Positions 1 through 64,000 of a stretch of DNA of 64,000 nucleotides are shown here, one piece after another (position 1 is the stretch's first letter; each line of letters starts with the position of its first letter). The position numbers were made by a program, and so were the translations under genes. The notes beneath the pieces were generated by a model that was given only the letters and a program-made list of their open reading frames with translations, was not told where the DNA came from and made no database searches. The DNA comes from Opisthocomus hoazin (lineage: Eukaryota > Chordata > Aves > Opisthocomiformes > Opisthocomidae): NCBI RefSeq assembly GCF_030867145.1, contig NC_134415.1, forward strand, positions 18,454,417 through 18,518,416. Direction: 5' to 3'.

Positions 1-394
1 TTTTTGGAAAAAGAAAAAATAAAATAAAAACTCCACATTTGATCTTAGCTTCCAAAGTGCATCAGAGAATTAAACTTTGTAAAGAGTGCATCAACTTCAA
101 GCCAAAGAAATATGGCCAAATCCTACTTTTTAAAGCTTTAACGTAAGAATTGAGCAAAATTGAAAGTCTCACATGAGTCAGAGTTAGTCCCAGAACTGTG
201 AAAGCCAAAGAAGTTTTCATTTGCAAAACACTGTCAACATCAAGAACAGAAGAGTCATGAAATCTCTAATCTTGCTTCTAAGTAGCCTGGGAGCTAACAA
301 GCCTACGCTCTTGTTGGTGAAGTCTCCAAGTGTGCATGTGAAAGTAAGTTTTTTGGGGGTAGTCAAATGCCAGGGGCAGGGAATCACTGAAATT

Positions 395-1070
395 CTGCAC
401 ATCGTTGGAAGGGTGCTGAAAACGAAATACAGTGGTGTTCTGCCACACTGTAACAGTTTGGTGTGCCCATATCTCAAGTGCTCACGTACAGTTCTGGTCT
501 CCACGTCTTGAGGACTACACAGTAGAGTCATGAACATACAGCAGAGACATGAACATACAGCAGAGTCATAAACATACAGAGAAGATCCCCTAACATTGTA
601 AACACAACCGAGCAGATGGAACCAAAGAGGAGATGGTTGAGGGGACTATACTTGACATTCACAAAACCTTGATAAGAGTGGCAAAGGTGAATGCAGCGTT
701 GTCAATCACCAGATCCCACAATACTGGAAACTTAAAGACATGAACTAGTAAAAGAAATGTCTAAGTGGATAAAACTACTTTCTTTATGCAGTGGCTAATG
801 AGCTTTTGGAATCTGTTGCCAGTAGGAGCTGTGAAAGCAGTTGGTAACAGCCCAATCAGAGAAGGACCTCAGATAAATGAATGGACAAGAAATCTATGAA
901 CGTACACTAACAAGATCAGGAGGAGTATAAGGAGAACAGAACTCAAGAGAATGGCTGGGCTCACAGGCTTTCCATAACCAGCGCCTCCTGCTCTCAGCAT
1001 TAGAGACATGACACAAAGCTAGGTGCCCGCTTATCTGACTCAACAGGGCACTTATGCTGTTGATGAGAAT
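395..1070 (+). mobile_element. Ancient CR1/L3-like LINE fragment (degenerate)
   Basis: The plus strand shows scattered, decayed similarity to CR1-like LINE 3' regions: a stretch resembling a C-terminal RT peptide (VQFWSPRL-like) near 490, and a tail with GGCTCACAGGCTTTCC and CTCAACAGGGCACTTATG near 958-1,060, of a kind common at the end of old CR1/L3 copies. No frame survives. The limits are approximate and a repeat-library search would be needed to place the family. Confidence 0.35.
529..583. repeat. Tandem repeat, about three copies of a 19-bp unit
   Basis: Units based on CATGAACATACAGCAGAG repeat at 529, 548 and 567, with the third copy diverged. No function is apparent. Confidence 0.7.
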
Positions 1071-4000
1071 GCAGGTTCATTAGCCAACTTTGCAACCTGC
1101 CGTTAAAAGAGACAGCATAACTGAATTGAACAGAATACAGATTTAGAAATCAATATATAATACACCTTCCATCACTGCTGTTATTCCCCAGTACAAACAA
1201 CAAAGAAAACAGTATGAAGTAAGGAAGCTACTACTTTACTGATCACTAATGATGCTAGTTACAATATCTAAAATTTCCAAGATCTTTATTACATCTCCAA
1301 TGAAGTATGGAAATATTTGTCCCAATCTTATAAACGAAAAACAAGCAAGAAAGTATAAAGCTGTAAAAATTCCTTTGTGGTAAAATTCAAAACCCAAATG
1401 CAGAATCTGGTGGTTTACAAAGATCACACTTCTTCTCTTTAAGAAAACATTACAAATAATAAACTGCTTCCAGCAGCAGCTAAAAGCGATAAATCAAATG
1501 TGGTTTTCCTGTAATTATCCATACTGTAAACAACAGGATCTTTTAAAACCTTTTTTCACTTGCACTGAGATTTTTTTTCCCCAAACATGATGTATTTTCT
1601 CCGTATGATCTCTCTTCCATTGCTTTCTGTCCTTCACTCACGCATTTGTGTCAGTTGAAGTACTTATGTACTTCCACAGCGTGTCTTTTTTTCTATAAAT
1701 TCGATTCACTATAGCATCTAATTTGTTAATTTTTATTTATTGGTCTTTTCAGCTTGATTTTTCACTTTCAACTGTTTATGTCCCATCTTCTCCTGTATTA
1801 GAGGGTGAATATTCCTTTCATGGAACAGAAAGCTATTTAAAAGCTGCATGAAATGGAACCATCAGCCTGATTCTCCCAACTGAAACTGAGATGAGAAAGA
1901 GCAAATACAGTCCAAGCTCAAAAAGCTCAAGTTCAACATCAGTTCTACAAGCTTCTTTTGAGGAGAAAAAGGACACTGAATAAGGCAGTTTACTTTAGGG
2001 CTTTCCCCTTCATACACTGATTTATACCTTTAAAAAGTGTTACACAGAAGGTAACTTGAGGTTTGTGAATAAAGAATGAAGTTTAGCCACAGACAAATTT
2101 GCTTCACTATAAAATCTTTAACGCCATCCAAATTACTCCACAACTGAGATCATTCTGGTGTTGGTTGACAGATGGCTTTATAGACTTAGAAACTGAGAAG
2201 TGAATCCACATAAGTGTATTATCTGGTTTTATGTATACAATTTGAATATTCATAATGTGTAATTGTAAGTGTGCTACAGTGCTTCAAATACACATCAACA
2301 AACCATACCAATTATCTGCTGAGAAATGGGGAAAAAAGAGAAATGCTTTATACAATGACATCAAACAACTTCAACAGATGGCCATCACTGATCAACAAAC
2401 TAAAATAAACCAGAATTCTTACAAATTTAGAAAAAAAAAAGATTTCCTTTAGTAAAAGCTTGTTTTTGTAAATATGCACGGCAAGTTTTCACTTTTTTAA
2501 TTCTAGCTCTTGGAGTGCAAGAGACATCACGGAAAAGGACTTGAAAAAAAAAGTGCTGAAGATGCCTTTTAAAGACAGATTTGTCTTATGCAACATTACC
2601 TTTAAAATGCAACTTACTGTAGAATTATTATGAACAATTAGTAATTTAGTGTTTAGGTGTATCTTTATATCACTGTCAAGCTGAATAACTACTAGTAATT
2701 TTCACCCATGTCAGATCTCTTATGAGGTCAAACCACTTGAAAACAGACCTAGAAACTCACAATGCATACATCAAAATTCAGAATACACAGAATTCCTAAC
2801 CATACTTACAAAATTAAAAATGCTTATTATTATGTCAAACATGAGAAATATGTAATCTAGATCTCTTAAAAAGTTAATTGTTTCTTCTAAATTATAAACC
2901 AAAAAATAAGAAAGAATAAACTTTTTATGATTCATATCCAATCAACTGGATTGGCAGGCGCTCTGTCACATTTCTCTGGTATTTCTATACAAGCTATATT
3001 GACCCCTCTACATACACTTTTTCAGACCAATATTCATTTTCAGAGGATGAGCTTTCTGGCAGGTCATCATCGACAGCTTAAATGCACACTAGCTTTTTTG
3101 CTTTTCCTCAAAGCTGAGCTGGGCTCTAGGTTAGGATAACTAAAATTGCTATGGCAGAGACAGAGAAGGAATTTAAGAAAGAAGCTGCCTTGATAAAGTT
3201 CTTGATGAAAAATGTTATTGATTACAACCGTAGAGAAATGAGCTTCTATATCACTAGGACCACATTTGGAGCTGAAATTAGAAGTGCAAGCTTAAGATCA
3301 AAAGTATACATAACCTGAAAAGAAGAAAGGGATCTTTAAAATCAATAAACACTCTGTTCCTGACAAGGCAATAGCTTTCTCGATCCTGTGTAGATGATCT
3401 ACATTGTTCGAAAAAATCTGAGACTATCACCTTATCTTAGGAAAAGAAAAAAAAATGCCAGATTCAGCACATACTGGAAAAAGAGACGTTTACCAAAAAA
3501 CAGAAAGATAACCAAGGAGCACCTAGCTACTAAAATGAAGACTTCATGAAATCATTTCCTTGTATTTCACAAAGCTAAAAAGCAAAGTATTGGAAGCATG
3601 TCAATAAAGATCTCTCAATATGATCACCTTCTACTAGGCAGAGTGATTTGCTCTTCTACTCACCTCCCCCCCCCCCCCAAAAAAAAAAAGAAAACCACAT
3701 GCCTGCAGTGAAAATTGATTTGTGAAAACAGCATCAGTGAAAACCCTCAAAGGTCTGGAGTGACATTTCAAAATTGATTTCTTTTAATATATTTCTGTAA
3801 TACAAACCAAGATAAGTTTTACCTATCTCTGAACATTACATTAGCAGTGTATTACATACAGTATTTGAATTAGGAAAAGATTTTAAGATTTCAGTTGTCC
3901 AGAAATGAGGAAAAGCTAATTTGTGTTGCACAGCAAGGTGGTTTGTTTCCTAAACTTTGAAACTTCAGCATATCTGCACAGTCAGAAATAAAATATTTAT

Positions 4001-4739
4001 ACAACAGTCTATGCTTCCCAAAGCACAGTACAAATAAAATAACTAATCAATGTGTTGCCTGTGAAACCATTTGTATTTCTCAAGTGCAGTAACTAAGGTA
4101 AAGGTGGTTTCAGCCACTCAAGTTTAATCATTCCATTTGCAAGAATTCCTATTATAAGGATATTAATGACTTAGTGATGAAAAATTTTTCAAAGGCTTTT
4201 CAGACGGACTGAAGGCCTTACCAGAGCTCCCGCCAGCAACTCTTAGTCTACGTATTTCAATTAGGTCAGTGATGTAACAGAGTTACATCTTAAGCTAAAA
4301 CAATGTTCAAAAGCCTCTTCGGGATGTCTGTGTGCTTTTTCAAAACACCACTCTTCTTCATTGAGAAAGCAGAATTTCTTCCTTAAAATACCTAGTGCTA
4401 AATTAGACCTGCAGACACTGCTCTCTCCTCAGTTTATTTCAAGTGACCGGGACAGTGCTTCCACTACCACTTCCTCAAAAGTTAACTCCTCGCCTGTTTC
4501 AACATCTTCTTAAATTGAACCATATTCAGAAAGCATTTTGGCAAATTATAATCACTAAGTTTCCACCAAGCACAGGAAAACTGTTGGAGACCTACTGGTA
4601 ATGCTGAGACGTTGCTGCCTAATCAGTAACTAATTTCAATGAGTGACTCTCCCAAGTGGAAAGAAAAATAAAATGACAGCACCCTCACCAGTATAAAGCA
4701 CAGGTATCTGAGGCTGCCTGACCAAAAGAGAAAAAGGAT

Positions 4740-5069
4740 TCTTGGCCACGAGCTGGCAGGGCTCATTGTGAGGGCTTTAAACTAGGTTCGAAGGGGGAAG
4801 GGGGCATCACCCAGCTCACTAGGGATGAGCCTAGGCTTGGCGTGCCAAGGTCAGGGGTGAGATTGACAGCCCAGCTCAAGTGTGTCTATACCAATGCACG
4901 TAGCATGGGCAATAAACAGGAGGAGCTGGAAGCCATTATACAGCAGGACGGCTACGACTTGGTCGCCATCACAGAAACGTGGTGGGACAACTCGCATGAC
5001 TGGCATTCTGTCATGGATGGCTACAGACTCTTTAGCAAAGACAGGCCAACAAGGAGAGGTGGTGAAGTT
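4740..5069 (+). mobile_element. CR1 element A, 5' part (endonuclease N terminus)
   Basis: This is the 5' part of a CR1 LINE interrupted by another CR1. It starts in the leader upstream of ORF2 (AGGGCTTTAAACTAGGTTCG at about 4,773-4,792) and encodes the start of the apurinic-like endonuclease: VYTNARSMGNKQEELEAI and ITETWWDNSHDW. The frame stops being CR1 at 5,069, after ...RRGGEV, and resumes in the same frame at 6,096 with ALYVREQL. Removing the 1,026 intervening bases gives a continuous endonuclease. The ITETWWD region is the metal-binding core of LINE endonucleases (established). Confidence 0.85.
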
Positions 5070-6095
5070 ACAGAATCACAGAATAGTAGGGGTTGGAAGG
5101 GACCTCTGTGGGTCATCTAGTCCAACCCTCCTGCCGAAGCAGGGTCACCTACAGTAGGCTGCACAGGAGCTTGTCCAGGCGGGTCTTCAATATCTCCAGA
5201 GAAGGAGACTCCACAACCTCCCTGGGCAGCCTGTTCCAGTGCTCCGTCACCCTCAGAGGGAGGAAGTTCCTCCTCATGTTCAGACGGAACTTCCTGTGCT
5301 TCAGTTTGTGCCCATTGCCCCTTGTCCTGTCACTGGGCACCACTGAAAAGAGCTTGCCCTAATCCTCCTGACACCCACCCTTCAGACATTTATAAGCATT
5401 TATTAGGTCCCCTTGCAGCCTTCTCTTCTTCAGGCTGAACAAGCCCAGCTCCCTCAGCCTCTCCTCGTAGGACAGATGCTCCAGTCCCCTCATCATCCTT
5501 GTAGCCCTCTGCTGGACTCTCTCCAGTAGCTCCTCATCTTTCTTGAACTGGGGAGCCCAGAACTGGACACAGTACTCCAGATGGGGCCTCACCAGGGCAG
5601 TGTAGAGGGGAAGGAGAACCTCCCTTGTCCTGCTGGCCACACTCTTCTTGATGCACCCCAGGATCCCATTGGCTTTCTTGGCAGCCAGGGCACACTGCTG
5701 GCTCATGGTTAACCTGTCGTCCACCAGGACACCCAGGTCCCTCTCCGCAGAGCTGCACTCCAGCAGGTCCACCCCAAGCCTGTACTGATGCATGAGGTTG
5801 TTCCTCGCCAGGTGCAGGACCCTGCATTTCCCTTTGTTGAACCTCATCAGGTTCCTCTCTGCCCAGCTTTCTAGCCTATCCAGGTCACGCTGAATGGCAG
5901 CACAGCCTTCCAGTGTGTCTACCACACTTCCCAGTTTGGTGTCATCAGCAAACTTGCTGAGGGTACATTCTAACTCTTCATCCAGGTCGTTGATGAAGAA
6001 GTTAAACAAGACTGGGCCCAGTACTGACCCCTGGGGGACACCACTTGTTACCAGCCTCCAACTAGACTCAGAGCCGCTGATGACAACCCTCTGAT
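5070..6095 (-). mobile_element. CR1 element B, antisense 3' fragment nested in element A
   Basis: A 5'-truncated CR1 runs on the minus strand. Its 3' end (octamer repeat, complement of CAGAATCACAGAAT) is at 5,070 and its truncated 5' end at about 6,094. It encodes the C-terminal part of the reverse transcriptase: [30 protein letters not shown] (catalytic ADD present), the [14 protein letters not shown] region and LPREVVESP. The RT frame is open from the truncated edge down to about 5,359; the last part needs a frame change near there and then continues to 5,149. The target is element A between a GTT and a GCT codon. It forms a roughly 1-kb inverted repeat with the 3' part of element A (about 7,735-8,745). 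Confidence 0.9.
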
Positions 6096-8748
6096 GCTCT
6101 ATATGTGAGGGAGCAACTGGAATGCATTGAGCTTGGCCTGGGGGTAAATGAGGAACAAGTTGAGAGCTTGTGGGTTAGAATTAAGGGACAGGCTCACACG
6201 GGTGACGTTACTGTGGGTGTGTACTACAGGCCACCTGACCAGGAGGAGGAGGTTGATGAGGCCTTCTACAGGCAGCTGCAAGCAGCCTCTCAATCACAGG
6301 CCCTGGTTCTCATGGGGGACTCCAACCACCCTGACATCAGCTGGGAAGACCATACAGCTAGGCAGGCGCAATCCAGGAGGTTCCTACAGAGCATCGATGA
6401 TAACTTTCTGATGCAAGTGGTGGAGGAACCAACAAGGAAAGGCGCGCTGCTGGACCTTGTATTAACAAACAAGGAGGGACGGGTGGAGAATGTGAAGGTT
6501 GGAGGTAGACTCGGCTGCAGTGACCATGAAATGGTTGAGTTCAGGATCCTGCATGGAGGAAGCAGGGCGATAAGCAGGATCAAAACCTTGGACCTCAGGA
6601 GGGCTAACTTTGGCCTCTTCAAGGAGCTACTGGGTGGAATCCTGAGAGCCAGGGCTCTTGAAGGCAGGGGGGTCCAAGAGTGCTGGTCGCTCTTTAAACA
6701 TCGCTTCCTCCATGCTCAGGAGCGGTGAATCCCCCTGAGAAAGAAATCGAGCAAAGGAGGCAGGAGACCTGCACGGTTGAACAAGGAGCTTCTAGCGGAG
6801 ATCAGGTGGAAGAGAAAGGTCCATGGAATGTGGAAAGAGGGGCAGGCCACTTGGGAAGAGTACAGGAATGTGGTCAGAGCATGCAGGGATGTGACGAGGA
6901 AGGCCAAAGCCCACGTGGAATTGAAGCTAGCAAGGGATGTCAAAAACAACAAGAAGGGCTTCTTCAACTACATCAGCAGCAAAAGGAAGGCTAGGGACAA
7001 CGTGGGGCCGCTGCTGAATGAGGCGGGTGTCCTGGTGACGGAGGATGCAGAGAAGGCAGAGCTACTGAATGCCTTCTTTGCTTCAGTCTTCAGTGCCAAG
7101 GCAGGCCCTCAGGAATCCCAGGCCCCGGAGGTAAGAGAAGCCGCCCACAGAGAGGATGACTTTCCCTTGGTCAAGGAGGACTGTGTGAGGGATCACTTAA
7201 GCGATCTGGACGCCCACAAATCCATGGGCCCCAATGGAATGCACCCACGAGTGCTGAGGGAGCTGGTCGATATCATTGCTGAGCCAATCTCCATCATCTT
7301 TGAGAGGTCCTGGAGGACAGGAGAGGTGCCCGAGGACTGGAGAAAGGCCAATGTCACTCCAATCTTCAAAAAGGGCAAGAAGGAGGACCCAGAGAACTAT
7401 AGACCGGTCAGCCTCACCTCCATCCCGGGAAAGGTGATGGAGCAGCTTATCCTGGAGGCCATCATCAAGCAAGTGGAGGAAAAGAAGGTTATCAGGAGTA
7501 GTCAGCATGGATTCACCAAGGGGAAATCATGCCTGACCAATCTGATAGCTTTCTACGATGACATGACTGGCTGGGTAGACAAAGGGAGAGCCGTGGATGT
7601 CGTCTACCTAGACTTCAGCAAGGCTTTCGATACAGTCTCCCATGATGTCCTCTTAGGGAAGCTCGGGAAGTGTGGGCTAGATGAGTGGTTGGTGAAGTGG
7701 ATAGAGAACTGGCTGAATGGCAGAACTCAGAGGGTTGTCGTCAGCGGCGCTGAGTCTAGTTGGAGGCTGGTAACTAGTGGTGTCCCTCAGGGGTCAGTAC
7801 TGGGCCCAGTCTTGTTTAACTTCATGAACGACCTGGATGAGGCGTTGGAATGTACAATCAGCAAGTTTGCTGATCACACCAAACTAGGTGGTGTGGTAGA
7901 CACACTGGAAGGCTGTGCTGCCATTCAGCGTGACCTGGATAGGCTGGAAAGTTGGGCAGAGAGGAATCTGATGAGGTTCAACAAAGGCAAATGCAGGGTC
8001 CTGCACCTGGGGAGGAACAACCCCATGCATTAGTACAGGCTTGGGGTGGACTGCTGGAGAGCAGTTCTGCGGAGAGGGACCTGGGTGTCCTGGTGGACGA
8101 CAGGTTAACCATGAGCCAGCAGTGTGCCCTGGCTGCCAAGAAAGCCAATGGGATCCTGGGGTCCATCAAGAAGAGTGTGGCCAGCAGGACGAGGGAGGTT
8201 CTCCTTCCCCTCTACACTGCCCTGGTGAGGCCCCATCTGGAGTACTGTGTCCAGTTCTGGGCTCCCCAGTTCAAGAAAGATGAGGAGCTACTGGAGAGAG
8301 TCCAGCGGAGGGTTACAAGGATGGTGAGGGGACTGGAACATCTCTCCTATGAGGAAAGGCTGAGGGAGCTGGGCTTGTTCAGCCTGAAGAAGAGAAGGCT
8401 GCAAGGGGACCCAATAAATGCTTATAAATATCTGAAGGGTGGGTGTCAGGAGGATTGGGGCAAGCTCTTTTCAGTGGTGCCCAGTGACAGGACAAGGGGC
8501 AATGGGCACAAACTGAAGCACAGGAAGTTCCGTCTGAACATGAGGAAGAATTCCTTCCCTCTGAAGGTGACAGAGCACTGGAACAGGCTGCCCAGGGAGG
8601 TTGTGGAGTCTCCTTCTCTGGAGATATTGAAGACCCGCCTGGACAAGGTCCTCTACAGCCTACTGCAGGTGACCCTGCTTTGGCAGGAGGGTTGGACTAG
8701 ATGACCCACAGAGGTCCCTTCCAACCCCTACCATTCTGTGATTCTGTA
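6096..8748 (+). mobile_element. CR1 element A, main part (endonuclease and reverse transcriptase, inactive)
   Basis: This continues element A. Frame 6,096-8,033 covers the rest of the endonuclease ([21 protein letters not shown]) and the RT up to the region after the catalytic loop, then shifts to 7,952-8,704 for the C terminus. It is dead. There is a TGA at 6,726-6,728 where element C has a Cys codon, and a TAG at 8,031-8,033. A one-base deletion near 8,052 (element C reads GGACCTGCTGG, this copy GGACTGCTGG) shifts the frame. The catalytic FADD reads FADH near 7,868. The endonuclease GDFNH motif reads GDSNH. The element ends with the ATTCTGTG octamer at about 8,748. Confidence 0.9.
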
Positions 8749-9524
8749 AAGGAAAAAAATGCTGTCTAGCTTATACTTGAAAATTCCATCTCTTCGCATG
8801 TCACTACCTGCAAAATAATTGTACACAACTACCAACATTAGTACTGAAACATTTACTCTGTTTACATTTTGCTTTTTTCAATGCTGAAGAGACAAGGTCT
8901 AGTAGTCAATTTGCTTCCACTCAGGCAGAGGATTACAAATGGTGTAATCATTAGTAGCAAAAAACTGCTGCAGCACTAAACAAAACACCACACAGTATCA
9001 TCAACGCTTAATAAAAGGAAAGGCAAGAACTCCTCTCTGCACTGGCAAATACATTTAATACACAAGTACACATTCTAAAGGAAATACAATTTTACACCAT
9101 GCTTTCTATAGCAGCCAAGTACTTTAGGGGAAACACAGAGCACTTAGATATATTATATCACTACTGATTCAACCTACTAGTATTAGAAAACCTCAACATT
9201 TTCCAATTTAAAACCAATTTAAAAATAGGAAAAATAATATGGTTAAATAATTTCCCACATTTACAGCCTTATTCTACTGGCATCTATCAGTTCTTTTAAT
9301 AGAAACACGCTTCAGGACCAAAAATTTATGCAGTAATAATTAATTAATATTTCCTGTTAATTAGTCACATTATAATATCTCAAGAAGAGGTAAGACAACA
9401 AAACAGTAGGAAATGCAGATAAAAATTGACCCTTTTTCTCTTTCATTATGTTTCTCAAATTCTGGTATTACTGACAAATTAGCATTACTTCTCAAAACTC
9501 TAAATTGGCCTGGTTAGACAAACA
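8749..9524. other. AT-rich BTBD9 intron between two CR1 elements
   Basis: About 0.8 kb with no recognised gene or repeat. Confidence 0.6.
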
Positions 9525-10144
9525 AACATTTGCCAACCATATCCTTGGCCGCATCAAAAGCGGCGTGGCCAGCAGGTTGAGGGAGGTGATTGTGCTGGTC
9601 TACTCCGCTCTGGTGAGACCTCACCCGGAGTCCTGCGTCCAGCTCTGGAGCTCCCAGCACAAGGAGGACATGGAGCTGTTGGAGCGGGGCCAGAGGGCAA
9701 CAATGAAAACGATCCGAGGGCTGGAACACCTCTCCTATGAGGAAAGGCTGAGAGACTGGGGGCTGTTCAGCCTGGAGAAGAGAAGCCTGCAGTGACACCT
9801 TATTTCAGCCTTTCAATACTTAAAGGGGGCCTACAGGAAAGATGGGGACAGGCTTTTTAGCAAGGCCTATTGTGACAAGACAAGGGGTAATGGCTTTAAA
9901 CTCAGGGAGGGTAGATTTAGACTGGATGCAAGGAAGACATTTTTTACCATGAGGATGGTGAAACACTGGCACAGGTTGCCCAGAGAGTTGGCAGATGCCC
10001 CATCCCTGAAAACATTCCAGGTCAGGTTAGACAGGGCTCTGAGCAACCTGATCTAGTTGAAGATATCCCTGTTCATTGCAGGGGGGTTGGACTAGACGAC
10101 CTTCAAAGGTCCCTTTCAACTCAAACCATTCTATGATTCTATGA
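9525..10144 (+). mobile_element. CR1 element H, older 5'-truncated copy
   Basis: This has the 3' end of CR1 ORF2 and the 3' UTR. Peptides HILGRIKSGVASRLREV, ELLERGQRATMKTIRGLEHL and FKLREGRFRLDARKTFF are spread over frames broken by a TGA at 9,793. It closes with the usual TTGGACTAGACGACCTTCAA block and ends at about 10,144 with ATTCTATGATTCTATG. The subfamily differs from elements A, B, C and G and resembles element F, the one split by the inversion. Confidence 0.88.
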
Positions 10145-13100
10145 AATATTCCCCCAATTAAAATTCAGCATCATCCTGTGTCAGATGAAACATGGAAAAT
10201 GAATTGAGAGTTTCCTTCTGATTTAATGTACCTTCTTCATATTTGCTCCCTCTATAGCAAAAACAGCAACCCAGAATGATTCTGTAAATCTGGAAACTTT
10301 AGTATGCAAGTACAACACACACTAGGAGTAACAGTTTCACTAAAGGAGTTTAAACAGAAAGAAATTAAGTATTTTAATCTTTTATTATAGTGACACCTTG
10401 TGGCTACATTTGACTTATTTTGAGATCTCTCAAAATTCTTCATTTTCTTGTAATTGCTTTAATAAAGTTCTTCAAAATTTGTGGTGCAAGACAAACTAAA
10501 AAGATGAAGCCGCAAATTAAAAATGAAAGGATGAAAAAAGTGAGAAGTATAAAACAGAAAACAGCATTGCCTGTTCAAAGATCTTTACAGGCATTAACAT
10601 TCACTGGATGTATTTGCACTTTCTTATCCCAAAAAAAGAGCTATGGCTTAGAAACAGAACTCTAACTGCTATCTCGACTTGAAAATCTGCTTTTTTTTTT
10701 TTAAACGAACTATTGTTGCTTACCCATACTCAAACTGATACCCACATGGGTTATGAAAAATACCCTACAAGCAGCTCTTTTATAACTTTTATCACTGACT
10801 TCTTGAAATATAACACAATCCAACATTGTCAGGACTATGGACTGAGCAAGTGCTATATAAGAAAGAGTTAACTTTTTAATATGGTCAAGAAGATGGTACT
10901 AATTTTTTCAGGTTAATGACAGGGTAAACAGTTGGCTTAATTAACAGGTACATATTAAAAATACTGGGAAACAGGAAAGAAAAATATTCACTTCAAAAAT
11001 CAGTCACAAACCACACAAGGACAATAAACACACATACATTCTCTTCTATGTTGCCTATCAAGAGAAGCAGCTGGAATAACTATGAACCTGACACTTCTAA
11101 AGCAAAAATTAAAACTCTAAAATTATGTCCAGGCATTATACCTAGCACTTCCTCTTACTAAAAAAAACCTGCAAAATACAGCAACATCCTCTCACCTATT
11201 ATACTAAGCTTCGATGCTTAAGCAACAATCTTCCCTGTACAAATTAGCTTGTATATATAAATCAGGGATTACATCCTACAAATCACAAATAAATCATCTT
11301 CTGTACGTGAGAAAGCATAAACAATCTTCTCATCTCCTTTTCATTACAGAATTTTAGAGTCTTCGGTCGCTGCCCTTCCATTTTTCAGCTATTAATCTAG
11401 ACAACAGTTATGGCTGGCAGAAGTTATTCTGAACCTGTTAAAACATAGACTGGAGCATACAAGAAAGTAATATGAAGAAGAAAAGAGTGTAAATAATCTT
11501 ATCGTGTTACTTCATTCTGCCTGATCAGTTTGGGTGGCTTGGTATGTGCTTTGCAAGTACAGATTATCTTTCATGGGAAGCACAATAACGTCCCTAACTA
11601 ACACTGTTGTGAATATTCCACAATCCTCCGTATATTAAAAGAAAAAAAATATCGGTCATGATAGAGACTATGACATACATAATACAGTAATTACTTGTTA
11701 AGGAGACTGAACTGGTCTTAATTCATTGTGGTATAAATTACTTATTTAACAACTAACTGCCAGAAAGTTGCCTTATTTTCATCCAGCTAGCGTGAAAAAG
11801 GCATTGATTGTAGACTTGAAAAGGGATAGATTCACTTAAAAGTGACAGGTTTTCAAAAAATAAACGAAAAAACCGACCTGCACACATACAAACAGAAGAC
11901 AGACTCCATCAATTTTTATGCCCATGGAAATGTCTGAATAACTTCTTAAAACTCAGGTGAACACGTTAGTTCAGCCCTTGACAGCTTTCACCTTGCATAA
12001 TTTCATATTTATGTGAAAGCAACTAATCTTGCCAATGTTACAGGGCTCCTATTCTCTTTATAATCTATGTTTGAACAATTGGTCTAGCGTATCAGACACA
12101 AACAGGCTGTCCTTCAACAACGTGTACAGAACCTGGCATGTTCTACTCCCTTGCTTTGAAAAAAGGTGTGTAAACAAAAACCACAGCAAATAACCCTAGT
12201 CTCCCAATTCTCCATCACTACTCAAGAAGTATGTATGCTGTAAAGCACTAATCAACTTTTTGTAAATAACCCCCCCCAAAACACCACCCATCTCAAATCT
12301 ATACTGGTAAGAAACTGCACCGTGAAAAGATACTCAGTCCAGCATCTTCCACTGACAATGCATGTACTCCTCAGTGCAGTCACCCATGAACAGGAAAATT
12401 TTGGCACCTGGACTTGTCACACTGACTCAAGGGTACACAGCAGAAGCAGTGTTGAGCAATATGAAAATATAACTGGTTTTGAATGTATAAGAATGTATTG
12501 ATTAACCTAGGGCTTATAAATGTGTATGATTTGCTGAGTTGGATTACAATCTTCCTTCAAAAATGGGACAGGCATTTACATCTTCAAATAAAATAAATGG
12601 GGCTTTTTTTAATTGTCTGTTGATAATCGGATAACAATTTCTTTCCAGACAGAGCATATAAAACACTTAAAACATATCTGCCCTTTGATAAGCATGCATA
12701 ACTTACCTGTAAAAACAGAATATCAAATACTAAAAGAATGCATTCTGACGTAATCTCATATTAGCTCATGTTTTAAATCTGTGCTTACCACACTGGAGAT
12801 CGTCTCTTTATACATGACAAAAAACTACTACGTATTTTAGGATCTCTGTTTTTTGTATATTAGTATCCTAAAGATAACTAGTATATCTCATTTAAGTAAA
12901 CAAAACTACTTTAAATACATAATCACATGAACCTGAAACTAGCGACAGGAAAAAAAATCTAGTCGTCATTGCTTACTTCCTTCTATACAGAATATTAATC
13001 AAAAGCCAGATAAATATAAGTCACAGATACTAACATATATGTGTACACAGCCTCCCCCACTCAAAGGCTCCTTTCTGGAGGTCAATGGGATCCAACCCCT

Positions 13101-15337
13101 GATTAAAGCAGAACCAGCTTTCAAGTTGGACCTATTTATATTAATACAAATAAATAAATACACAGTTCTTACAGGGGAGATCCTCAAGAAATTATCAGTA
13201 ATTTGAGGTCTCTGTTTACATTTAAGACAGCCTCTTCTTATTTACAAGAAAATAATAAAACCCATAAAAACAGTAAATTATACTCACAGTACTTTTGACT
13301 AGCAAACACACTCTTAATGTAATGTAGGCTTCAATTCATTAATGTTAAGAGAGATTACAGAATAGCCTTATCTAAACTACCCTGAATTATCATGTTGACT
13401 CACAACTGAGAACTCATACTGCCTTAAGGTTACTGTTGTTCCTTAACAATAAGGAGTCGTCAACTTGCGCTGCTACATGACTTTCTCTTTAGCTCTTTTA
13501 CTTGCTTTTCAAAGTAGCTGCACCTCTAGAGAATTCCCCACCACTTTGTGGATATGACATTGAGGAACAGAGATTTACAGAAAATAACAGGTTTACTGTG
13601 GATCATGGAGCAGAACAGGAAAAATGAGAGGCATGCAGACTATGTGACAAGGAAATCTGTGCTGTAGTTACCTGGACAACTGTATACTTCAAATATCTGC
13701 TAAGATAAAACTGCAAGGGGGAGATTTCCATGTGTGACTGTGCATGCATTTAAGTAAATAATCTGTGCATCCAAAACACCCCAAGAAATTAACTCCCTCC
13801 TGATAATCTGCTCCTCCAATAGAGGGAAAGTCACTTACAGTGGATTTAGAGATCATCAGAGAGCCAGAACATACAAGAGGTCCTTCTGTGCCAAAAAATT
13901 AGTAAGGTACCACCCAGAACTGTGAAATAATCTTCTTCCCTCTCTGCACTCTCAGGCAAGGCTACAAAGAGCCTTCACCAAAACAGAACAATGATGCTTT
14001 CAAAACATAGCACAAACACACACAGAGATGAAGACAGCTGAGAGAGGGGATGACAAATAGATCAAATGACGCTGAAACAGAAAAAACAACTTTTGGACAA
14101 GTCTTTGGATGAGGCCAAAGAATGGTTGCCCTTTTGAAAGAAGATTAAGTGAAGTCCCACCATAACAGCCTAGATCTCTTCAAATCTTCTTGTGAATGTG
14201 ATAGCAGCAAAAAAATAAGCTGCGCTTACTAACAATCCATCCACTTTGCACCAAGTTAAGGTCACACACTCACAAAAACATATCCCCAGGAAACGTAAGA
14301 CACCTATAAACCATGAGACATCATTGCTAGATGATTTCTTACAGACACCTTTAGGCAAAAATTTATCAGATATGCACACAAACTAGAGGACACCCATTTC
14401 AGAAAAGCAGTAAAATCATAATCATAAAACCATAAAATGACAGGGAAAAGTTGAGAATGCATTTGTTTGTATCAGTAAAAACAAAATTCAAGTCAGTTAC
14501 ATTCAGCATGAAGTTACTGAAAGGACGGGGAGACTGAGAAAAAGTTATCTGAGCAGGATGGACACACAAGTGACCCACGAGACTCTTTCCACATAGACCA
14601 CAACTGTTTGCCAGCAAATCTGTGTTGCAGAGCAGTAAAGATCAGAGAAAGAGGTCATTCTCTGGGGAGAAGTAAGTACTTTCTCTCCTTGGGGATTCCA
14701 AGAGTTGCTTTGCTGATTAAAAATTTCTGTCTACAGAATAATTACTACAATACAGGGCACTTCCCTTTTGGGCTTATGACCCAAAATCTAATGATGCTAG
14801 ACCATCTTTGGAATCTACAGATTGTGGCCTCTCTGTCAATAAGCTCGATTCAGTTTTTGGATAAGACAGCTTCGATGTGACCATAAGCTTTTTCCAGAAT
14901 TCCCAGGAACTACAGTAAAAAAAAGTCATCACCACCTTAATGATTAAACCCATCTAGTTGCTTTGGTTTACACAAAGCATTGCTCAAACCTCCTTCGTCC
15001 TAACTCCCCCCATTCTCTCTTACACAGCTGTTTAAACATCAGCTGCAAGTGGAAAAGTGATTATGCCCCCCTTCCCAAAAAACAAGGGGGGGGGGAAAAA
15101 AAAAAAGAGAAAGAGATACATAGAGATGGAAGCACCAGGATTTTCAAAACAGAATATCTGCAATTTATCACCTAAATTCATATTAAAAAAAATCCAACAA
15201 GATACACCTTTTTATTTTTATTTTTTTTTAAGATAGCTGATAAAATTTGTGTATATCATACATTATGTAGTAGAAAAATCTGGCAACTCATTCTGGTGCC
15301 TACATTATTTAATGATAGCCATGCAATGTTAACTAAC
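10145..15337. other. AT-rich BTBD9 intron, no recognisable content
   Basis: More than 5 kb between CR1 element H and BTBD9 coding exon 5. I see only short meaningless frames and homopolymer runs, for example a G-run/A-run junction near 15,085-15,110. Confidence 0.6.
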
Positions 15338-15457
15338 CTGCAGACACGGGCAGGAAAATACAGGTTCTGCCAGGACCGACAGAGGTATTTAGAGTGATCG
15401 ATAACCCGAATCCAGTCTAACTCATCCATGGACACCTCAATGTAGTAGGAGTAAGAC
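15338..15457 (-). CDS. BTBD9: BTBD9 coding exon 5 (continuation of first discoidin domain)
   Basis: A 120-base exon joins in phase (CG then G) to exon 4. It encodes SYSYYIEVSMDELDWIRVID and RSWQNLYFPARVCR, reaching about residue 385. The donor GTTAGT follows AG. Vertebrate BTBD9 is about 610 residues long, so the end of this domain, the second discoidin domain and the C-terminal tail are missing here. I did not find their exons between 1 and 15,337, so they presumably lie left of the window. Confidence 0.93.
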
Positions 15458-16883
15458 CTATGGATTGTCAAAAAAACACTGGTTAGAATATAAGCAACCA
15501 CATTTTAGATACTAAATTTTACACTGTCTTCCAGATTTTCAGTTATGCTGAAAAAAAGGCTATTTATTCCTACCCACAGACCTGTACTCTAAGTTACCTA
15601 AAAAGAGATCATTATTTTCAAAGTAGCTTTGAAAACAAATTCACATGCAGTTAAGACATGTTTTCAGAATGACTTAAAACATCCTAACACTGACAAGCTG
15701 CAGTAATTAGATGAGACCATTGTCCCTCAAAAAAATGCAATGGAAACTTTTAACTCAGTCATAGAAATACTCATTTGTATTCCTTCGGTGTAAAATAAAT
15801 CTAAAACACCAGTGATACAGTTACTATTTCTATTGCCACATCAAAAAAGAAAAATTAAAAAAAACATTTAGTAGATCAAAAATGCAAAATTCAAGCCTTC
15901 ACTTGAAAAAAGCAAATTTACTTTATGATCATTTTCTTACTGATGTTCTACTTCACTTCTGACCCTTCAGTTGTTCACAAAACATTGTTAAGCCTGTCAC
16001 TACTTAAACATATCAAAATTACCTCATCAAAAAATAAAAAACCAGTCACCAATACCTTTGTTAATACTTTCTATTATTTTTCTGAGGACTTAAAGAGGTC
16101 TAAAGTGGTACTGTTTGAAAATTCTTAAAATGTTAGATAACACTATTAATACCAATTTATGCACCTAGAAAGGTAACGTGGAGTCTTTAAGATGTCAACT
16201 GCATAATCACCTTTCACATTCACACCAACTAGATGTGAAATATTCACAACCCATACAAACACACTGTGTTTTAGCAACATTATTATTACTAGCCCATGCA
16301 CATTTGACCAAACTAGGCTCCAGCATTCTAGAGTTTGAGCAGTTTGGAACCAAAAGTTAGAGCCTGTCAGTCCTCTGTGTGGTGAGAATTTAGGGATTTC
16401 TCATATGACCATCACTAGACTGATGCAAATTTGTAACCAATATACAACATGCTATTTTTGGGGGTTTCTGAAGAAAAATTCAGAAAGGAAAAATTACCTC
16501 AAAAATACAGTTCCATTATCATACACAACACTCTGCCTTTTATTTTTCTTACAGAGAGCATTTTTTTTTTCACGAGGTAATTTGGACAGCTAGTCTAATT
16601 AACACTTTTATATCTAAGATTCATCTGTTAATAACACCTCTAAATTAGAGATCCAAAACACACTTGTTAGTTTGTATTTGGTTCTGTTAAGAATGTACAT
16701 TATCAACATAAAGATACCTGATACAGCAGAGCTTCACAAAGACAGTTAAAATGAATGAGTGGTTTAAAAAGATGTTCAACAAGAAGCCACCATGAGCTTG
16801 TACAGTTGCTAAGACGTCTCTTTTGGAGATATTATTCATGTATCCCATGAGAAAGATGCAGATACATGGCTGGCAATTCTTAG

Positions 16884-17360
16884 ACTAAAAGAGTATATTG
16901 GTTGGAAAGCAACTCTAGAAATAGCGAGGACAATCTTCGAGCAAGTTCCTTAAGGTCTTGGCTGGTAAAGTTCTGCATACCTCATAGCTCCAAGGAGTTT
17001 TATCCACAGCCTTTCTGCGCAAACTCTTCCCAAGCTCAACTACCCCATTATTAACTGTTTTCCTAATATTTAAAAGCAATTTATCTTGCTGCTTGTGTCC
17101 ACTCTTTGTCCTCTCAGGACACAGCTGTAAGAGGATTCTGGCCCTGTATTCTCTATATTCTTCCATTAAATACGCAAAGACAGCAGTAAGTTCCTCCTTC
17201 TAAGCTTTCTCCTCTCATAACAGCAAGTTCTCTCAGCATCTCCTTATACATCGTGTGCTCAAGCCCTCATCATCTTTGCGTCCTGCTGAACTCACACCAG
17301 TGTGTCAGTATCTTGTACTGAGGAGCTCACAACTGGATGAAGTACTCCAAATGCTTCCAT
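16884..17360 (-). mobile_element. Old CR1 fragment (degenerate)
   Basis: Read on the minus strand this resembles the CR1 C-terminal RT region and 3' UTR: a stretch close to LEYFIQLRAPQ near 17,340, the GTCCTGAGAGGACAAAGAGT block near 17,110, and a tail like the terminal CCAACC-ATTC motif near 16,890. It is heavily mutated and belongs to an older group than the other CR1 copies. Confidence 0.65.
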
Positions 17361-18422
17361 TTCTGTTTATCTTAGACAGTTGAGCGACTGGGGCAAAAAC
17401 CTAACTGAGGTACTATACCCGACAGGAAGCGAAAGAAAGTCCAATACCAAACTTTCCACACAAAAACAAAAAAGTCAGGTTGACACAGAAACTACATCCT
17501 AAACCAGATAGATACCCTCAGTATTTTCTGATGACAAAAAACTCTAGAGATTCATCTTGTGTGATATTCTGTCACCAACAATAGTTTGTTCTATACATTT
17601 CAGAAGAAGGGCACAGAACACAGATAATTTTTTTTAATATGTTGTCTCAAAGAGAAGCATTTTTCCCCGAGTTTCAGCAGCTGCCAATTTATGCCTTGCA
17701 GATGGGGGGCATTTTACCAGTTACAAGCTCTCTAAAAATTGTTAGACAGCTCCTCATTAATAATTTGCTTCTAATACTTTTTCAAATTTTATAGAATTGG
17801 TTGATAATTGGCTTAGAAATTTGGTTGATCTTCTGGAATAAGTAGTATAATACTGTATGAAGTAATTCCTTGTACCTTCAAAGATTTAGTTTTCAATCTT
17901 TCCAAAAGGAATAGAGGAGAAGCATAAATTTCAGTTGAACTGAATCAGGTGAGCTTCCCTGAAACAATTAAATAGCTAAAAATTCATTCAGCTTGTTTTG
18001 AATGATTAATAACTGTAATGCATCTTTAAAAAATAATATATAAAAATAAAAATCAATAAAACATTGGTACACCCTGTGCTAAAATAACACGTCTTAATTA
18101 AGAAAACAAAATGCAACCACTTTGCAATTCTAAACTGTTAGTCTGGGAATCTTTTATTAGAAAGGTAACAATGTATTAAAGTATAAGTAGCTTGTTTTAT
18201 TGTCTTTAACAGCAAATTGTTTACGATTACCTATATGAGCTGTCTACTAAATTGCAAAATCTTTGTCATGGTAAGTTATAAAATTAATATATTCAGTTTG
18301 TCACAAAAAGAAGCTCATAATTTTCCTACTTAAGCAGTCACTCAGTTGTTCAAATATGCATAATTTGATCTTTCATGCACTCCGTAACAACCTAAAGTTG
18401 GAGCATAAATTGGCTAAGGCAT

Positions 18423-18466
18423 CCATGGTACTTCATACTTCACCCCATGGTACTTCATACTTCACC
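18423..18466. repeat. Perfect 22-bp tandem duplication
   Basis: The unit starting CCATGGTACTTCATAC is present twice without mismatch (18,423-18,444 and 18,445-18,466). It is a recent slippage or duplication within the BTBD9 intron. Confidence 0.85.
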
Positions 18467-19013
18467 AGTCTCACCACAAAGTGGCTTCTAATAACTACTG
18501 TAGCTAGTAATTCACATTCTAAATAAATTTTACTATCTCTGAATTATTGTCAAAGTGTGCTATTTTTTAACAATTTTGATATATTGAAAAGATCTGAAAA
18601 AACATTCCTTCAATGTCTGGAATGTAAATATGTAAAATATATGGTTCCTGCAAAAGAACTAGAATATTGTTTTTCGAACTGAAATAAAAGCAGTTGAAAA
18701 CTAAATGGCAAATGGAAAACAAAACAATTCAATTTATGTAAACTCTCATTAGTATTATAAACTATTTAATGAAGACACAAAAAATACATTGAAATATTAT
18801 GAGGTAGTTTAGTATCACACAATATGGTCTGGTGTGTAAGCAACCAAAACTGCATTTAAAAAACAGGTTTTTTTCCAAATAAAGCTTGTCCTTGTCATCT
18901 CCAACATGGTATCATGCTGTTTCTATAAAATATTTAATGAATATTATGCATTGATATATTACTATCAGTACAAAATGCATTACCTTCCCTTTCTACGTCA
19001 GCTTGGCACCTAC

Positions 19014-19233
19014 CGACTATCTCTGTCCCACAGCAGTATTCGTATGTGGTTGATTATTGACGGCTGGCCTAGTTTAATTTCAATTCCAGAACGGCAGTCA
19101 TCATCGATTGGGTGTCGAGAGAAGCCATGATCCAAGTCATAGTTCTGAGTATCCCCATCTAACAAAGCAGACTTCAGCTCCCCTTTTACAACCTGGGCAC
19201 CATACTTCATCGTTGCAATATTTTCCCCCGGTA
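19014..19233 (-). CDS. BTBD9: BTBD9 coding exon 4 (first F5/8-type discoidin domain, N-terminal part)
   Basis: A 220-base exon encodes residues 272-344 plus two bases of codon 345. It starts IPGENIATMKYGAQVVKGEL and includes LLDGDTQNYDLDHGFSRHP and IEIKLGQPSIINHIRILLWD. This is the first of two coagulation-factor 5/8 C-type (discoidin-like) domains of BTBD9. The acceptor TTCTTAG and donor GTAGGTG are canonical. No disruption is seen. Confidence 0.95.
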
Positions 19234-21228
19234 CTAAGAAAAGGAAATAATTGCTTAATTTTTACACTCTCATACTGCAAATTAGATGTTCTGAACATCA
19301 ACCGTACCAAGTCAGAACAAAGACTTCTTGCCAGTATCCTTTCCTGGCCACAAACACATGCTCAAAGAAAACCAAAAGTACAAAAAGAGAGTCATGTTAG
19401 AAATTTTGTTTTTTCCATTTCATTTGATGTCCCCTAGGTCTTCTATGGTAATAATAAGTAGTGATCATTTACTGGTATGCAGTATCTATATTCTCAGTCC
19501 TCTTCATGATTTTACAGAATTCTATTGCACCTTCCTCATTCAATCATCACTTTTCTCCTGTTTTTAAAGTTTTGGTCTATTTAGTCTCTCCTTGTGATCA
19601 ACCTCTCACCATATCTCTAGTAATTTTTTTGCCCTTTCTTTCCCATTTTTTTGTTCTAGTTTCAACTGGGGTTTTTTTTGTTTGAAGTGGAAGGAAACTA
19701 AAAGTCACATAAAATGTTCAAGATGCGGCTGCATCATGAACTTGCAGAGGGGTATATACAGTGGTATAGCTATACAAGTTTCCAGTACTCTGCAAAGCTA
19801 AACAAACTTGAGTGAAATTGGAAACTTTTAGCTACTTGGGCTGTGAACCAACATGATAAAGCAAGTTTTTTATGCCACCATTTCACAGTAATAAACCTGT
19901 TACACACAAGGAACAGATATTCCATCGGGATAACCAGGGATGACAGTCCCTAACTCCAATTGCAAAACAATACATCGATGAACCACACTGTTAAAAAGAC
20001 ATTTTTAACAGTCTTGTTTGAGGAGAGACCCTATAAAACCTGACCTGAAAGTCAAATGATGAAAAGCTGCCCCAGAATTCTTCAGGCAGGTTGGCAAGAG
20101 AAGTATGAATTTTAACAGGATGTTAAGTTTCACATTTAAAGAACATAATATGAAATGGTAAAAATTTAACTGTATTGTAGTACTACTACATAAAAACGTC
20201 AAATGCACAACTATCAAATCGCAAGCGGATCTCAATGTTTCCACAAAAAGGAAAAAAGTCCCAAGATCCTGAACTAGTACTAAAACAACACAAAAATTCA
20301 GCTCCAAAAAGCTATGATTTTGACAAAGCTAGAAATGTTGAGATTAGCAGCATATTATTATTGAGACATAAATATGCAGAAAAAGAAGTCAGAAAACACC
20401 ATTTAACGTTTTCAAGTTTATCTACTGCACTGATGCACTGTCAACCGAATGACTTGCATGGTAAGACTTTTACAGTATCCTAATATTGAACTCATATGTT
20501 TAAATACTAATATCTGTAACTTCTAAGAGAGAACAAAGGGGAGATGCAGTTCTGAGAAGGCAGTTTTTTTCAGGGCTCATCATGCACGACAGACTACAGT
20601 GCAGGCTCTTAAAGAACATTTAACTTTATTCTTTGCCATGGGGCAAGTACTCTCTGTAAATCACATGTTAAATAGCAAAACAATAATATCTTTCTAAAGC
20701 TCAGGGTTAGATATTCTTGTTGAATTAACAGAGAGCGCAAATAAAAGTTAAACAAAAGGTTTCTCTCACTTTTTAGGCTTCCATTAACACAATTTTGGAA
20801 GACTATACTATTTGGGCAAGCATGTAAAGAGTAAGAAAAAAAATCTAAGGTAGTGGAGAAAAGATGAAAATCTTCATGAAGTAGAAAACAAGTCATCATC
20901 AACATAAAACCATTTAAATATCCTGTATCCTGCAGACAATGCATTTTTAATATTTTCACAAAAGTTTTTCTATTAAAATAGCACTTCCTCTAGGAAAATA
21001 CACTCTTCTTACAACACTCATGTTTGAGCAATGTCAGAGATATAAAGCAAGAAAATAAGTAGACAAATATTATTTGAGGAACAGAAATGACAAGAACAGT
21101 ACACAAGATATTTTGTTATGTAAGCCTTTTAAAACACCTAATAACAGATAAAAACTCAAAGCATAACTTAACCATATCCTGTAGACAACTATAGTCACTA
21201 AATGAGAACAAAAAAACCTGACACTTAC

Positions 21229-21493
21229 TTAACATGCCCCTGTAGTTGAGGTCCATGTCCCGACTCTCAGAACGAATCTTAATGGCATCTAGGATGGCAT
21301 CAGGTGACAACAATCCAGAAGGTCTTACAACATTTAGTAGTTCTGTTAGACTCATTAGTGGCAAACGTACTGCTTGCATGATTTCAGCATGGTTTTCCTT
21401 GGGGTTATGTTTACACCAATTCATCAAAGCTTGGAAAATGTCCTTCTCAGGAGCTGCAAATGAGTCCCTCAGTACAATATTGAGAAGAGCAGC
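21229..21493 (-). CDS. BTBD9: BTBD9 coding exon 3 (BACK domain)
   Basis: A 265-base exon encodes residues 184-271 plus one base of codon 272. Motifs include ALLNIVLRDSFAAPEKDIF, NWCKHNPKENHAEIMQAVRL, and LLNVVRPSGLLSPDAILDAI, ending DMDLNYRGML. This is the BACK domain that links BTB to the substrate-binding part. The acceptor TTCCAG and donor GTAAGTG are both good matches. The frame is intact and the phase matches the next exon at 19,233. Confidence 0.95.
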
Positions 21494-23128
21494 CTGGAAA
21501 AAAACAAAAAAAACCTGACAAACCCAAATAAACAGAAATAAAAGTAAATTTATTTTTAAAAAAAGGAAGCATAAAAAGAAATTAAGATAAGGCAAAAATT
21601 AATGAGTATTTTAACTTGTAGTTATTAAAGAGAGTCTCCAAAGGACTGACTACCTGAAATTGTAGCTTATTTTAGTTACTTCTACAAGAATTATAGAATC
21701 CATCATGTAAATAACAGGTAATATTACAAACCCACTAGGAGAAATAAGTCAGAATTGAAACGTGGAGAATTATTCAAACCAATTTAATTCCAGTTAGTAA
21801 TTCAAATTTACTTTGGAATACAGGAAGTGATTTGGGGATTTGGTATTATTGTTCAAAGCATTCCTTTAACCTTAGGCTCATGTAAGAAGACTGATGAGAA
21901 AAAGTGTGGCGTGGGATCCCCTTTTTAAACCATTTCTAACTATTTGGGATTTCCCCCCTCTTCTCTCCCTCTTTTGGTAACAACTTAGAACCAGCAGGTA
22001 AAAACTTCAGTGGCTCTTATGCATGCAGAAGACCCACTGACTGTAAAATGAGAACAAAAAGAATTGAACAGCATTTTGATTTTCACTTAGCTAGCAGAAT
22101 AATTAAGGGTTTGCCTAACAAAAGAATACATCTCTCATATATTCCAGGACTGACTATGCCAAAGATGTCATAAAGTACGCACTTCCTGATGAACGACGTT
22201 GGCTGATTTCTTTATTGATAATATGCTCTCAGAGATCAGATTTAACAAACCCCATGACAGAGCTCGGTAGAGAAAAAAAAAACACCTTTTTCCCCTACAC
22301 GGCTAGTAAGTCAGCAGAGTGTCTTGTACATATTCAAGGAATAGACCCACCATAGCTTCTCCACAAAAAACACTTCAAAAAAAAAACAAAAAAAACAAAC
22401 AAACCATCATTCATTAAAGATGCTCTGCTGCTTCATTGAACATCACTTGAAAACACTCTATCACTATTATGTGCGGCTCAAAGACCAGTCCAGTGTAAGT
22501 GGAAAATTTCAATGTCATAGAACAGCCTGACTCGGGTACAAGTATTTATGCTTTTAACAACAACAAAAAAACCCAACACACAAAAAAACCCAAACCACCC
22601 TCCAACACCACCATATTATGCAGTTTCAGAACATGATGACAATCAGCAACATAACTCTCAGCAACTTCCAGAATGGTTTAGCTTACACAGTAGAAAATCA
22701 CCCACCACTGAGACAACCTATATCCAGAAATTCATAGAATGGAGTATCTTCTGCTGTCTTCAAATCTTTACTTTATATTCCCTGGGTACCATTCAGAAAT
22801 CAATTATATTATTTCAAGGACAGATGAAAAAAGACAAATTAAGATTAGATAGCCTGCTTCCACCTTCTAGAACACTCCATCAGATTTACTGTATTTAGCT
22901 ATACTGACTGGTCAAAATTAAATACCTAAAAAATTCCGAACAGATCACGAGGATTTTCAGTTCAGCTTGGCTTGAACATTTCCAGCTGTCACAGTTGCAC
23001 TAGTATGAAATGGTACCTGTTAACTAACATAGAAACTTGTACCTGGTGCCCCCATTAGTGTTTTATCATGAAATTGTATACAGATCAAGATTAACATTCC
23101 TGGGGAAAAAAGCGCAAACAAAACATAC

Positions 23129-23492
23129 CTTAGAAAGCGACAGGAAGCCTTCACTGGAGAGCACCTCTTGGGCATTTCTATCCATGAACATACAGCACAT
23201 ACAAGTTAATTTGGGAAGGGAATAAAGACTGGCAACATCAAATGTCATACAGACATTCTGAATATTAAGTATTGTGCAAAGATACTCAGATGTGGAATCC
23301 TCCAGTTCTGGGAACCCATATTTATGTGCTAGGCTTAAGAAGTCTAGGAGAACCTCCTCTTTTTCATCTCGTAGTGTAGCACGACCAGTGTAAATATATT
23401 TCAACAGCATGGTAAATGCTTCTGCAGTGGTGTCCTGAAGAGGAATTTCTGCTTCAGGCTGAGATTCTCTCATTCCGCCATACAATAATGCC
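23129..23492 (-). CDS. BTBD9: BTBD9 coding exon 2 (rest of BTB, start of BACK)
   Basis: This 364-base exon completes Arg62 and continues through residue 183. It begins ALLYGGMRESQPEAEIPLQD, the second half of the BTB domain, and runs through YIYTGRATL and LAHKYGFPELEDSTSEYL into the BACK-like region, ending at GFLSLSK. The acceptor is CTATAG and the donor GTATGT. Sequence and phase agree with vertebrate BTBD9, with no stop or frameshift. The BTB domain mediates dimerisation and Cullin-3 contact in this family (established); no divergence is seen that would suggest loss. Confidence 0.95.
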
Positions 23493-24579
23493 CTATAGGA
23501 AGATAAAATTTGAGATATGTCCTGATAAAAATCAGGCAAAAAGCAGAAAGAGAAAGGGGTAAATGACTATTTACAGCAAGGGGAATACAAAAGGGATATG
23601 GTTTAAGAATCTACAAAAGCAAAACCCTTATACTTGGCATTTAAAGAGCAGCTCTGGTCTGAGAGCAGCTGCACAAGAATAATATTCTAACACATCATGT
23701 TTTTATCCTACACAACAATTGCTCCACCTCCACTTTGTATAACAGTGTGCAAAGCAGACATTGAGATATGATTCTCATACTTTTTTTTTTTTTTTCTTTA
23801 AATATAGTGCTATCAGTGAGCAAGAAAAAAAAATTCCTAAAGCAAGTGAAACCAACAGTTTGCCACTATAATAGCAGTGGCAGATTAGCAAATCTCGGGA
23901 TTCTTGATCCTTTGCTCCTTACTCTAAACCCAGCACACAACAACTCCGATGAGATCCTGAATCTTGAGAAAAACCAAAGTACTCACAGTTATCTTTTAAA
24001 ATATGATAGACAGTTTGAACACAACTTGCATTCGCACTTTAGTTTAGTTATTAGCTTAGACCTCTGACAAAATTAACTGGAAAAAGATTATCAGGAAGTT
24101 CTATTAATAACATTTAAAGTGAAAAATGCCCACCTCTTAATAAAGCTGGATTAGTATTATTTCTAGTTTTAAAATATATATTCCAACCTGTATCAACCAG
24201 ACCTCTTTAAATACTTAGAAAGCTTAATTTTGACACATTGATATTATCTCAGTATATTCCATAGAAGTACACCATCCATACTCTAAGAAATCAAAACAAT
24301 TTTACATCAGAACTTTTCTGTTCTGAAGTTATCTTCCTCTTGAATTTGTGAAACTACCTTCAAAATCCAATTTAATGAAGGTCAAAAAGAATAACATCAT
24401 GACATGGTATTTATCTTTTTATATTTGGACACAATGATTTGATGTGCGGGGAAACATTCGCGCAGAAAAGGTCACACTCAATGGACAGATGATTACACCC
24501 TGAAAAGTTCATAGAGAAACAATGTTTATCTCATCTGCATGAAAATTTCCTGTGAGCCTGACAAAAAACTATACTTCAC

Positions 24580-24790
24580 CTGAAATAATGGCACCTAGCA
24601 GCCAGGATCACTCTGTGTGCCGGGAAACGTTTCTTTTCTACAATAAAGGTAACGTCACTATATTCTTCCCCATTCATCAGAGCACCAATATGCTCCGACA
24701 GAATGTGGACGTGGTCAATCTCACCCACAGCTGTGTAAGGACGAAGCGGATGGCTGTTACTCATCTTGGAGGGATGGTGATACTGGTAGC
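24580..24790 (-). CDS. BTBD9: BTBD9 coding exon 1 (start of BTB domain)
   Basis: BTBD9 is a BTB-BACK-discoidin protein, thought to act as a Cullin-3 substrate adaptor and linked in humans to restless-legs syndrome. The conserved start ATG is at 24,762-24,764; the exon itself begins after an acceptor at 24,790. Coding bases 24,580-24,764 give residues 1-61, beginning MSNSHPLRPY and including VGEIDHVHILSEHIGAL and EKKRFPAHRVILAAR, which match vertebrate BTBD9 closely. This is the first half of the BTB fold. The donor after AG (codon phase 2) reads GTGAAG. The 26 bases upstream of the ATG are open in the same frame and could encode part of an N-terminal extension from the exon at 29.8 kb. Confidence 0.93.
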
Positions 24791-27700
24791 CTAAAGAGAA
24801 AAAAAACAACCAGTATTATAAAGAGCACAAATATTAAAAAATGGCTAAGATCCAGCTGCGATTATGAAAAATGCAACTAGTGTAGGTTACCACATACTGC
24901 AAAAAAAAGAAACCAAGACATTTTCTGTTAAAGTTCATTTACAACAGGACTCAATGCAGCTTGCATCAACAATTCTAGTCGACACAAAAGATTTCCGGGA
25001 ATTCTGTCACCTTGTAGTTCTGTTAATCCATTTACTTAAAATTAAAAGCTTCCAACAAGAGGAATTAAAAATTAATTAAAACAATTTTAACTAGTTACCA
25101 TTAGAAAGCAATTTTATCTGAATTAAAATGCACATAAATTATTTCTTTATAATTTGACCAATTAAGTACAGTCTTAACTCTCAAGTCTCTACTAAAATCA
25201 GTGTTTTTGCAGAATTCCAATCAACTTTCCAGAACTGGGAAAAAATAATAGGGATAACTTTTAATAAATAACAGACGAAGTCTGACAGAGCAAAGCTTTA
25301 CAATGTACAGTTCAATTTTCTTACCCTTTCCACTCAGTTTTCTTGATGCCTTCTTGCTCCCTTATATATAAGAAAATAAACCCCCTAATACCTTTTAGTC
25401 ATAAAAGTAGGAGACTGACAACTAATGTGCAATATAGATTAATGCATTATTCATATCTTCTGTAGAATTATTTTGTTACTTCTTAATTCAAAAGAGGTTT
25501 TAGTTTTTTTTGTTTTGGTTTTTCAGCCACAGAGGCTTTCTGTAGTCTCAGTGGCAAGAGCATCCACAGGAGAACTTGGGTCTTAAATCAGCTTCTATTG
25601 TTACATTTCGATTTACTTTTAAACACAGAGGAGGTTGGCTGTTTCAGGTAATAACCACCCCTGTTTTCAGGGCCACCTTCCATGCTCCAGTGACTAGCTA
25701 CTTTTCCAAACAGGCACATACTTCGTGCTGAAGAAAGATGATGTACCACAGGAAGCAGGAAAATAATGAGGCCATATCCTGCACACAGCTAACACATCAA
25801 TATTTCAAATTAAATATTCATTACATGAATGCATTTTTAAGCTGTATTTTTAAAGTATTATGAGAAAACGTGTGTTTCCAATCATTTGTACCCCAAGAAA
25901 GAAAAGAAAGCACACGCACATGGGGTTAAGCATTATTTGCACTTCTGTAACACCTGGAAATGCTTAGGCCAAAACCAAGATACTACAGAAACACAGTCCC
26001 AAAGACCTTTCAATTAAACTAGAAAAGGTAATAGAAAAAGAATTAAGATTTGAGAAAAATACAACATAAAAAATTTATTATATAGATCAGAGCGCAAATT
26101 GGAACAAAACCCCAGCTTTCCTGAGGCTGTCTCTGCTGCTTGAATTAGACGCTGTGTGCCCGTGTAGCTGTTACAGTGTGGGACCAGCAGTACTGGCCGA
26201 GATACCAGCGGCAGCCTAACCATGGGAAGACAGAATACTGTTCAGTCACATTCTTCTATCCTGACATGCGAGTAAATTAATGTTTATGATTTTTCATAAT
26301 AACAGACTGTTTCTTCTATTTGCACTGGTTAATTCACAATTAGCTAAGACAACTTTGCACTGAACAGATTTATAGGACACATACTTCCAGTAACACTTCC
26401 TTTGTAACAAGCAAGATGAACTTAACTCCTATCAGTCCAGTCGCATCTATTTATACTAGCAATAATATTTATCATAACGTAATTACTTAGGAGTAGTAAA
26501 ATTGAAATGCCCTCAAAATACAAAACCTTTTATTAGACCAAAGGAGCAAACAAAAGGATGTATTTGTTACTCAGCTGCAAATCTCAAGCCCCAATACTCC
26601 TTCAAGACTTCTGTACCTTACAAGTCTATAACTGCTGTTGTTGATCTTCACTCACAGTAGTCAGGCAACCTAACTACACAGGAGTTACACGCACATTATG
26701 AAGCAGCTCTGTTCTCTCTCTCTTCTGCTAGTTCCTGTTTTGATTGATTAGGGAAGTTCATTTATGATACTTCATACATGTACAGGCACATTTTGGTTTT
26801 AAAATCTATTTTTAATTCCATTTTTTCTACATTCTACTTCTCTGTTTGCTTCATCCACTCTTGTGTCTAAAAAATAACAAGAGGTACTGCCTGCATAAAA
26901 CTGAGAGACCACAAAACTGGTAAAGATAAGGGAACGCCATCAGCTGCACGCTAACTTTGCTTCCAACAGCTGTGGATGTTGTGAAGTGCCAAGAGAGTGA
27001 AGAGTTCAAGGCAAAATTGTTTCCATTTCAGGTTAAATAAATAAATAAAATCAAAAGCACACTTCCCTGTCAAGGGCACATTAACCTCTCTCTGAACAAG
27101 AATCAGTGTATAGAAGGAGGCAAAGTCAGAACTGGGGACACTTGCTAATAAGCCTATGATACCAGTCCTTATTAACATCAAGACCCTGAACTACAGCAAG
27201 CAATGAGTGTAGAAATTTAGAAATCCCTGTGCGTAAGCTGCAAGACAAATCTATTTAGATGTTTAACACTCTCCGAACTGCTGGTACAACATCCTGTTAC
27301 AAATCGTCAAACAAGAACATGGCGATTACAGGGAATACAGGACTCAAAGGATAGCTACAAGCCTCTGTCTGAGTGCCTTTCAAATGCTTGAATGATGTGA
27401 AGTGTTGGAAACTGACAACTTAATGAAACTACATACATGCCTTATATGCTCCCTGTGGGTAAGGGAGGTATATTGAAGCATTCATATTCATTTATTTGTT
27501 TATTACTATGCATTTCCAATGCTAGTTTCATCTGTATTGTGAATTTTCCATATAAAGCAGCCCAGAGAGCAGTCCTGCCTTCAAAATACAGAACCAAATA
27601 ACACCTGACTTCAGATCTTCCCAGACAGGATTAATTAATGGTACAAATTCAGTCAACCCTTGAAGTGATTTGCACATTTCTTGCTGGAGGAAGTAAAAAG

Positions 27701-29815
27701 TAATACACTGTTTTAGTTGTGGCAAGTTGCTATGACCTCACAACTTCCCTGTAGAGCTAAACATACTATTTTTCTAGTTGCAACTCAAACTACTACTTAT
27801 GATAAAAAAGATGGATGCTGCTGGGAGTTCGGCAAAACCCTTCCTGAAGATCCCTCTGGCATCTTCTACCGTCAAACATACGGCATCAAAACAATGTCAC
27901 CTATTGTAGAGAATTCAGGTGTTTACTCTTCCTGGCTGTCAAAGAACACTTAACAAACTTCAAAGAAATAGGCCAAGCCACTTACAAACCTCCTGCCAGC
28001 ACCATAACCTACTTCCAGGAAGTATTCAGAGCTAATTAACTGCTTCAGCAGTCAGCTGCTGCAGCTTTGTTCATGCCACAGAAATAAACAGAACAGTCTT
28101 CTCGGTGAGTTTGAGGCATCATTAAAACGGCAACAATCTCAAAAGGCATCTGCTAAGCCAGAAGGCCTACCAATCACTTCTGTGTAAGACCCCATCGGAA
28201 GACATGCTTCTTTATGGCCATTTTGAACAGTTAGCATGTGAAAAATGCGACCTAGTACTTATCAGAGAAGGCAATATGCAATATTACACAATGTATCATG
28301 ACTAGAAAAACAACAACAAAACTCCCACAGTTTTCTGCTTGCTATATTTCTTTTACGTAGTCTGTCACATGTTATGGCATACAAAAATGTGATCTAGAAA
28401 ATACAGCAACAATAGCAAAACCCCTATGACATCCTCACTGAACAACTCTCAAACCAGAGCTGCAATAATGTACTCAGTCACTTCCCCACCTCATTTGAAC
28501 GATCACTAAACGAGTCCTCTGAAAAGCAGTGCTGTTTCAATAAAACACGCAAGAGTTGCTTTTATACCAGGCACAGAAAAAGGAATTTAAGAAGTTTCTC
28601 ATGAATGATTGGGATTTTTTTTATATAGAAAATGAGTGAAAAATGTTTACATAACTGATAACTCTACTGAAACTTTACAAATAAATGCAAGTAAACAGAC
28701 TATTGCTAGAATCATGAATTTTATTTAGTAAGTCTGGATTATAAACACTAAGCAAATAATTTCATACTCTTGAAACACTTAATCCTTCATCATCTAATTT
28801 GTACCTATCAAGATAATACAGATTTTCTCAGAATTACACAAAGAGAATTTTCTTAAATATAGTTCTCTTACACTGCTCTTTTATCTAGAAAAAGGAATTG
28901 GCTCTCAGTTGATTGGAAAGGATTCGAGTCGTATTTCAATTTTTTGTAATTCATTACTTCATCAAGTATTTTGCTATGCTTTAAATAAATTCTAGCAAAA
29001 TATTTTATTAACAATTTCTACTACCATAGACTCACAGAACATGGCAGGTGTGACAGTAAGGCTACTGTACAAACACACCATTGTTTCAAATCATATGGTT
29101 TGTCTTTTTAACGGATATACACACCTTTCTATACAAAAATATTTTGTTCTCGTAAGTTCTAGTACAATAAGCTAACGTCTCAGGAAACAGGAATTTTTAG
29201 TAAATATTTCAACACAGAGTACAACTCAAGTAAATACTTTGATTCTGTCAGAACCCTCACTACAAAAGCTCCTTTATACTTCTAAATAACAAAGTCAACT
29301 ATGAGTGAAAAATGTAACAGAAAGGGTAGAAAAAATACATGTCCCAATATCTAGTATCCAATAATAATATGACCAATGCAGTACAAATTTATAGGTATAA
29401 ATATGAAAGAACAAGCAAATTAAATTCACAGAACTTTTAAGTCTCATCTCCAGCCCTCCTGTTGTGAAAGAATTAAAAGAAAAGCAGACATTAACTCTGG
29501 TAAATAGCCACACCACTCAATGACAGGATTCTAGACAACAATTTAAGTACCAAAAGCATTTTGACTTAAAGCATATGGGAAGTTATGCACTGCTCATCTG
29601 CAAACACATTCCCAGTACTTAAGTGCTGTAGTGCTAATGTTTTACGTTCTGCTCAGAGACGTATTCCTCTGACAAAAGAGCAGGAATAAGTTTAGCTATA
29701 TACAAAGAACAATATACTAAGTGCAGAGTATTTATTAACACACATATAAAGTAGGTATTAATGCACTTGATACAACTTTGTTAAAATGACACACAAAATA
29801 CTTTGGTCCACTCAC
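24791..29815 (-). other. BTBD9: BTBD9 intron upstream of the conserved start codon
   Basis: About 5 kb of AT-rich intron between the conserved start exon and the preceding 5' exon. Nothing in it is recognised as a gene, repeat family or RNA. The intron from 29,983 to 31,920, up to the CpG island, is likewise empty apart from a G/T-rich tract near 30,410-30,455. Confidence 0.7.
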
Positions 29816-29982
29816 CAGTAAAGCTATCTGAAGATCTACAGTGGACGTAGCCTGTAGACAGATGACCAACTTCCTGAAAATTAGGGTTCTTCGCCATTCC
29901 GAACAACAGACAGATCAAACAGCAAGCTCATAGACACGCTATTCAGCAACATCCAGCTGCACAGCAACAACTGTACCATTTC
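29816..29982 (-). other. BTBD9: BTBD9 second 5' exon (UTR, possibly coding)
   Basis: On the minus strand an acceptor (TTGTTTCAG) precedes 29,982 and a strong donor (GTGAGTGG) follows 29,816, giving a 167-base exon between the CpG island and the first conserved coding exon. It contains an ATG at 29,895-29,897 with G at -3 and G at +4. Its frame stays open to the donor and joins in phase to the next exon at 24,790, passing into the conserved BTBD9 start. Read this way BTBD9 gains 36 residues at its N terminus. A second, overlapping upstream frame of 32 codons runs from 29,979 to its TAA at 29,881-29,883. Whether the exon is untranslated or partly coding is open. Confidence 0.6.
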
Positions 29983-31429
29983 CTGAAACAATGCATGAAA
30001 TATATACCATCAGAAACCGGGGGCATGTAGCCTATGGCAAAAGTGAGCGAGATGCATGTTTCTCAGTTAACATTTTTGGGGAAATAAATTCTTAAAAAAT
30101 CCCTCCGTTCTATGGGAAAACTTCTAGTAAACTTTAGAACACAGCATTAGAATCTCTTTCTTTGAGCCATCATCACTTGATTTTAACTGTTCGTTTTTTG
30201 AACCATCAAAAGATGGTAACATATTGCCATTCATTTGTTCATTATAAGCCACAAAAATTTCATCCTGACATTCTCGCTACAGCATTAATATTCCTGAGAA
30301 CACCGTTTTCCCACATGGGTGCCCAAATTAAACCAGGTCTATACAAACTGTATCACACACGTTTTATTTCCTACACATCCAAAGTTCTCTGGATGTTCTT
30401 GTCTAGCCAAAGGTTTTGGGGGTTTTGTTTGGGTTTTGGTGGTTGTTTTTTTCAACAATACTTCAGTCAGTTGCAGATCTTTTTCCTGTGCAAGCCTTTA
30501 ATTTTACAAACAGGAAAACAAAACAAAAAAAACACTATAGTGCGAGGAAATACAGAAATATAGAGGCTTTGTTTAAACACATAAACAATATAATGAGTCT
30601 CTCTCAACAAGTATAAGTTACTGTTGTTATTCCCATCATACCAGCCAAAAGGAAAAATAAACTATTTAATTTGTTAAACAGATGATACCTTGATAAATGA
30701 ATTCTCTCATAAGAGACACTCTAACCTTCTTTAAAGTATATGTTTCGGGGAGCAAGGGAGAAGAATGAAAAAATATTTTTACGTAGTCTCATGAACTGGA
30801 AAGTAACCACACCTTCATCCAGAAAACTAAAAACAGGTAATTGACAAAGATCTGGTTTTAGAGAATAACATGCAATACATAAATATTTGTTCCTACAAGT
30901 AACATACGTTACCAAATTGGCTTGTATTATCAAAATCTATTCAAAACCCATTTAAGAAAATTCTTGTGGTTTTTACAGAAAACTATGAGCAAGCAGACCC
31001 CAACAGAACAGCATACTTCAAGCACCTGATTTACAGAACTGTAACAGAAGACATGCCAACTACACCTGCATTGCAAGTAGCCTCAAAGTAAATCTTAAAA
31101 CACATAAAAAATTAAGTGATCCCAACATGGGTCTTTGGGAGGGGTGTGTGTGCTGTGCTTTAAAAATAAAGCGAGCAAAGAGCATTGCTGGGCAAGCAAG
31201 ATTACAGGTGGGCTGCGAACAAGTTAACATCAAGTAGGTTTTTTAAAAGTCTAATAACATGAGCTTCTAAGTCAGAAGAAACTTCAATGAATTACAGCAG
31301 CACATAACTTACAAGAGTAGTTAAGACTTCAGAAGAACTTGTGAAAATATTGTGTGTACTTTCAAAACGCCAAAATATTGAACTAATATCACAAAAATAA
31401 TAGTAATTTGAAAAAGAAAAACACGGCAG

Positions 31430-32419
31430 GATCCTGGGGTCTTGCAGAGCGCCAGGCCAAGGGGGGGGCAACCGGGGCAGGCGCATCGCACCGCACCCAC
31501 GGAAGGAAGGGAGGAAGGGAGGGCGGCCGAGGCCGAGAGCCAGCGACCCGCCCAAGGTCGCGCCGGGGAAGCCCGGGCCGCCGCCTTCTCAGAAGCCGCC
31601 TCCCAAGTCTGGAGGTGCCAGGGAGGCGACCCCCGCCCGCCCCCCTCCCTCCCTCGCCTCCGCGAAGCGGCGCCTCAGGTGAAACCCCTTCACCGTCTGA
31701 AGCGCCCGGCTGCTTCCCGGAGGCCGCCGCTGCCTCCCTGGCCCGCTCCCGGGTCGACCGGCCCGCGGCCGGCGGGAGGCAGCGGCGGGAGTAGGCCGGA
31801 GCCGGCGGGGGGGCCGGAGCCCGCCGAGGGGGAGGCCTCGGAAGCCGCCGCCCGCCCGTCACAGACCCGCTCCACAGGGGGCACGCAGCCACCGCGCCCG
31901 CCCGCAGCCCTCCCGCCGGACTCACCAGCCCCACCGACGACAACACCTCCACCCCCTGCCCCGCCGCCGTCGCTACGCCAACCGGCGCGCTGACGTCACT
32001 TAGCAACAGCCGCCGTCCTCCTGCGTGCTACGTAGACGAGCACCCTCGCGAGCTGCGCGGGAGCGGGTCCGATGGCGTCGTGGGCTCCCGTCGGCCTCCG
32101 TAGTTCCCTGTACGCGGCGCGTGGCTTCCTTTTCCGGCCAGAGGGCGGTGGCGGCTGGAGGAGTAGCGGCGGGCGGGGTCGGGCGGAGAGCTGTCGCCGC
32201 GGCGGGAGGGTGCTCGGTGGGCAGGGGGAGCCTGGCGGCCGCCGCTCTCCCGAGCGTTGGAGCAGCGGTGCCGCGGGCGGGGAGCGCTGGGCGGGCCCCT
32301 CATGGCGGCCTGCCCGGCGGTTCCGGCCTTTGTCAGAAACCGGGCGCTCGGTCAGGCAGCGGGGCCATTTGAGGAACAGCAGCTGGCGTTGAGCCTTCAC
32401 CGCCGTCCCCGCCTACTGC
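31430..32419 (-). promoter_or_regulatory. BTBD9: CpG-island promoter of BTBD9 with first non-coding exon
   Basis: This is a GC- and CpG-dense block in an otherwise AT-rich region, placed immediately upstream of the BTBD9 exons, which run leftwards. On the minus strand a strong splice donor (CTG then GTGAGTCCGG) lies at 31,921-31,926, so a first non-coding exon probably ends at 31,926 and is spliced to the exon at 29,816-29,982. A consensus cAMP-response element lies about 65 bases upstream of that donor. The GC-rich sequence is interrupted at 32,422 by a CR1 insertion and resumes at about 35,085. The transcription start itself cannot be read from the sequence. Several long frames here are by-products of GC richness. 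Confidence 0.75.
31991..31998. promoter_or_regulatory. Consensus CRE palindrome (TGACGTCA) in the BTBD9 promoter
   Basis: An exact 8-bp CREB/ATF site lies in the CpG island, about 65 bases upstream of the predicted first-exon donor. Such sites near CpG-island start sites usually bind CREB/ATF factors. Its use in this gene is inferred from position only. Confidence 0.55.
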
Positions 32420-32421
32420 TC

Positions 32422-35084
32422 TATATGTGAGGGAGCAACTGGAATGCATTGAGCTTGGCCTGGGGGCAAATGAGGAACAAGTTGAAAGCTTGTGGGTTAG
32501 AATTAAGGGACAGGCTCACACAGGTGACATTACTGTGGGTGTATACTACAGGCCACCTGACCAGGAGGAGGAGGTTGATGAGGCCTTCTACAGGCAGCTG
32601 CAAGCAGCCTCACAGTCACAGGCCCTGGTTCTCATGGGGGACTTCAACCACCCTGACATCAGCTGCGAAGACCATACAGCTAGGCAGGCGCAATCCTGGA
32701 GGTTCCTACAGAGCATCGATGATAACTTTCTGATGCAAGTGGTGGAGGAACCAACAAGGAAAGGCGCGCTGCTGGACCTCGTGTTAACAAACAAGGAGGG
32801 ACTGGTGGAGGATGAGAAGGTTGGAGGTAGACTCGGCTGCAGTGACCATGAAATGGTTGACTTCAGGATCCTGCATGGAGGAAGCAGGGCGATAAGCAGG
32901 ATCAAAACCCTGGACCTCAGGAGGGCTGACTTTGGCCTCTTCAAGGAGCTACTGGGAGGAATCCCGTGGGCCAGGGCTCTTGAAGGCAGGGGGGTCCAAG
33001 AGCGCTGGTCGCTCTTTAAACAACACTTCTTCCATGCACAGAAGCAATGCATCCCCCTGAGAAAGAAATTTAGCAAAGGAGGCAGGAGACCTGCACGGTT
33101 GAACAAGGAGCTTCTAGTGGAGATCAGGCAGAAGAGAAAGGTCCATGGAATGTGGAAAGAGGGACAGGCCACTTGGGAAGAGTACAGAAACGTGGTGAGA
33201 GCATGCAGGGATGCGACGAGGAAGGCCAAAGCCCACCTGGAATTGAAGCTGGCAAGGGATGTCAAAAACAACAAGAAGGGCTTCTTCAACTACATCAGCA
33301 GCAAAAGGAAGGCTAGGGACAATGTGGAGCCGCTGCTGAATGAGACGGGTGTCCTGGTGACGGAGGATGCGGAGAAGGCAGAGCTACTGAATGCCTTCTT
33401 TGCTTCAGTCTTCAGTGCTAAGACTGGGCCTCAGGAATCCCAGGCCCCGGAGGTAAGAGAAGAAGCCTACAAAGAGGACGACTTTCCCTTGGTCGAGGAG
33501 GACTGTGTGAGGGATCGCTTAAGTGATCTGGATGTCCACAAATCCATGGGCCCCGATGGAATGCACCCACGAGTGCTGAGGGAGCTGGCGGATGTCATTG
33601 CTGAGCCACTCTCCATCATCTTTGAGAGGTCCTGGAGGACAGGAGAGGTGCCCGAGGACTGGAGAAAGGCCAATGTCACTCCAATCTTCAAAAAGGGCAA
33701 GAAGGAGGACCCAGGGAACTACAGGCCGGTCAGCCTCACCTCCATTCCGGGGAAGGTGATGGAGCAGCTTATCCTGGAGGCCATCATGAAGCAAGTGGAG
33801 GAAAAGAAGGTTATCAGGAGTAGTCAGCATGGATTCACCAAGGGGAAATCATGCCTGACCAATCTGATAGCTTTCTACGATGACATGACTGGCTGGGTAG
33901 ACGAAGGGAGAGCCGTGGATGTTGTCTACCTTGACTTCAGCAAGGCTTTCGACACAGTCTCCCATGATATCCTCCTAGGGAAGCTCGGGAACTGTGGGCT
34001 GGATGAGTGGTCGGTGAAGTGGATAGAGAACTGGCTGAATGGCAGAACTCAGAGGGCTGTCATCAGCGGTGCTGAGTCTAGTTGGAGGCTGGTAACAAGT
34101 GGTGTCCCCCAGGGGTCAGTACTGGGCCCAGTCTTGTTTAACTTCTTCATCAATGACCTGGATGAAGAGTTAGAATGTACCCTCAGCAAGTTTGCTGATG
34201 ACACCAAACTGGGAGGTGTGGTAGATACACCAGAAGGCTGTGCTGCCATTCAGCGTGACCTGGATAGGCTGGAAAGCTGGGCAGAGAGGAACCTGATGAG
34301 GTTCAACAAGGGCAAGTGCAGGGTACTGCACCTGGGGAGGAACAACCTCATGCACCAGTACAGGCTTGGAGTGGACCTGCTGGAGAGCAGCTCTGCGGAG
34401 AGGGACCTGGGTGTCCTAGTGGACGACAGGTTAACCATGAGCCAGCAGTGTGCCCTGGCTGCCAAGAAAGCCAATGGGATCCTGGGGTGCATCAAGAAGA
34501 GTGTGGCCAGCAGGACGAGGGAGGTTCTCCTTCCCCTCTACACTGCCCTGGTGAGGCCTCATCTGGAGTACTGTGTCCAGTTCTGGGCTCCCCAGTTCAA
34601 GAAAGATGAAGAGCTACTGGAGAGAGTCCAGCGGAGGGCTACAAGGATGGTGAGGGGACTGGAGCATCTCCCCTACGAGGAGAGGTTGAGGGAACTGGGC
34701 TTGTTCAGCCTGAAGAAGAGAAGGCTGCGAGGGGACCTTATAAATGCCTACAAATATCTGAAGGGTGGGTGTCAGGAGGATGGGGCCAAGCTCTTTTCAG
34801 TGGTTCCCAGTGACAGGACAAGGGGCAATGGGCACAAACTGAGGCACAGGAAGTTCCGTCTGAACATGAGGAAGAGCTTCTTCCCTCTAAGGGTGACGGA
34901 GCACTGGAACAGGCTGCCCAGGGAGGTTGTGGAGTCTCCTTCTCTGGAGATGAAATTCAAGACCCACCTGGACAAGGTCCTGTGCAGCCTGCTGTAGGTG
35001 ACCCTGCTTCGGCAGGGGGGTTGGACTAGATGACCCACAGAGGTCCCTTCCAACCCCTACTATTCTGTGATTCTGTGATTCTGC
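32422..35084 (+). mobile_element. CR1 element C, young copy with open endonuclease-RT frame, inside the BTBD9 CpG island
   Basis: A 2.66-kb CR1 with one open frame from its 5' truncation through 34,997 (about 857 codons). There is no ATG at the edge; the frame is simply open from the truncation, in the middle of the endonuclease. Domains: endonuclease remainder ([28 protein letters not shown] near residues 70-150), RT ([28 protein letters not shown]; catalytic [10 protein letters not shown] near residue 590), and a C-terminal region ending DKVLCSLL. The 3' end has the octamers ATTCTGTGATTCTGTGATTCTG. CTGCTC occurs at both edges (32,416-32,421 and 35,081-35,086). The endonuclease N terminus is missing, so it cannot mobilise itself. 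It is nearly free of decay, hence recent. Confidence 0.93.
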
Positions 35085-35225
35085 TCCCAGGTGACATCCG
35101 AGCACCCGCCGCCGCCGCCGGCCGGTACGCGGGCTGCCTTCGGGAGTGACGGGAGCCTCTCCCTGCTGCGAGGAGAAGGCGGGCTGGGCTCCCCGCCACC
35201 GCGGCGTTAGTTTCTGCTCTACTGC
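35085..35225. promoter_or_regulatory. Displaced part of the BTBD9 CpG island
   Basis: Immediately after the CR1 3' end the sequence becomes CpG-rich again (for example GCCGCCGCCGGCCGGTACGC near 35,110) for about 140 bases, then turns AT-rich. This is best read as the distal part of the CpG island that ends at 32,421, pushed 2.66 kb away by the insertion. Confidence 0.65.
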
Positions 35226-38200
35226 GCAAAGCTCAGCTTAGGCCCTCCCAAGTGGTAAAGCACTACCTGCTGTTTAATTCCATGCCTTATCTAGCAGAGA
35301 AGAAGTGTTACCTTGGGAAAAAAGTAAAAACAGCGTCGTCTGTAGTCAGAATGTGAAATAGTTTCACAAGGTTTTACAGCTAAAATCTTTAACATCTATT
35401 GTAGGCTAAAAGAATCATCAAGTGTTTTTCTTTAGTAGTTTGTTCTTGGTTTTCATAACTGAGACTACTGGTTTTAATTAGTTCTCACTATGGTAAGCAG
35501 CTGGAACTTTTTTTTTTCTTGTAAAAAAACCCCATACTTTGCCCACTTCATGATACTGGTGTCACTAGTTTGCAGATGCCAGTGGCTTTTTACTAGTTTC
35601 CTCTTTATTACCTCCTCCTGTATCCTGTTGTCTGCACCTTGTCAAGTACATAAAAAAACCAAGGGTCGTGCCAAGATCAGCAAACGTGCTTAAGAGTATT
35701 GAGTGCTAAGCAGACAACCTTCAGCCTAGCTTGCTGCTTCTCCTGTAGTTGTCCACTGAACTGCACATGTGTACCCTTTGACTTACTCATCTGATTCACA
35801 GACTATCCAGGTTTTAATTACTGGATTCCACACAACTGGGTCAATAGCTTTTCCAGTCACACCTGCGCTTTGAAGTGGAGTGAAACAGGGCTGAATGAAA
35901 TGCTGGATGTTGATAAAATAGGAACCACCAACTTCCATGCTGGTAATACTTTGAGATTTTCCTTGCCAACGCCTTGGTCCTAAAGCTTTAGATGATACAT
36001 CTGTATTGACTGAAATAAAACTTGGTTTTAGACAACCTCACTTAGACTACTATTTGAATAATTTTTCTACTCACACAATCTAATAAGAGATTCTGAATGG
36101 TAAGGAACTGCAGTCAGCACTCGTGCTTCAGTTGAGTTTCACTTCATTTTAAGTTCCTGTTTCAGAACACCAGCAGCAGAAGGGATGTATATGAAAAATA
36201 CAGTTTAGCCATCAAAATCCATGTGAGCAGCAATCAACCAAGTGCTTCATCTCATTGCTGCACCTCCCATCCTACTAACTTCAGAAGGTATTGTACTAAA
36301 GTTACACTACAACAGTCTTCAATAAGAGTTTTCTTAATCACTACAGTAAGGTATTCTGCACCTTTTATTAAAGGAGGTTGAGGTTTCATCAGTCAGGTGA
36401 GCCAACCTAACTTTCTGCTAAAAGGAACAGCTTTATTTACTCATTCAGGAAGAGTCTTGAACTGGCTCTTCACTTCTGCTTAATAAAGTTGGCATAAAAC
36501 TAACCCAGCATTCAAGAAAATCTTTGTCACTTTATTAAGCTGAATTAGCCTGATAGGGGCAGGGAGTGCAATGTCAAAAGCCCTACATCTGGGGAAGAGG
36601 AAGAAGACTGTGAGATCATGTGGTGACAGCTTGCTTACTCAGGAGCTGTCACTCCAAACAGTAGTAACTATATTGTCCCAACCAAAATTGGTTGGACAGG
36701 GGTCTGAGCAATCTCATCTAGTTGAAGATGTCCCTGCTCACTGCAGGGGGTTGGGACTAGATGACCTTTAAAGGTCCCTTCCAACCCAAACCATTCTATA
36801 AAAATGACCTAATGTGCAGGAGAATTATCAGCCGCACAAGGAACACGACAGGGAACCAGCTAGGCATTAGTTCTGGAAGCACAGGAGGACAGAAAAAAGA
36901 GAATGCAACCATGAACCATCAGTGTTTACTGTTGCAGAAAAAAAGGCAACTTGGCAAATATTCAAGAAGGGAAGGAATCTATTGTATAAGAATGACACTG
37001 ATAAGGCACTGCCTAAAGCACAGTATCTGTAGATACTGTAGAGACCAGCCAGAAAATATCATACAAATGACAATTTAAAATATCAGGGTTGCTTCACATA
37101 ACAAATAGAAAACTGAAAGAAGATTATCTTTTGAGTTACTACGTCTGTCTTCCAATGAATTTAGGATTGCTTGCACATCCGTAGGGGGTATTAAGCAGAG
37201 CAATAGTTTTCACATTCCTTTTTCCAACACCTAAGGCTCAGATGAAGTATATAATCTATTTTACTCATTTCCAAGGGTAAACAAAATATCTTGGATTAAT
37301 GAATGATTTTCATGTGGAGCTCTGTAAAATTACTAAGTTTATATACGCTATCTTGTTACGATGAGGCAGAATTAAGGATTTTTTCAGATAAGGAGATAAA
37401 TGCTAAGCGTTACTAGCCTAAGTCATAAGCATCTACATTAGCACAGTAGAAATCAAATGCAATGTTTTCTGCATTTCTGTTTGAAGTTATAAGCCAGGGA
37501 GTTACTGACAGTTATTAATTCTGCACATTAAGTTACTAAAACATCCTGCTAATCAAGTGAAGAAGTTAATCTTCCTCGCTACTGCACTCCCAATTCATAG
37601 TCTTTTTTATAACTAGATTTCTTCTCAAGAAAGAATCCACAAACCAAAACAAACAGTCTTTCAGTTATCTAGGATTCGACAATGAGCAAAGCAACAGGTG
37701 ATACTGCTTTAAAATTATTTTGTAGTTTTCACCAATGCTGTATTTGGAAGTGAATTGCAATGCCACTACACTACTCAGTGGTCACATAACTGAAGACCTA
37801 GAGGCCGAGTTAAGTGCTATTCAAACCACAGTAAGTCAGAGTAGAGCGGTTTTTTCCTTTTTGCAAGTAACAACACAATTTCAAAGCTTGACAGGTTTAC
37901 ACTGTTAGTAACAGGTGGAACAGCATAAAATCAAATAATCTGTGTCACATATGCAAATGTTACATGTTTTCCTGCTATTTACAGGTGTCATTTCAGTACA
38001 GCCTCAGACTTTCATCGCAATAAAAATTATGAGCAAGTTCTTTCTAGTGTTGGAAGAGGCAAGAAGGATTACTGCGAGTTAGCAACTATAAGACCTCTTA
38101 TCTTGGCTGTCAATCAGCAGCCAGAAGCTGAAAGACTGAATTCTTTCTGCTGGACTGATTTATTGCATCCACAAATTTTCTTGTTCCAGGCAAGGCTGTT

Positions 38201-38752
38201 TAAGGCTGCTCCTTAGAGTTTTGCCTGGCATAATATAAGTAAGATTAGGACTTTCACAAACATGCTACTAAAGTCAATATTAGTCTGACATTTTATTTTC
38301 TAGTATAGAAGATAGGACATAAAGCCTTCAGGATCTTTTGACTTCAGAAAAAAAAATATTCTGAAGGATTTTTTTTTCCTCCTTGTTGACGTTTATCAGT
38401 AATAACACAGTATTTTCTTTTTTGTTGTTAGTTTAAATCTAAACAGTGTGAGATGCAGTGAATTTCTGGTCACATATCTTTTGATAGTGTTTAGTGAAAT
38501 ATTAACATAATCAATGTTCAAGAGGAGAATCTGTGTAAGCACTCTTCCACAAAATGGTTGAGTATTCCTAATTGGAAACAAATTGTAGTGGCATCACAGG
38601 ACAAGAAAAAAGGAATTCAAGTACAGCGAGGTCCCAGGGGATAGTTTTAGAGGAGACTGTGAAAACAACTGTTTCCTTTCCATTAAGTGAGAATTTCACA
38701 AACACTGTTGCAGATTTTCTCCAGGGGACTGAAAGTGTGCATCTCATTAGAA
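35226..38752. other. BTBD9-GLO1 intergenic region and GLO1 3' UTR
   Basis: This lies between the split CpG island and the GLO1 stop codon. The right part should contain the GLO1 3' UTR; AATAAA signals on the minus strand occur at 38,292-38,297 and 38,159-38,164, either of which could end it. The rest is AT-rich and empty except for a CR1 tail at 36,690-36,799. Confidence 0.55.
36690..36799 (+). mobile_element. CR1 element D, 3' tail only
   Basis: About 110 bases of the CR1 3' UTR: GTTGGACAGGGGTCTGAGCA, TCTAGTTGAAGATGTCCCTG, TTGGGACTAGATGACC and the terminal CCATTCTATA. No coding part remains. Confidence 0.88.
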
Positions 38753-38841
38753 CTAAGTGAGAGTCACCATGTGGTTGGGATTTAAAATTTCAATCCAGTA
38801 GCCATCAGGATCTTGAACAAATGCAAGTCCTTTCATTTTAC
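38753..38841 (-). CDS. GLO1: GLO1 coding exon 6 (C terminus and stop)
   Basis: This encodes [20 protein letters not shown] and then NPNHMVTLT, with the TAG at 38,753-38,755. Glu172 (in YWIEI) matches the fourth zinc ligand of human glyoxalase I. The acceptor is CTAATAG. It completes a protein of 183 residues against 184 in human. Confidence 0.95.
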
Positions 38842-40750
38842 CTATTAGAAAAAAAAAAACAAAACAAGATAAAGTTAAGACTACATGACTAGTTCTTAAT
38901 GTCCAATATGACTACTTCGAAAAATATTTTCCTTTCCTTTTGCATGAAAATTAGTTCAAATTTAGACAGCTAATTCTGAAAACATCCCGATTAGTTTTTA
39001 ATCAGTATTAGATCTTTGTATGCTACATTGTCAATCTTACTCTCAACAAAGCTGTAGTTTAAAGTCACTTTGAAATTCTGTCTTTTGCTGACTGAAGTTT
39101 TCTGCATATGCCCCTGTAAGTGTTCATCCTCTAAATTCAGAAAAATATTTTGTGCTCCAACATGTTTCGACATACTTTCTTGAATTGGTTTTGCCAGTAT
39201 AAAATCCTGTCTTCCTCTGCCCCTGTTCATCTCCCATCATTCCTGCCTCCACACCGAGGTTTTATGTTACTGGGTTTTCTTTGTTTGTCCCTCTGATGTG
39301 GTTTACGATACATGTTTGCATCACTTCATAAAACAGAGAAATGGAGGGCAGGAATGTTTTAAATTTTACTGTTAGAAAAAATATTAATCATTAAAACAGG
39401 GTCTCCAAAAATTGTCTTCAACAGTAGGTCAGGATAGCACAGCTTGACATGTTATCTTAAAGTGTTAACCATACATTTTAAATTATACTTGCTCTATTAG
39501 GCTATTTATTGTAACAGAACCAACTTAACTCTTAATATATAGCTGCAAAAACTTCTGACAGAATAGTAGATGTCCGATTCAGTAATGTAGGAAAAAAAAA
39601 TTACATTAGGTCTCTCAGCCTGCTCCACAAACAATGAATGTGAAGTCCAAAACTTCTTCCTCCTCCTTGGCATTTGCTACATCAATTTTATTTCTTAATG
39701 TTAAAAAACAGCATTTGCTCTCCTCCTCCCTTGACTGCTTGAAGAGTTCTTTCCTGTGATTAATTCAATTTACAGTCTAAGCTTCCCCTCCTATGCACTT
39801 AGAGCTGTGTAGTGATACAGAATCAAAGCCAAGATCTCTCACTTCAGCTCTCTCAGGGTTCAACAGGTGCTGAACAAATTAAAAAGGGCTCAGAAACTCT
39901 AAAATGCTAGAAATACTAAGTTCAATTCTTAAATCAAGAAATCTGCATTCAAGTTACATTTTCAGCTACACTTCTTACATTTGCTTCAGCTGAGAACACA
40001 GTGACTAAGATGGATACCACTTAAGTCACTTTTCATTTGCTTGTTCTTATTCCTCTAGCAAGGAATCTAGAAGATTAATTCCAATACGTGTAAACTGAAG
40101 CTTCATGTCCTAATGTTACTTTTAAACTAAAAAAATTACACTGTTAATACAGGCAACAGTCTAGTTTCTACAGCCAGAAGGAAGAAGTATCACAGATTTG
40201 TGCATGCTGCTGACTATTTGATGTCAGTTTTGGAACTCATTGGTCCTAAAACTCTCATAAGGTCATTTCATGAAGAGAATGCAGCTGAAAAATGCAAGAC
40301 TTCTCACCACTGATTTCTGCATTTTAGGCTATTTTGACATAGACATTTTTTGTTTATACATAATACATACATAGACATTTGAGCTATATGTGATGCATTT
40401 TTTACTAAAAGTTATACAAGTCAAATATGATATAGACTAATGAGGCTATTTCTACTAAAGCTGACAGAACAATTAAAATGATAACAGCTAGTAGGTGGCG
40501 TTAGGTGGATTTAAATAAAAATAGCCAGAAAAGTCAAGAATTACTCAGTTTTAATGGGTGGGAGTAATGATGTCTTCTGAGTCATCTTATTTTCGTATGA
40601 TAAGGACCAAACGTATGTGAATTTGATCCATGTTAAAGTAAATTCTGTACTAACTCTAGGAAGTAGTATACATAGTAAACTAGGACATCAACAGAGCATG
40701 TGGTTTTTACCGAAGGTCAGACTACATATAAAAGGCATGTAGCTGGACCA

Positions 40751-40886
40751 GAAACATTCTAGGCCAGGATGGACAGGGCTCTGAGCAACCCGATCTAGTT
40801 GAAGATGTCCCTGCTTACTGCAGGGGGGTTGGGCTAGATGGCCTCTAAAGGTCCCTTGCAACCCAAAGCATTCTGTGATTCTATGG
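40751..40886 (+). mobile_element. CR1 element E, 3' tail in a GLO1 intron
   Basis: This contains GAAACATTCTAGGCCAGG, GGACAGGGCTCTGAGCAACC, TCTAGTTGAAGATGTCC, GGGTTGGGCTAGATGGCC and a terminal ATTCTGTGATTCTATGG. It is only the non-coding 3' end of a CR1, antisense to GLO1. Confidence 0.88.
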
Positions 40887-41088
40887 ACTGATTAACTATT
40901 GTTCCCGAGATGGATCTGTTGTCAGTTTTGCCCACTGTGTAAGAAGGTGCAGGGGTAGCTGGTTCTAGCACCTTCTAAGCAGTGACAACTACTAGAAACG
41001 CATTACCCAGCTTTGCAGGAAGACCTATCAGATAGAATATATTAAAAACAAGGAAAAAAAATGACTTGCATTTCTGATCAAGACTTAC

Positions 41089-41178
41089 CATCATCTGGTT
41101 TCTTCACAAATTTCACTCCTAGTTCTTCAAACCTCTTACAGGCTTTATTGACATCAGGGACAGCAATACCAATGTGTC
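41089..41178 (-). CDS. GLO1: GLO1 coding exon 5
   Basis: A 90-base exon encodes [20 protein letters not shown] and then [11 protein letters not shown]. His126 in GHIGIAV matches the third zinc ligand. The acceptor GTCCAG and donor GTAAGT are standard, and the phases fit exons 4 and 6. Confidence 0.95.
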
Positions 41179-42290
41179 CTGGACAACAAGGTAAAAAGAG
41201 TGAAGTACACTGTTAAGTATTGCTGAGTGTTCTATAAAAAAGTTTGCTCAGCATTTCATCTTATGCAAAAAGTTTACATGCTGTAGTTCACATAAGATAT
41301 GATTGTATACAAGAAAAACATTGCTTCCAGAAAGAAGAACATTTTGGGTATGAACATTATTCTCCTTCAGAAAGCTGGCTTTTTTACATAATGCCTTTTA
41401 AAATAGGAACTTTAGAGTTAAAATACCTCATATTGTTTAGACAAGAATATTATCTAGAGTAGGAAAAAGTAAGATTTTCAATCAAACTTTTATATTTCCT
41501 TTCTCGAAGTATGCCCACATAACAGGATTTTGTTTCATTTCCTCAGTTCAACAGCACAAGGAGTTTATAATTAATGCCGTATTTGTAGAGACTAACACTA
41601 GCACTGTGCAAGGCCTGAGCTTACAAATCAATTCAGAAGCTTTAAATGTCAAGTGGCTAGACTGAGTATGAAACTTATTTCACAAGCCAGTGACCTTTCA
41701 AGCACTCAAAATATCAAATCGAGCCACACAAGTACTATCCACAGTGCTACAAATGGAATTCTCCTTCTAGCTTAGAATGGGTAACCAGTGGATCATAAAA
41801 TAGAAATCCAAACATAAATCAGTCTAAACATCATGATAATGTCATACACAAGAGCAATTACTATTTAGTTACTATTAGCATGTGTTTGCTTGCCAAATGA
41901 TTAGATTCTTTATAAAAAGTGTAACTGTGGCTCATTACTCTGAAACACATTTGTTTACTTCTTTCTACTGTCTTTCACAGCTTACATCCTGGAAGAAGAG
42001 AGATATAGGATGAGGTGTAAGTTCCCTTCTTTCCTAATGCTAGCATGTTTTCTTCAAAGTAACCTACTAGAAAAGTCTTTTCATCCATACAAGTTTAAAA
42101 TATTTTCGCTACTAGTTCTCATAAAAATAAAGCCTACAGTATACACTTACCCAATAGCCTTTGCACAGAATTTATATAGATGTTTTCTAAAAAACATCTG
42201 AAACTCTATTTTTCCCCAATACACAAGAGAAAAAATGTAATCACAATAAATCAAAGCTTAAAAACTATAAACACAAAACTAAAGACTTAC

Positions 42291-42358
42291 CAAATCCTCG
42301 GGGATCTGAATTGCCATTGTGGTAAGACTGGTTTTGATCATTTTCAGTGCCCCAGTTG
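42291..42358 (-). CDS. GLO1: GLO1 coding exon 4
   Basis: A 68-base exon encodes [20 protein letters not shown] and then RGFG. NWGTE and [13 protein letters not shown] are hallmark sequences of animal glyoxalase I, in the loop contacting glutathione. The acceptor is TTACAG and the donor GTAAGT. Confidence 0.95.
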
Positions 42359-43140
42359 CTGTAAGAAGTAATTATTGCATATTGAAGAAAAACATTGAAA
42401 TTAACAAAACCTAGATGTTCAGTTTCCCCAGGAGGGTAAGTCGTTTCTCCTAAGAAACCAGAGAATTTCAGCTGTTGGCTGCATTCATTAAACTATGAAG
42501 ATTTCCCCTAGTCATAGGCCCTAGGGCTAATCCAGTCACGTTCCCAGCCCTTCACTGGTACTCAGGTTCTACATCTGAATGAGTCGGAGACACTCAGATC
42601 AGAGAGAAGGTTGTGCTGCATGAGTCAGTTTATCTACCCATCACTGGGGAACAAACAGGAAGTGTAGCAGATCCTGAAGCTAAGCAAGACAGTGGGGTAT
42701 TTGGGAGATTCTTTCTGCACAGTTACAGTGACTAGTAGCATTAACCACCTGTGCATGCTTTGACTCCATACCTCTTTTGATTAGATTCCAAAAGCAGCAG
42801 TTATCCATTATCAGGATGCTCTGGGGATCCAAAGAAAGTTCTAACCACCTCGGGTTTTCCTAAATTCTGTGGCTTACCTACCCAGATGGCATGCATACTC
42901 AAAATACAGCAAGCATTATTTCATATTTATGTACCACCGGTCACCTTGCAGTTTGAGAGAGCTCTGAAAAGGTTAAGCTGCCAGGTATCCAAGATCTCAG
43001 CCATATTTTAAGGCTATATGACAGTAAAATGTAACCATTGCTGTGGAAACATTTTTTATTCAATCCAACAGGATTTACACTCATCCATTTCTGTTTAATT
43101 GCTGTTAGATAATGTCATCTCTCATTATATTAATACTTAC

Positions 43141-43281
43141 TGTGTCAGTTCAAGTGTAGCTTTTCTAGAGAAGGTCCAAGCTGTTCTCTCAGTTTTATCT
43201 TTTGGGATATCATTTTTATCTTCATACGCCAGGAAATAGAGCGAGAACTTCATAGTAGGAAAGTCAAATTTTTGAAGCAGT
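43141..43281 (-). CDS. GLO1: GLO1 coding exon 3
   Basis: A 141-base exon encodes [40 protein letters not shown] and ATLELT. Glu99 in ATLELT matches the second zinc ligand (human Glu100, counting Met). The acceptor is CATTTAG and the donor GTAAGTA. The frame is intact. The stretch [12 protein letters not shown] is more diverged from human than the rest, as expected of a surface loop. Confidence 0.95.
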
Positions 43282-44669
43282 CTAAATGGCAACAATTATT
43301 TTGAAATAGTAACTTAGAAAGGTAATCAGCTTGCAAATAAATCAAGATGCTTCCCTCATGGAAGAATTATGGCTGTGATTTTTTGCCTTTCTGACTGTAA
43401 TCCACATCTTAAAATAGCTACATTTTGAACTATCAAATAGAAACACTCCAGAACACATTACAAACCTACAAAAATTAGAAGAATCAGATACTTAAAAGCC
43501 AAACTATCAGTAACTGAATAGCAAAGCCAGTACAAAGGCTCACATCTTGAGGTTGTTACTCTGTTACTTCTCTGCACTTCCTCAGGAAGATCTTTATGTT
43601 TATCCACTTTAAAATACCACCAAGGAATTAAAATATTTACTTTGAAACTTACTCGTTCTGGGGAGCTTACTGGCACCAGAAAAAGTTCAAGAACAAAGCA
43701 GGATTAAAACCCAAACACACCTTTAGATGAAATATTTTTACAATTTCAATAGCAAGATATAGGATAAAATCTATTTCACATGTGACAATTTAATTAACTA
43801 AAAAATACCTGAGGTCAGAAAAAGCTGATTATAAATTTTATCCCTTTGCTAGATACAAGAAGCCACCCACTTTCCTGTGAAATATTTGGTACATCTCTGT
43901 TTTCACCTAATTTCTAGAGATGGTGTGGCGTACTTCAAACCATTTTTATGTTGGACATGTAAACCAGAAAAAAGTGGCACACAAAATGACTCTAATTTCT
44001 TTTGCAGCTTACTAGGTATTTAATTTTTATTTTCTCGCAGCCACATCTTCACTAAAGTGGAAGTAGTTTATTTTACTGTAGTCTGGACTTATTTCAAGAT
44101 GTTTAAAAATATGCTAAATCTTGTTTTGAAGTAACTCATTTCAAATGTCAAGAATGTGTACAGAGACTTAGCATCAACACATTAGGCTACTGCAGGGCAT
44201 CTGCCTCCAACAGCCTTCTCTAAAAAACTGAGTTTGGACCCTGTCTCCAGCTTCCATTGCCTTGGTCTCTCATGACTACAGCTGGTCATAAGCCACCTCT
44301 GAGAACTAGAGGAAAACTTAATTTCAAGAGTTATAGCAATGACCATTATATAAGCACTGTCATAAGGGTCACCAGTTAGCTACAGGCTCAGTGAGGATGA
44401 AGTAAGCAAGTTGTACACTGATAATTAATGACCTATTTAAGAAAAAAAGAAATTTCTGGTCAACGCCAATATTAGTTCATTTGCAGCTTAGGCATTAACT
44501 GTGCTGTGGGAGTTCTCAGAGATTGCCAAACTGTCCAACAGGGCATCAGCTGGTGGGCTGGCATCGTTTATGTAGTTAGACCAATTAGTATAATTACATC
44601 AAAATAACAAAAACTTCAGAAGTGTAGTAGGAGAAGCCAAATTTATTGTTGCATACAACTTCTACTCAC

Positions 44670-44752
44670 GTCATTCCAAGAACTCTTGTATAAAAGTCCA
44701 GTGACTTCTTAGGATCCTTTACTCTTAACATCGTCTGCTGAAACAAAAAATC
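44670..44752 (-). CDS. GLO1: GLO1 coding exon 2
   Basis: An 83-base exon encodes [20 protein letters not shown] and then YTRVLGM. It contains Gln33 (first zinc ligand) and Arg37 (binds the glutathione part of the substrate in human GLO1). The acceptor is TTCCCCAG and the donor GTGAGT. Confidence 0.95.
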
Positions 44753-45429
44753 CTGGGGAAGAAAAGGTTTATTATTTACACATCAGCCAGGATTTAATTA
44801 AGGATATTAACAAAGATGCCAAGTTAATAATGAATCTAAAACTAGCAGGTTTAGAAGTAACAAATTACTACAATTAGTGTAAATAAAACCTTTTGTCCTG
44901 ATCTACACATACAGATATGTTACATAAATGTGCCTTTGTAACATAATGTTTAAAACAAATAAAACTGCCACTGGTATCACTCAATACATATTATCTGAGG
45001 TATCAAAAAAAGGGTATCATTCTTCAGTATTCTTTCATGGAGCTGTACTGCACATGAACCACTTTGCATTTAAGCACACGAGGCATGTGAATATTTAACA
45101 TTGGGCCTGACTGGAGACACAGAGTTTAAATAAAACTAAATTCCTGAACTCATTATTTGTATTATTTCATTGCACGGGTGTCGAATTTCTGACAAGCTGG
45201 ATGAGACCTCGGCAGCAGAAGCGGCCTGCAGTTCTGTCAGGGCGCTTTCCTCCAGCCGCGGGGTAACGCTGGGTACCAAGGGCTCAGGAACAGTTCAGTG
45301 GTTAAAAAGCGAACGTTACGATAGCCTCGACAGACGAATTTAAAAGAAAAAAGGCGGATGCAGAACAACTGGAATGCAATGACAAGGCTCTCCAAATAAA
45401 AAAATAAAAACGTTTGGAGTGTTTTGGGG

Positions 45430-46720
45430 GTTTGGTGGTTTTTTTTTTGCAAACCTGGCCCGCAGGCCCCGACCCGCCGGGCGAGAGGGGCGGGACGGGA
45501 CAGGACGGGGCTCAGGGCGACGGGCCCAGCAGACTTGTCCCGCACCACGACCGTGAAACGAGCCGGGCCGGCCGTCCCCGGGCCGCTCTCCCCGCACAAG
45601 GCGGCCGGGCAGCTCCCCGCCGAGCCCTCCCCCATGCTGCCTCCCATCCACCGCACGTCCGCCCGGCAAAGAGCAGGGGGGGGCACCGGCACTGCCGCAG
45701 ACCCTCCCGGTGCCGGCAGCCCCGGAGCGTCCTCGCCACCCACACCCACCCCACCTTCGTGCTGGCATCCGGCTCCGAGCAGGCGCCGTAGGCTGCCTCG
45801 TCTGTGAGCCCGCTGAGCTCTGCCGGGGCCGCCATGTCGGAAACGGAGCAGCTGGAGGTGCCCGCGGGAAGGCGGTGACCGCCCCGCTCCGCCCCGTTCC
45901 GCCCCTCGGCTGGGCGGGCCGCAGCGAGCCGTGCGGGCGCGTCCAGGGCTGCCAGTTCATTGCAATGAGCGTTAACGGGGAGCAGCGCCCTGACCGCGGA
46001 GTTAACAAGCTGACGCGCGCAATGAAGCCGCGGGCCCTCCGCGCTGGGCTGACGGCGCGTCCGCCCCGCTGCCGCCCGCAGGCAGAGCGCGCCTCGCAGA
46101 CGCCTGAAGCGGGCGCCGGTGTCCGCCCCAGGGGAGCGGGGCTTTGCTTGTAAACCCTTCCCGCTGGCGGCGTCTGAGGGCGGCTTCCAAGCCCGGCCGT
46201 GCGCCCCCAGCCTTGTTCGCAGAGAGACCCGCGGTGCGCTCGGTGTGGCGGTGAGGGGTGCTGGCCGCTGCCTTCGCCGTCCGTTTCGGTAACTGAAAAC
46301 ATTACCTCGATCCTGCGCTTTCCCAGCGCGGCATTCTCGCTGCGTTACTTAACTTTGACTTCCACAAGCACGTTTAAAACCAGTCCCCGACCGAGGGACT
46401 CTCACGGCACGTCGCACCGCACACCTCTTCGGTGCCCAGCGCGGGTCTTCACGGCAGAACGACGGCTCCGGTTCTGGCGGCCGGGCCTGCGCGTGGCCGC
46501 AGCGGCGCCTGCGGCTCCTCGGGGGGAGAGCGAGCCCCGCGGCGGGCAGCGCCGCAGCCGTTACGGGCTGCTGCTGTAACGGCCAACGCCATCGCGGCCT
46601 GGCGCGGACGGATCTCCTCGCGGGGGGCCCTGCAGCCGCCTGCCGCGTCTGCTGAGGGGGCAGCGGCTGGTGGTTGTTCGGGGGGGGCTGCTCCCCTCTC
46701 CCCGCGGCGTGAGGCATAGC
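45430..46720 (-). promoter_or_regulatory. GLO1: CpG-island promoter of GLO1
   Basis: A CpG-dense block covers the start codon of GLO1 and about 0.9 kb upstream. Three GC boxes (CCGCCCC on the plus strand, GGGGCGG for the gene) are spaced exactly 10 bp apart at 45,879, 45,889 and 45,899, some 45-70 bases upstream of the ATG. This suggests Sp1/KLF binding on one helix face and a TATA-less start nearby. The many long frames within the island have no family resemblance and are GC artefacts. The left breakpoint of the inversion lies about 220 bases beyond the island's upstream end. Confidence 0.8.
45755..45835 (-). CDS. GLO1: GLO1 coding exon 1; lactoylglutathione lyase (glyoxalase I)
   Basis: GLO1 converts the hemithioacetal of methylglyoxal and glutathione into S-lactoylglutathione in the cytosol, the first step of the glyoxalase detoxification pathway. 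It is a zinc-dependent homodimer (established). The start ATG is at 45,833-45,835, and this exon encodes 27 residues, including SGLTDEAAYGACSEPDASTK, before a GTGGGGTGGG donor. The six coding exons (81, 83, 141, 68, 90 and 89 bases) join without a break into 183 residues, with all four zinc ligands (Gln33, Glu99, His126, Glu172) present. The gene looks functional. Order and strand relative to BTBD9 match the human locus. Confidence 0.95.
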
Positions 46721-46940
46721 TCCAGCCAGGTGGGTGAGCCGCTTTATCCGCACCGCCGTGCCAAGGGCGGAGAGCTGGTCAAGGCACCTCAGCTGTCCAC
46801 AGGAGAGCCAGAAGTCTGTCCCCCCCACGCTTTGTGCTTGGGAATCCTCCGCTTTCCCTTCCCGCCCTCACCTCATTCTCCTGCACGCTGAGAGGTGCTG
46901 GAAACCAGGCTCACTTTTCTTGCGTGAACAGGTCCAACAG

Positions 46941-47450
46941 GTCCAGCTTTTCATCCACCAGCACCCGCAAATCCTTCTCAGCAGGGCTGCTCTCCATCCC
47001 TTCACCCCACAGCCTATATTAATACCGGGTGTTGCCCTGACCCAGGTGCAGGACCTTGCGCTTGGCCTTGTTGAACTTCATGAGGTTGTCATATGGGCCC
47101 ACCTGTCCAGCTTGTCCAGGTCTCTTTGGATGTCATCCTGCCCTTCTGGTATGTCAACTGCACCACTCAGCTTGGTGTCATCTGCAGACCTACTGAGGGT
47201 GCACTCAATCCCGCTGTCTATGTGATTGATGAAAATATTAAACAGTACTGGTCCCAGTACAGACTGCTGAGGGGCACCACTTTTCACTGGTCTCCATTTG
47301 GACATCAAGTCATTGACCACTACCCTCCGGATGCAGCCATCCAGCCAATTCCTTATCCACCGAACAGTCCACCCATCAAATCCATATCTCCCCAATTTAG
47401 AGAGGACATAGTGGGGCACCATGTCAAAGGTTTTACAGAATTCCAGATTA
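46941..47450 (-). mobile_element. CR1 element F, 5' half (separated from its 3' half by the inversion)
   Basis: On the minus strand this reads as the middle of a CR1 reverse transcriptase: [35 protein letters not shown], a catalytic-loop motif [23 protein letters not shown], then in a shifted frame FNKAKRKVLHLGQG. It ends with a block encoding LVDEKLD (GATGAAAAGCTGGAC) at 46,941. There CR1 similarity stops abruptly and unrelated DNA follows. The next bases of a CR1 would encode MSRQCALAA; these are found at 59,730 on the other strand. The 5' end, at about 47,450, is an ordinary 5' truncation, only about 30 bases from the DNAH8 exon donor. Confidence 0.85.
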
Positions 47451-47478
47451 GATGACAGATGATGAGAAGCATACTTAC

Positions 47479-47592
47479 AAGATCACAGTTATAAAGTGGC
47501 TGACAAACTTTTTCAAGTGTGTGTAAGTATTTCACATTATCTTTTGATTCATTTGCTGCATCTGTGATTCTGGCTTCTAGCTCTTGCCACAT
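47479..47592 (-). CDS. DNAH8: DNAH8 local exon 8 (last exon before the inversion breakpoint)
   Basis: A 114-base exon of 38 codons: [38 protein letters not shown]. The acceptor is CCTCTAG and the donor GTAAGTATG, phase 0. In related dyneins the next residues are [13 protein letters not shown]; these are not downstream on this strand but are encoded at 62,710-62,817 on the plus strand. CR1 element F begins about 30 bases beyond the donor. Confidence 0.93.
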
Positions 47593-47925
47593 CTAGAGGG
47601 AAAACAGTACTGTAAAAAACTTCATACATAGTGAATTATTTCTTTAACTTGCACTGATTTTCTGGAAGTAAACTTTGGTAAATTAATTTTTAAAAGGCAT
47701 TGTCAAAGCAGGCAATAAAATTTATTTTCATTTACGATAATTTTTGTCTATATTTCTCAAAATATCTTATTCTTTCTCTTACTATATTAAGCACACCAGC
47801 ACCACACCTAAATTTTCCACTCACTTCTCAGGAAATCTCTCTTTGATGCAATGAAACAAAATAAATATTGCAAGCTTTGTCTTCTATATTAAAAATTAAC
47901 ATAAAAAAAGAAAAACAATAGTTAC

Positions 47926-48102
47926 CCTTAGTAGTTTAGAATGTGCAACATTCAGAACATTAATGACAGCTTTGCAGTTTGGTCCTTTGATGTGCTCAAT
48001 AATAAAATTAAATTTAGCAGACATACATTTCCAGTGCTCTAGTTCAGTCAGCGGACCTGAATCATCAGCTTCTTTCCTCATCTGCTTACTCTCAATCAGA
48101 AC
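47926..48102 (-). CDS. DNAH8: DNAH8 local exon 7
   Basis: A 177-base exon of 59 codons: VLIESKQMRKEADDSGPLTE, LEHWKCMSAKFNFIIEHIKG and PNCKAVINVLNVAHSKLLR. This is the exon that most clearly distinguishes DNAH8 from DNAH5, where I recall a different residue pattern (ADDVGPRAELEHW). The acceptor is GTTGCAG and the donor GTAACT. Confidence 0.93.
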
Positions 48103-49091
48103 CTGCAACCAATTTGAAAAAAAAAACCTAAATATCTACTATAGAGAATAAACAAATTATTATAAAGAAGAGAAGAAACACTCTGAGAATACCAAGTTAA
48201 AAAGGAACAAGCTTGCAGTTACTGACACATGAAAATGGTTCTGATTTGGAAAAGTATCCTAAGTCTGAGTTGTACTTCATGATATTCTTAAACTGAAATA
48301 AAGGCAACTAATATTCAGCTGCTGTCATAAACTGGGTGAATCTCAGCATACATCCATATTTTTTTCTTTAATCAGAATCTATGGATTGAAATGCACCAAA
48401 TGTAATTTCACTTGTAAAAAAAACATGAAGAAATATTTTAATAAAAACTTGAAATATCAAAGCACAAATGTACTGATTTGTATGTTGCTAAACATGCAGT
48501 CAGCTCTTCTTACGTTCTTTTACATTTTTACTGTCGTGAGCAAGACACACTAAACATAGTATGTTCTTATAAGTGGAGTATGTCCCAGCCTACGCAGATT
48601 CTGTATTTTGGCAAAGGGTTCTATGCTTTATCATGGAAGTCTCAGATATTAATTTCTTGGATAACTGAGACCTTACCAAGTAAGATTGACACAGGATCAA
48701 AAATGCCCTAATGAGACTGTTCAAAGATCTTTCTAAGAGTAGTGTCTCACATCAACGACTGGCAGGAGAAACTTAACAGGTAAAGTATAGAGTATACCTA
48801 ATTGTATATATATGTGGTCCTTGCCAGTGTTATTACTCCTGCATCCTTCTGTCCTCTCCTTCTTATTATTTGTGTATTAACTGTTCAGAAACTCTTATTC
48901 TTGCTAGACTGCAAGTTCCTAGGGATAAGGACTACCTACTTAACTTCACTTGTGCATAGAAGTGAAGCGCTACTCTTACTCATGCGGACATACAGTTGAA
49001 GCCTTCAACTGACTTCAGGCAACTCTCACATATCACTTATAAATATCTACCCATATTCATGCTTGACTGATATGTTAAAACAACAATTTAC

Positions 49092-49255
49092 CCATTCAAT
49101 TTGTCTATACCATATCATAAATACTTCCTCTAGCTGGTGAACCATGTCAGGATTATCAGCTGCTGCAGTTACTTTCTCAAAGGACCAGAGTTCAGAAAAA
49201 TTAATATAATCTATGTTTTTCAACTCAATAGTTCCTTCAATGCTTATTACAGCCC
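49092..49255 (-). CDS. DNAH8: DNAH8 local exon 6
   Basis: A 164-base exon encodes GGAVISIEGTIELKNIDYIN, FSELWSFEKVTAAADNPDMV and HQLEEVFMIWYRQIEW. The phase requires the donor to be TGG then GTAAAT, giving QIEW joined to VLIES of the next exon. Related dyneins have Gln rather than Trp at this junction. Confidence 0.9.
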
Positions 49256-49626
49256 CTGAAAAAAAAAAAAGCAATTACAATACAGAATCAACTAAGACTC
49301 TAAAATTAATTTCTACTGGTGTAAGCAACTCAAATTTGGGAATACATGTCTGCAATCTGTGTTGTTTCAATATAATAGCCATTTACTGCACACATACAAA
49401 ACAGAAAATTCTTACTTTAAATCTAGTGTTCCTCCTCATAAGTAACATATCACTGGAGAATTTTCTTAAATAAATAATTGACCAATGCATTTATTAAGGA
49501 AGCAACTGATAGTTTTTTTCTCCTTGCAGAATGGGAAAAAGTCCTTACCTATGTGCTACTGACTTTAAACGGAAATACTTAAGTTAAATTCCTCTGCTTT
49601 TATTGTTCTCTAAATGTAATGTTTAC

Positions 49627-49816
49627 CGTCTAAAAATGAAAGGTATCTGTTAATTGTTTCCATGAAATTCTGTTTGTCTTTTGTATCTTGTTTGGTCTGA
49701 CTTAAAGCACCCCAACTATTTGTTGCGAGGATAGCAGGGAGAATAATCTTTCCTATCATATTCCTAACACCACGTAGAAGTCCTTCAGTGGCATCCAAAA
49801 CACCAAAGAATACATC
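49627..49816 (-). CDS. DNAH8: DNAH8 local exon 5
   Basis: A 190-base exon encodes DVFFGVLDATEGLLRGVRNM, IGKIILPAILATNSWGALSQ and TKQDTKDKQNFMETINRYLS, ending FLD. LPAILATNSWGALSQTK is a strong dynein tail signature and closer to DNAH8 than DNAH5. The acceptor is ATGCAG and the donor GTAAAC. Confidence 0.9.
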
Positions 49817-51157
49817 CTGCATTGTAACAGAATGATTGTTAGTAATGCAGTAACTTAGACCGAAAACAGTATTACAAAATCAGTGTATTTTTTATAGAGG
49901 CAATCTAATCTGCCAATGAAAACTTTAATTTAAGGAAAGAAAATCTTCACAAAATACTGGTACCTACAGTGTGACCCCAAGATATTGTTTTCAACAAAAA
50001 AGGGAAGTCAGTAATGATTTAACACAGTTTTAAAAGGCTGCCAGGTCTTATATTTGTAACTTCAGTTATTTCCCTACTATACAAAATGTTTGGAAATTTT
50101 TTAAATAGTACATAGCAATTAAAAATAATGTCCCCTTCTACAATTAGGTACTCAGTAATGAAATGCAAGTAGCAAAAATGCTCTGAATGTACATATCTGA
50201 AATTACAATAGAAGCAATTATGTGACTGAATGTATATTACTTTGGATCAGATGAAAGTCTTGTCTACTCTCCAAAACGAAAGTTTACAAGTTCTGACAAT
50301 TTTTACTATTCCAATATTTTAATTGTCCTTCAAAAATTAACACACTTCAAATATTAACATACTTCACATAACAAACTTCCTAGAACATAAATTTCCTTTT
50401 CTCATCATTTCAGCAAGGAATCTGATGTGAAAGTGATATTTATAACCAAATTGAGACTCTTGATAAAGACAGATCTTGTATCTTCCTTCTAACAGTGCTT
50501 TTTCCCCTTCACCTTCTCAGCTCTCAAAGGGAGTAAAACATTTTTAATATATAAAGTATATAAATTAATAATGGATTTTCTGTCTAAAGAATGTGAAATT
50601 ATATTAATGAGAAGATACATATATAGGACTGATTCCTGTCAATTTACTGTCCCTTGAACACTGCCCGAGTTCTAAGATGTGTAGCTATAAACGAGAACAA
50701 AGCCCACACTTATCTAATAGTTTTACATAGACATAAAGCAGAAAAACTCATGCTACATAATTTACATAGGATATACGTGTATTTTACCCTTTCAAAGATA
50801 CATAAAAGAGAATGGTGCAAGTAAACTTATACTCTCCTGGCGTTTGTAATAAAGTCTTTTCAGTACTTAGTGGCTTTAAACTCTTCAAAAACAGCAAGGA
50901 GAATGAGAAATTAATCTAAAGGCTGACTTCTTTAACAAGAGTCCTGTAAGACACTGAATTCACAAGATATCCTGAGTATTTGCTGAAGTAATACAGCTAT
51001 TCATTGTCTATCCAAAAAGGAGACCAAAGCGCATGATACAGCTTAACATTTAAAAAACGTATTTACCAGTAACTTATGTGCAATAGTGAAAAAATTATGA
51101 AACAAAATTATCTACTTTTAAAGTTTTTTGTTTTTAAAATAATGCGTAAGAGAATAC

Positions 51158-51306
51158 CTCATGTATAGTTTTTGCACTTATAGGGCTGTCATTCTTACAA
51201 CGAATGAAAAATAAGCATAGTCCTACAAATTGGTGTGGTGTATTGTCCACATACAGTCGCATCATTTTACTTCCTTTTACAACTCCTGGAATTGTCCGAC
51301 CACATT
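51158..51306 (-). CDS. DNAH8: DNAH8 local exon 4
   Basis: A 149-base exon encodes CGRTIPGVVKGSKMMRLYVD, then NTPHQFVGLCLFFIRCKNDS and PISAKTIHE. CLFFIR followed by a KTIHE-type helix corresponds to the VCVFFIR region of the DNAH5 paralogue. The acceptor is TTTTCAG and the donor GTATTC. No stop. Confidence 0.82.
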
Positions 51307-52143
51307 CTGAAAAGAATTTCACAGATGTCACTATTTTTACAAGAAAGGGTATTAGAAAATGCATAAAATTCTTATAATGAAATCAGCTTCAGCATAGAAA
51401 TAATTTATTTTCTTCTTTTGTGTGTAAGAGAAGGAAAAATGGCAGAATCTGCAGCTGTAATTAGCCACACAATTAAAAAGCTACACCTAACACATATCTC
51501 TTACAAAGCAATTTTGGCACATTGCACTGAAAAGGGAATTTGCTCAGGCCCATCACGCTGGGTTAATCTGCTGGTGACTGAGGTACTTTATTTGCATTCA
51601 CCCCATCAAACTAGCTGTCATGCCTAAGTGAGAAAATAGAGAATATGAGATACCCTCAGATCCTCTGTGGATATAATCCTACGCAATTTAATCATTTCTT
51701 AATAATATGTAAGGGACCAGCATGTTCAGCGCTTACAGAAACATTAGGGATTTTAGACATTAAATCCTAATTCTCTACCAAGCATGTGAAAACTAAAAAA
51801 TTTCAAATATTTATAATAAATGCAATTTCGGACAGGCTTTATATAAGTACTTTCTAATGAACTGGGGGCATGACTCCTGTAAGTATAAGTTGCAACTGCT
51901 TTAAGATTTCAGAAGAACTTCTCTTTTTATAGCCCTCCTTCCAAGAATGGCTGAAATTTACCACAATTTTTCTAAACTATTTCATTTTAAGCAAGCATTT
52001 AAAATATGAATTTTCAGTCCTTATAGCAAAGACTGCAAAATGATGAACAAGTCAAACCAGATTTTATTCTGGGAAACACTAAATGAAACTAACAATAGAA
52101 GGCATTATTACATCTGCCTGGATTAATATTGCTAAAAATTTAC

Positions 52144-52228
52144 CTGTTCCTGGTGCGTCTCCTTCTTGATAGAAAACTTTCAATGTTTTACTTCCTCCCT
52201 TGGCAAAGAAAGAATCAAAGGCTTCCAA
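52144..52228 (-). CDS. DNAH8: DNAH8 local exon 3
   Basis: An 85-base exon encodes LEAFDSFFAKGGSKTLKVFY and then QEGDAPGT. FFAKGG and FYQ are typical of the DNAH5/DNAH8 N terminus. The acceptor is TTTAACAG and the donor GTAAAT; it ends in phase 1, matching local exon 4. Confidence 0.8.
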
Positions 52229-55171
52229 CTGTTAAATCAAAAAGTGAGTACTAGTTACTCAAAATAATAAATATTTACATGCCTTTAAGAGACGCAAAAA
52301 TAATTTAACCATGCTACTGTTTAAAGTTGTGGTGGCACATGACGTTTATCCTCAAATACTGTGAGGAGTTGCAAAACAAATAGGTATTTTAAATATTGCC
52401 TTCAAGAACTGAACCTGCACACACATGTGACCTAGCTCCTGATAACTGCATATCAAATGTTTATGGTCTTGTCCAGCAATGCAGAGACACTGGAGGATAT
52501 TCTGTCACTCACAGAGATCTGCAAGTCGAAAGTATCAACTGGAAGTAACTGGTCATAATAGACTTAGAAACACACAGAGCAGATTTTCATGACTTGACCT
52601 ACTCTGCCATTGCTACTCTACACCTAAATGTAAAAGATTCATTTGTAAAACACGAGTAGCATGGCACATGAAGATTTTATTCTAGAGACGTGAATTGGCC
52701 ACATTGGCTCCAAAACCTTTTCATGACAACAAAGATTTTTCCAGCCTCTGGAAGGACAATGAGATCACATCTGAGGGAGACAACACTGACCCAAAATTAG
52801 CTTGCTGTACCTGTCCATAAACCAGCCACCCTAAAACACTATGGGTCTCTAGATGGATATTTTGATGTTGTCATGTTATACAAGGTGCTTTGGATAGTAA
52901 GGATGCAAAGCTTTGAAACAAACACTATTTGTGTATGGATTGTCACTCTGAAGATCTTGCCTGAAATTGTACCTAGGGTTTCCAAAATCTGAATTTTCAA
53001 ACTGCCCTAGGCAATTATGTGTCCTGGTAAAACCAGGATATGTGATTTAGCAGGAGGTGAACAAAGCTCTGAAAAGCACTGAAGGCAGGTTTGGAGGAGA
53101 TCAGAAGGTACCGATCTGGTCAAAATCCAGCTTCTTTCACAGCTTCTTGTAGTTATCTGCAGGGATGACTAACTCCACAAGATGTGGACTAGGAATTCAA
53201 ACTGTCCAACTGAAGGGCTGAGTCTTGGCAGTGAGACCTCCTGCTTTCCTCCTCATCAAAAAAGTCAGTAATTTAGCTAGCAAGTATTTCTGGAGATGTA
53301 TCACCTGTTCAAGTACAAAGCATACACCTCTAAATGTGGTATACTTCTTGTAAGCACAATTTTTTCCTCCAAAATAAACAAATATAAACTCTGAATCAGA
53401 ACAGTGATAGGAAAATGAGTGACACTTGGGCAGGCAGAAATTAAACCTACTCTTTTGAGAGGACAACATTGTTGAAAAATAAAAGAACTAAAAGCAAGCC
53501 AGTTCTAGAAATGCATGCTGTGCTTTCAGTTTGGTTAACAGGCACTGATGAGTAACAGGGTTAGAACTGGGAAAAATACAGAAAAAATCCTCCCAAAAAT
53601 AGTGAAAGAAAAGAAAAATTGGTAAAGTACTGAAAGGGCAATTATAAAAATCAGAAAAAGATTCAACACTGCAAAAAGCACTCCAGCTTCAGAGGAAGAG
53701 AAAGGCAAACTGTAACTTTCGAACTTGTATGATTTTACACAGGAGGTAAGAGATGTGTTGTCCCTGTGGCTATTGCTTCTGCAGAGAGCTTCTGGTTCAA
53801 GTCCGTGTGGTACAAACACTCACTGTGTGAATATACATATAGGCTAATGCTTTAAAGGGTAAAACTTAACTCACAGATGTCACAGGCATGATATGTATAT
53901 GGGAATTTAGTAACTGTCAACTTTTTAAATGACAATGTTGACAGAGCCCCAGCATCCTAAACTGTTTATGAATAAACTAAAACTGGAAAATTTCCAACCA
54001 TAAAATGTTTTCAGATGGTCCTAGTGACAGCAACCCCCCCCAACCCAATCGAATCTGAAAAAAAGCCTTAAGAACCCAAAGGTTCTCAAGTGTCAGAATT
54101 CATCAAACTCAGTGTAGAACAGCAGTTTTACATGAAGTCAGGATGATCTAAAACTATACACCATCTAGCAACCATAAAAAAAAGAAATGTTAGTTGACTG
54201 ATAACACTTTAAGCACCTCTGTGTTGTGTAAGCATAAGGAAAAACAGGACTGTTTTAGTATGTTTTATGACATATAAATATCAGGAAACAAACAATAAAC
54301 CACAAATTTGGACTAGGATTAAATTTGGCTTGTAACTGAAGGCCTGAAATTCTAACAATCAATTTGTTTGCTCAAAGGAGACAATATCTAGCTGAGTTTT
54401 GAATGCTAAGTCAAATCTCTCTAATAGACAAAAATAACATCATGTAATCAGTGAAGGCAAGCACCATATCTTTTCACATATAGCCAGACAGAGTCTTGAT
54501 ACTCTACTAAAAGTACAGTTTAGCTAGATGCTCCCATTTGTTCGAGCACTTTGAAACAGTAGGAGAGACACAACACTAAAGATACACAAAGAATGACTGA
54601 CCTTTCAGAAGTTCCACAAGTTTGGGACCTACTCACTCTACAAACCCACTTTATCCCATCTTTTAAATATTCAAAAATAAACAAAGCACTCAAACCTGGA
54701 AATTATTTAATGGGTCTTTCCAAAAGTAATTTTCCCTCCTATTACTAGATAACACGTAATTTTTGAAAATGTTCCTACGAAGTTACACATATTTTTGCAG
54801 AATCTTTAGCATTTCAGTAATGACTAGCTTAGCAAATGAAGACTATTATCTTTACAACATAATAATGTCAGGCCGAGATGGACGAAACGTGTTGGAACTG
54901 GTGGATGTGACAAGAAACCCTTGGATAAAAAGAAGAGCAGTACCTATATTTTCTTTGAAAAAGGCACAATCAAAAACCCTGGGAATATTTACAAATCTGC
55001 CAGGAAACTAAGCTGAATAATTAGTCGGGTATCATATTAGATGAGTTGTGTGCCTTATTAATCACAATTTCTGGCAGAAACAATATAAACAATATAAATT
55101 ATTCATATCAAAGGAGTGATCTGCTATGTATTTTGACTAAAAATTGAAATCGACAGACAGCAAAGACTCAC

Positions 55172-55306
55172 CAAAGGGGCATCCAAATTCATTTCTTCCA
55201 CAGTTATTAAGTCTAAACCTAGACTGATACTGAGAACTTCAAATATGTATTTATATGAAGCATCAACTTTCCTTCTTCAATATTCTCTGGCTTCTTTGTA
55301 TCGAGC
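55172..55306 (-). CDS. DNAH8: DNAH8 local exon 2 with in-frame stop
   Basis: A 135-base exon, phase 0 at both ends. It reads ARYKEAREY, then TGA (55,277-55,279), then RRKVDASYKYIFEVLSISLG and LDLITVEEMNLDAPL. The sequence after the stop is clearly dynein N-terminal and stays in the same frame, so the TGA is a point change, probably from a Trp codon TGG. The acceptor is TTTTAG and the donor GTGAGTC. In-frame AGs just after the stop (for example GAAGAAG) have no pyrimidine tract and are unlikely rescue acceptors. Confidence 0.7.
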
Positions 55307-55959
55307 CTAAAACATTAAACATGTCTTTCAAACTAAAAATACACAAAGTGATCCTAACAATAACCTGCTACTTAACTTCAAACTAATGCTGAAATCTACT
55401 GTCTTGTATTATAAGACTACGTAACTTCCCTACTCTTTAAAAATATTTAAATTTTCAGAGGCTAATGGAAAAACAAATTATTAGGAACTATTATAATATG
55501 TAAATTCAATTCTGATGATATGTCAAGAAAGAGCAAACTTTAAATATACTACAGCTAGATTTTAAGATATTTGTGTGTCATATTAACTGGTTTTATTTTT
55601 CACAATATTTTAATTTATTATATTAATACAGAAATATCACATATCAATTTAAAACTAAAGTATCTAGAGTGGGTAAATATTTGCAGGAACTAAGCTGGGT
55701 ACAACTTTGCTTCAGTGTACATTTACCAGTTAATATCTCCTGCTTCCTTCCTTTATTATATTAAAATGTTAAAATACTGTAAATGTTAAAAACAAAGGGT
55801 CATTCACTTTCTACCAGGAATAATTTAATAAAAGAACTGAATATAAACAAAAAGGAAAAAGAAAGGAAAAGAAAAAAGAAATAATTAGTATAAACTGAAA
55901 TTAACAATCTGAGAAAAGAACCGGAAATCTATTTCAAGACCTAAGGTTGAATACTAAAC

Positions 55960-56255
55960 CTGTTTTTCTTTTAAAAATTCTTGCAAGGAAAGAACTCTAC
56001 CAGCGCTTTGGCAAAACCTAGACAGACTGTGGCTTGCAACAGATAAAGACCCTTGGGAAGAGGAAAAGCTGTCTATTTGTCGAGTATGGCAAATAGATCT
56101 GGCTACAGCATCTTTTGGTGTAACAACAGCAGGCACGGAACTCTCCGCAGTGAGATTAGGCCCAGCACTATTTGCGGCAGCATAACTGGGCCCAGCATCT
56201 TCTCCAGCGTTTGAACTTTCTTTATTATTTTTTCGTAACCCCTCCATTCTGAAAT
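55960..56255 (-). CDS. DNAH8: DNAH8 local exon 1 (N-terminal tail, possible start)
   Basis: The acceptor (poly-T then TTCAG) precedes 56,255. An ATG at 56,245-56,247 opens 96 codons: MEGLRKNNKESSNAGEDAGP, a low-complexity Ser/Ala-rich stretch with SSSQGSLSVASHSLSRF, and then SLQEFLKEKQ at the donor (CAG then GTTTAG, a weak donor). The N-terminal extension is poorly conserved, so its assignment rests on phase and position before the next dynein exon. The frame is also open upstream of the ATG to the acceptor, so translation could start in a still more 5' exon that I did not find. Confidence 0.6.
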
Positions 56256-56456
56256 CTGAAAAAAAAAATTGCATTTATAATAATCCAGATTTTTCAAGCC
56301 TACCTTTTCAGGAAGACCAGAAGGAAGAGCAAAGTAGGTAATAAAACCATGAAAAACAAGAGTGTCTCAAAACTGACTTCCCGTATAGATAAATATAACA
56401 GCCTTATCAAGTCCTCTTCAAGTTTCTGAGATAACAGACATTTATATACATTTATA

Positions 56457-57826
56457 TCCATCCCGGGAAAGGTAATGAAGCAGCTTATCCTGGAGGCCAT
56501 CATCAAGCAAGTGGAGGAAAAGAAGGTTATCAGGAGTAGTCAGCATGGATTCACCAAGGGGAAATCACGCCTGACCAATCTGATAACTTTCTATGAAGAC
56601 ATGACTGGCTGGGTAGACGAAGGGAGAGCCGTGGATGTTGTCTACCTCGACTTCAGCAAGGCTTTCGACACAGTCTCCCATGATATCCTCCTAGGGAAGC
56701 TCAGGAAGTATGGGCTGGATGAGTGGTTGGTGAAGTGGATTGAGAACTGGCTGAATGGCAGAACTCAGAGGGTTGTCATCAGCGGCGCTGAGTCTAGTTG
56801 GAGGCTGGTAACTAGTGGTGTCCCCCAGGGGTCAGTACTGGGCCCAGTCTTGTTTAACTTCTTCATCAACGACCTGGATGAAGAGTTAGAATGTACCATC
56901 AGCAAGTTTGCTGATGACACCAAACTGGGAGGTGTGGTAGACACACCGGAACGCTGTGCTGCCATTCAGCGTGACCTGGATAGGCTGGAAAGTTGGGCAG
57001 AGAGGCACCTGATGAGGTTCAGCAAGGGCAAATGCAGGGTCCTGCACCTGGGGAGGAACAACCCCATGCATCAGTACAGGCTTGGGGTGGACCTGCTGGA
57101 GAGCAGCTCTGTGGAGAGGGACCTGGGTGTCCTGGTGGACGACAGGTTAACCATGAGCCAGCAGTGTGCCCTGGCTGCCAAGAAAGCCAATGGGATCCTG
57201 GGGTGCACCAAGAGGAGTATGGCCAGCAGGACGAGGGAGGTTCTCCTTCCCCTCTACACTGCCCTAGTGAGGCCTCATCTGGAGTACTGTGTCCAGTTCT
57301 GGGCTCCCCAGCTGAAGAAAGATGAAGAGCTACTGGAGAGAGTCCAGCGGAGGGCTACGAGGATGGTGAGGGGACTGGAACATGCCTCCTATGAGGAGAG
57401 GCTGAGGGAGCTGGGCTTGTTCAGCCTGAAGAAGAGAAGGCTGCGAGGGGACCTAATATATACTTACAAATATCTGAAGGGTGGGTGTCAGGAGGATGGG
57501 GCCAAGCTCTTTTCAGTAGTGCCCAGTGACAGGACAAGGGGCAATGGGCACAAACTGAGGCACAGGAAGTTCCATCTGAACATGAGGAAGAATTTCTTCC
57601 CTCTGAGGGTGACGGAGCCCTGGAACAGGCTGCCCAGGGAGGTTGTGGAGTCTCCTTCTCTGGAGATATTCAAGACCCGCCTGGACAAGGTCCTCTACAG
57701 CCTACTGTAGGTGACCCTGCTTGGGCAGGGGAGTTGGACTAGATGACCCACAGAGGTCCCTTCCAACCCCTACCATTCTGTGATTCTGTGATTGTGTGAT
57801 TCTGTGATTCTGTGATTTTATGATAC
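56457..57826 (+). mobile_element. CR1 element G, young 5'-truncated copy just upstream of DNAH8 local exon 1
   Basis: This begins within the RT ([20 protein letters not shown]) and stays open for 411 codons from ATG 56,475 to the TAG at 57,708. It has [28 protein letters not shown], a catalytic [10 protein letters not shown] and a C-terminal region ending LDKVLYSLL. It matches element C with 5 differences over 122 bases near its start (56,487-56,608). The 3' end carries several ATTCTGTG octamers (57,774-57,823), slightly expanded and diverged. It lacks the endonuclease and is not autonomous. Confidence 0.93.
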
Positions 57827-59697
57827 GTTACAAATGCCAAGTTGAAGATGATTACAGAAAGATTTTTTAAAAATAATTTACCATGCATTCATATTTTCTG
57901 GAATGAACGCCTTTCCATATAATAAATAAATTTTTACAAATATTAATACTTTCACTGAATATCTGATTACTGAGAAACAGAGATCGTTTCGAATACAAAT
58001 GACCTGTTTAAATTTCAGTTAGCAGTATACACACACATATTCAGCAACTGAGCTTACAAAAAGGCTTGCACACACTTCCATACCAGGTCTTAAAGCATGG
58101 CTCACATAAGCACTTGCACATCATTTGTACAGAAATGCCTGGCCATGCATAATATACTCAACATGTGTAAGTGTTTATAGAAGTAATGCAAGATGGAGGG
58201 TGTTGGGTAGTATTTTTTTCAGTGGAAAAAAATTTAATTTATCATCAGACATCTTCAGCATAATGAAACAGAGTCAGAATTTCTCTTAATTCTGGGCCTA
58301 AACCATGGAATGCTGCAGTTCATAGGGAACAGATACCATTCTTCAACAGGAGAAAGGCATTTCTCAGTCCATCTTCTGGTGGCCAAGGACTAGCAGGTTA
58401 GTCGTCCTACAGGAGGATTTCTACAATGGCCCAAAACAAAGTTTATTCGTGGCTGACTGTGAAGCAGTAGGCTACTATGCAAAGGTGGCTCCTTCCATTT
58501 TCTTCCTCTTTCTACTACACTAGCACATCAGCCTAGGAAAGGTTTGATTTGTGAATCCCAAGCCCATAATTCAGGGCTAGAAAGAAGCATCTAAATGCTC
58601 TCTCTCCATCTTTTCCTATTATGGGGCATACTCAACCACTTGCATGTGCTAGCTGCCATCAATCCTATTCGGTAGATCTTAAAACTCCTAAACTTATATA
58701 GAAAATTAAATGTTTTCTTCAGTGTGCTCAAATCCACACATGAACCGAGCAACTAGTTATAAGGCACTGTAATAATCAGTAGAGCTATACCTAAAGTCTT
58801 TACCTTGTGTCTAATTTTTCCTCTAAAAATAGCTTGTTCAGTTTCATAGGGATGTTATAATACATAAAACAAATGCTAAGATATGTCATTAAAGTCATAC
58901 CCAGGATAACAGCTAAAAGCAAAAGCACAGGAATTGTTATTCTACTCGGAGTACTATTACTGTAACAATTAAAATAACTACCAAGAATTACCTGGGAGCT
59001 CTTGCACAACCTTAGGACAGCCAACCACACGTGTAACTGTGTTCTGTACTCCCTTAGACACTACTGCCTGATTCAGGAAACAGATAATCAGAAGCGAAAC
59101 CAACCTGAAAAGCAACACCTGCTCCTACCCTACTAGTTCCTTATTTTTGCTCATGATTAGTGAAGTGGCCACTGTTCTGTGGACTTTGGCAGGCAATCAG
59201 GTGTTACAGAAAACATTCGTCTCTTTCTCAAAATAAAAATACTAAGAAAAAAAACCTTAGGAAAGTCACAAAAAAAAGGGCAAATGTAAAATCTATATTA
59301 ATTAATTCCTTTCTTTCCCTTCTTCTCTGACCGGGCTGGTCACCTCTCAGGTTAGCAGGGGTACTTTCCTCCTTGACACTCAGGCAGAATAAGTCGGATG
59401 TGAATTTCCTTGCCTGTTAACTGGTCCCCTTAAAGTTGGACGGTGAAGTTGATACCGTTCCCTGAAGCTCAAGGCGAGAGCGGTGGGGTTCTCACAGCTT
59501 TCTTTAGAAACAAAGCACGCTGTATACTGGCATCCTCCCTGACTCTCCAAGCACTTGTACCCACCGTGTCTGGCGGCTCGGGTGAGATTTTCACACTTTT
59601 CGAAAACCAGCATGAACTCCAGCTGTCTACCTATCGTAGCTGTAACGGCTGATGTGCTTTTGTATTAAAATCTCCCTTCCTCCCTTTCAGAATGCCT
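57827..59697. other. DNAH8 upstream region (inside the inverted segment)
   Basis: About 1.9 kb with no recognised gene. Before the inversion this would have been the GLO1/DNAH8 intergenic region. A moderately GC-rich patch near 59,370-59,640 gives open frames on both strands without recognisable products. Confidence 0.5.
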
Positions 59698-59719
59698 AAA
59701 TGTTGTCTAGACAACATTT
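59698..59719. repeat. Perfect 22-bp palindrome beside the inversion breakpoint
   Basis: The half-site AAATGTTGTCT is followed directly by its exact reverse complement, with no spacer. It ends 7 bases before the shared GGAC at the right breakpoint. Confidence 0.95.
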
Positions 59720-59725
59720 GTGTCA

Positions 59726-60373
59726 GGACATGAGCCGGCAATGTGCGCTTGCAGCCCTGAAGGCCAGCCATCTCCTGCGCTGCATCAAAAGCAGTGTGAC
59801 CAGCAGGTCGAGGGAGGTGATTATGCCGCTCTACTCCACTCTAGTGAGACCTCACCTGGAGTCCTGCATCCACCTCTGGAGCCCTCAGCACAGGAAGGAC
59901 ATGGAGCTGCTGGAGCGGGTCCAGAGGAGGGCCACAAAACTGATCCGAGGGCTGGAGCACCTCTCCTATGAGGACAGGCTGAGAGAGTTGGGCTTGTTCA
60001 GCCTGGAGAAGAGAAGGCTCCAGGAAGACCTTATTTCAGCCTTTCAGTACCTGAAGGGGGCCTATAGGAAAAATGGAGACAATCTTTTTAGCAAGGCCTG
60101 TTGTGACAGGACAAGGAGGAACGGCTTTAAACTAAGGGAGGGTAGATTTAGGCTGGTTTTAAGGAAGACATTTTTTACAGTGAGGATGGTTAAACACCGG
60201 AATGGGTTGCCCAGAGAAGCAGTGGAGGCCCCATCCCTGGAAACATTCAAGGCCAGTTGGAACAGGCTCTGAGCCACCCGATCTAGTTGAAGATGTCCCA
60301 GCTCATTGCAGGGGGGTTGGACTAGATGGCCTCTAAAGGTTCCTTGCAACCCACAGCATTCAATGATTCTTTA
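59726..60373 (+). mobile_element. CR1 element F, 3' half (separated from its 5' half by the inversion)
   Basis: The element starts abruptly at GGACATGAGCCGGCAATGTG and encodes DMSRQCALAALKASHLLRCI, then [60 protein letters not shown] and on to FKLREGRFRLVLRKTFF, with a stop at 60,270-60,272. It closes with TTGGACTAGATGGCCTCTAA and a decayed terminal ATTCAATGATTCTT. CR1 coding sequence normally has LVDEKLD just before MSRQCALAA; that piece is at 46,941 on the other strand. The RT frame is intact from the breakpoint to its stop. Confidence 0.87.
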
Positions 60374-62709
60374 CGCACAGTGTAGGTATTTACGTAGAAT
60401 GCCCAGAGCAAAGAAATCTTCTTTGTATTTGCTTAAAAGTAATTTTTTCTAATTTACTTCTCTATTTTTCTATTTTTTTTTCTAAACGCCTGTGAAGCTA
60501 AATGTTCAAGCATTAGTTTATTATATACAACATAAAATATATTTTAAAATACATATTTTATCAATAATCATATATCCATATGATTGCCTAGTAATTTCTT
60601 TCATTGAAAATTCCACATCAATCAATAATCACACAGCTGTAACCGAAGTACCAAAATTTCAGTTATATAGTGAATAGTGAAACTTAATGAGGCCCTAATT
60701 GGGTAAAATAATATTTTTATATTGAAAGTAGTATTAGTTGCTTCTATTTGCAGAAGTACCAGCTAGTTAGAATTTAAGTAATTGGTTGTCCACTAATCAG
60801 CCCTACTTCAAGGTACCAGTCATTAGGTGTATTGACTATTAACTATGATAACAGGTACATGTTTCTAATGATTGTTGCAGAAGAGGATGGAAGGAGGAAA
60901 TACTCTAGGAAAAATTGCGTGTTCTGCTTTGGTTTTTAGTCCTCCTTGTTTTGGTCCTACCTGCCTCCTGTCCTCTGTCAGGAAGTGTTGCATTTCTTTT
61001 GAATTTCTGGCAGCTTAGGATCCTACTTCAAAGTTTTAACTGAGGGGAAGTGAAAAAACTGTGATTATATATGACATAGAGCTGATAGTGCGTGAAATAG
61101 TACAAAAGGAATATTATAAACAGTATTAGTAAGAAGCTTTTTATCTTCAGCTCTTCAGAGTATCACTAGGGGGTGCTAGGTACCAGGCCATAATAATGAG
61201 CTGCTTTGTAGGAGCTGTTAAGGTAAAATTCTTTTTGTCTTAAGCAAAGACAGACATTTGTGGGTGGAAACTCATTAAAGAGTTCATCATTTTTCTAATA
61301 CAGGTTAGTTAGCTATAGTTCTTTGTTAAATTTGGATACATCTGAATTTCTGTTTTGTCTCTTGGAACATTGTTCCTGAGATCAAAATAATTTAGGTAGG
61401 ATTTTCATCTTAAAAATAACGACATCCAAGTTAAATATATCCTGTTTTAAAAAGAATGACATTCTGGATTGAGTTGAATTTAATATCTGATATTGAAAGG
61501 TATTTTAGATATTACCAGATCAGGAATGGAAAACATGCAGATTTAATGTGATACGCATGAAATTTGGCATTTAGTCTATGCAGTATCACATATAATCACA
61601 TTTGTAACTGAAGTGCTTTACTATATGAAAATTTAGACTGAGAGTTTAGCTGAGGGCTTTGAATCAGAGAAATCTCTATGCAGTCTGGTATTCAGGTTTC
61701 TATTTACTATCAAGGATTAAAAAAGAAAACCCATAGACTCAGAATCTCCAGATTCCATTTAGGTGGAGGGGATGGGGATGGTGGCTATGATGAACAACAT
61801 GTGCACACTGAAGGTTTTTTTTATATCGTATAGCCTTTCTTTCACGCTCTTCTACCAAATGCAAACGCCTGCTCTGTCTACCCACAGTACTGTTGTGCTT
61901 ACTTTGAGTCTGCAGCCCAAAGTTAATTCCAGGAGCTTGCCCTCTCTATTGAGGGGTGACAGTCAAAATTACTTTTTCTTGATGTTCTGCATTTCAACTC
62001 TGATAAGTCCCTGACAATGTTAACGAATTACCATGTTTTAATGTTTTTATTTCTCTTTTTTTCCAAAATACGGTTGAAGTGGTCGAATTACAGAATACTT
62101 GTAGTACCATGGTTTTATTTTAGTGATAGGAACAACGATTTCATGAAATGTGTGAAAGATTTAGATGTTTCATATGATAACTGAATGAATTAGGCACTCA
62201 TTAATGAAATTAACATTGTGATAATTATTTCATGAGTTTTGTGAAATGTCTGAACAAAATGTTTTATGAAACGATTGTTATCACAATGTAATTGTATAGA
62301 GCATATTTAACAGCTGTATATGAAGGAAAACAAAAGCATTAATCACAGACAGTCACTGGCAGCTAGCAGAAGACTTCCTTTTGTGCCAAAAAATTGCAAC
62401 CTGTACTTTTTGAATCAATGATCCATTTTGATCATCGAAATAGCATATTAAAATATTCATATTATATCTTTAATCTGATTTCTTACCAAATCATCCAAGT
62501 ATTTTATGTTTTTATTAGTTGAGTTTTAAAAATCTAATGAGCATGATCAGCTTTTCTTTTTTTTTTCCAAGAAACCTTTTGGTAAGATGCCATGGCATTT
62601 TAAAGATTGGTTCATATAATTTAGGGAAAAATGTAATTTAGAAGTTGTCAATTGGAATCATAGTTGCTAAGAACAGAAACAAAAATTTTTCTCCAAACTC
62701 TGCTTTAAG
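60374..62709 (+). other. DNAH8 intron upstream of local exon 9
   Basis: AT-rich sequence, outside the inversion, in the orientation of the rest of DNAH8. It contains an imperfect stem-loop at 62,208-62,294. No other gene or repeat family is recognised. Confidence 0.6.
62208..62294. repeat. Imperfect inverted repeat (stem-loop)
   Basis: Arms of about 40 bases: AACATTGTGATAATTATTTC on the left pairs with the complement of GAAACGATTGTTATCACAAT on the right, with a core CATTGTGATAA/TTATCACAATG match. A related arm-like sequence (ACAACGATTTCATGAAATGT) occurs about 75 bases further left. This could be a small palindromic DNA-transposon relic or a hairpin-forming element. Confidence 0.5.
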
Positions 62710-62817
62710 GTATCAATGGCACGTGGAATACCAAACTTGATAAATGCTATACGAATGATTCACAGTGTTTCGAGATATTACAATACTTCTGAGAGAATGA
62801 CATCATTGTTTATAAAG
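62710..62817 (+). CDS. DNAH8: DNAH8 local exon 9 (plus strand)
   Basis: A 108-base exon of 36 codons: [20 protein letters not shown] and [16 protein letters not shown]. This is the conserved dynein tail segment that follows [12 protein letters not shown] in DNAH8. The acceptor is CTGCTTTAAG and the donor GTAAACAT; phase 0 at both ends fits local exon 8, which ends in phase 0 at ...CDL on the opposite strand. It is too short for ordinary frame scans and was found by reading the strand for dynein peptides. The next exon (VTNQ...) was not found before the window ends. Confidence 0.9.
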
Positions 62818-64000
62818 GTAAACATATTAAGTATAATATTAATTAGAAAATTTTCGTCATTTTTCAGAAAAAAACCTCATTTTGTTTAAATCAGTAGTGT
62901 ATTTGTTTAAAAATGCTAATAAATAGTGGATGTCTACACGGGAAAGGAAGTGAAGTCTGTCAATCAGGAGAGGACTGAACTTGGATTAGAGACTTGTCTT
63001 CTGGACGGAACTTTGCTCTTATTCTTCCTTCAGCAAAATTATTTTTTTTCGTATCTTCTTGATTAATCTCCTGATCTCAATTAATCTGCTCAGTTGTTTG
63101 CTAAATCACTGAATGCACAAAGATTCTTTTATTATCAGCCTTGAAGACCTAATTAAGCAGATGGCCATCAGCCTGACTAGACTGTTCCTCCAAAAGGTGT
63201 GAAGGACAGAAGGTTCCTGTTTTCAGAAGCAAGTCATACTTGAAAAGTTAATTGAATTTCACATCATAAACTTTGCCACCTTAAACAGAAAATTAAGACC
63301 AGCTAGGTAATTATACCAATGTCTTGTGCAGAATCCAGATATACACTACAGGAAAAGATGGTTTGTGTAATGATTTTAGAACAAAGAAGTCCTTCACAAC
63401 TAAAATACACACCTCCAGTAAGCATATAGGGGAAATTCATAGCAGACCCTAATTACACCAATTTATTTATTTATTTGTTTATTTGTTTTAGAAGACACCA
63501 GGTTTTAGTGTAAAGTTCTGTTCAAATTCAATTTGAAGTAGCATATTAAGAAATAACTACTTTTTTGAGGCTATATTTATCCATGGCTGGATCTGTTTTC
63601 CATACATCAGATGTTAGGTATAAATTATGCAGTAAAGTTTATATTGCCTGTTATGTAATTCTTTTTTATGTGTTTGTGTATTGACACTTGCTAGTGTCTA
63701 TTATTTAATGGTCTAAGGGATTGAGCATTTCACTACAGAGGCTAATGACAAACTGGTTCATGAAGCTGTGCTAAGAAATAGCAAGAAAAAATTCTATTTT
63801 AGTCCAGTGGTTTAAGGTCCCACTTACTGTTTGCTTTCATTTAAAGATCACCACAGGTGACACAGGAGGTCCTACTGCTTCACCAGTCATTGTGTTACAG
63901 TGTGAGGCTGCCTTTGTTGTGGCTGTTTTCAGTCTTTATTCAGTTAGGGATTCTAAGGACCTGCTTACAGTACTCTCATGTCAGGAGCACTGTTTTGAAT
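62818..64000 (+). other. DNAH8: Start of the next DNAH8 intron
   Basis: AT-rich; a (TTTA)n microsatellite lies at about 63,461-63,490. No exon is recognised. Confidence 0.6.
63461..63490. repeat. Short TTTA/TTTG microsatellite
   Basis: About seven tetranucleotide units of TTTA with two TTTG variants. Confidence 0.8.

Follow-up and report, generated by a model that had tools for sequence, protein, structure and literature searches.

A probable unitary pseudogene of the dynein gene DNAH8, split by a probable balanced inversion, in the hoazin (Opisthocomus hoazin)

Introduction

Among the closest described systems is the sperm outer-arm dynein of mammals. Mammalian sperm are described as having a single type of outer arm, with DNAH8 as its gamma heavy chain, and biallelic mutations of human DNAH8 are associated with defects of sperm outer arms and flagella and with severe asthenoteratozoospermia (PMC7909641). 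The hoazin gene belongs by sequence and neighbourhood to this DNAH8/DNAH17 dynein (mammalian ODA type 3). Its loss is a disease in humans, whereas the hoazin gene appears to have been lost long ago. A precedent for loss of sperm outer arms is the eel, whose sperm axoneme is described as 9+0 and which is listed among organisms that have lost axoneme components, outer arm dynein being an example (PMC4415241). Trans-spliced split genes are reported from Giardia (PMC8494341, PMC5224939).

The hoazin locus has several features in common with unitary pseudogenes. The ortholog lies beside GLO1 and carries many independent lesions, predicted orthologs in other birds are unbroken, and no second copy of DNAH8 grade was found for the parts tested. 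It differs in that one of its lesions is a balanced inversion, by which the later exons are parted from the first ones and the probable promoter. A literature search, which covered few papers in subscription journals, found no title or opening of an abstract reporting loss of DNAH8 in a bird.

The window analysed here is a stretch of 64,000 nucleotides (NCBI RefSeq assembly GCF_030867145.1, contig NC_134415.1, positions 18,454,417 to 18,518,416). DNAH8 was traced for a further 128 kb, with coordinates continuing from the window start, and the analysis covers one individual's assembly.

Identity of the gene and layout of its exons

Sequence and neighbourhood indicate that the hoazin gene is DNAH8 and not DNAH5. 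Exons 1-9 match bovine DNAH8 with an E value of 7e-151, compared to 5e-75 for human DNAH5, and almost all of the named proteins among the best 120 of 1116 matches are DNAH8. The locus adjoins GLO1, the neighbour of DNAH8 in mammals. The query for this protein search came from an exon finder based on amino-acid composition. The gene is AT-rich here, and an exon finder using human codon frequencies did not work on it.

Exons were placed by tblastn with DNAH8 of Numenius arquata (P0001) and by checking splice sites against the Strix protein (P0004). Both agree with a preliminary description of this DNA in putting exons 1-8 on the minus strand (56,247-47,479) and exon 9 opposite them, on the plus strand (Table 1). 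All seven introns between exons 1 and 8 have GT-AG borders compatible with the guide, one of them with a length difference of 6 nt. The phase-0 end of exon 8 and the spliceable exon 9 described earlier were also found, the donor of exon 8 being GTAAGT and exon 9 being flanked by AG and GT.

Table 1. Features of the hoazin DNAH8-GLO1 region, in window coordinates
Feature	Position	Strand	Remarks
GLO1	38756-45835	minus	six coding exons, open frames
5' part of split CR1	46938-47448	minus	3' end severed at breakpoint
Inverted segment	46941-59729		about 12.8 kb; DNAH8 5' flank and palindrome, coding exons 1-8, CR1 5' half; based on split CR1, GGAC/GTCC microhomology and exon orientation
DNAH8 exon 8	47479-47592	minus	phase-0 donor; last residues ...CQPLYNCDL
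DNAH8 exon 7	47926-48102	minus	
DNAH8 exon 6	49092-49255	minus	
DNAH8 exon 5	49627-49816	minus	
DNAH8 exon 4	51158-51306	minus	
DNAH8 exon 3	52144-52228	minus	
DNAH8 exon 2	55172-55306	minus	in-frame stop TGA at 55279
DNAH8 coding exon 1	55960-56247	minus	begins at ATG, MEGLRKNNK...
Palindrome	59698-59719		perfect, 22 bp; contains GTTGTCTAGACAAC; 6 bases from breakpoint
3' part of same CR1	59726-60370	plus	starts at breakpoint
DNAH8 exon 9	62710-62817	plus	later exons beyond window on plus strand, to about 192.0 kb from window start

The residues of exon 9 directly succeed those of exon 8, as had been proposed. Bovine DNAH8 (PDB 9fqr_I3, labelled CFAP57 in that entry) has no gap across this border, and neither does any of the 26 aligned sauropsid proteins (25 birds and the gharial), which were picked from the best 120 matches. 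Since the border is intact in all of these relatives, the flipped arrangement is derived. Seven bird entries were omitted from the alignment (P0009, P0011, P0027, P0031, P0034, P0038, and P0100), and one of them, P0027, is without exons 7-8.

The probable inversion and the split CR1 element

The two joints of the inversion are balanced and carry reciprocal halves of one CR1 element. The left piece, read on the minus strand from 47448 to 46938, and the right piece match the same copies elsewhere, in order (86992-85850 and 149044-150187). The alignments of the two halves overlap by 7 nt, and the overlap contains a 4-nt identical stretch (GTCC/GGAC), which places the breakpoints at 46941-46944 and 59726-59729. 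The right break falls within 2 bases of 59,727, in keeping with the limits of 46,941 and 59,727 suggested before. An inversion explains the split CR1. The 12.8-kb segment was probably joined through the 4-base microhomology, linking the CR1 in intron 8 with the promoter-side flank, and this would have turned the 5' end of DNAH8 (the probable promoter and exons 1-8) away from exon 9 onward.

The palindrome adjoins the right break. It contains GTTGTCTAGACAAC, an RFX/X-box-like motif; the motif has its sole strict match in 264 kb here, and none of 100 shuffles of the window contains one. The palindrome is possibly an element of the DNAH8 promoter.

Palindromes are also a known setting for foldback artefacts, and the position of this one favors an alternative in which the inversion is an error of assembly or reads in a gene that is a pseudogene regardless. 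This alternative is unlikely. The window contains no gap letters (N), including at both joints. In our reading just 4 bases are exactly common to the two joints, and a repeat search, which found arms of CR1 close to both joints, lists no long inverted repeat linking the two joint sequences. Both joints would need errors that are balanced and consistent with each other.

Lesions along the gene

The distribution of lesions suggests that hoazin DNAH8 is very probably a unitary pseudogene, with the balanced 12.8-kb inversion, six stops, three frameshifts, and four missing blocks. The premature stops lie in conserved exons, one in the 5' half within the flipped block (55279) and five in the 3' half (73885, 110945, 115255, 157935, and 172420). 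Matching residues flank each of them, although 110945, close to the start of its exon, has just two on its left side. The frameshifts are of one base (at about 67442, 72491, and 127045), and homopolymers in their contexts are five bases at longest. Two further flagged stops, at 55956 and 160296, are positioned beyond splice donors and were discarded. A splice pair compatible with the guide is present at every testable junction except the frameshift at 67442, some of the pairs being weak and possibly due to chance.

The missing blocks correspond to residues 827-853 of P0001 and 2028-2086, 2150-2522, and 2699-2814 of P0004, and they include the AAA1 nucleotide-binding (ATP-binding) loop and AAA2. 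A low-threshold search of the corresponding intervals gave only matches at chance level; with Strix, residues 823-855 gave a single match, which is misplaced and also at that level (E 0.72). Because of the stops, frameshifts, and missing blocks, no functional motor would be expected from DNAH8, inversion or not. Since such lesions are spread along the length of the gene, we read its decay as that of a lineage's gene that has probably long been dead. The inversion could have been what inactivated it, or a subsequent event.

The preliminary description considered a conserved gene to be disrupted by the inversion, in this lineage or individual, unless the assembly was wrong. The inversion fits the sequence, but that view is too narrow for lesions that are gene-wide. 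The flip is one of about 14 lesions, so an assembly error at this point would not rescue DNAH8; the non-inverted order, regarded earlier as a refutation, would not restore the gene given the remaining ones. The stop in exon 2 and the decay past the window had been overlooked.

The number of lesions also bears on a rare or private inversion that broke a working DNAH8 in a single individual. The derived state of the flip, with the exon 8-exon 9 border intact in all 26 aligned relatives, is in line with such an event, but the many further lesions in both halves need a long time without selection, which makes it very unlikely.

A flipped promoter cassette could instead drive read-through into GLO1, giving a DNAH8-GLO1 chimera or a testis transcript of GLO1. 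GLO1 is currently downstream of DNAH8 exons 1-8 on the same strand, the donor of exon 8 and the acceptor of GLO1 exon 2 are both phase 0, and there is no AATAAA on the minus strand from 47,482 to 44,774. The first poly(A) variant on this strand is ATTAAA at 44,798, shortly before GLO1 exon 2. The stop at 55279 would truncate any fusion protein except where exon 2, whose length of 135 nt is divisible by 3, is skipped, and we consider such read-through highly improbable. Expression of the two halves and their union by trans-splicing, as in Giardia, is hardly credible, for although the phase-0 donor of exon 8 and the acceptor of exon 9 are intact, both halves have stops (55279 and the five in the 3' half), the open reading frame is not kept in both as a trans-spliced split gene would require, and with the AAA1/AAA2 exons lost there is nothing useful to join.

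Rate of change compared to other birds

Hoazin DNAH8 has changed rapidly, and some other birds have too. Private changes at otherwise invariant sites number 96 of 1838 (5.2%, three of them stops) in the hoazin row, the highest of 26 rows, although this row includes at least one chance match of 33 residues, in the tree as well as in the count. Ten of the 25 other birds have 0.1-0.6%, while Cuculus has 4.3%, Falco 3.3%, and Pezoporus 3.1%. The hoazin branch is 0.0996, compared to 0.0247 for Calonectris and 0.0173 for Sarcoramphus. Longer branches are found in Cuculus (0.152), Pezoporus (0.146), Chaetura (0.139), and Phaethornis (0.104), all with almost complete predicted proteins. Rate alone is thus no proof of gene death, since birds with near-full-length proteins have longer branches or many private changes. 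The protein tree sets the hoazin row, with a low support of 0.27 (FastTree) or 32 (IQ-TREE), amid waterbirds, raptors, and owls.

Second copies and candidate replacements

A paralogue on C3 served as a control for the missing blocks. A 497-residue piece of it scores 867 bits with human DNAH5 and 696 with bovine DNAH8. When this DNAH5 gene was read with the DNAH8 guide, 2333 guide residues were covered, including the last three of the four missing blocks; the 27-residue block (827-853) was left uncovered, so its absence is uncontrolled. Stops occur in three of the 38 control matches, two of them past an exon's end in our reading and one in a weak match (29%).

The hoazin genome was searched with two parts of DNAH8, and only the best candidates were scored. 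The DNA of exon 8 matched itself and one other sequence at 77%, and none of the 42 matches listed for the 382-residue missing block exceeded 85%, so neither part has a second copy of DNAH8 grade among the best candidates. A duplicated 5' block was rejected, as exon 8 lacks a second copy in this search.

Loss of DNAH8 would raise the questions of how hoazin sperm swim and which chain takes the place of the outer-arm heavy chain known from mammalian sperm. We infer that the animal itself carries the inversion, that its lineage is fixed for the loss, and that its sperm have another gamma heavy chain or none. On balance we favor a permanent loss of the DNAH8 motor in this bird lineage. Its sperm flagella would then either lack outer arms of the DNAH8 type as they beat or be powered by a different gamma heavy chain. 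If so, the dependence of mammalian sperm on DNAH8 would not extend to all amniotes. A bird with so decayed a gene amounts to a natural knockout, in which one can test whether the sperm of amniotes can dispense with outer arms or whether a paralogue from cilia can take over from the sperm chain.

Candidate replacements are DNAH5 at C3:96.6 Mb or, if intact, a second gamma-type gene at C3:71.19 Mb. Four of five matches to the latter span stops, and as the DNAH5 locus is similar in this respect (four of seven), the stops are uninformative. As for the partner chain DNAH17, the locus at C21:4.516 Mb has a slightly better match with human DNAH9 than with the bovine DNAH17 protein.

Gene order and breakpoints

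In this bird lineage DNAH8 has most likely become a unitary pseudogene, as the exon order, lesions and substitution pattern suggest, with an inversion among its lesions. The preliminary description had placed exons 1 to 8 on the minus strand and exon 9 on the plus strand, and this was borne out by tblastn and a splice audit guided by DNAH8 proteins of birds that a database search had listed (see table). A peptide of the candidate exons, which included some intron residues, matched bovine DNAH8 (PDB 9fqr, chain I3) with E 7e-151, versus 5e-75 for human DNAH5, and the bovine protein is continuous across the border of exons 8 and 9 (CQPLYN-DL followed by VSMA). The PDB listing labels this chain Cilia and flagella associated protein 57, as does a UniRef entry, P0059.

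Exons and CR1 pieces, in nucleotides from the window start
Feature	Position	Strand	Basis
DNAH8 coding exons 1-8 (eight)	56,247 to 47,479	minus	tblastn + splice audit
DNAH8 exon 9	62,710-62,817	plus	tblastn + splice audit
DNAH8 later exons	out to ~192.0 kb	plus	tblastn + splice audit
CR1 piece, left break	to 46,938	minus	matches CR1 copies 86992-85850, 149044-150187
CR1 piece, right break	from 59,726	plus	matches CR1 copies 86992-85850, 149044-150187

We infer a derived split in this bird: gene predictions put together exons of a single strand, and exons 8 and 9 are contiguous in all 26 aligned sauropsid proteins (25 birds and one gharial, picked among 120 matches listed). P0027, a bird DNAH8 protein outside the alignment, lacks exons 7 and 8.

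A 12.8-kb inversion had been proposed, breaking near 46,941 and 59,727; it agrees with a split CR1 retrotransposon that puts the joints at 46941-46944 and 59726-59729. The two pieces are successive on both CR1 copies in the table (80-84% identity, 7-nt alignment overlap), and a CR1 without its 3' end, the missing part starting at the far joint, is the expected remnant of an inversion through one element. GTCC/GGAC is common to both joints, and the left one carries a 9-nt direct repeat, AACAGGTCC AACAGGTCC (46928-46945), possibly a repair slip. A repeat-driven or scaffolding error appears unlikely, because neither the repeat search nor inspection of the joints placed a long inverted repeat precisely at them, and the 64-kb window contains no N. 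The assembly-error test of the preliminary description now bears on the inversion and no longer on the fate of DNAH8. Related CR1 copies, about 91-97% alike, are located at 5068-8754, 32417-35083 and 56457-57796; one of them, in the flipped block, has a long open frame at 56430-57707 that resembles reverse transcriptase.

Decay of the coding sequence

DNAH8 looks dead when compared with Aquila DNAH8 over the window and 200 kb added to its right (78 blocks with overlapping ends, 4183 aligned codons). Premature stops interrupt exons at six positions (55279, 73885, 110945, 115255, 157935, 172420), and the frame shifts by one base at three (about 67442, 72491, 127045); two further flagged stops were dropped as they are beyond splice donors. 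The exon 2 stop is within the flipped block, so by this comparison both halves are decayed. Exons for residues 2028-2086, 2150-2522 and 2699-2814 (numbering of Strix DNAH8, P0004) and 827-853 (Numenius arquata DNAH8, P0001) were not found, and searching the intervals at a low threshold gave chance-level matches only. A Strix match over 823-855 was rejected (misplaced at 119.9 kb, E 0.72). The missing parts, read from the guide, include GGRNDIPQ, GPAGTGKTE and GPSGSGKT, the last two being the AAA1 and AAA2 loops.

Paralogues in the bird's own assembly served as controls, as did the adjacent GLO1, whose six coding exons are intact. The locus at 96.57-96.65 Mb of contig C3 is DNAH5 (a 497-residue piece scores 867 bits against human DNAH5 versus 696 against bovine DNAH8). 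The same DNAH8 guide finds 38 matches here, which span 2333 residues and take in three of the four blocks that DNAH8 lacks; the 27-residue block is outside their coverage. Stops occur in three of the 38; two of these we place past the exon end, and the third belongs to a weak match (29%). Exon 8 DNA matches itself and one 77% sequence on C3. For the 382-residue missing block, none of the 42 matches listed exceeds 85%, and the best of them are two gamma-type loci on C3, at 96.59 and 71.19 Mb. The latter (G000:C3:71184779-71198995, plus strand), which joins DNAH5 as a second dynein heavy chain locus of gamma type, has five exon matches with 58-80% identity to DNAH8, four spanning stops.

Where the other birds and the gharial are invariant, this bird has private changes at 96 of 1838 sites (5.2%, three of them stops); its row holds at least one chance match of 33 residues, too few to shift the rate figures much. 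The proportion is 0.1-0.6% in ten of the other 25 birds. The cuckoo Cuculus (P0039, 4.3%), the falcon Falco (P0020, 3.3%) and the night parrot Pezoporus (P0029, 3.1%) have many such changes, which may reflect either relaxed constraint or poor predictions. The flipped block has 3/88 (one a stop) versus 93/1750 in the rest of the gene, and thus the two are not clearly different. This bird's branch is 0.0996 long versus 0.0247 for Calonectris and 0.0173 for Sarcoramphus, its position in the tree being without support; Cuculus, Pezoporus, Chaetura and Phaethornis have longer branches. Assuming neutral change at close to 2e-9 per site per year, selection would have been relaxed for something on the order of ten million years, a rough estimate from the excess of changes. 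DNAH8 and DNAH17 are described as forming the single outer-arm type of mammalian sperm (PMC7909641). The decay of DNAH8 raises the question of how this bird's sperm move.

Putative promoter and GLO1

Six bases separate the right joint from a perfect palindrome of 22 bp (59,698-59,719), which ranks second in length among the perfect ones in 264 kb. The palindrome's core, GTTGTCTAGACAAC, agrees with the X-box, a motif bound by RFX factors. In its strict form this motif has a single match in 264 kb and none in 100 shuffled versions of the window. In mouse, testis-specific genes have promoters enriched in RFX sites, according to a passage that does not mention Dnah8 (PMC4745085). The flip probably carried the putative DNAH8 promoter along with exons 1 to 8. 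The neighbouring GLO1, with all six coding exons open, is now downstream of these exons on the same strand.
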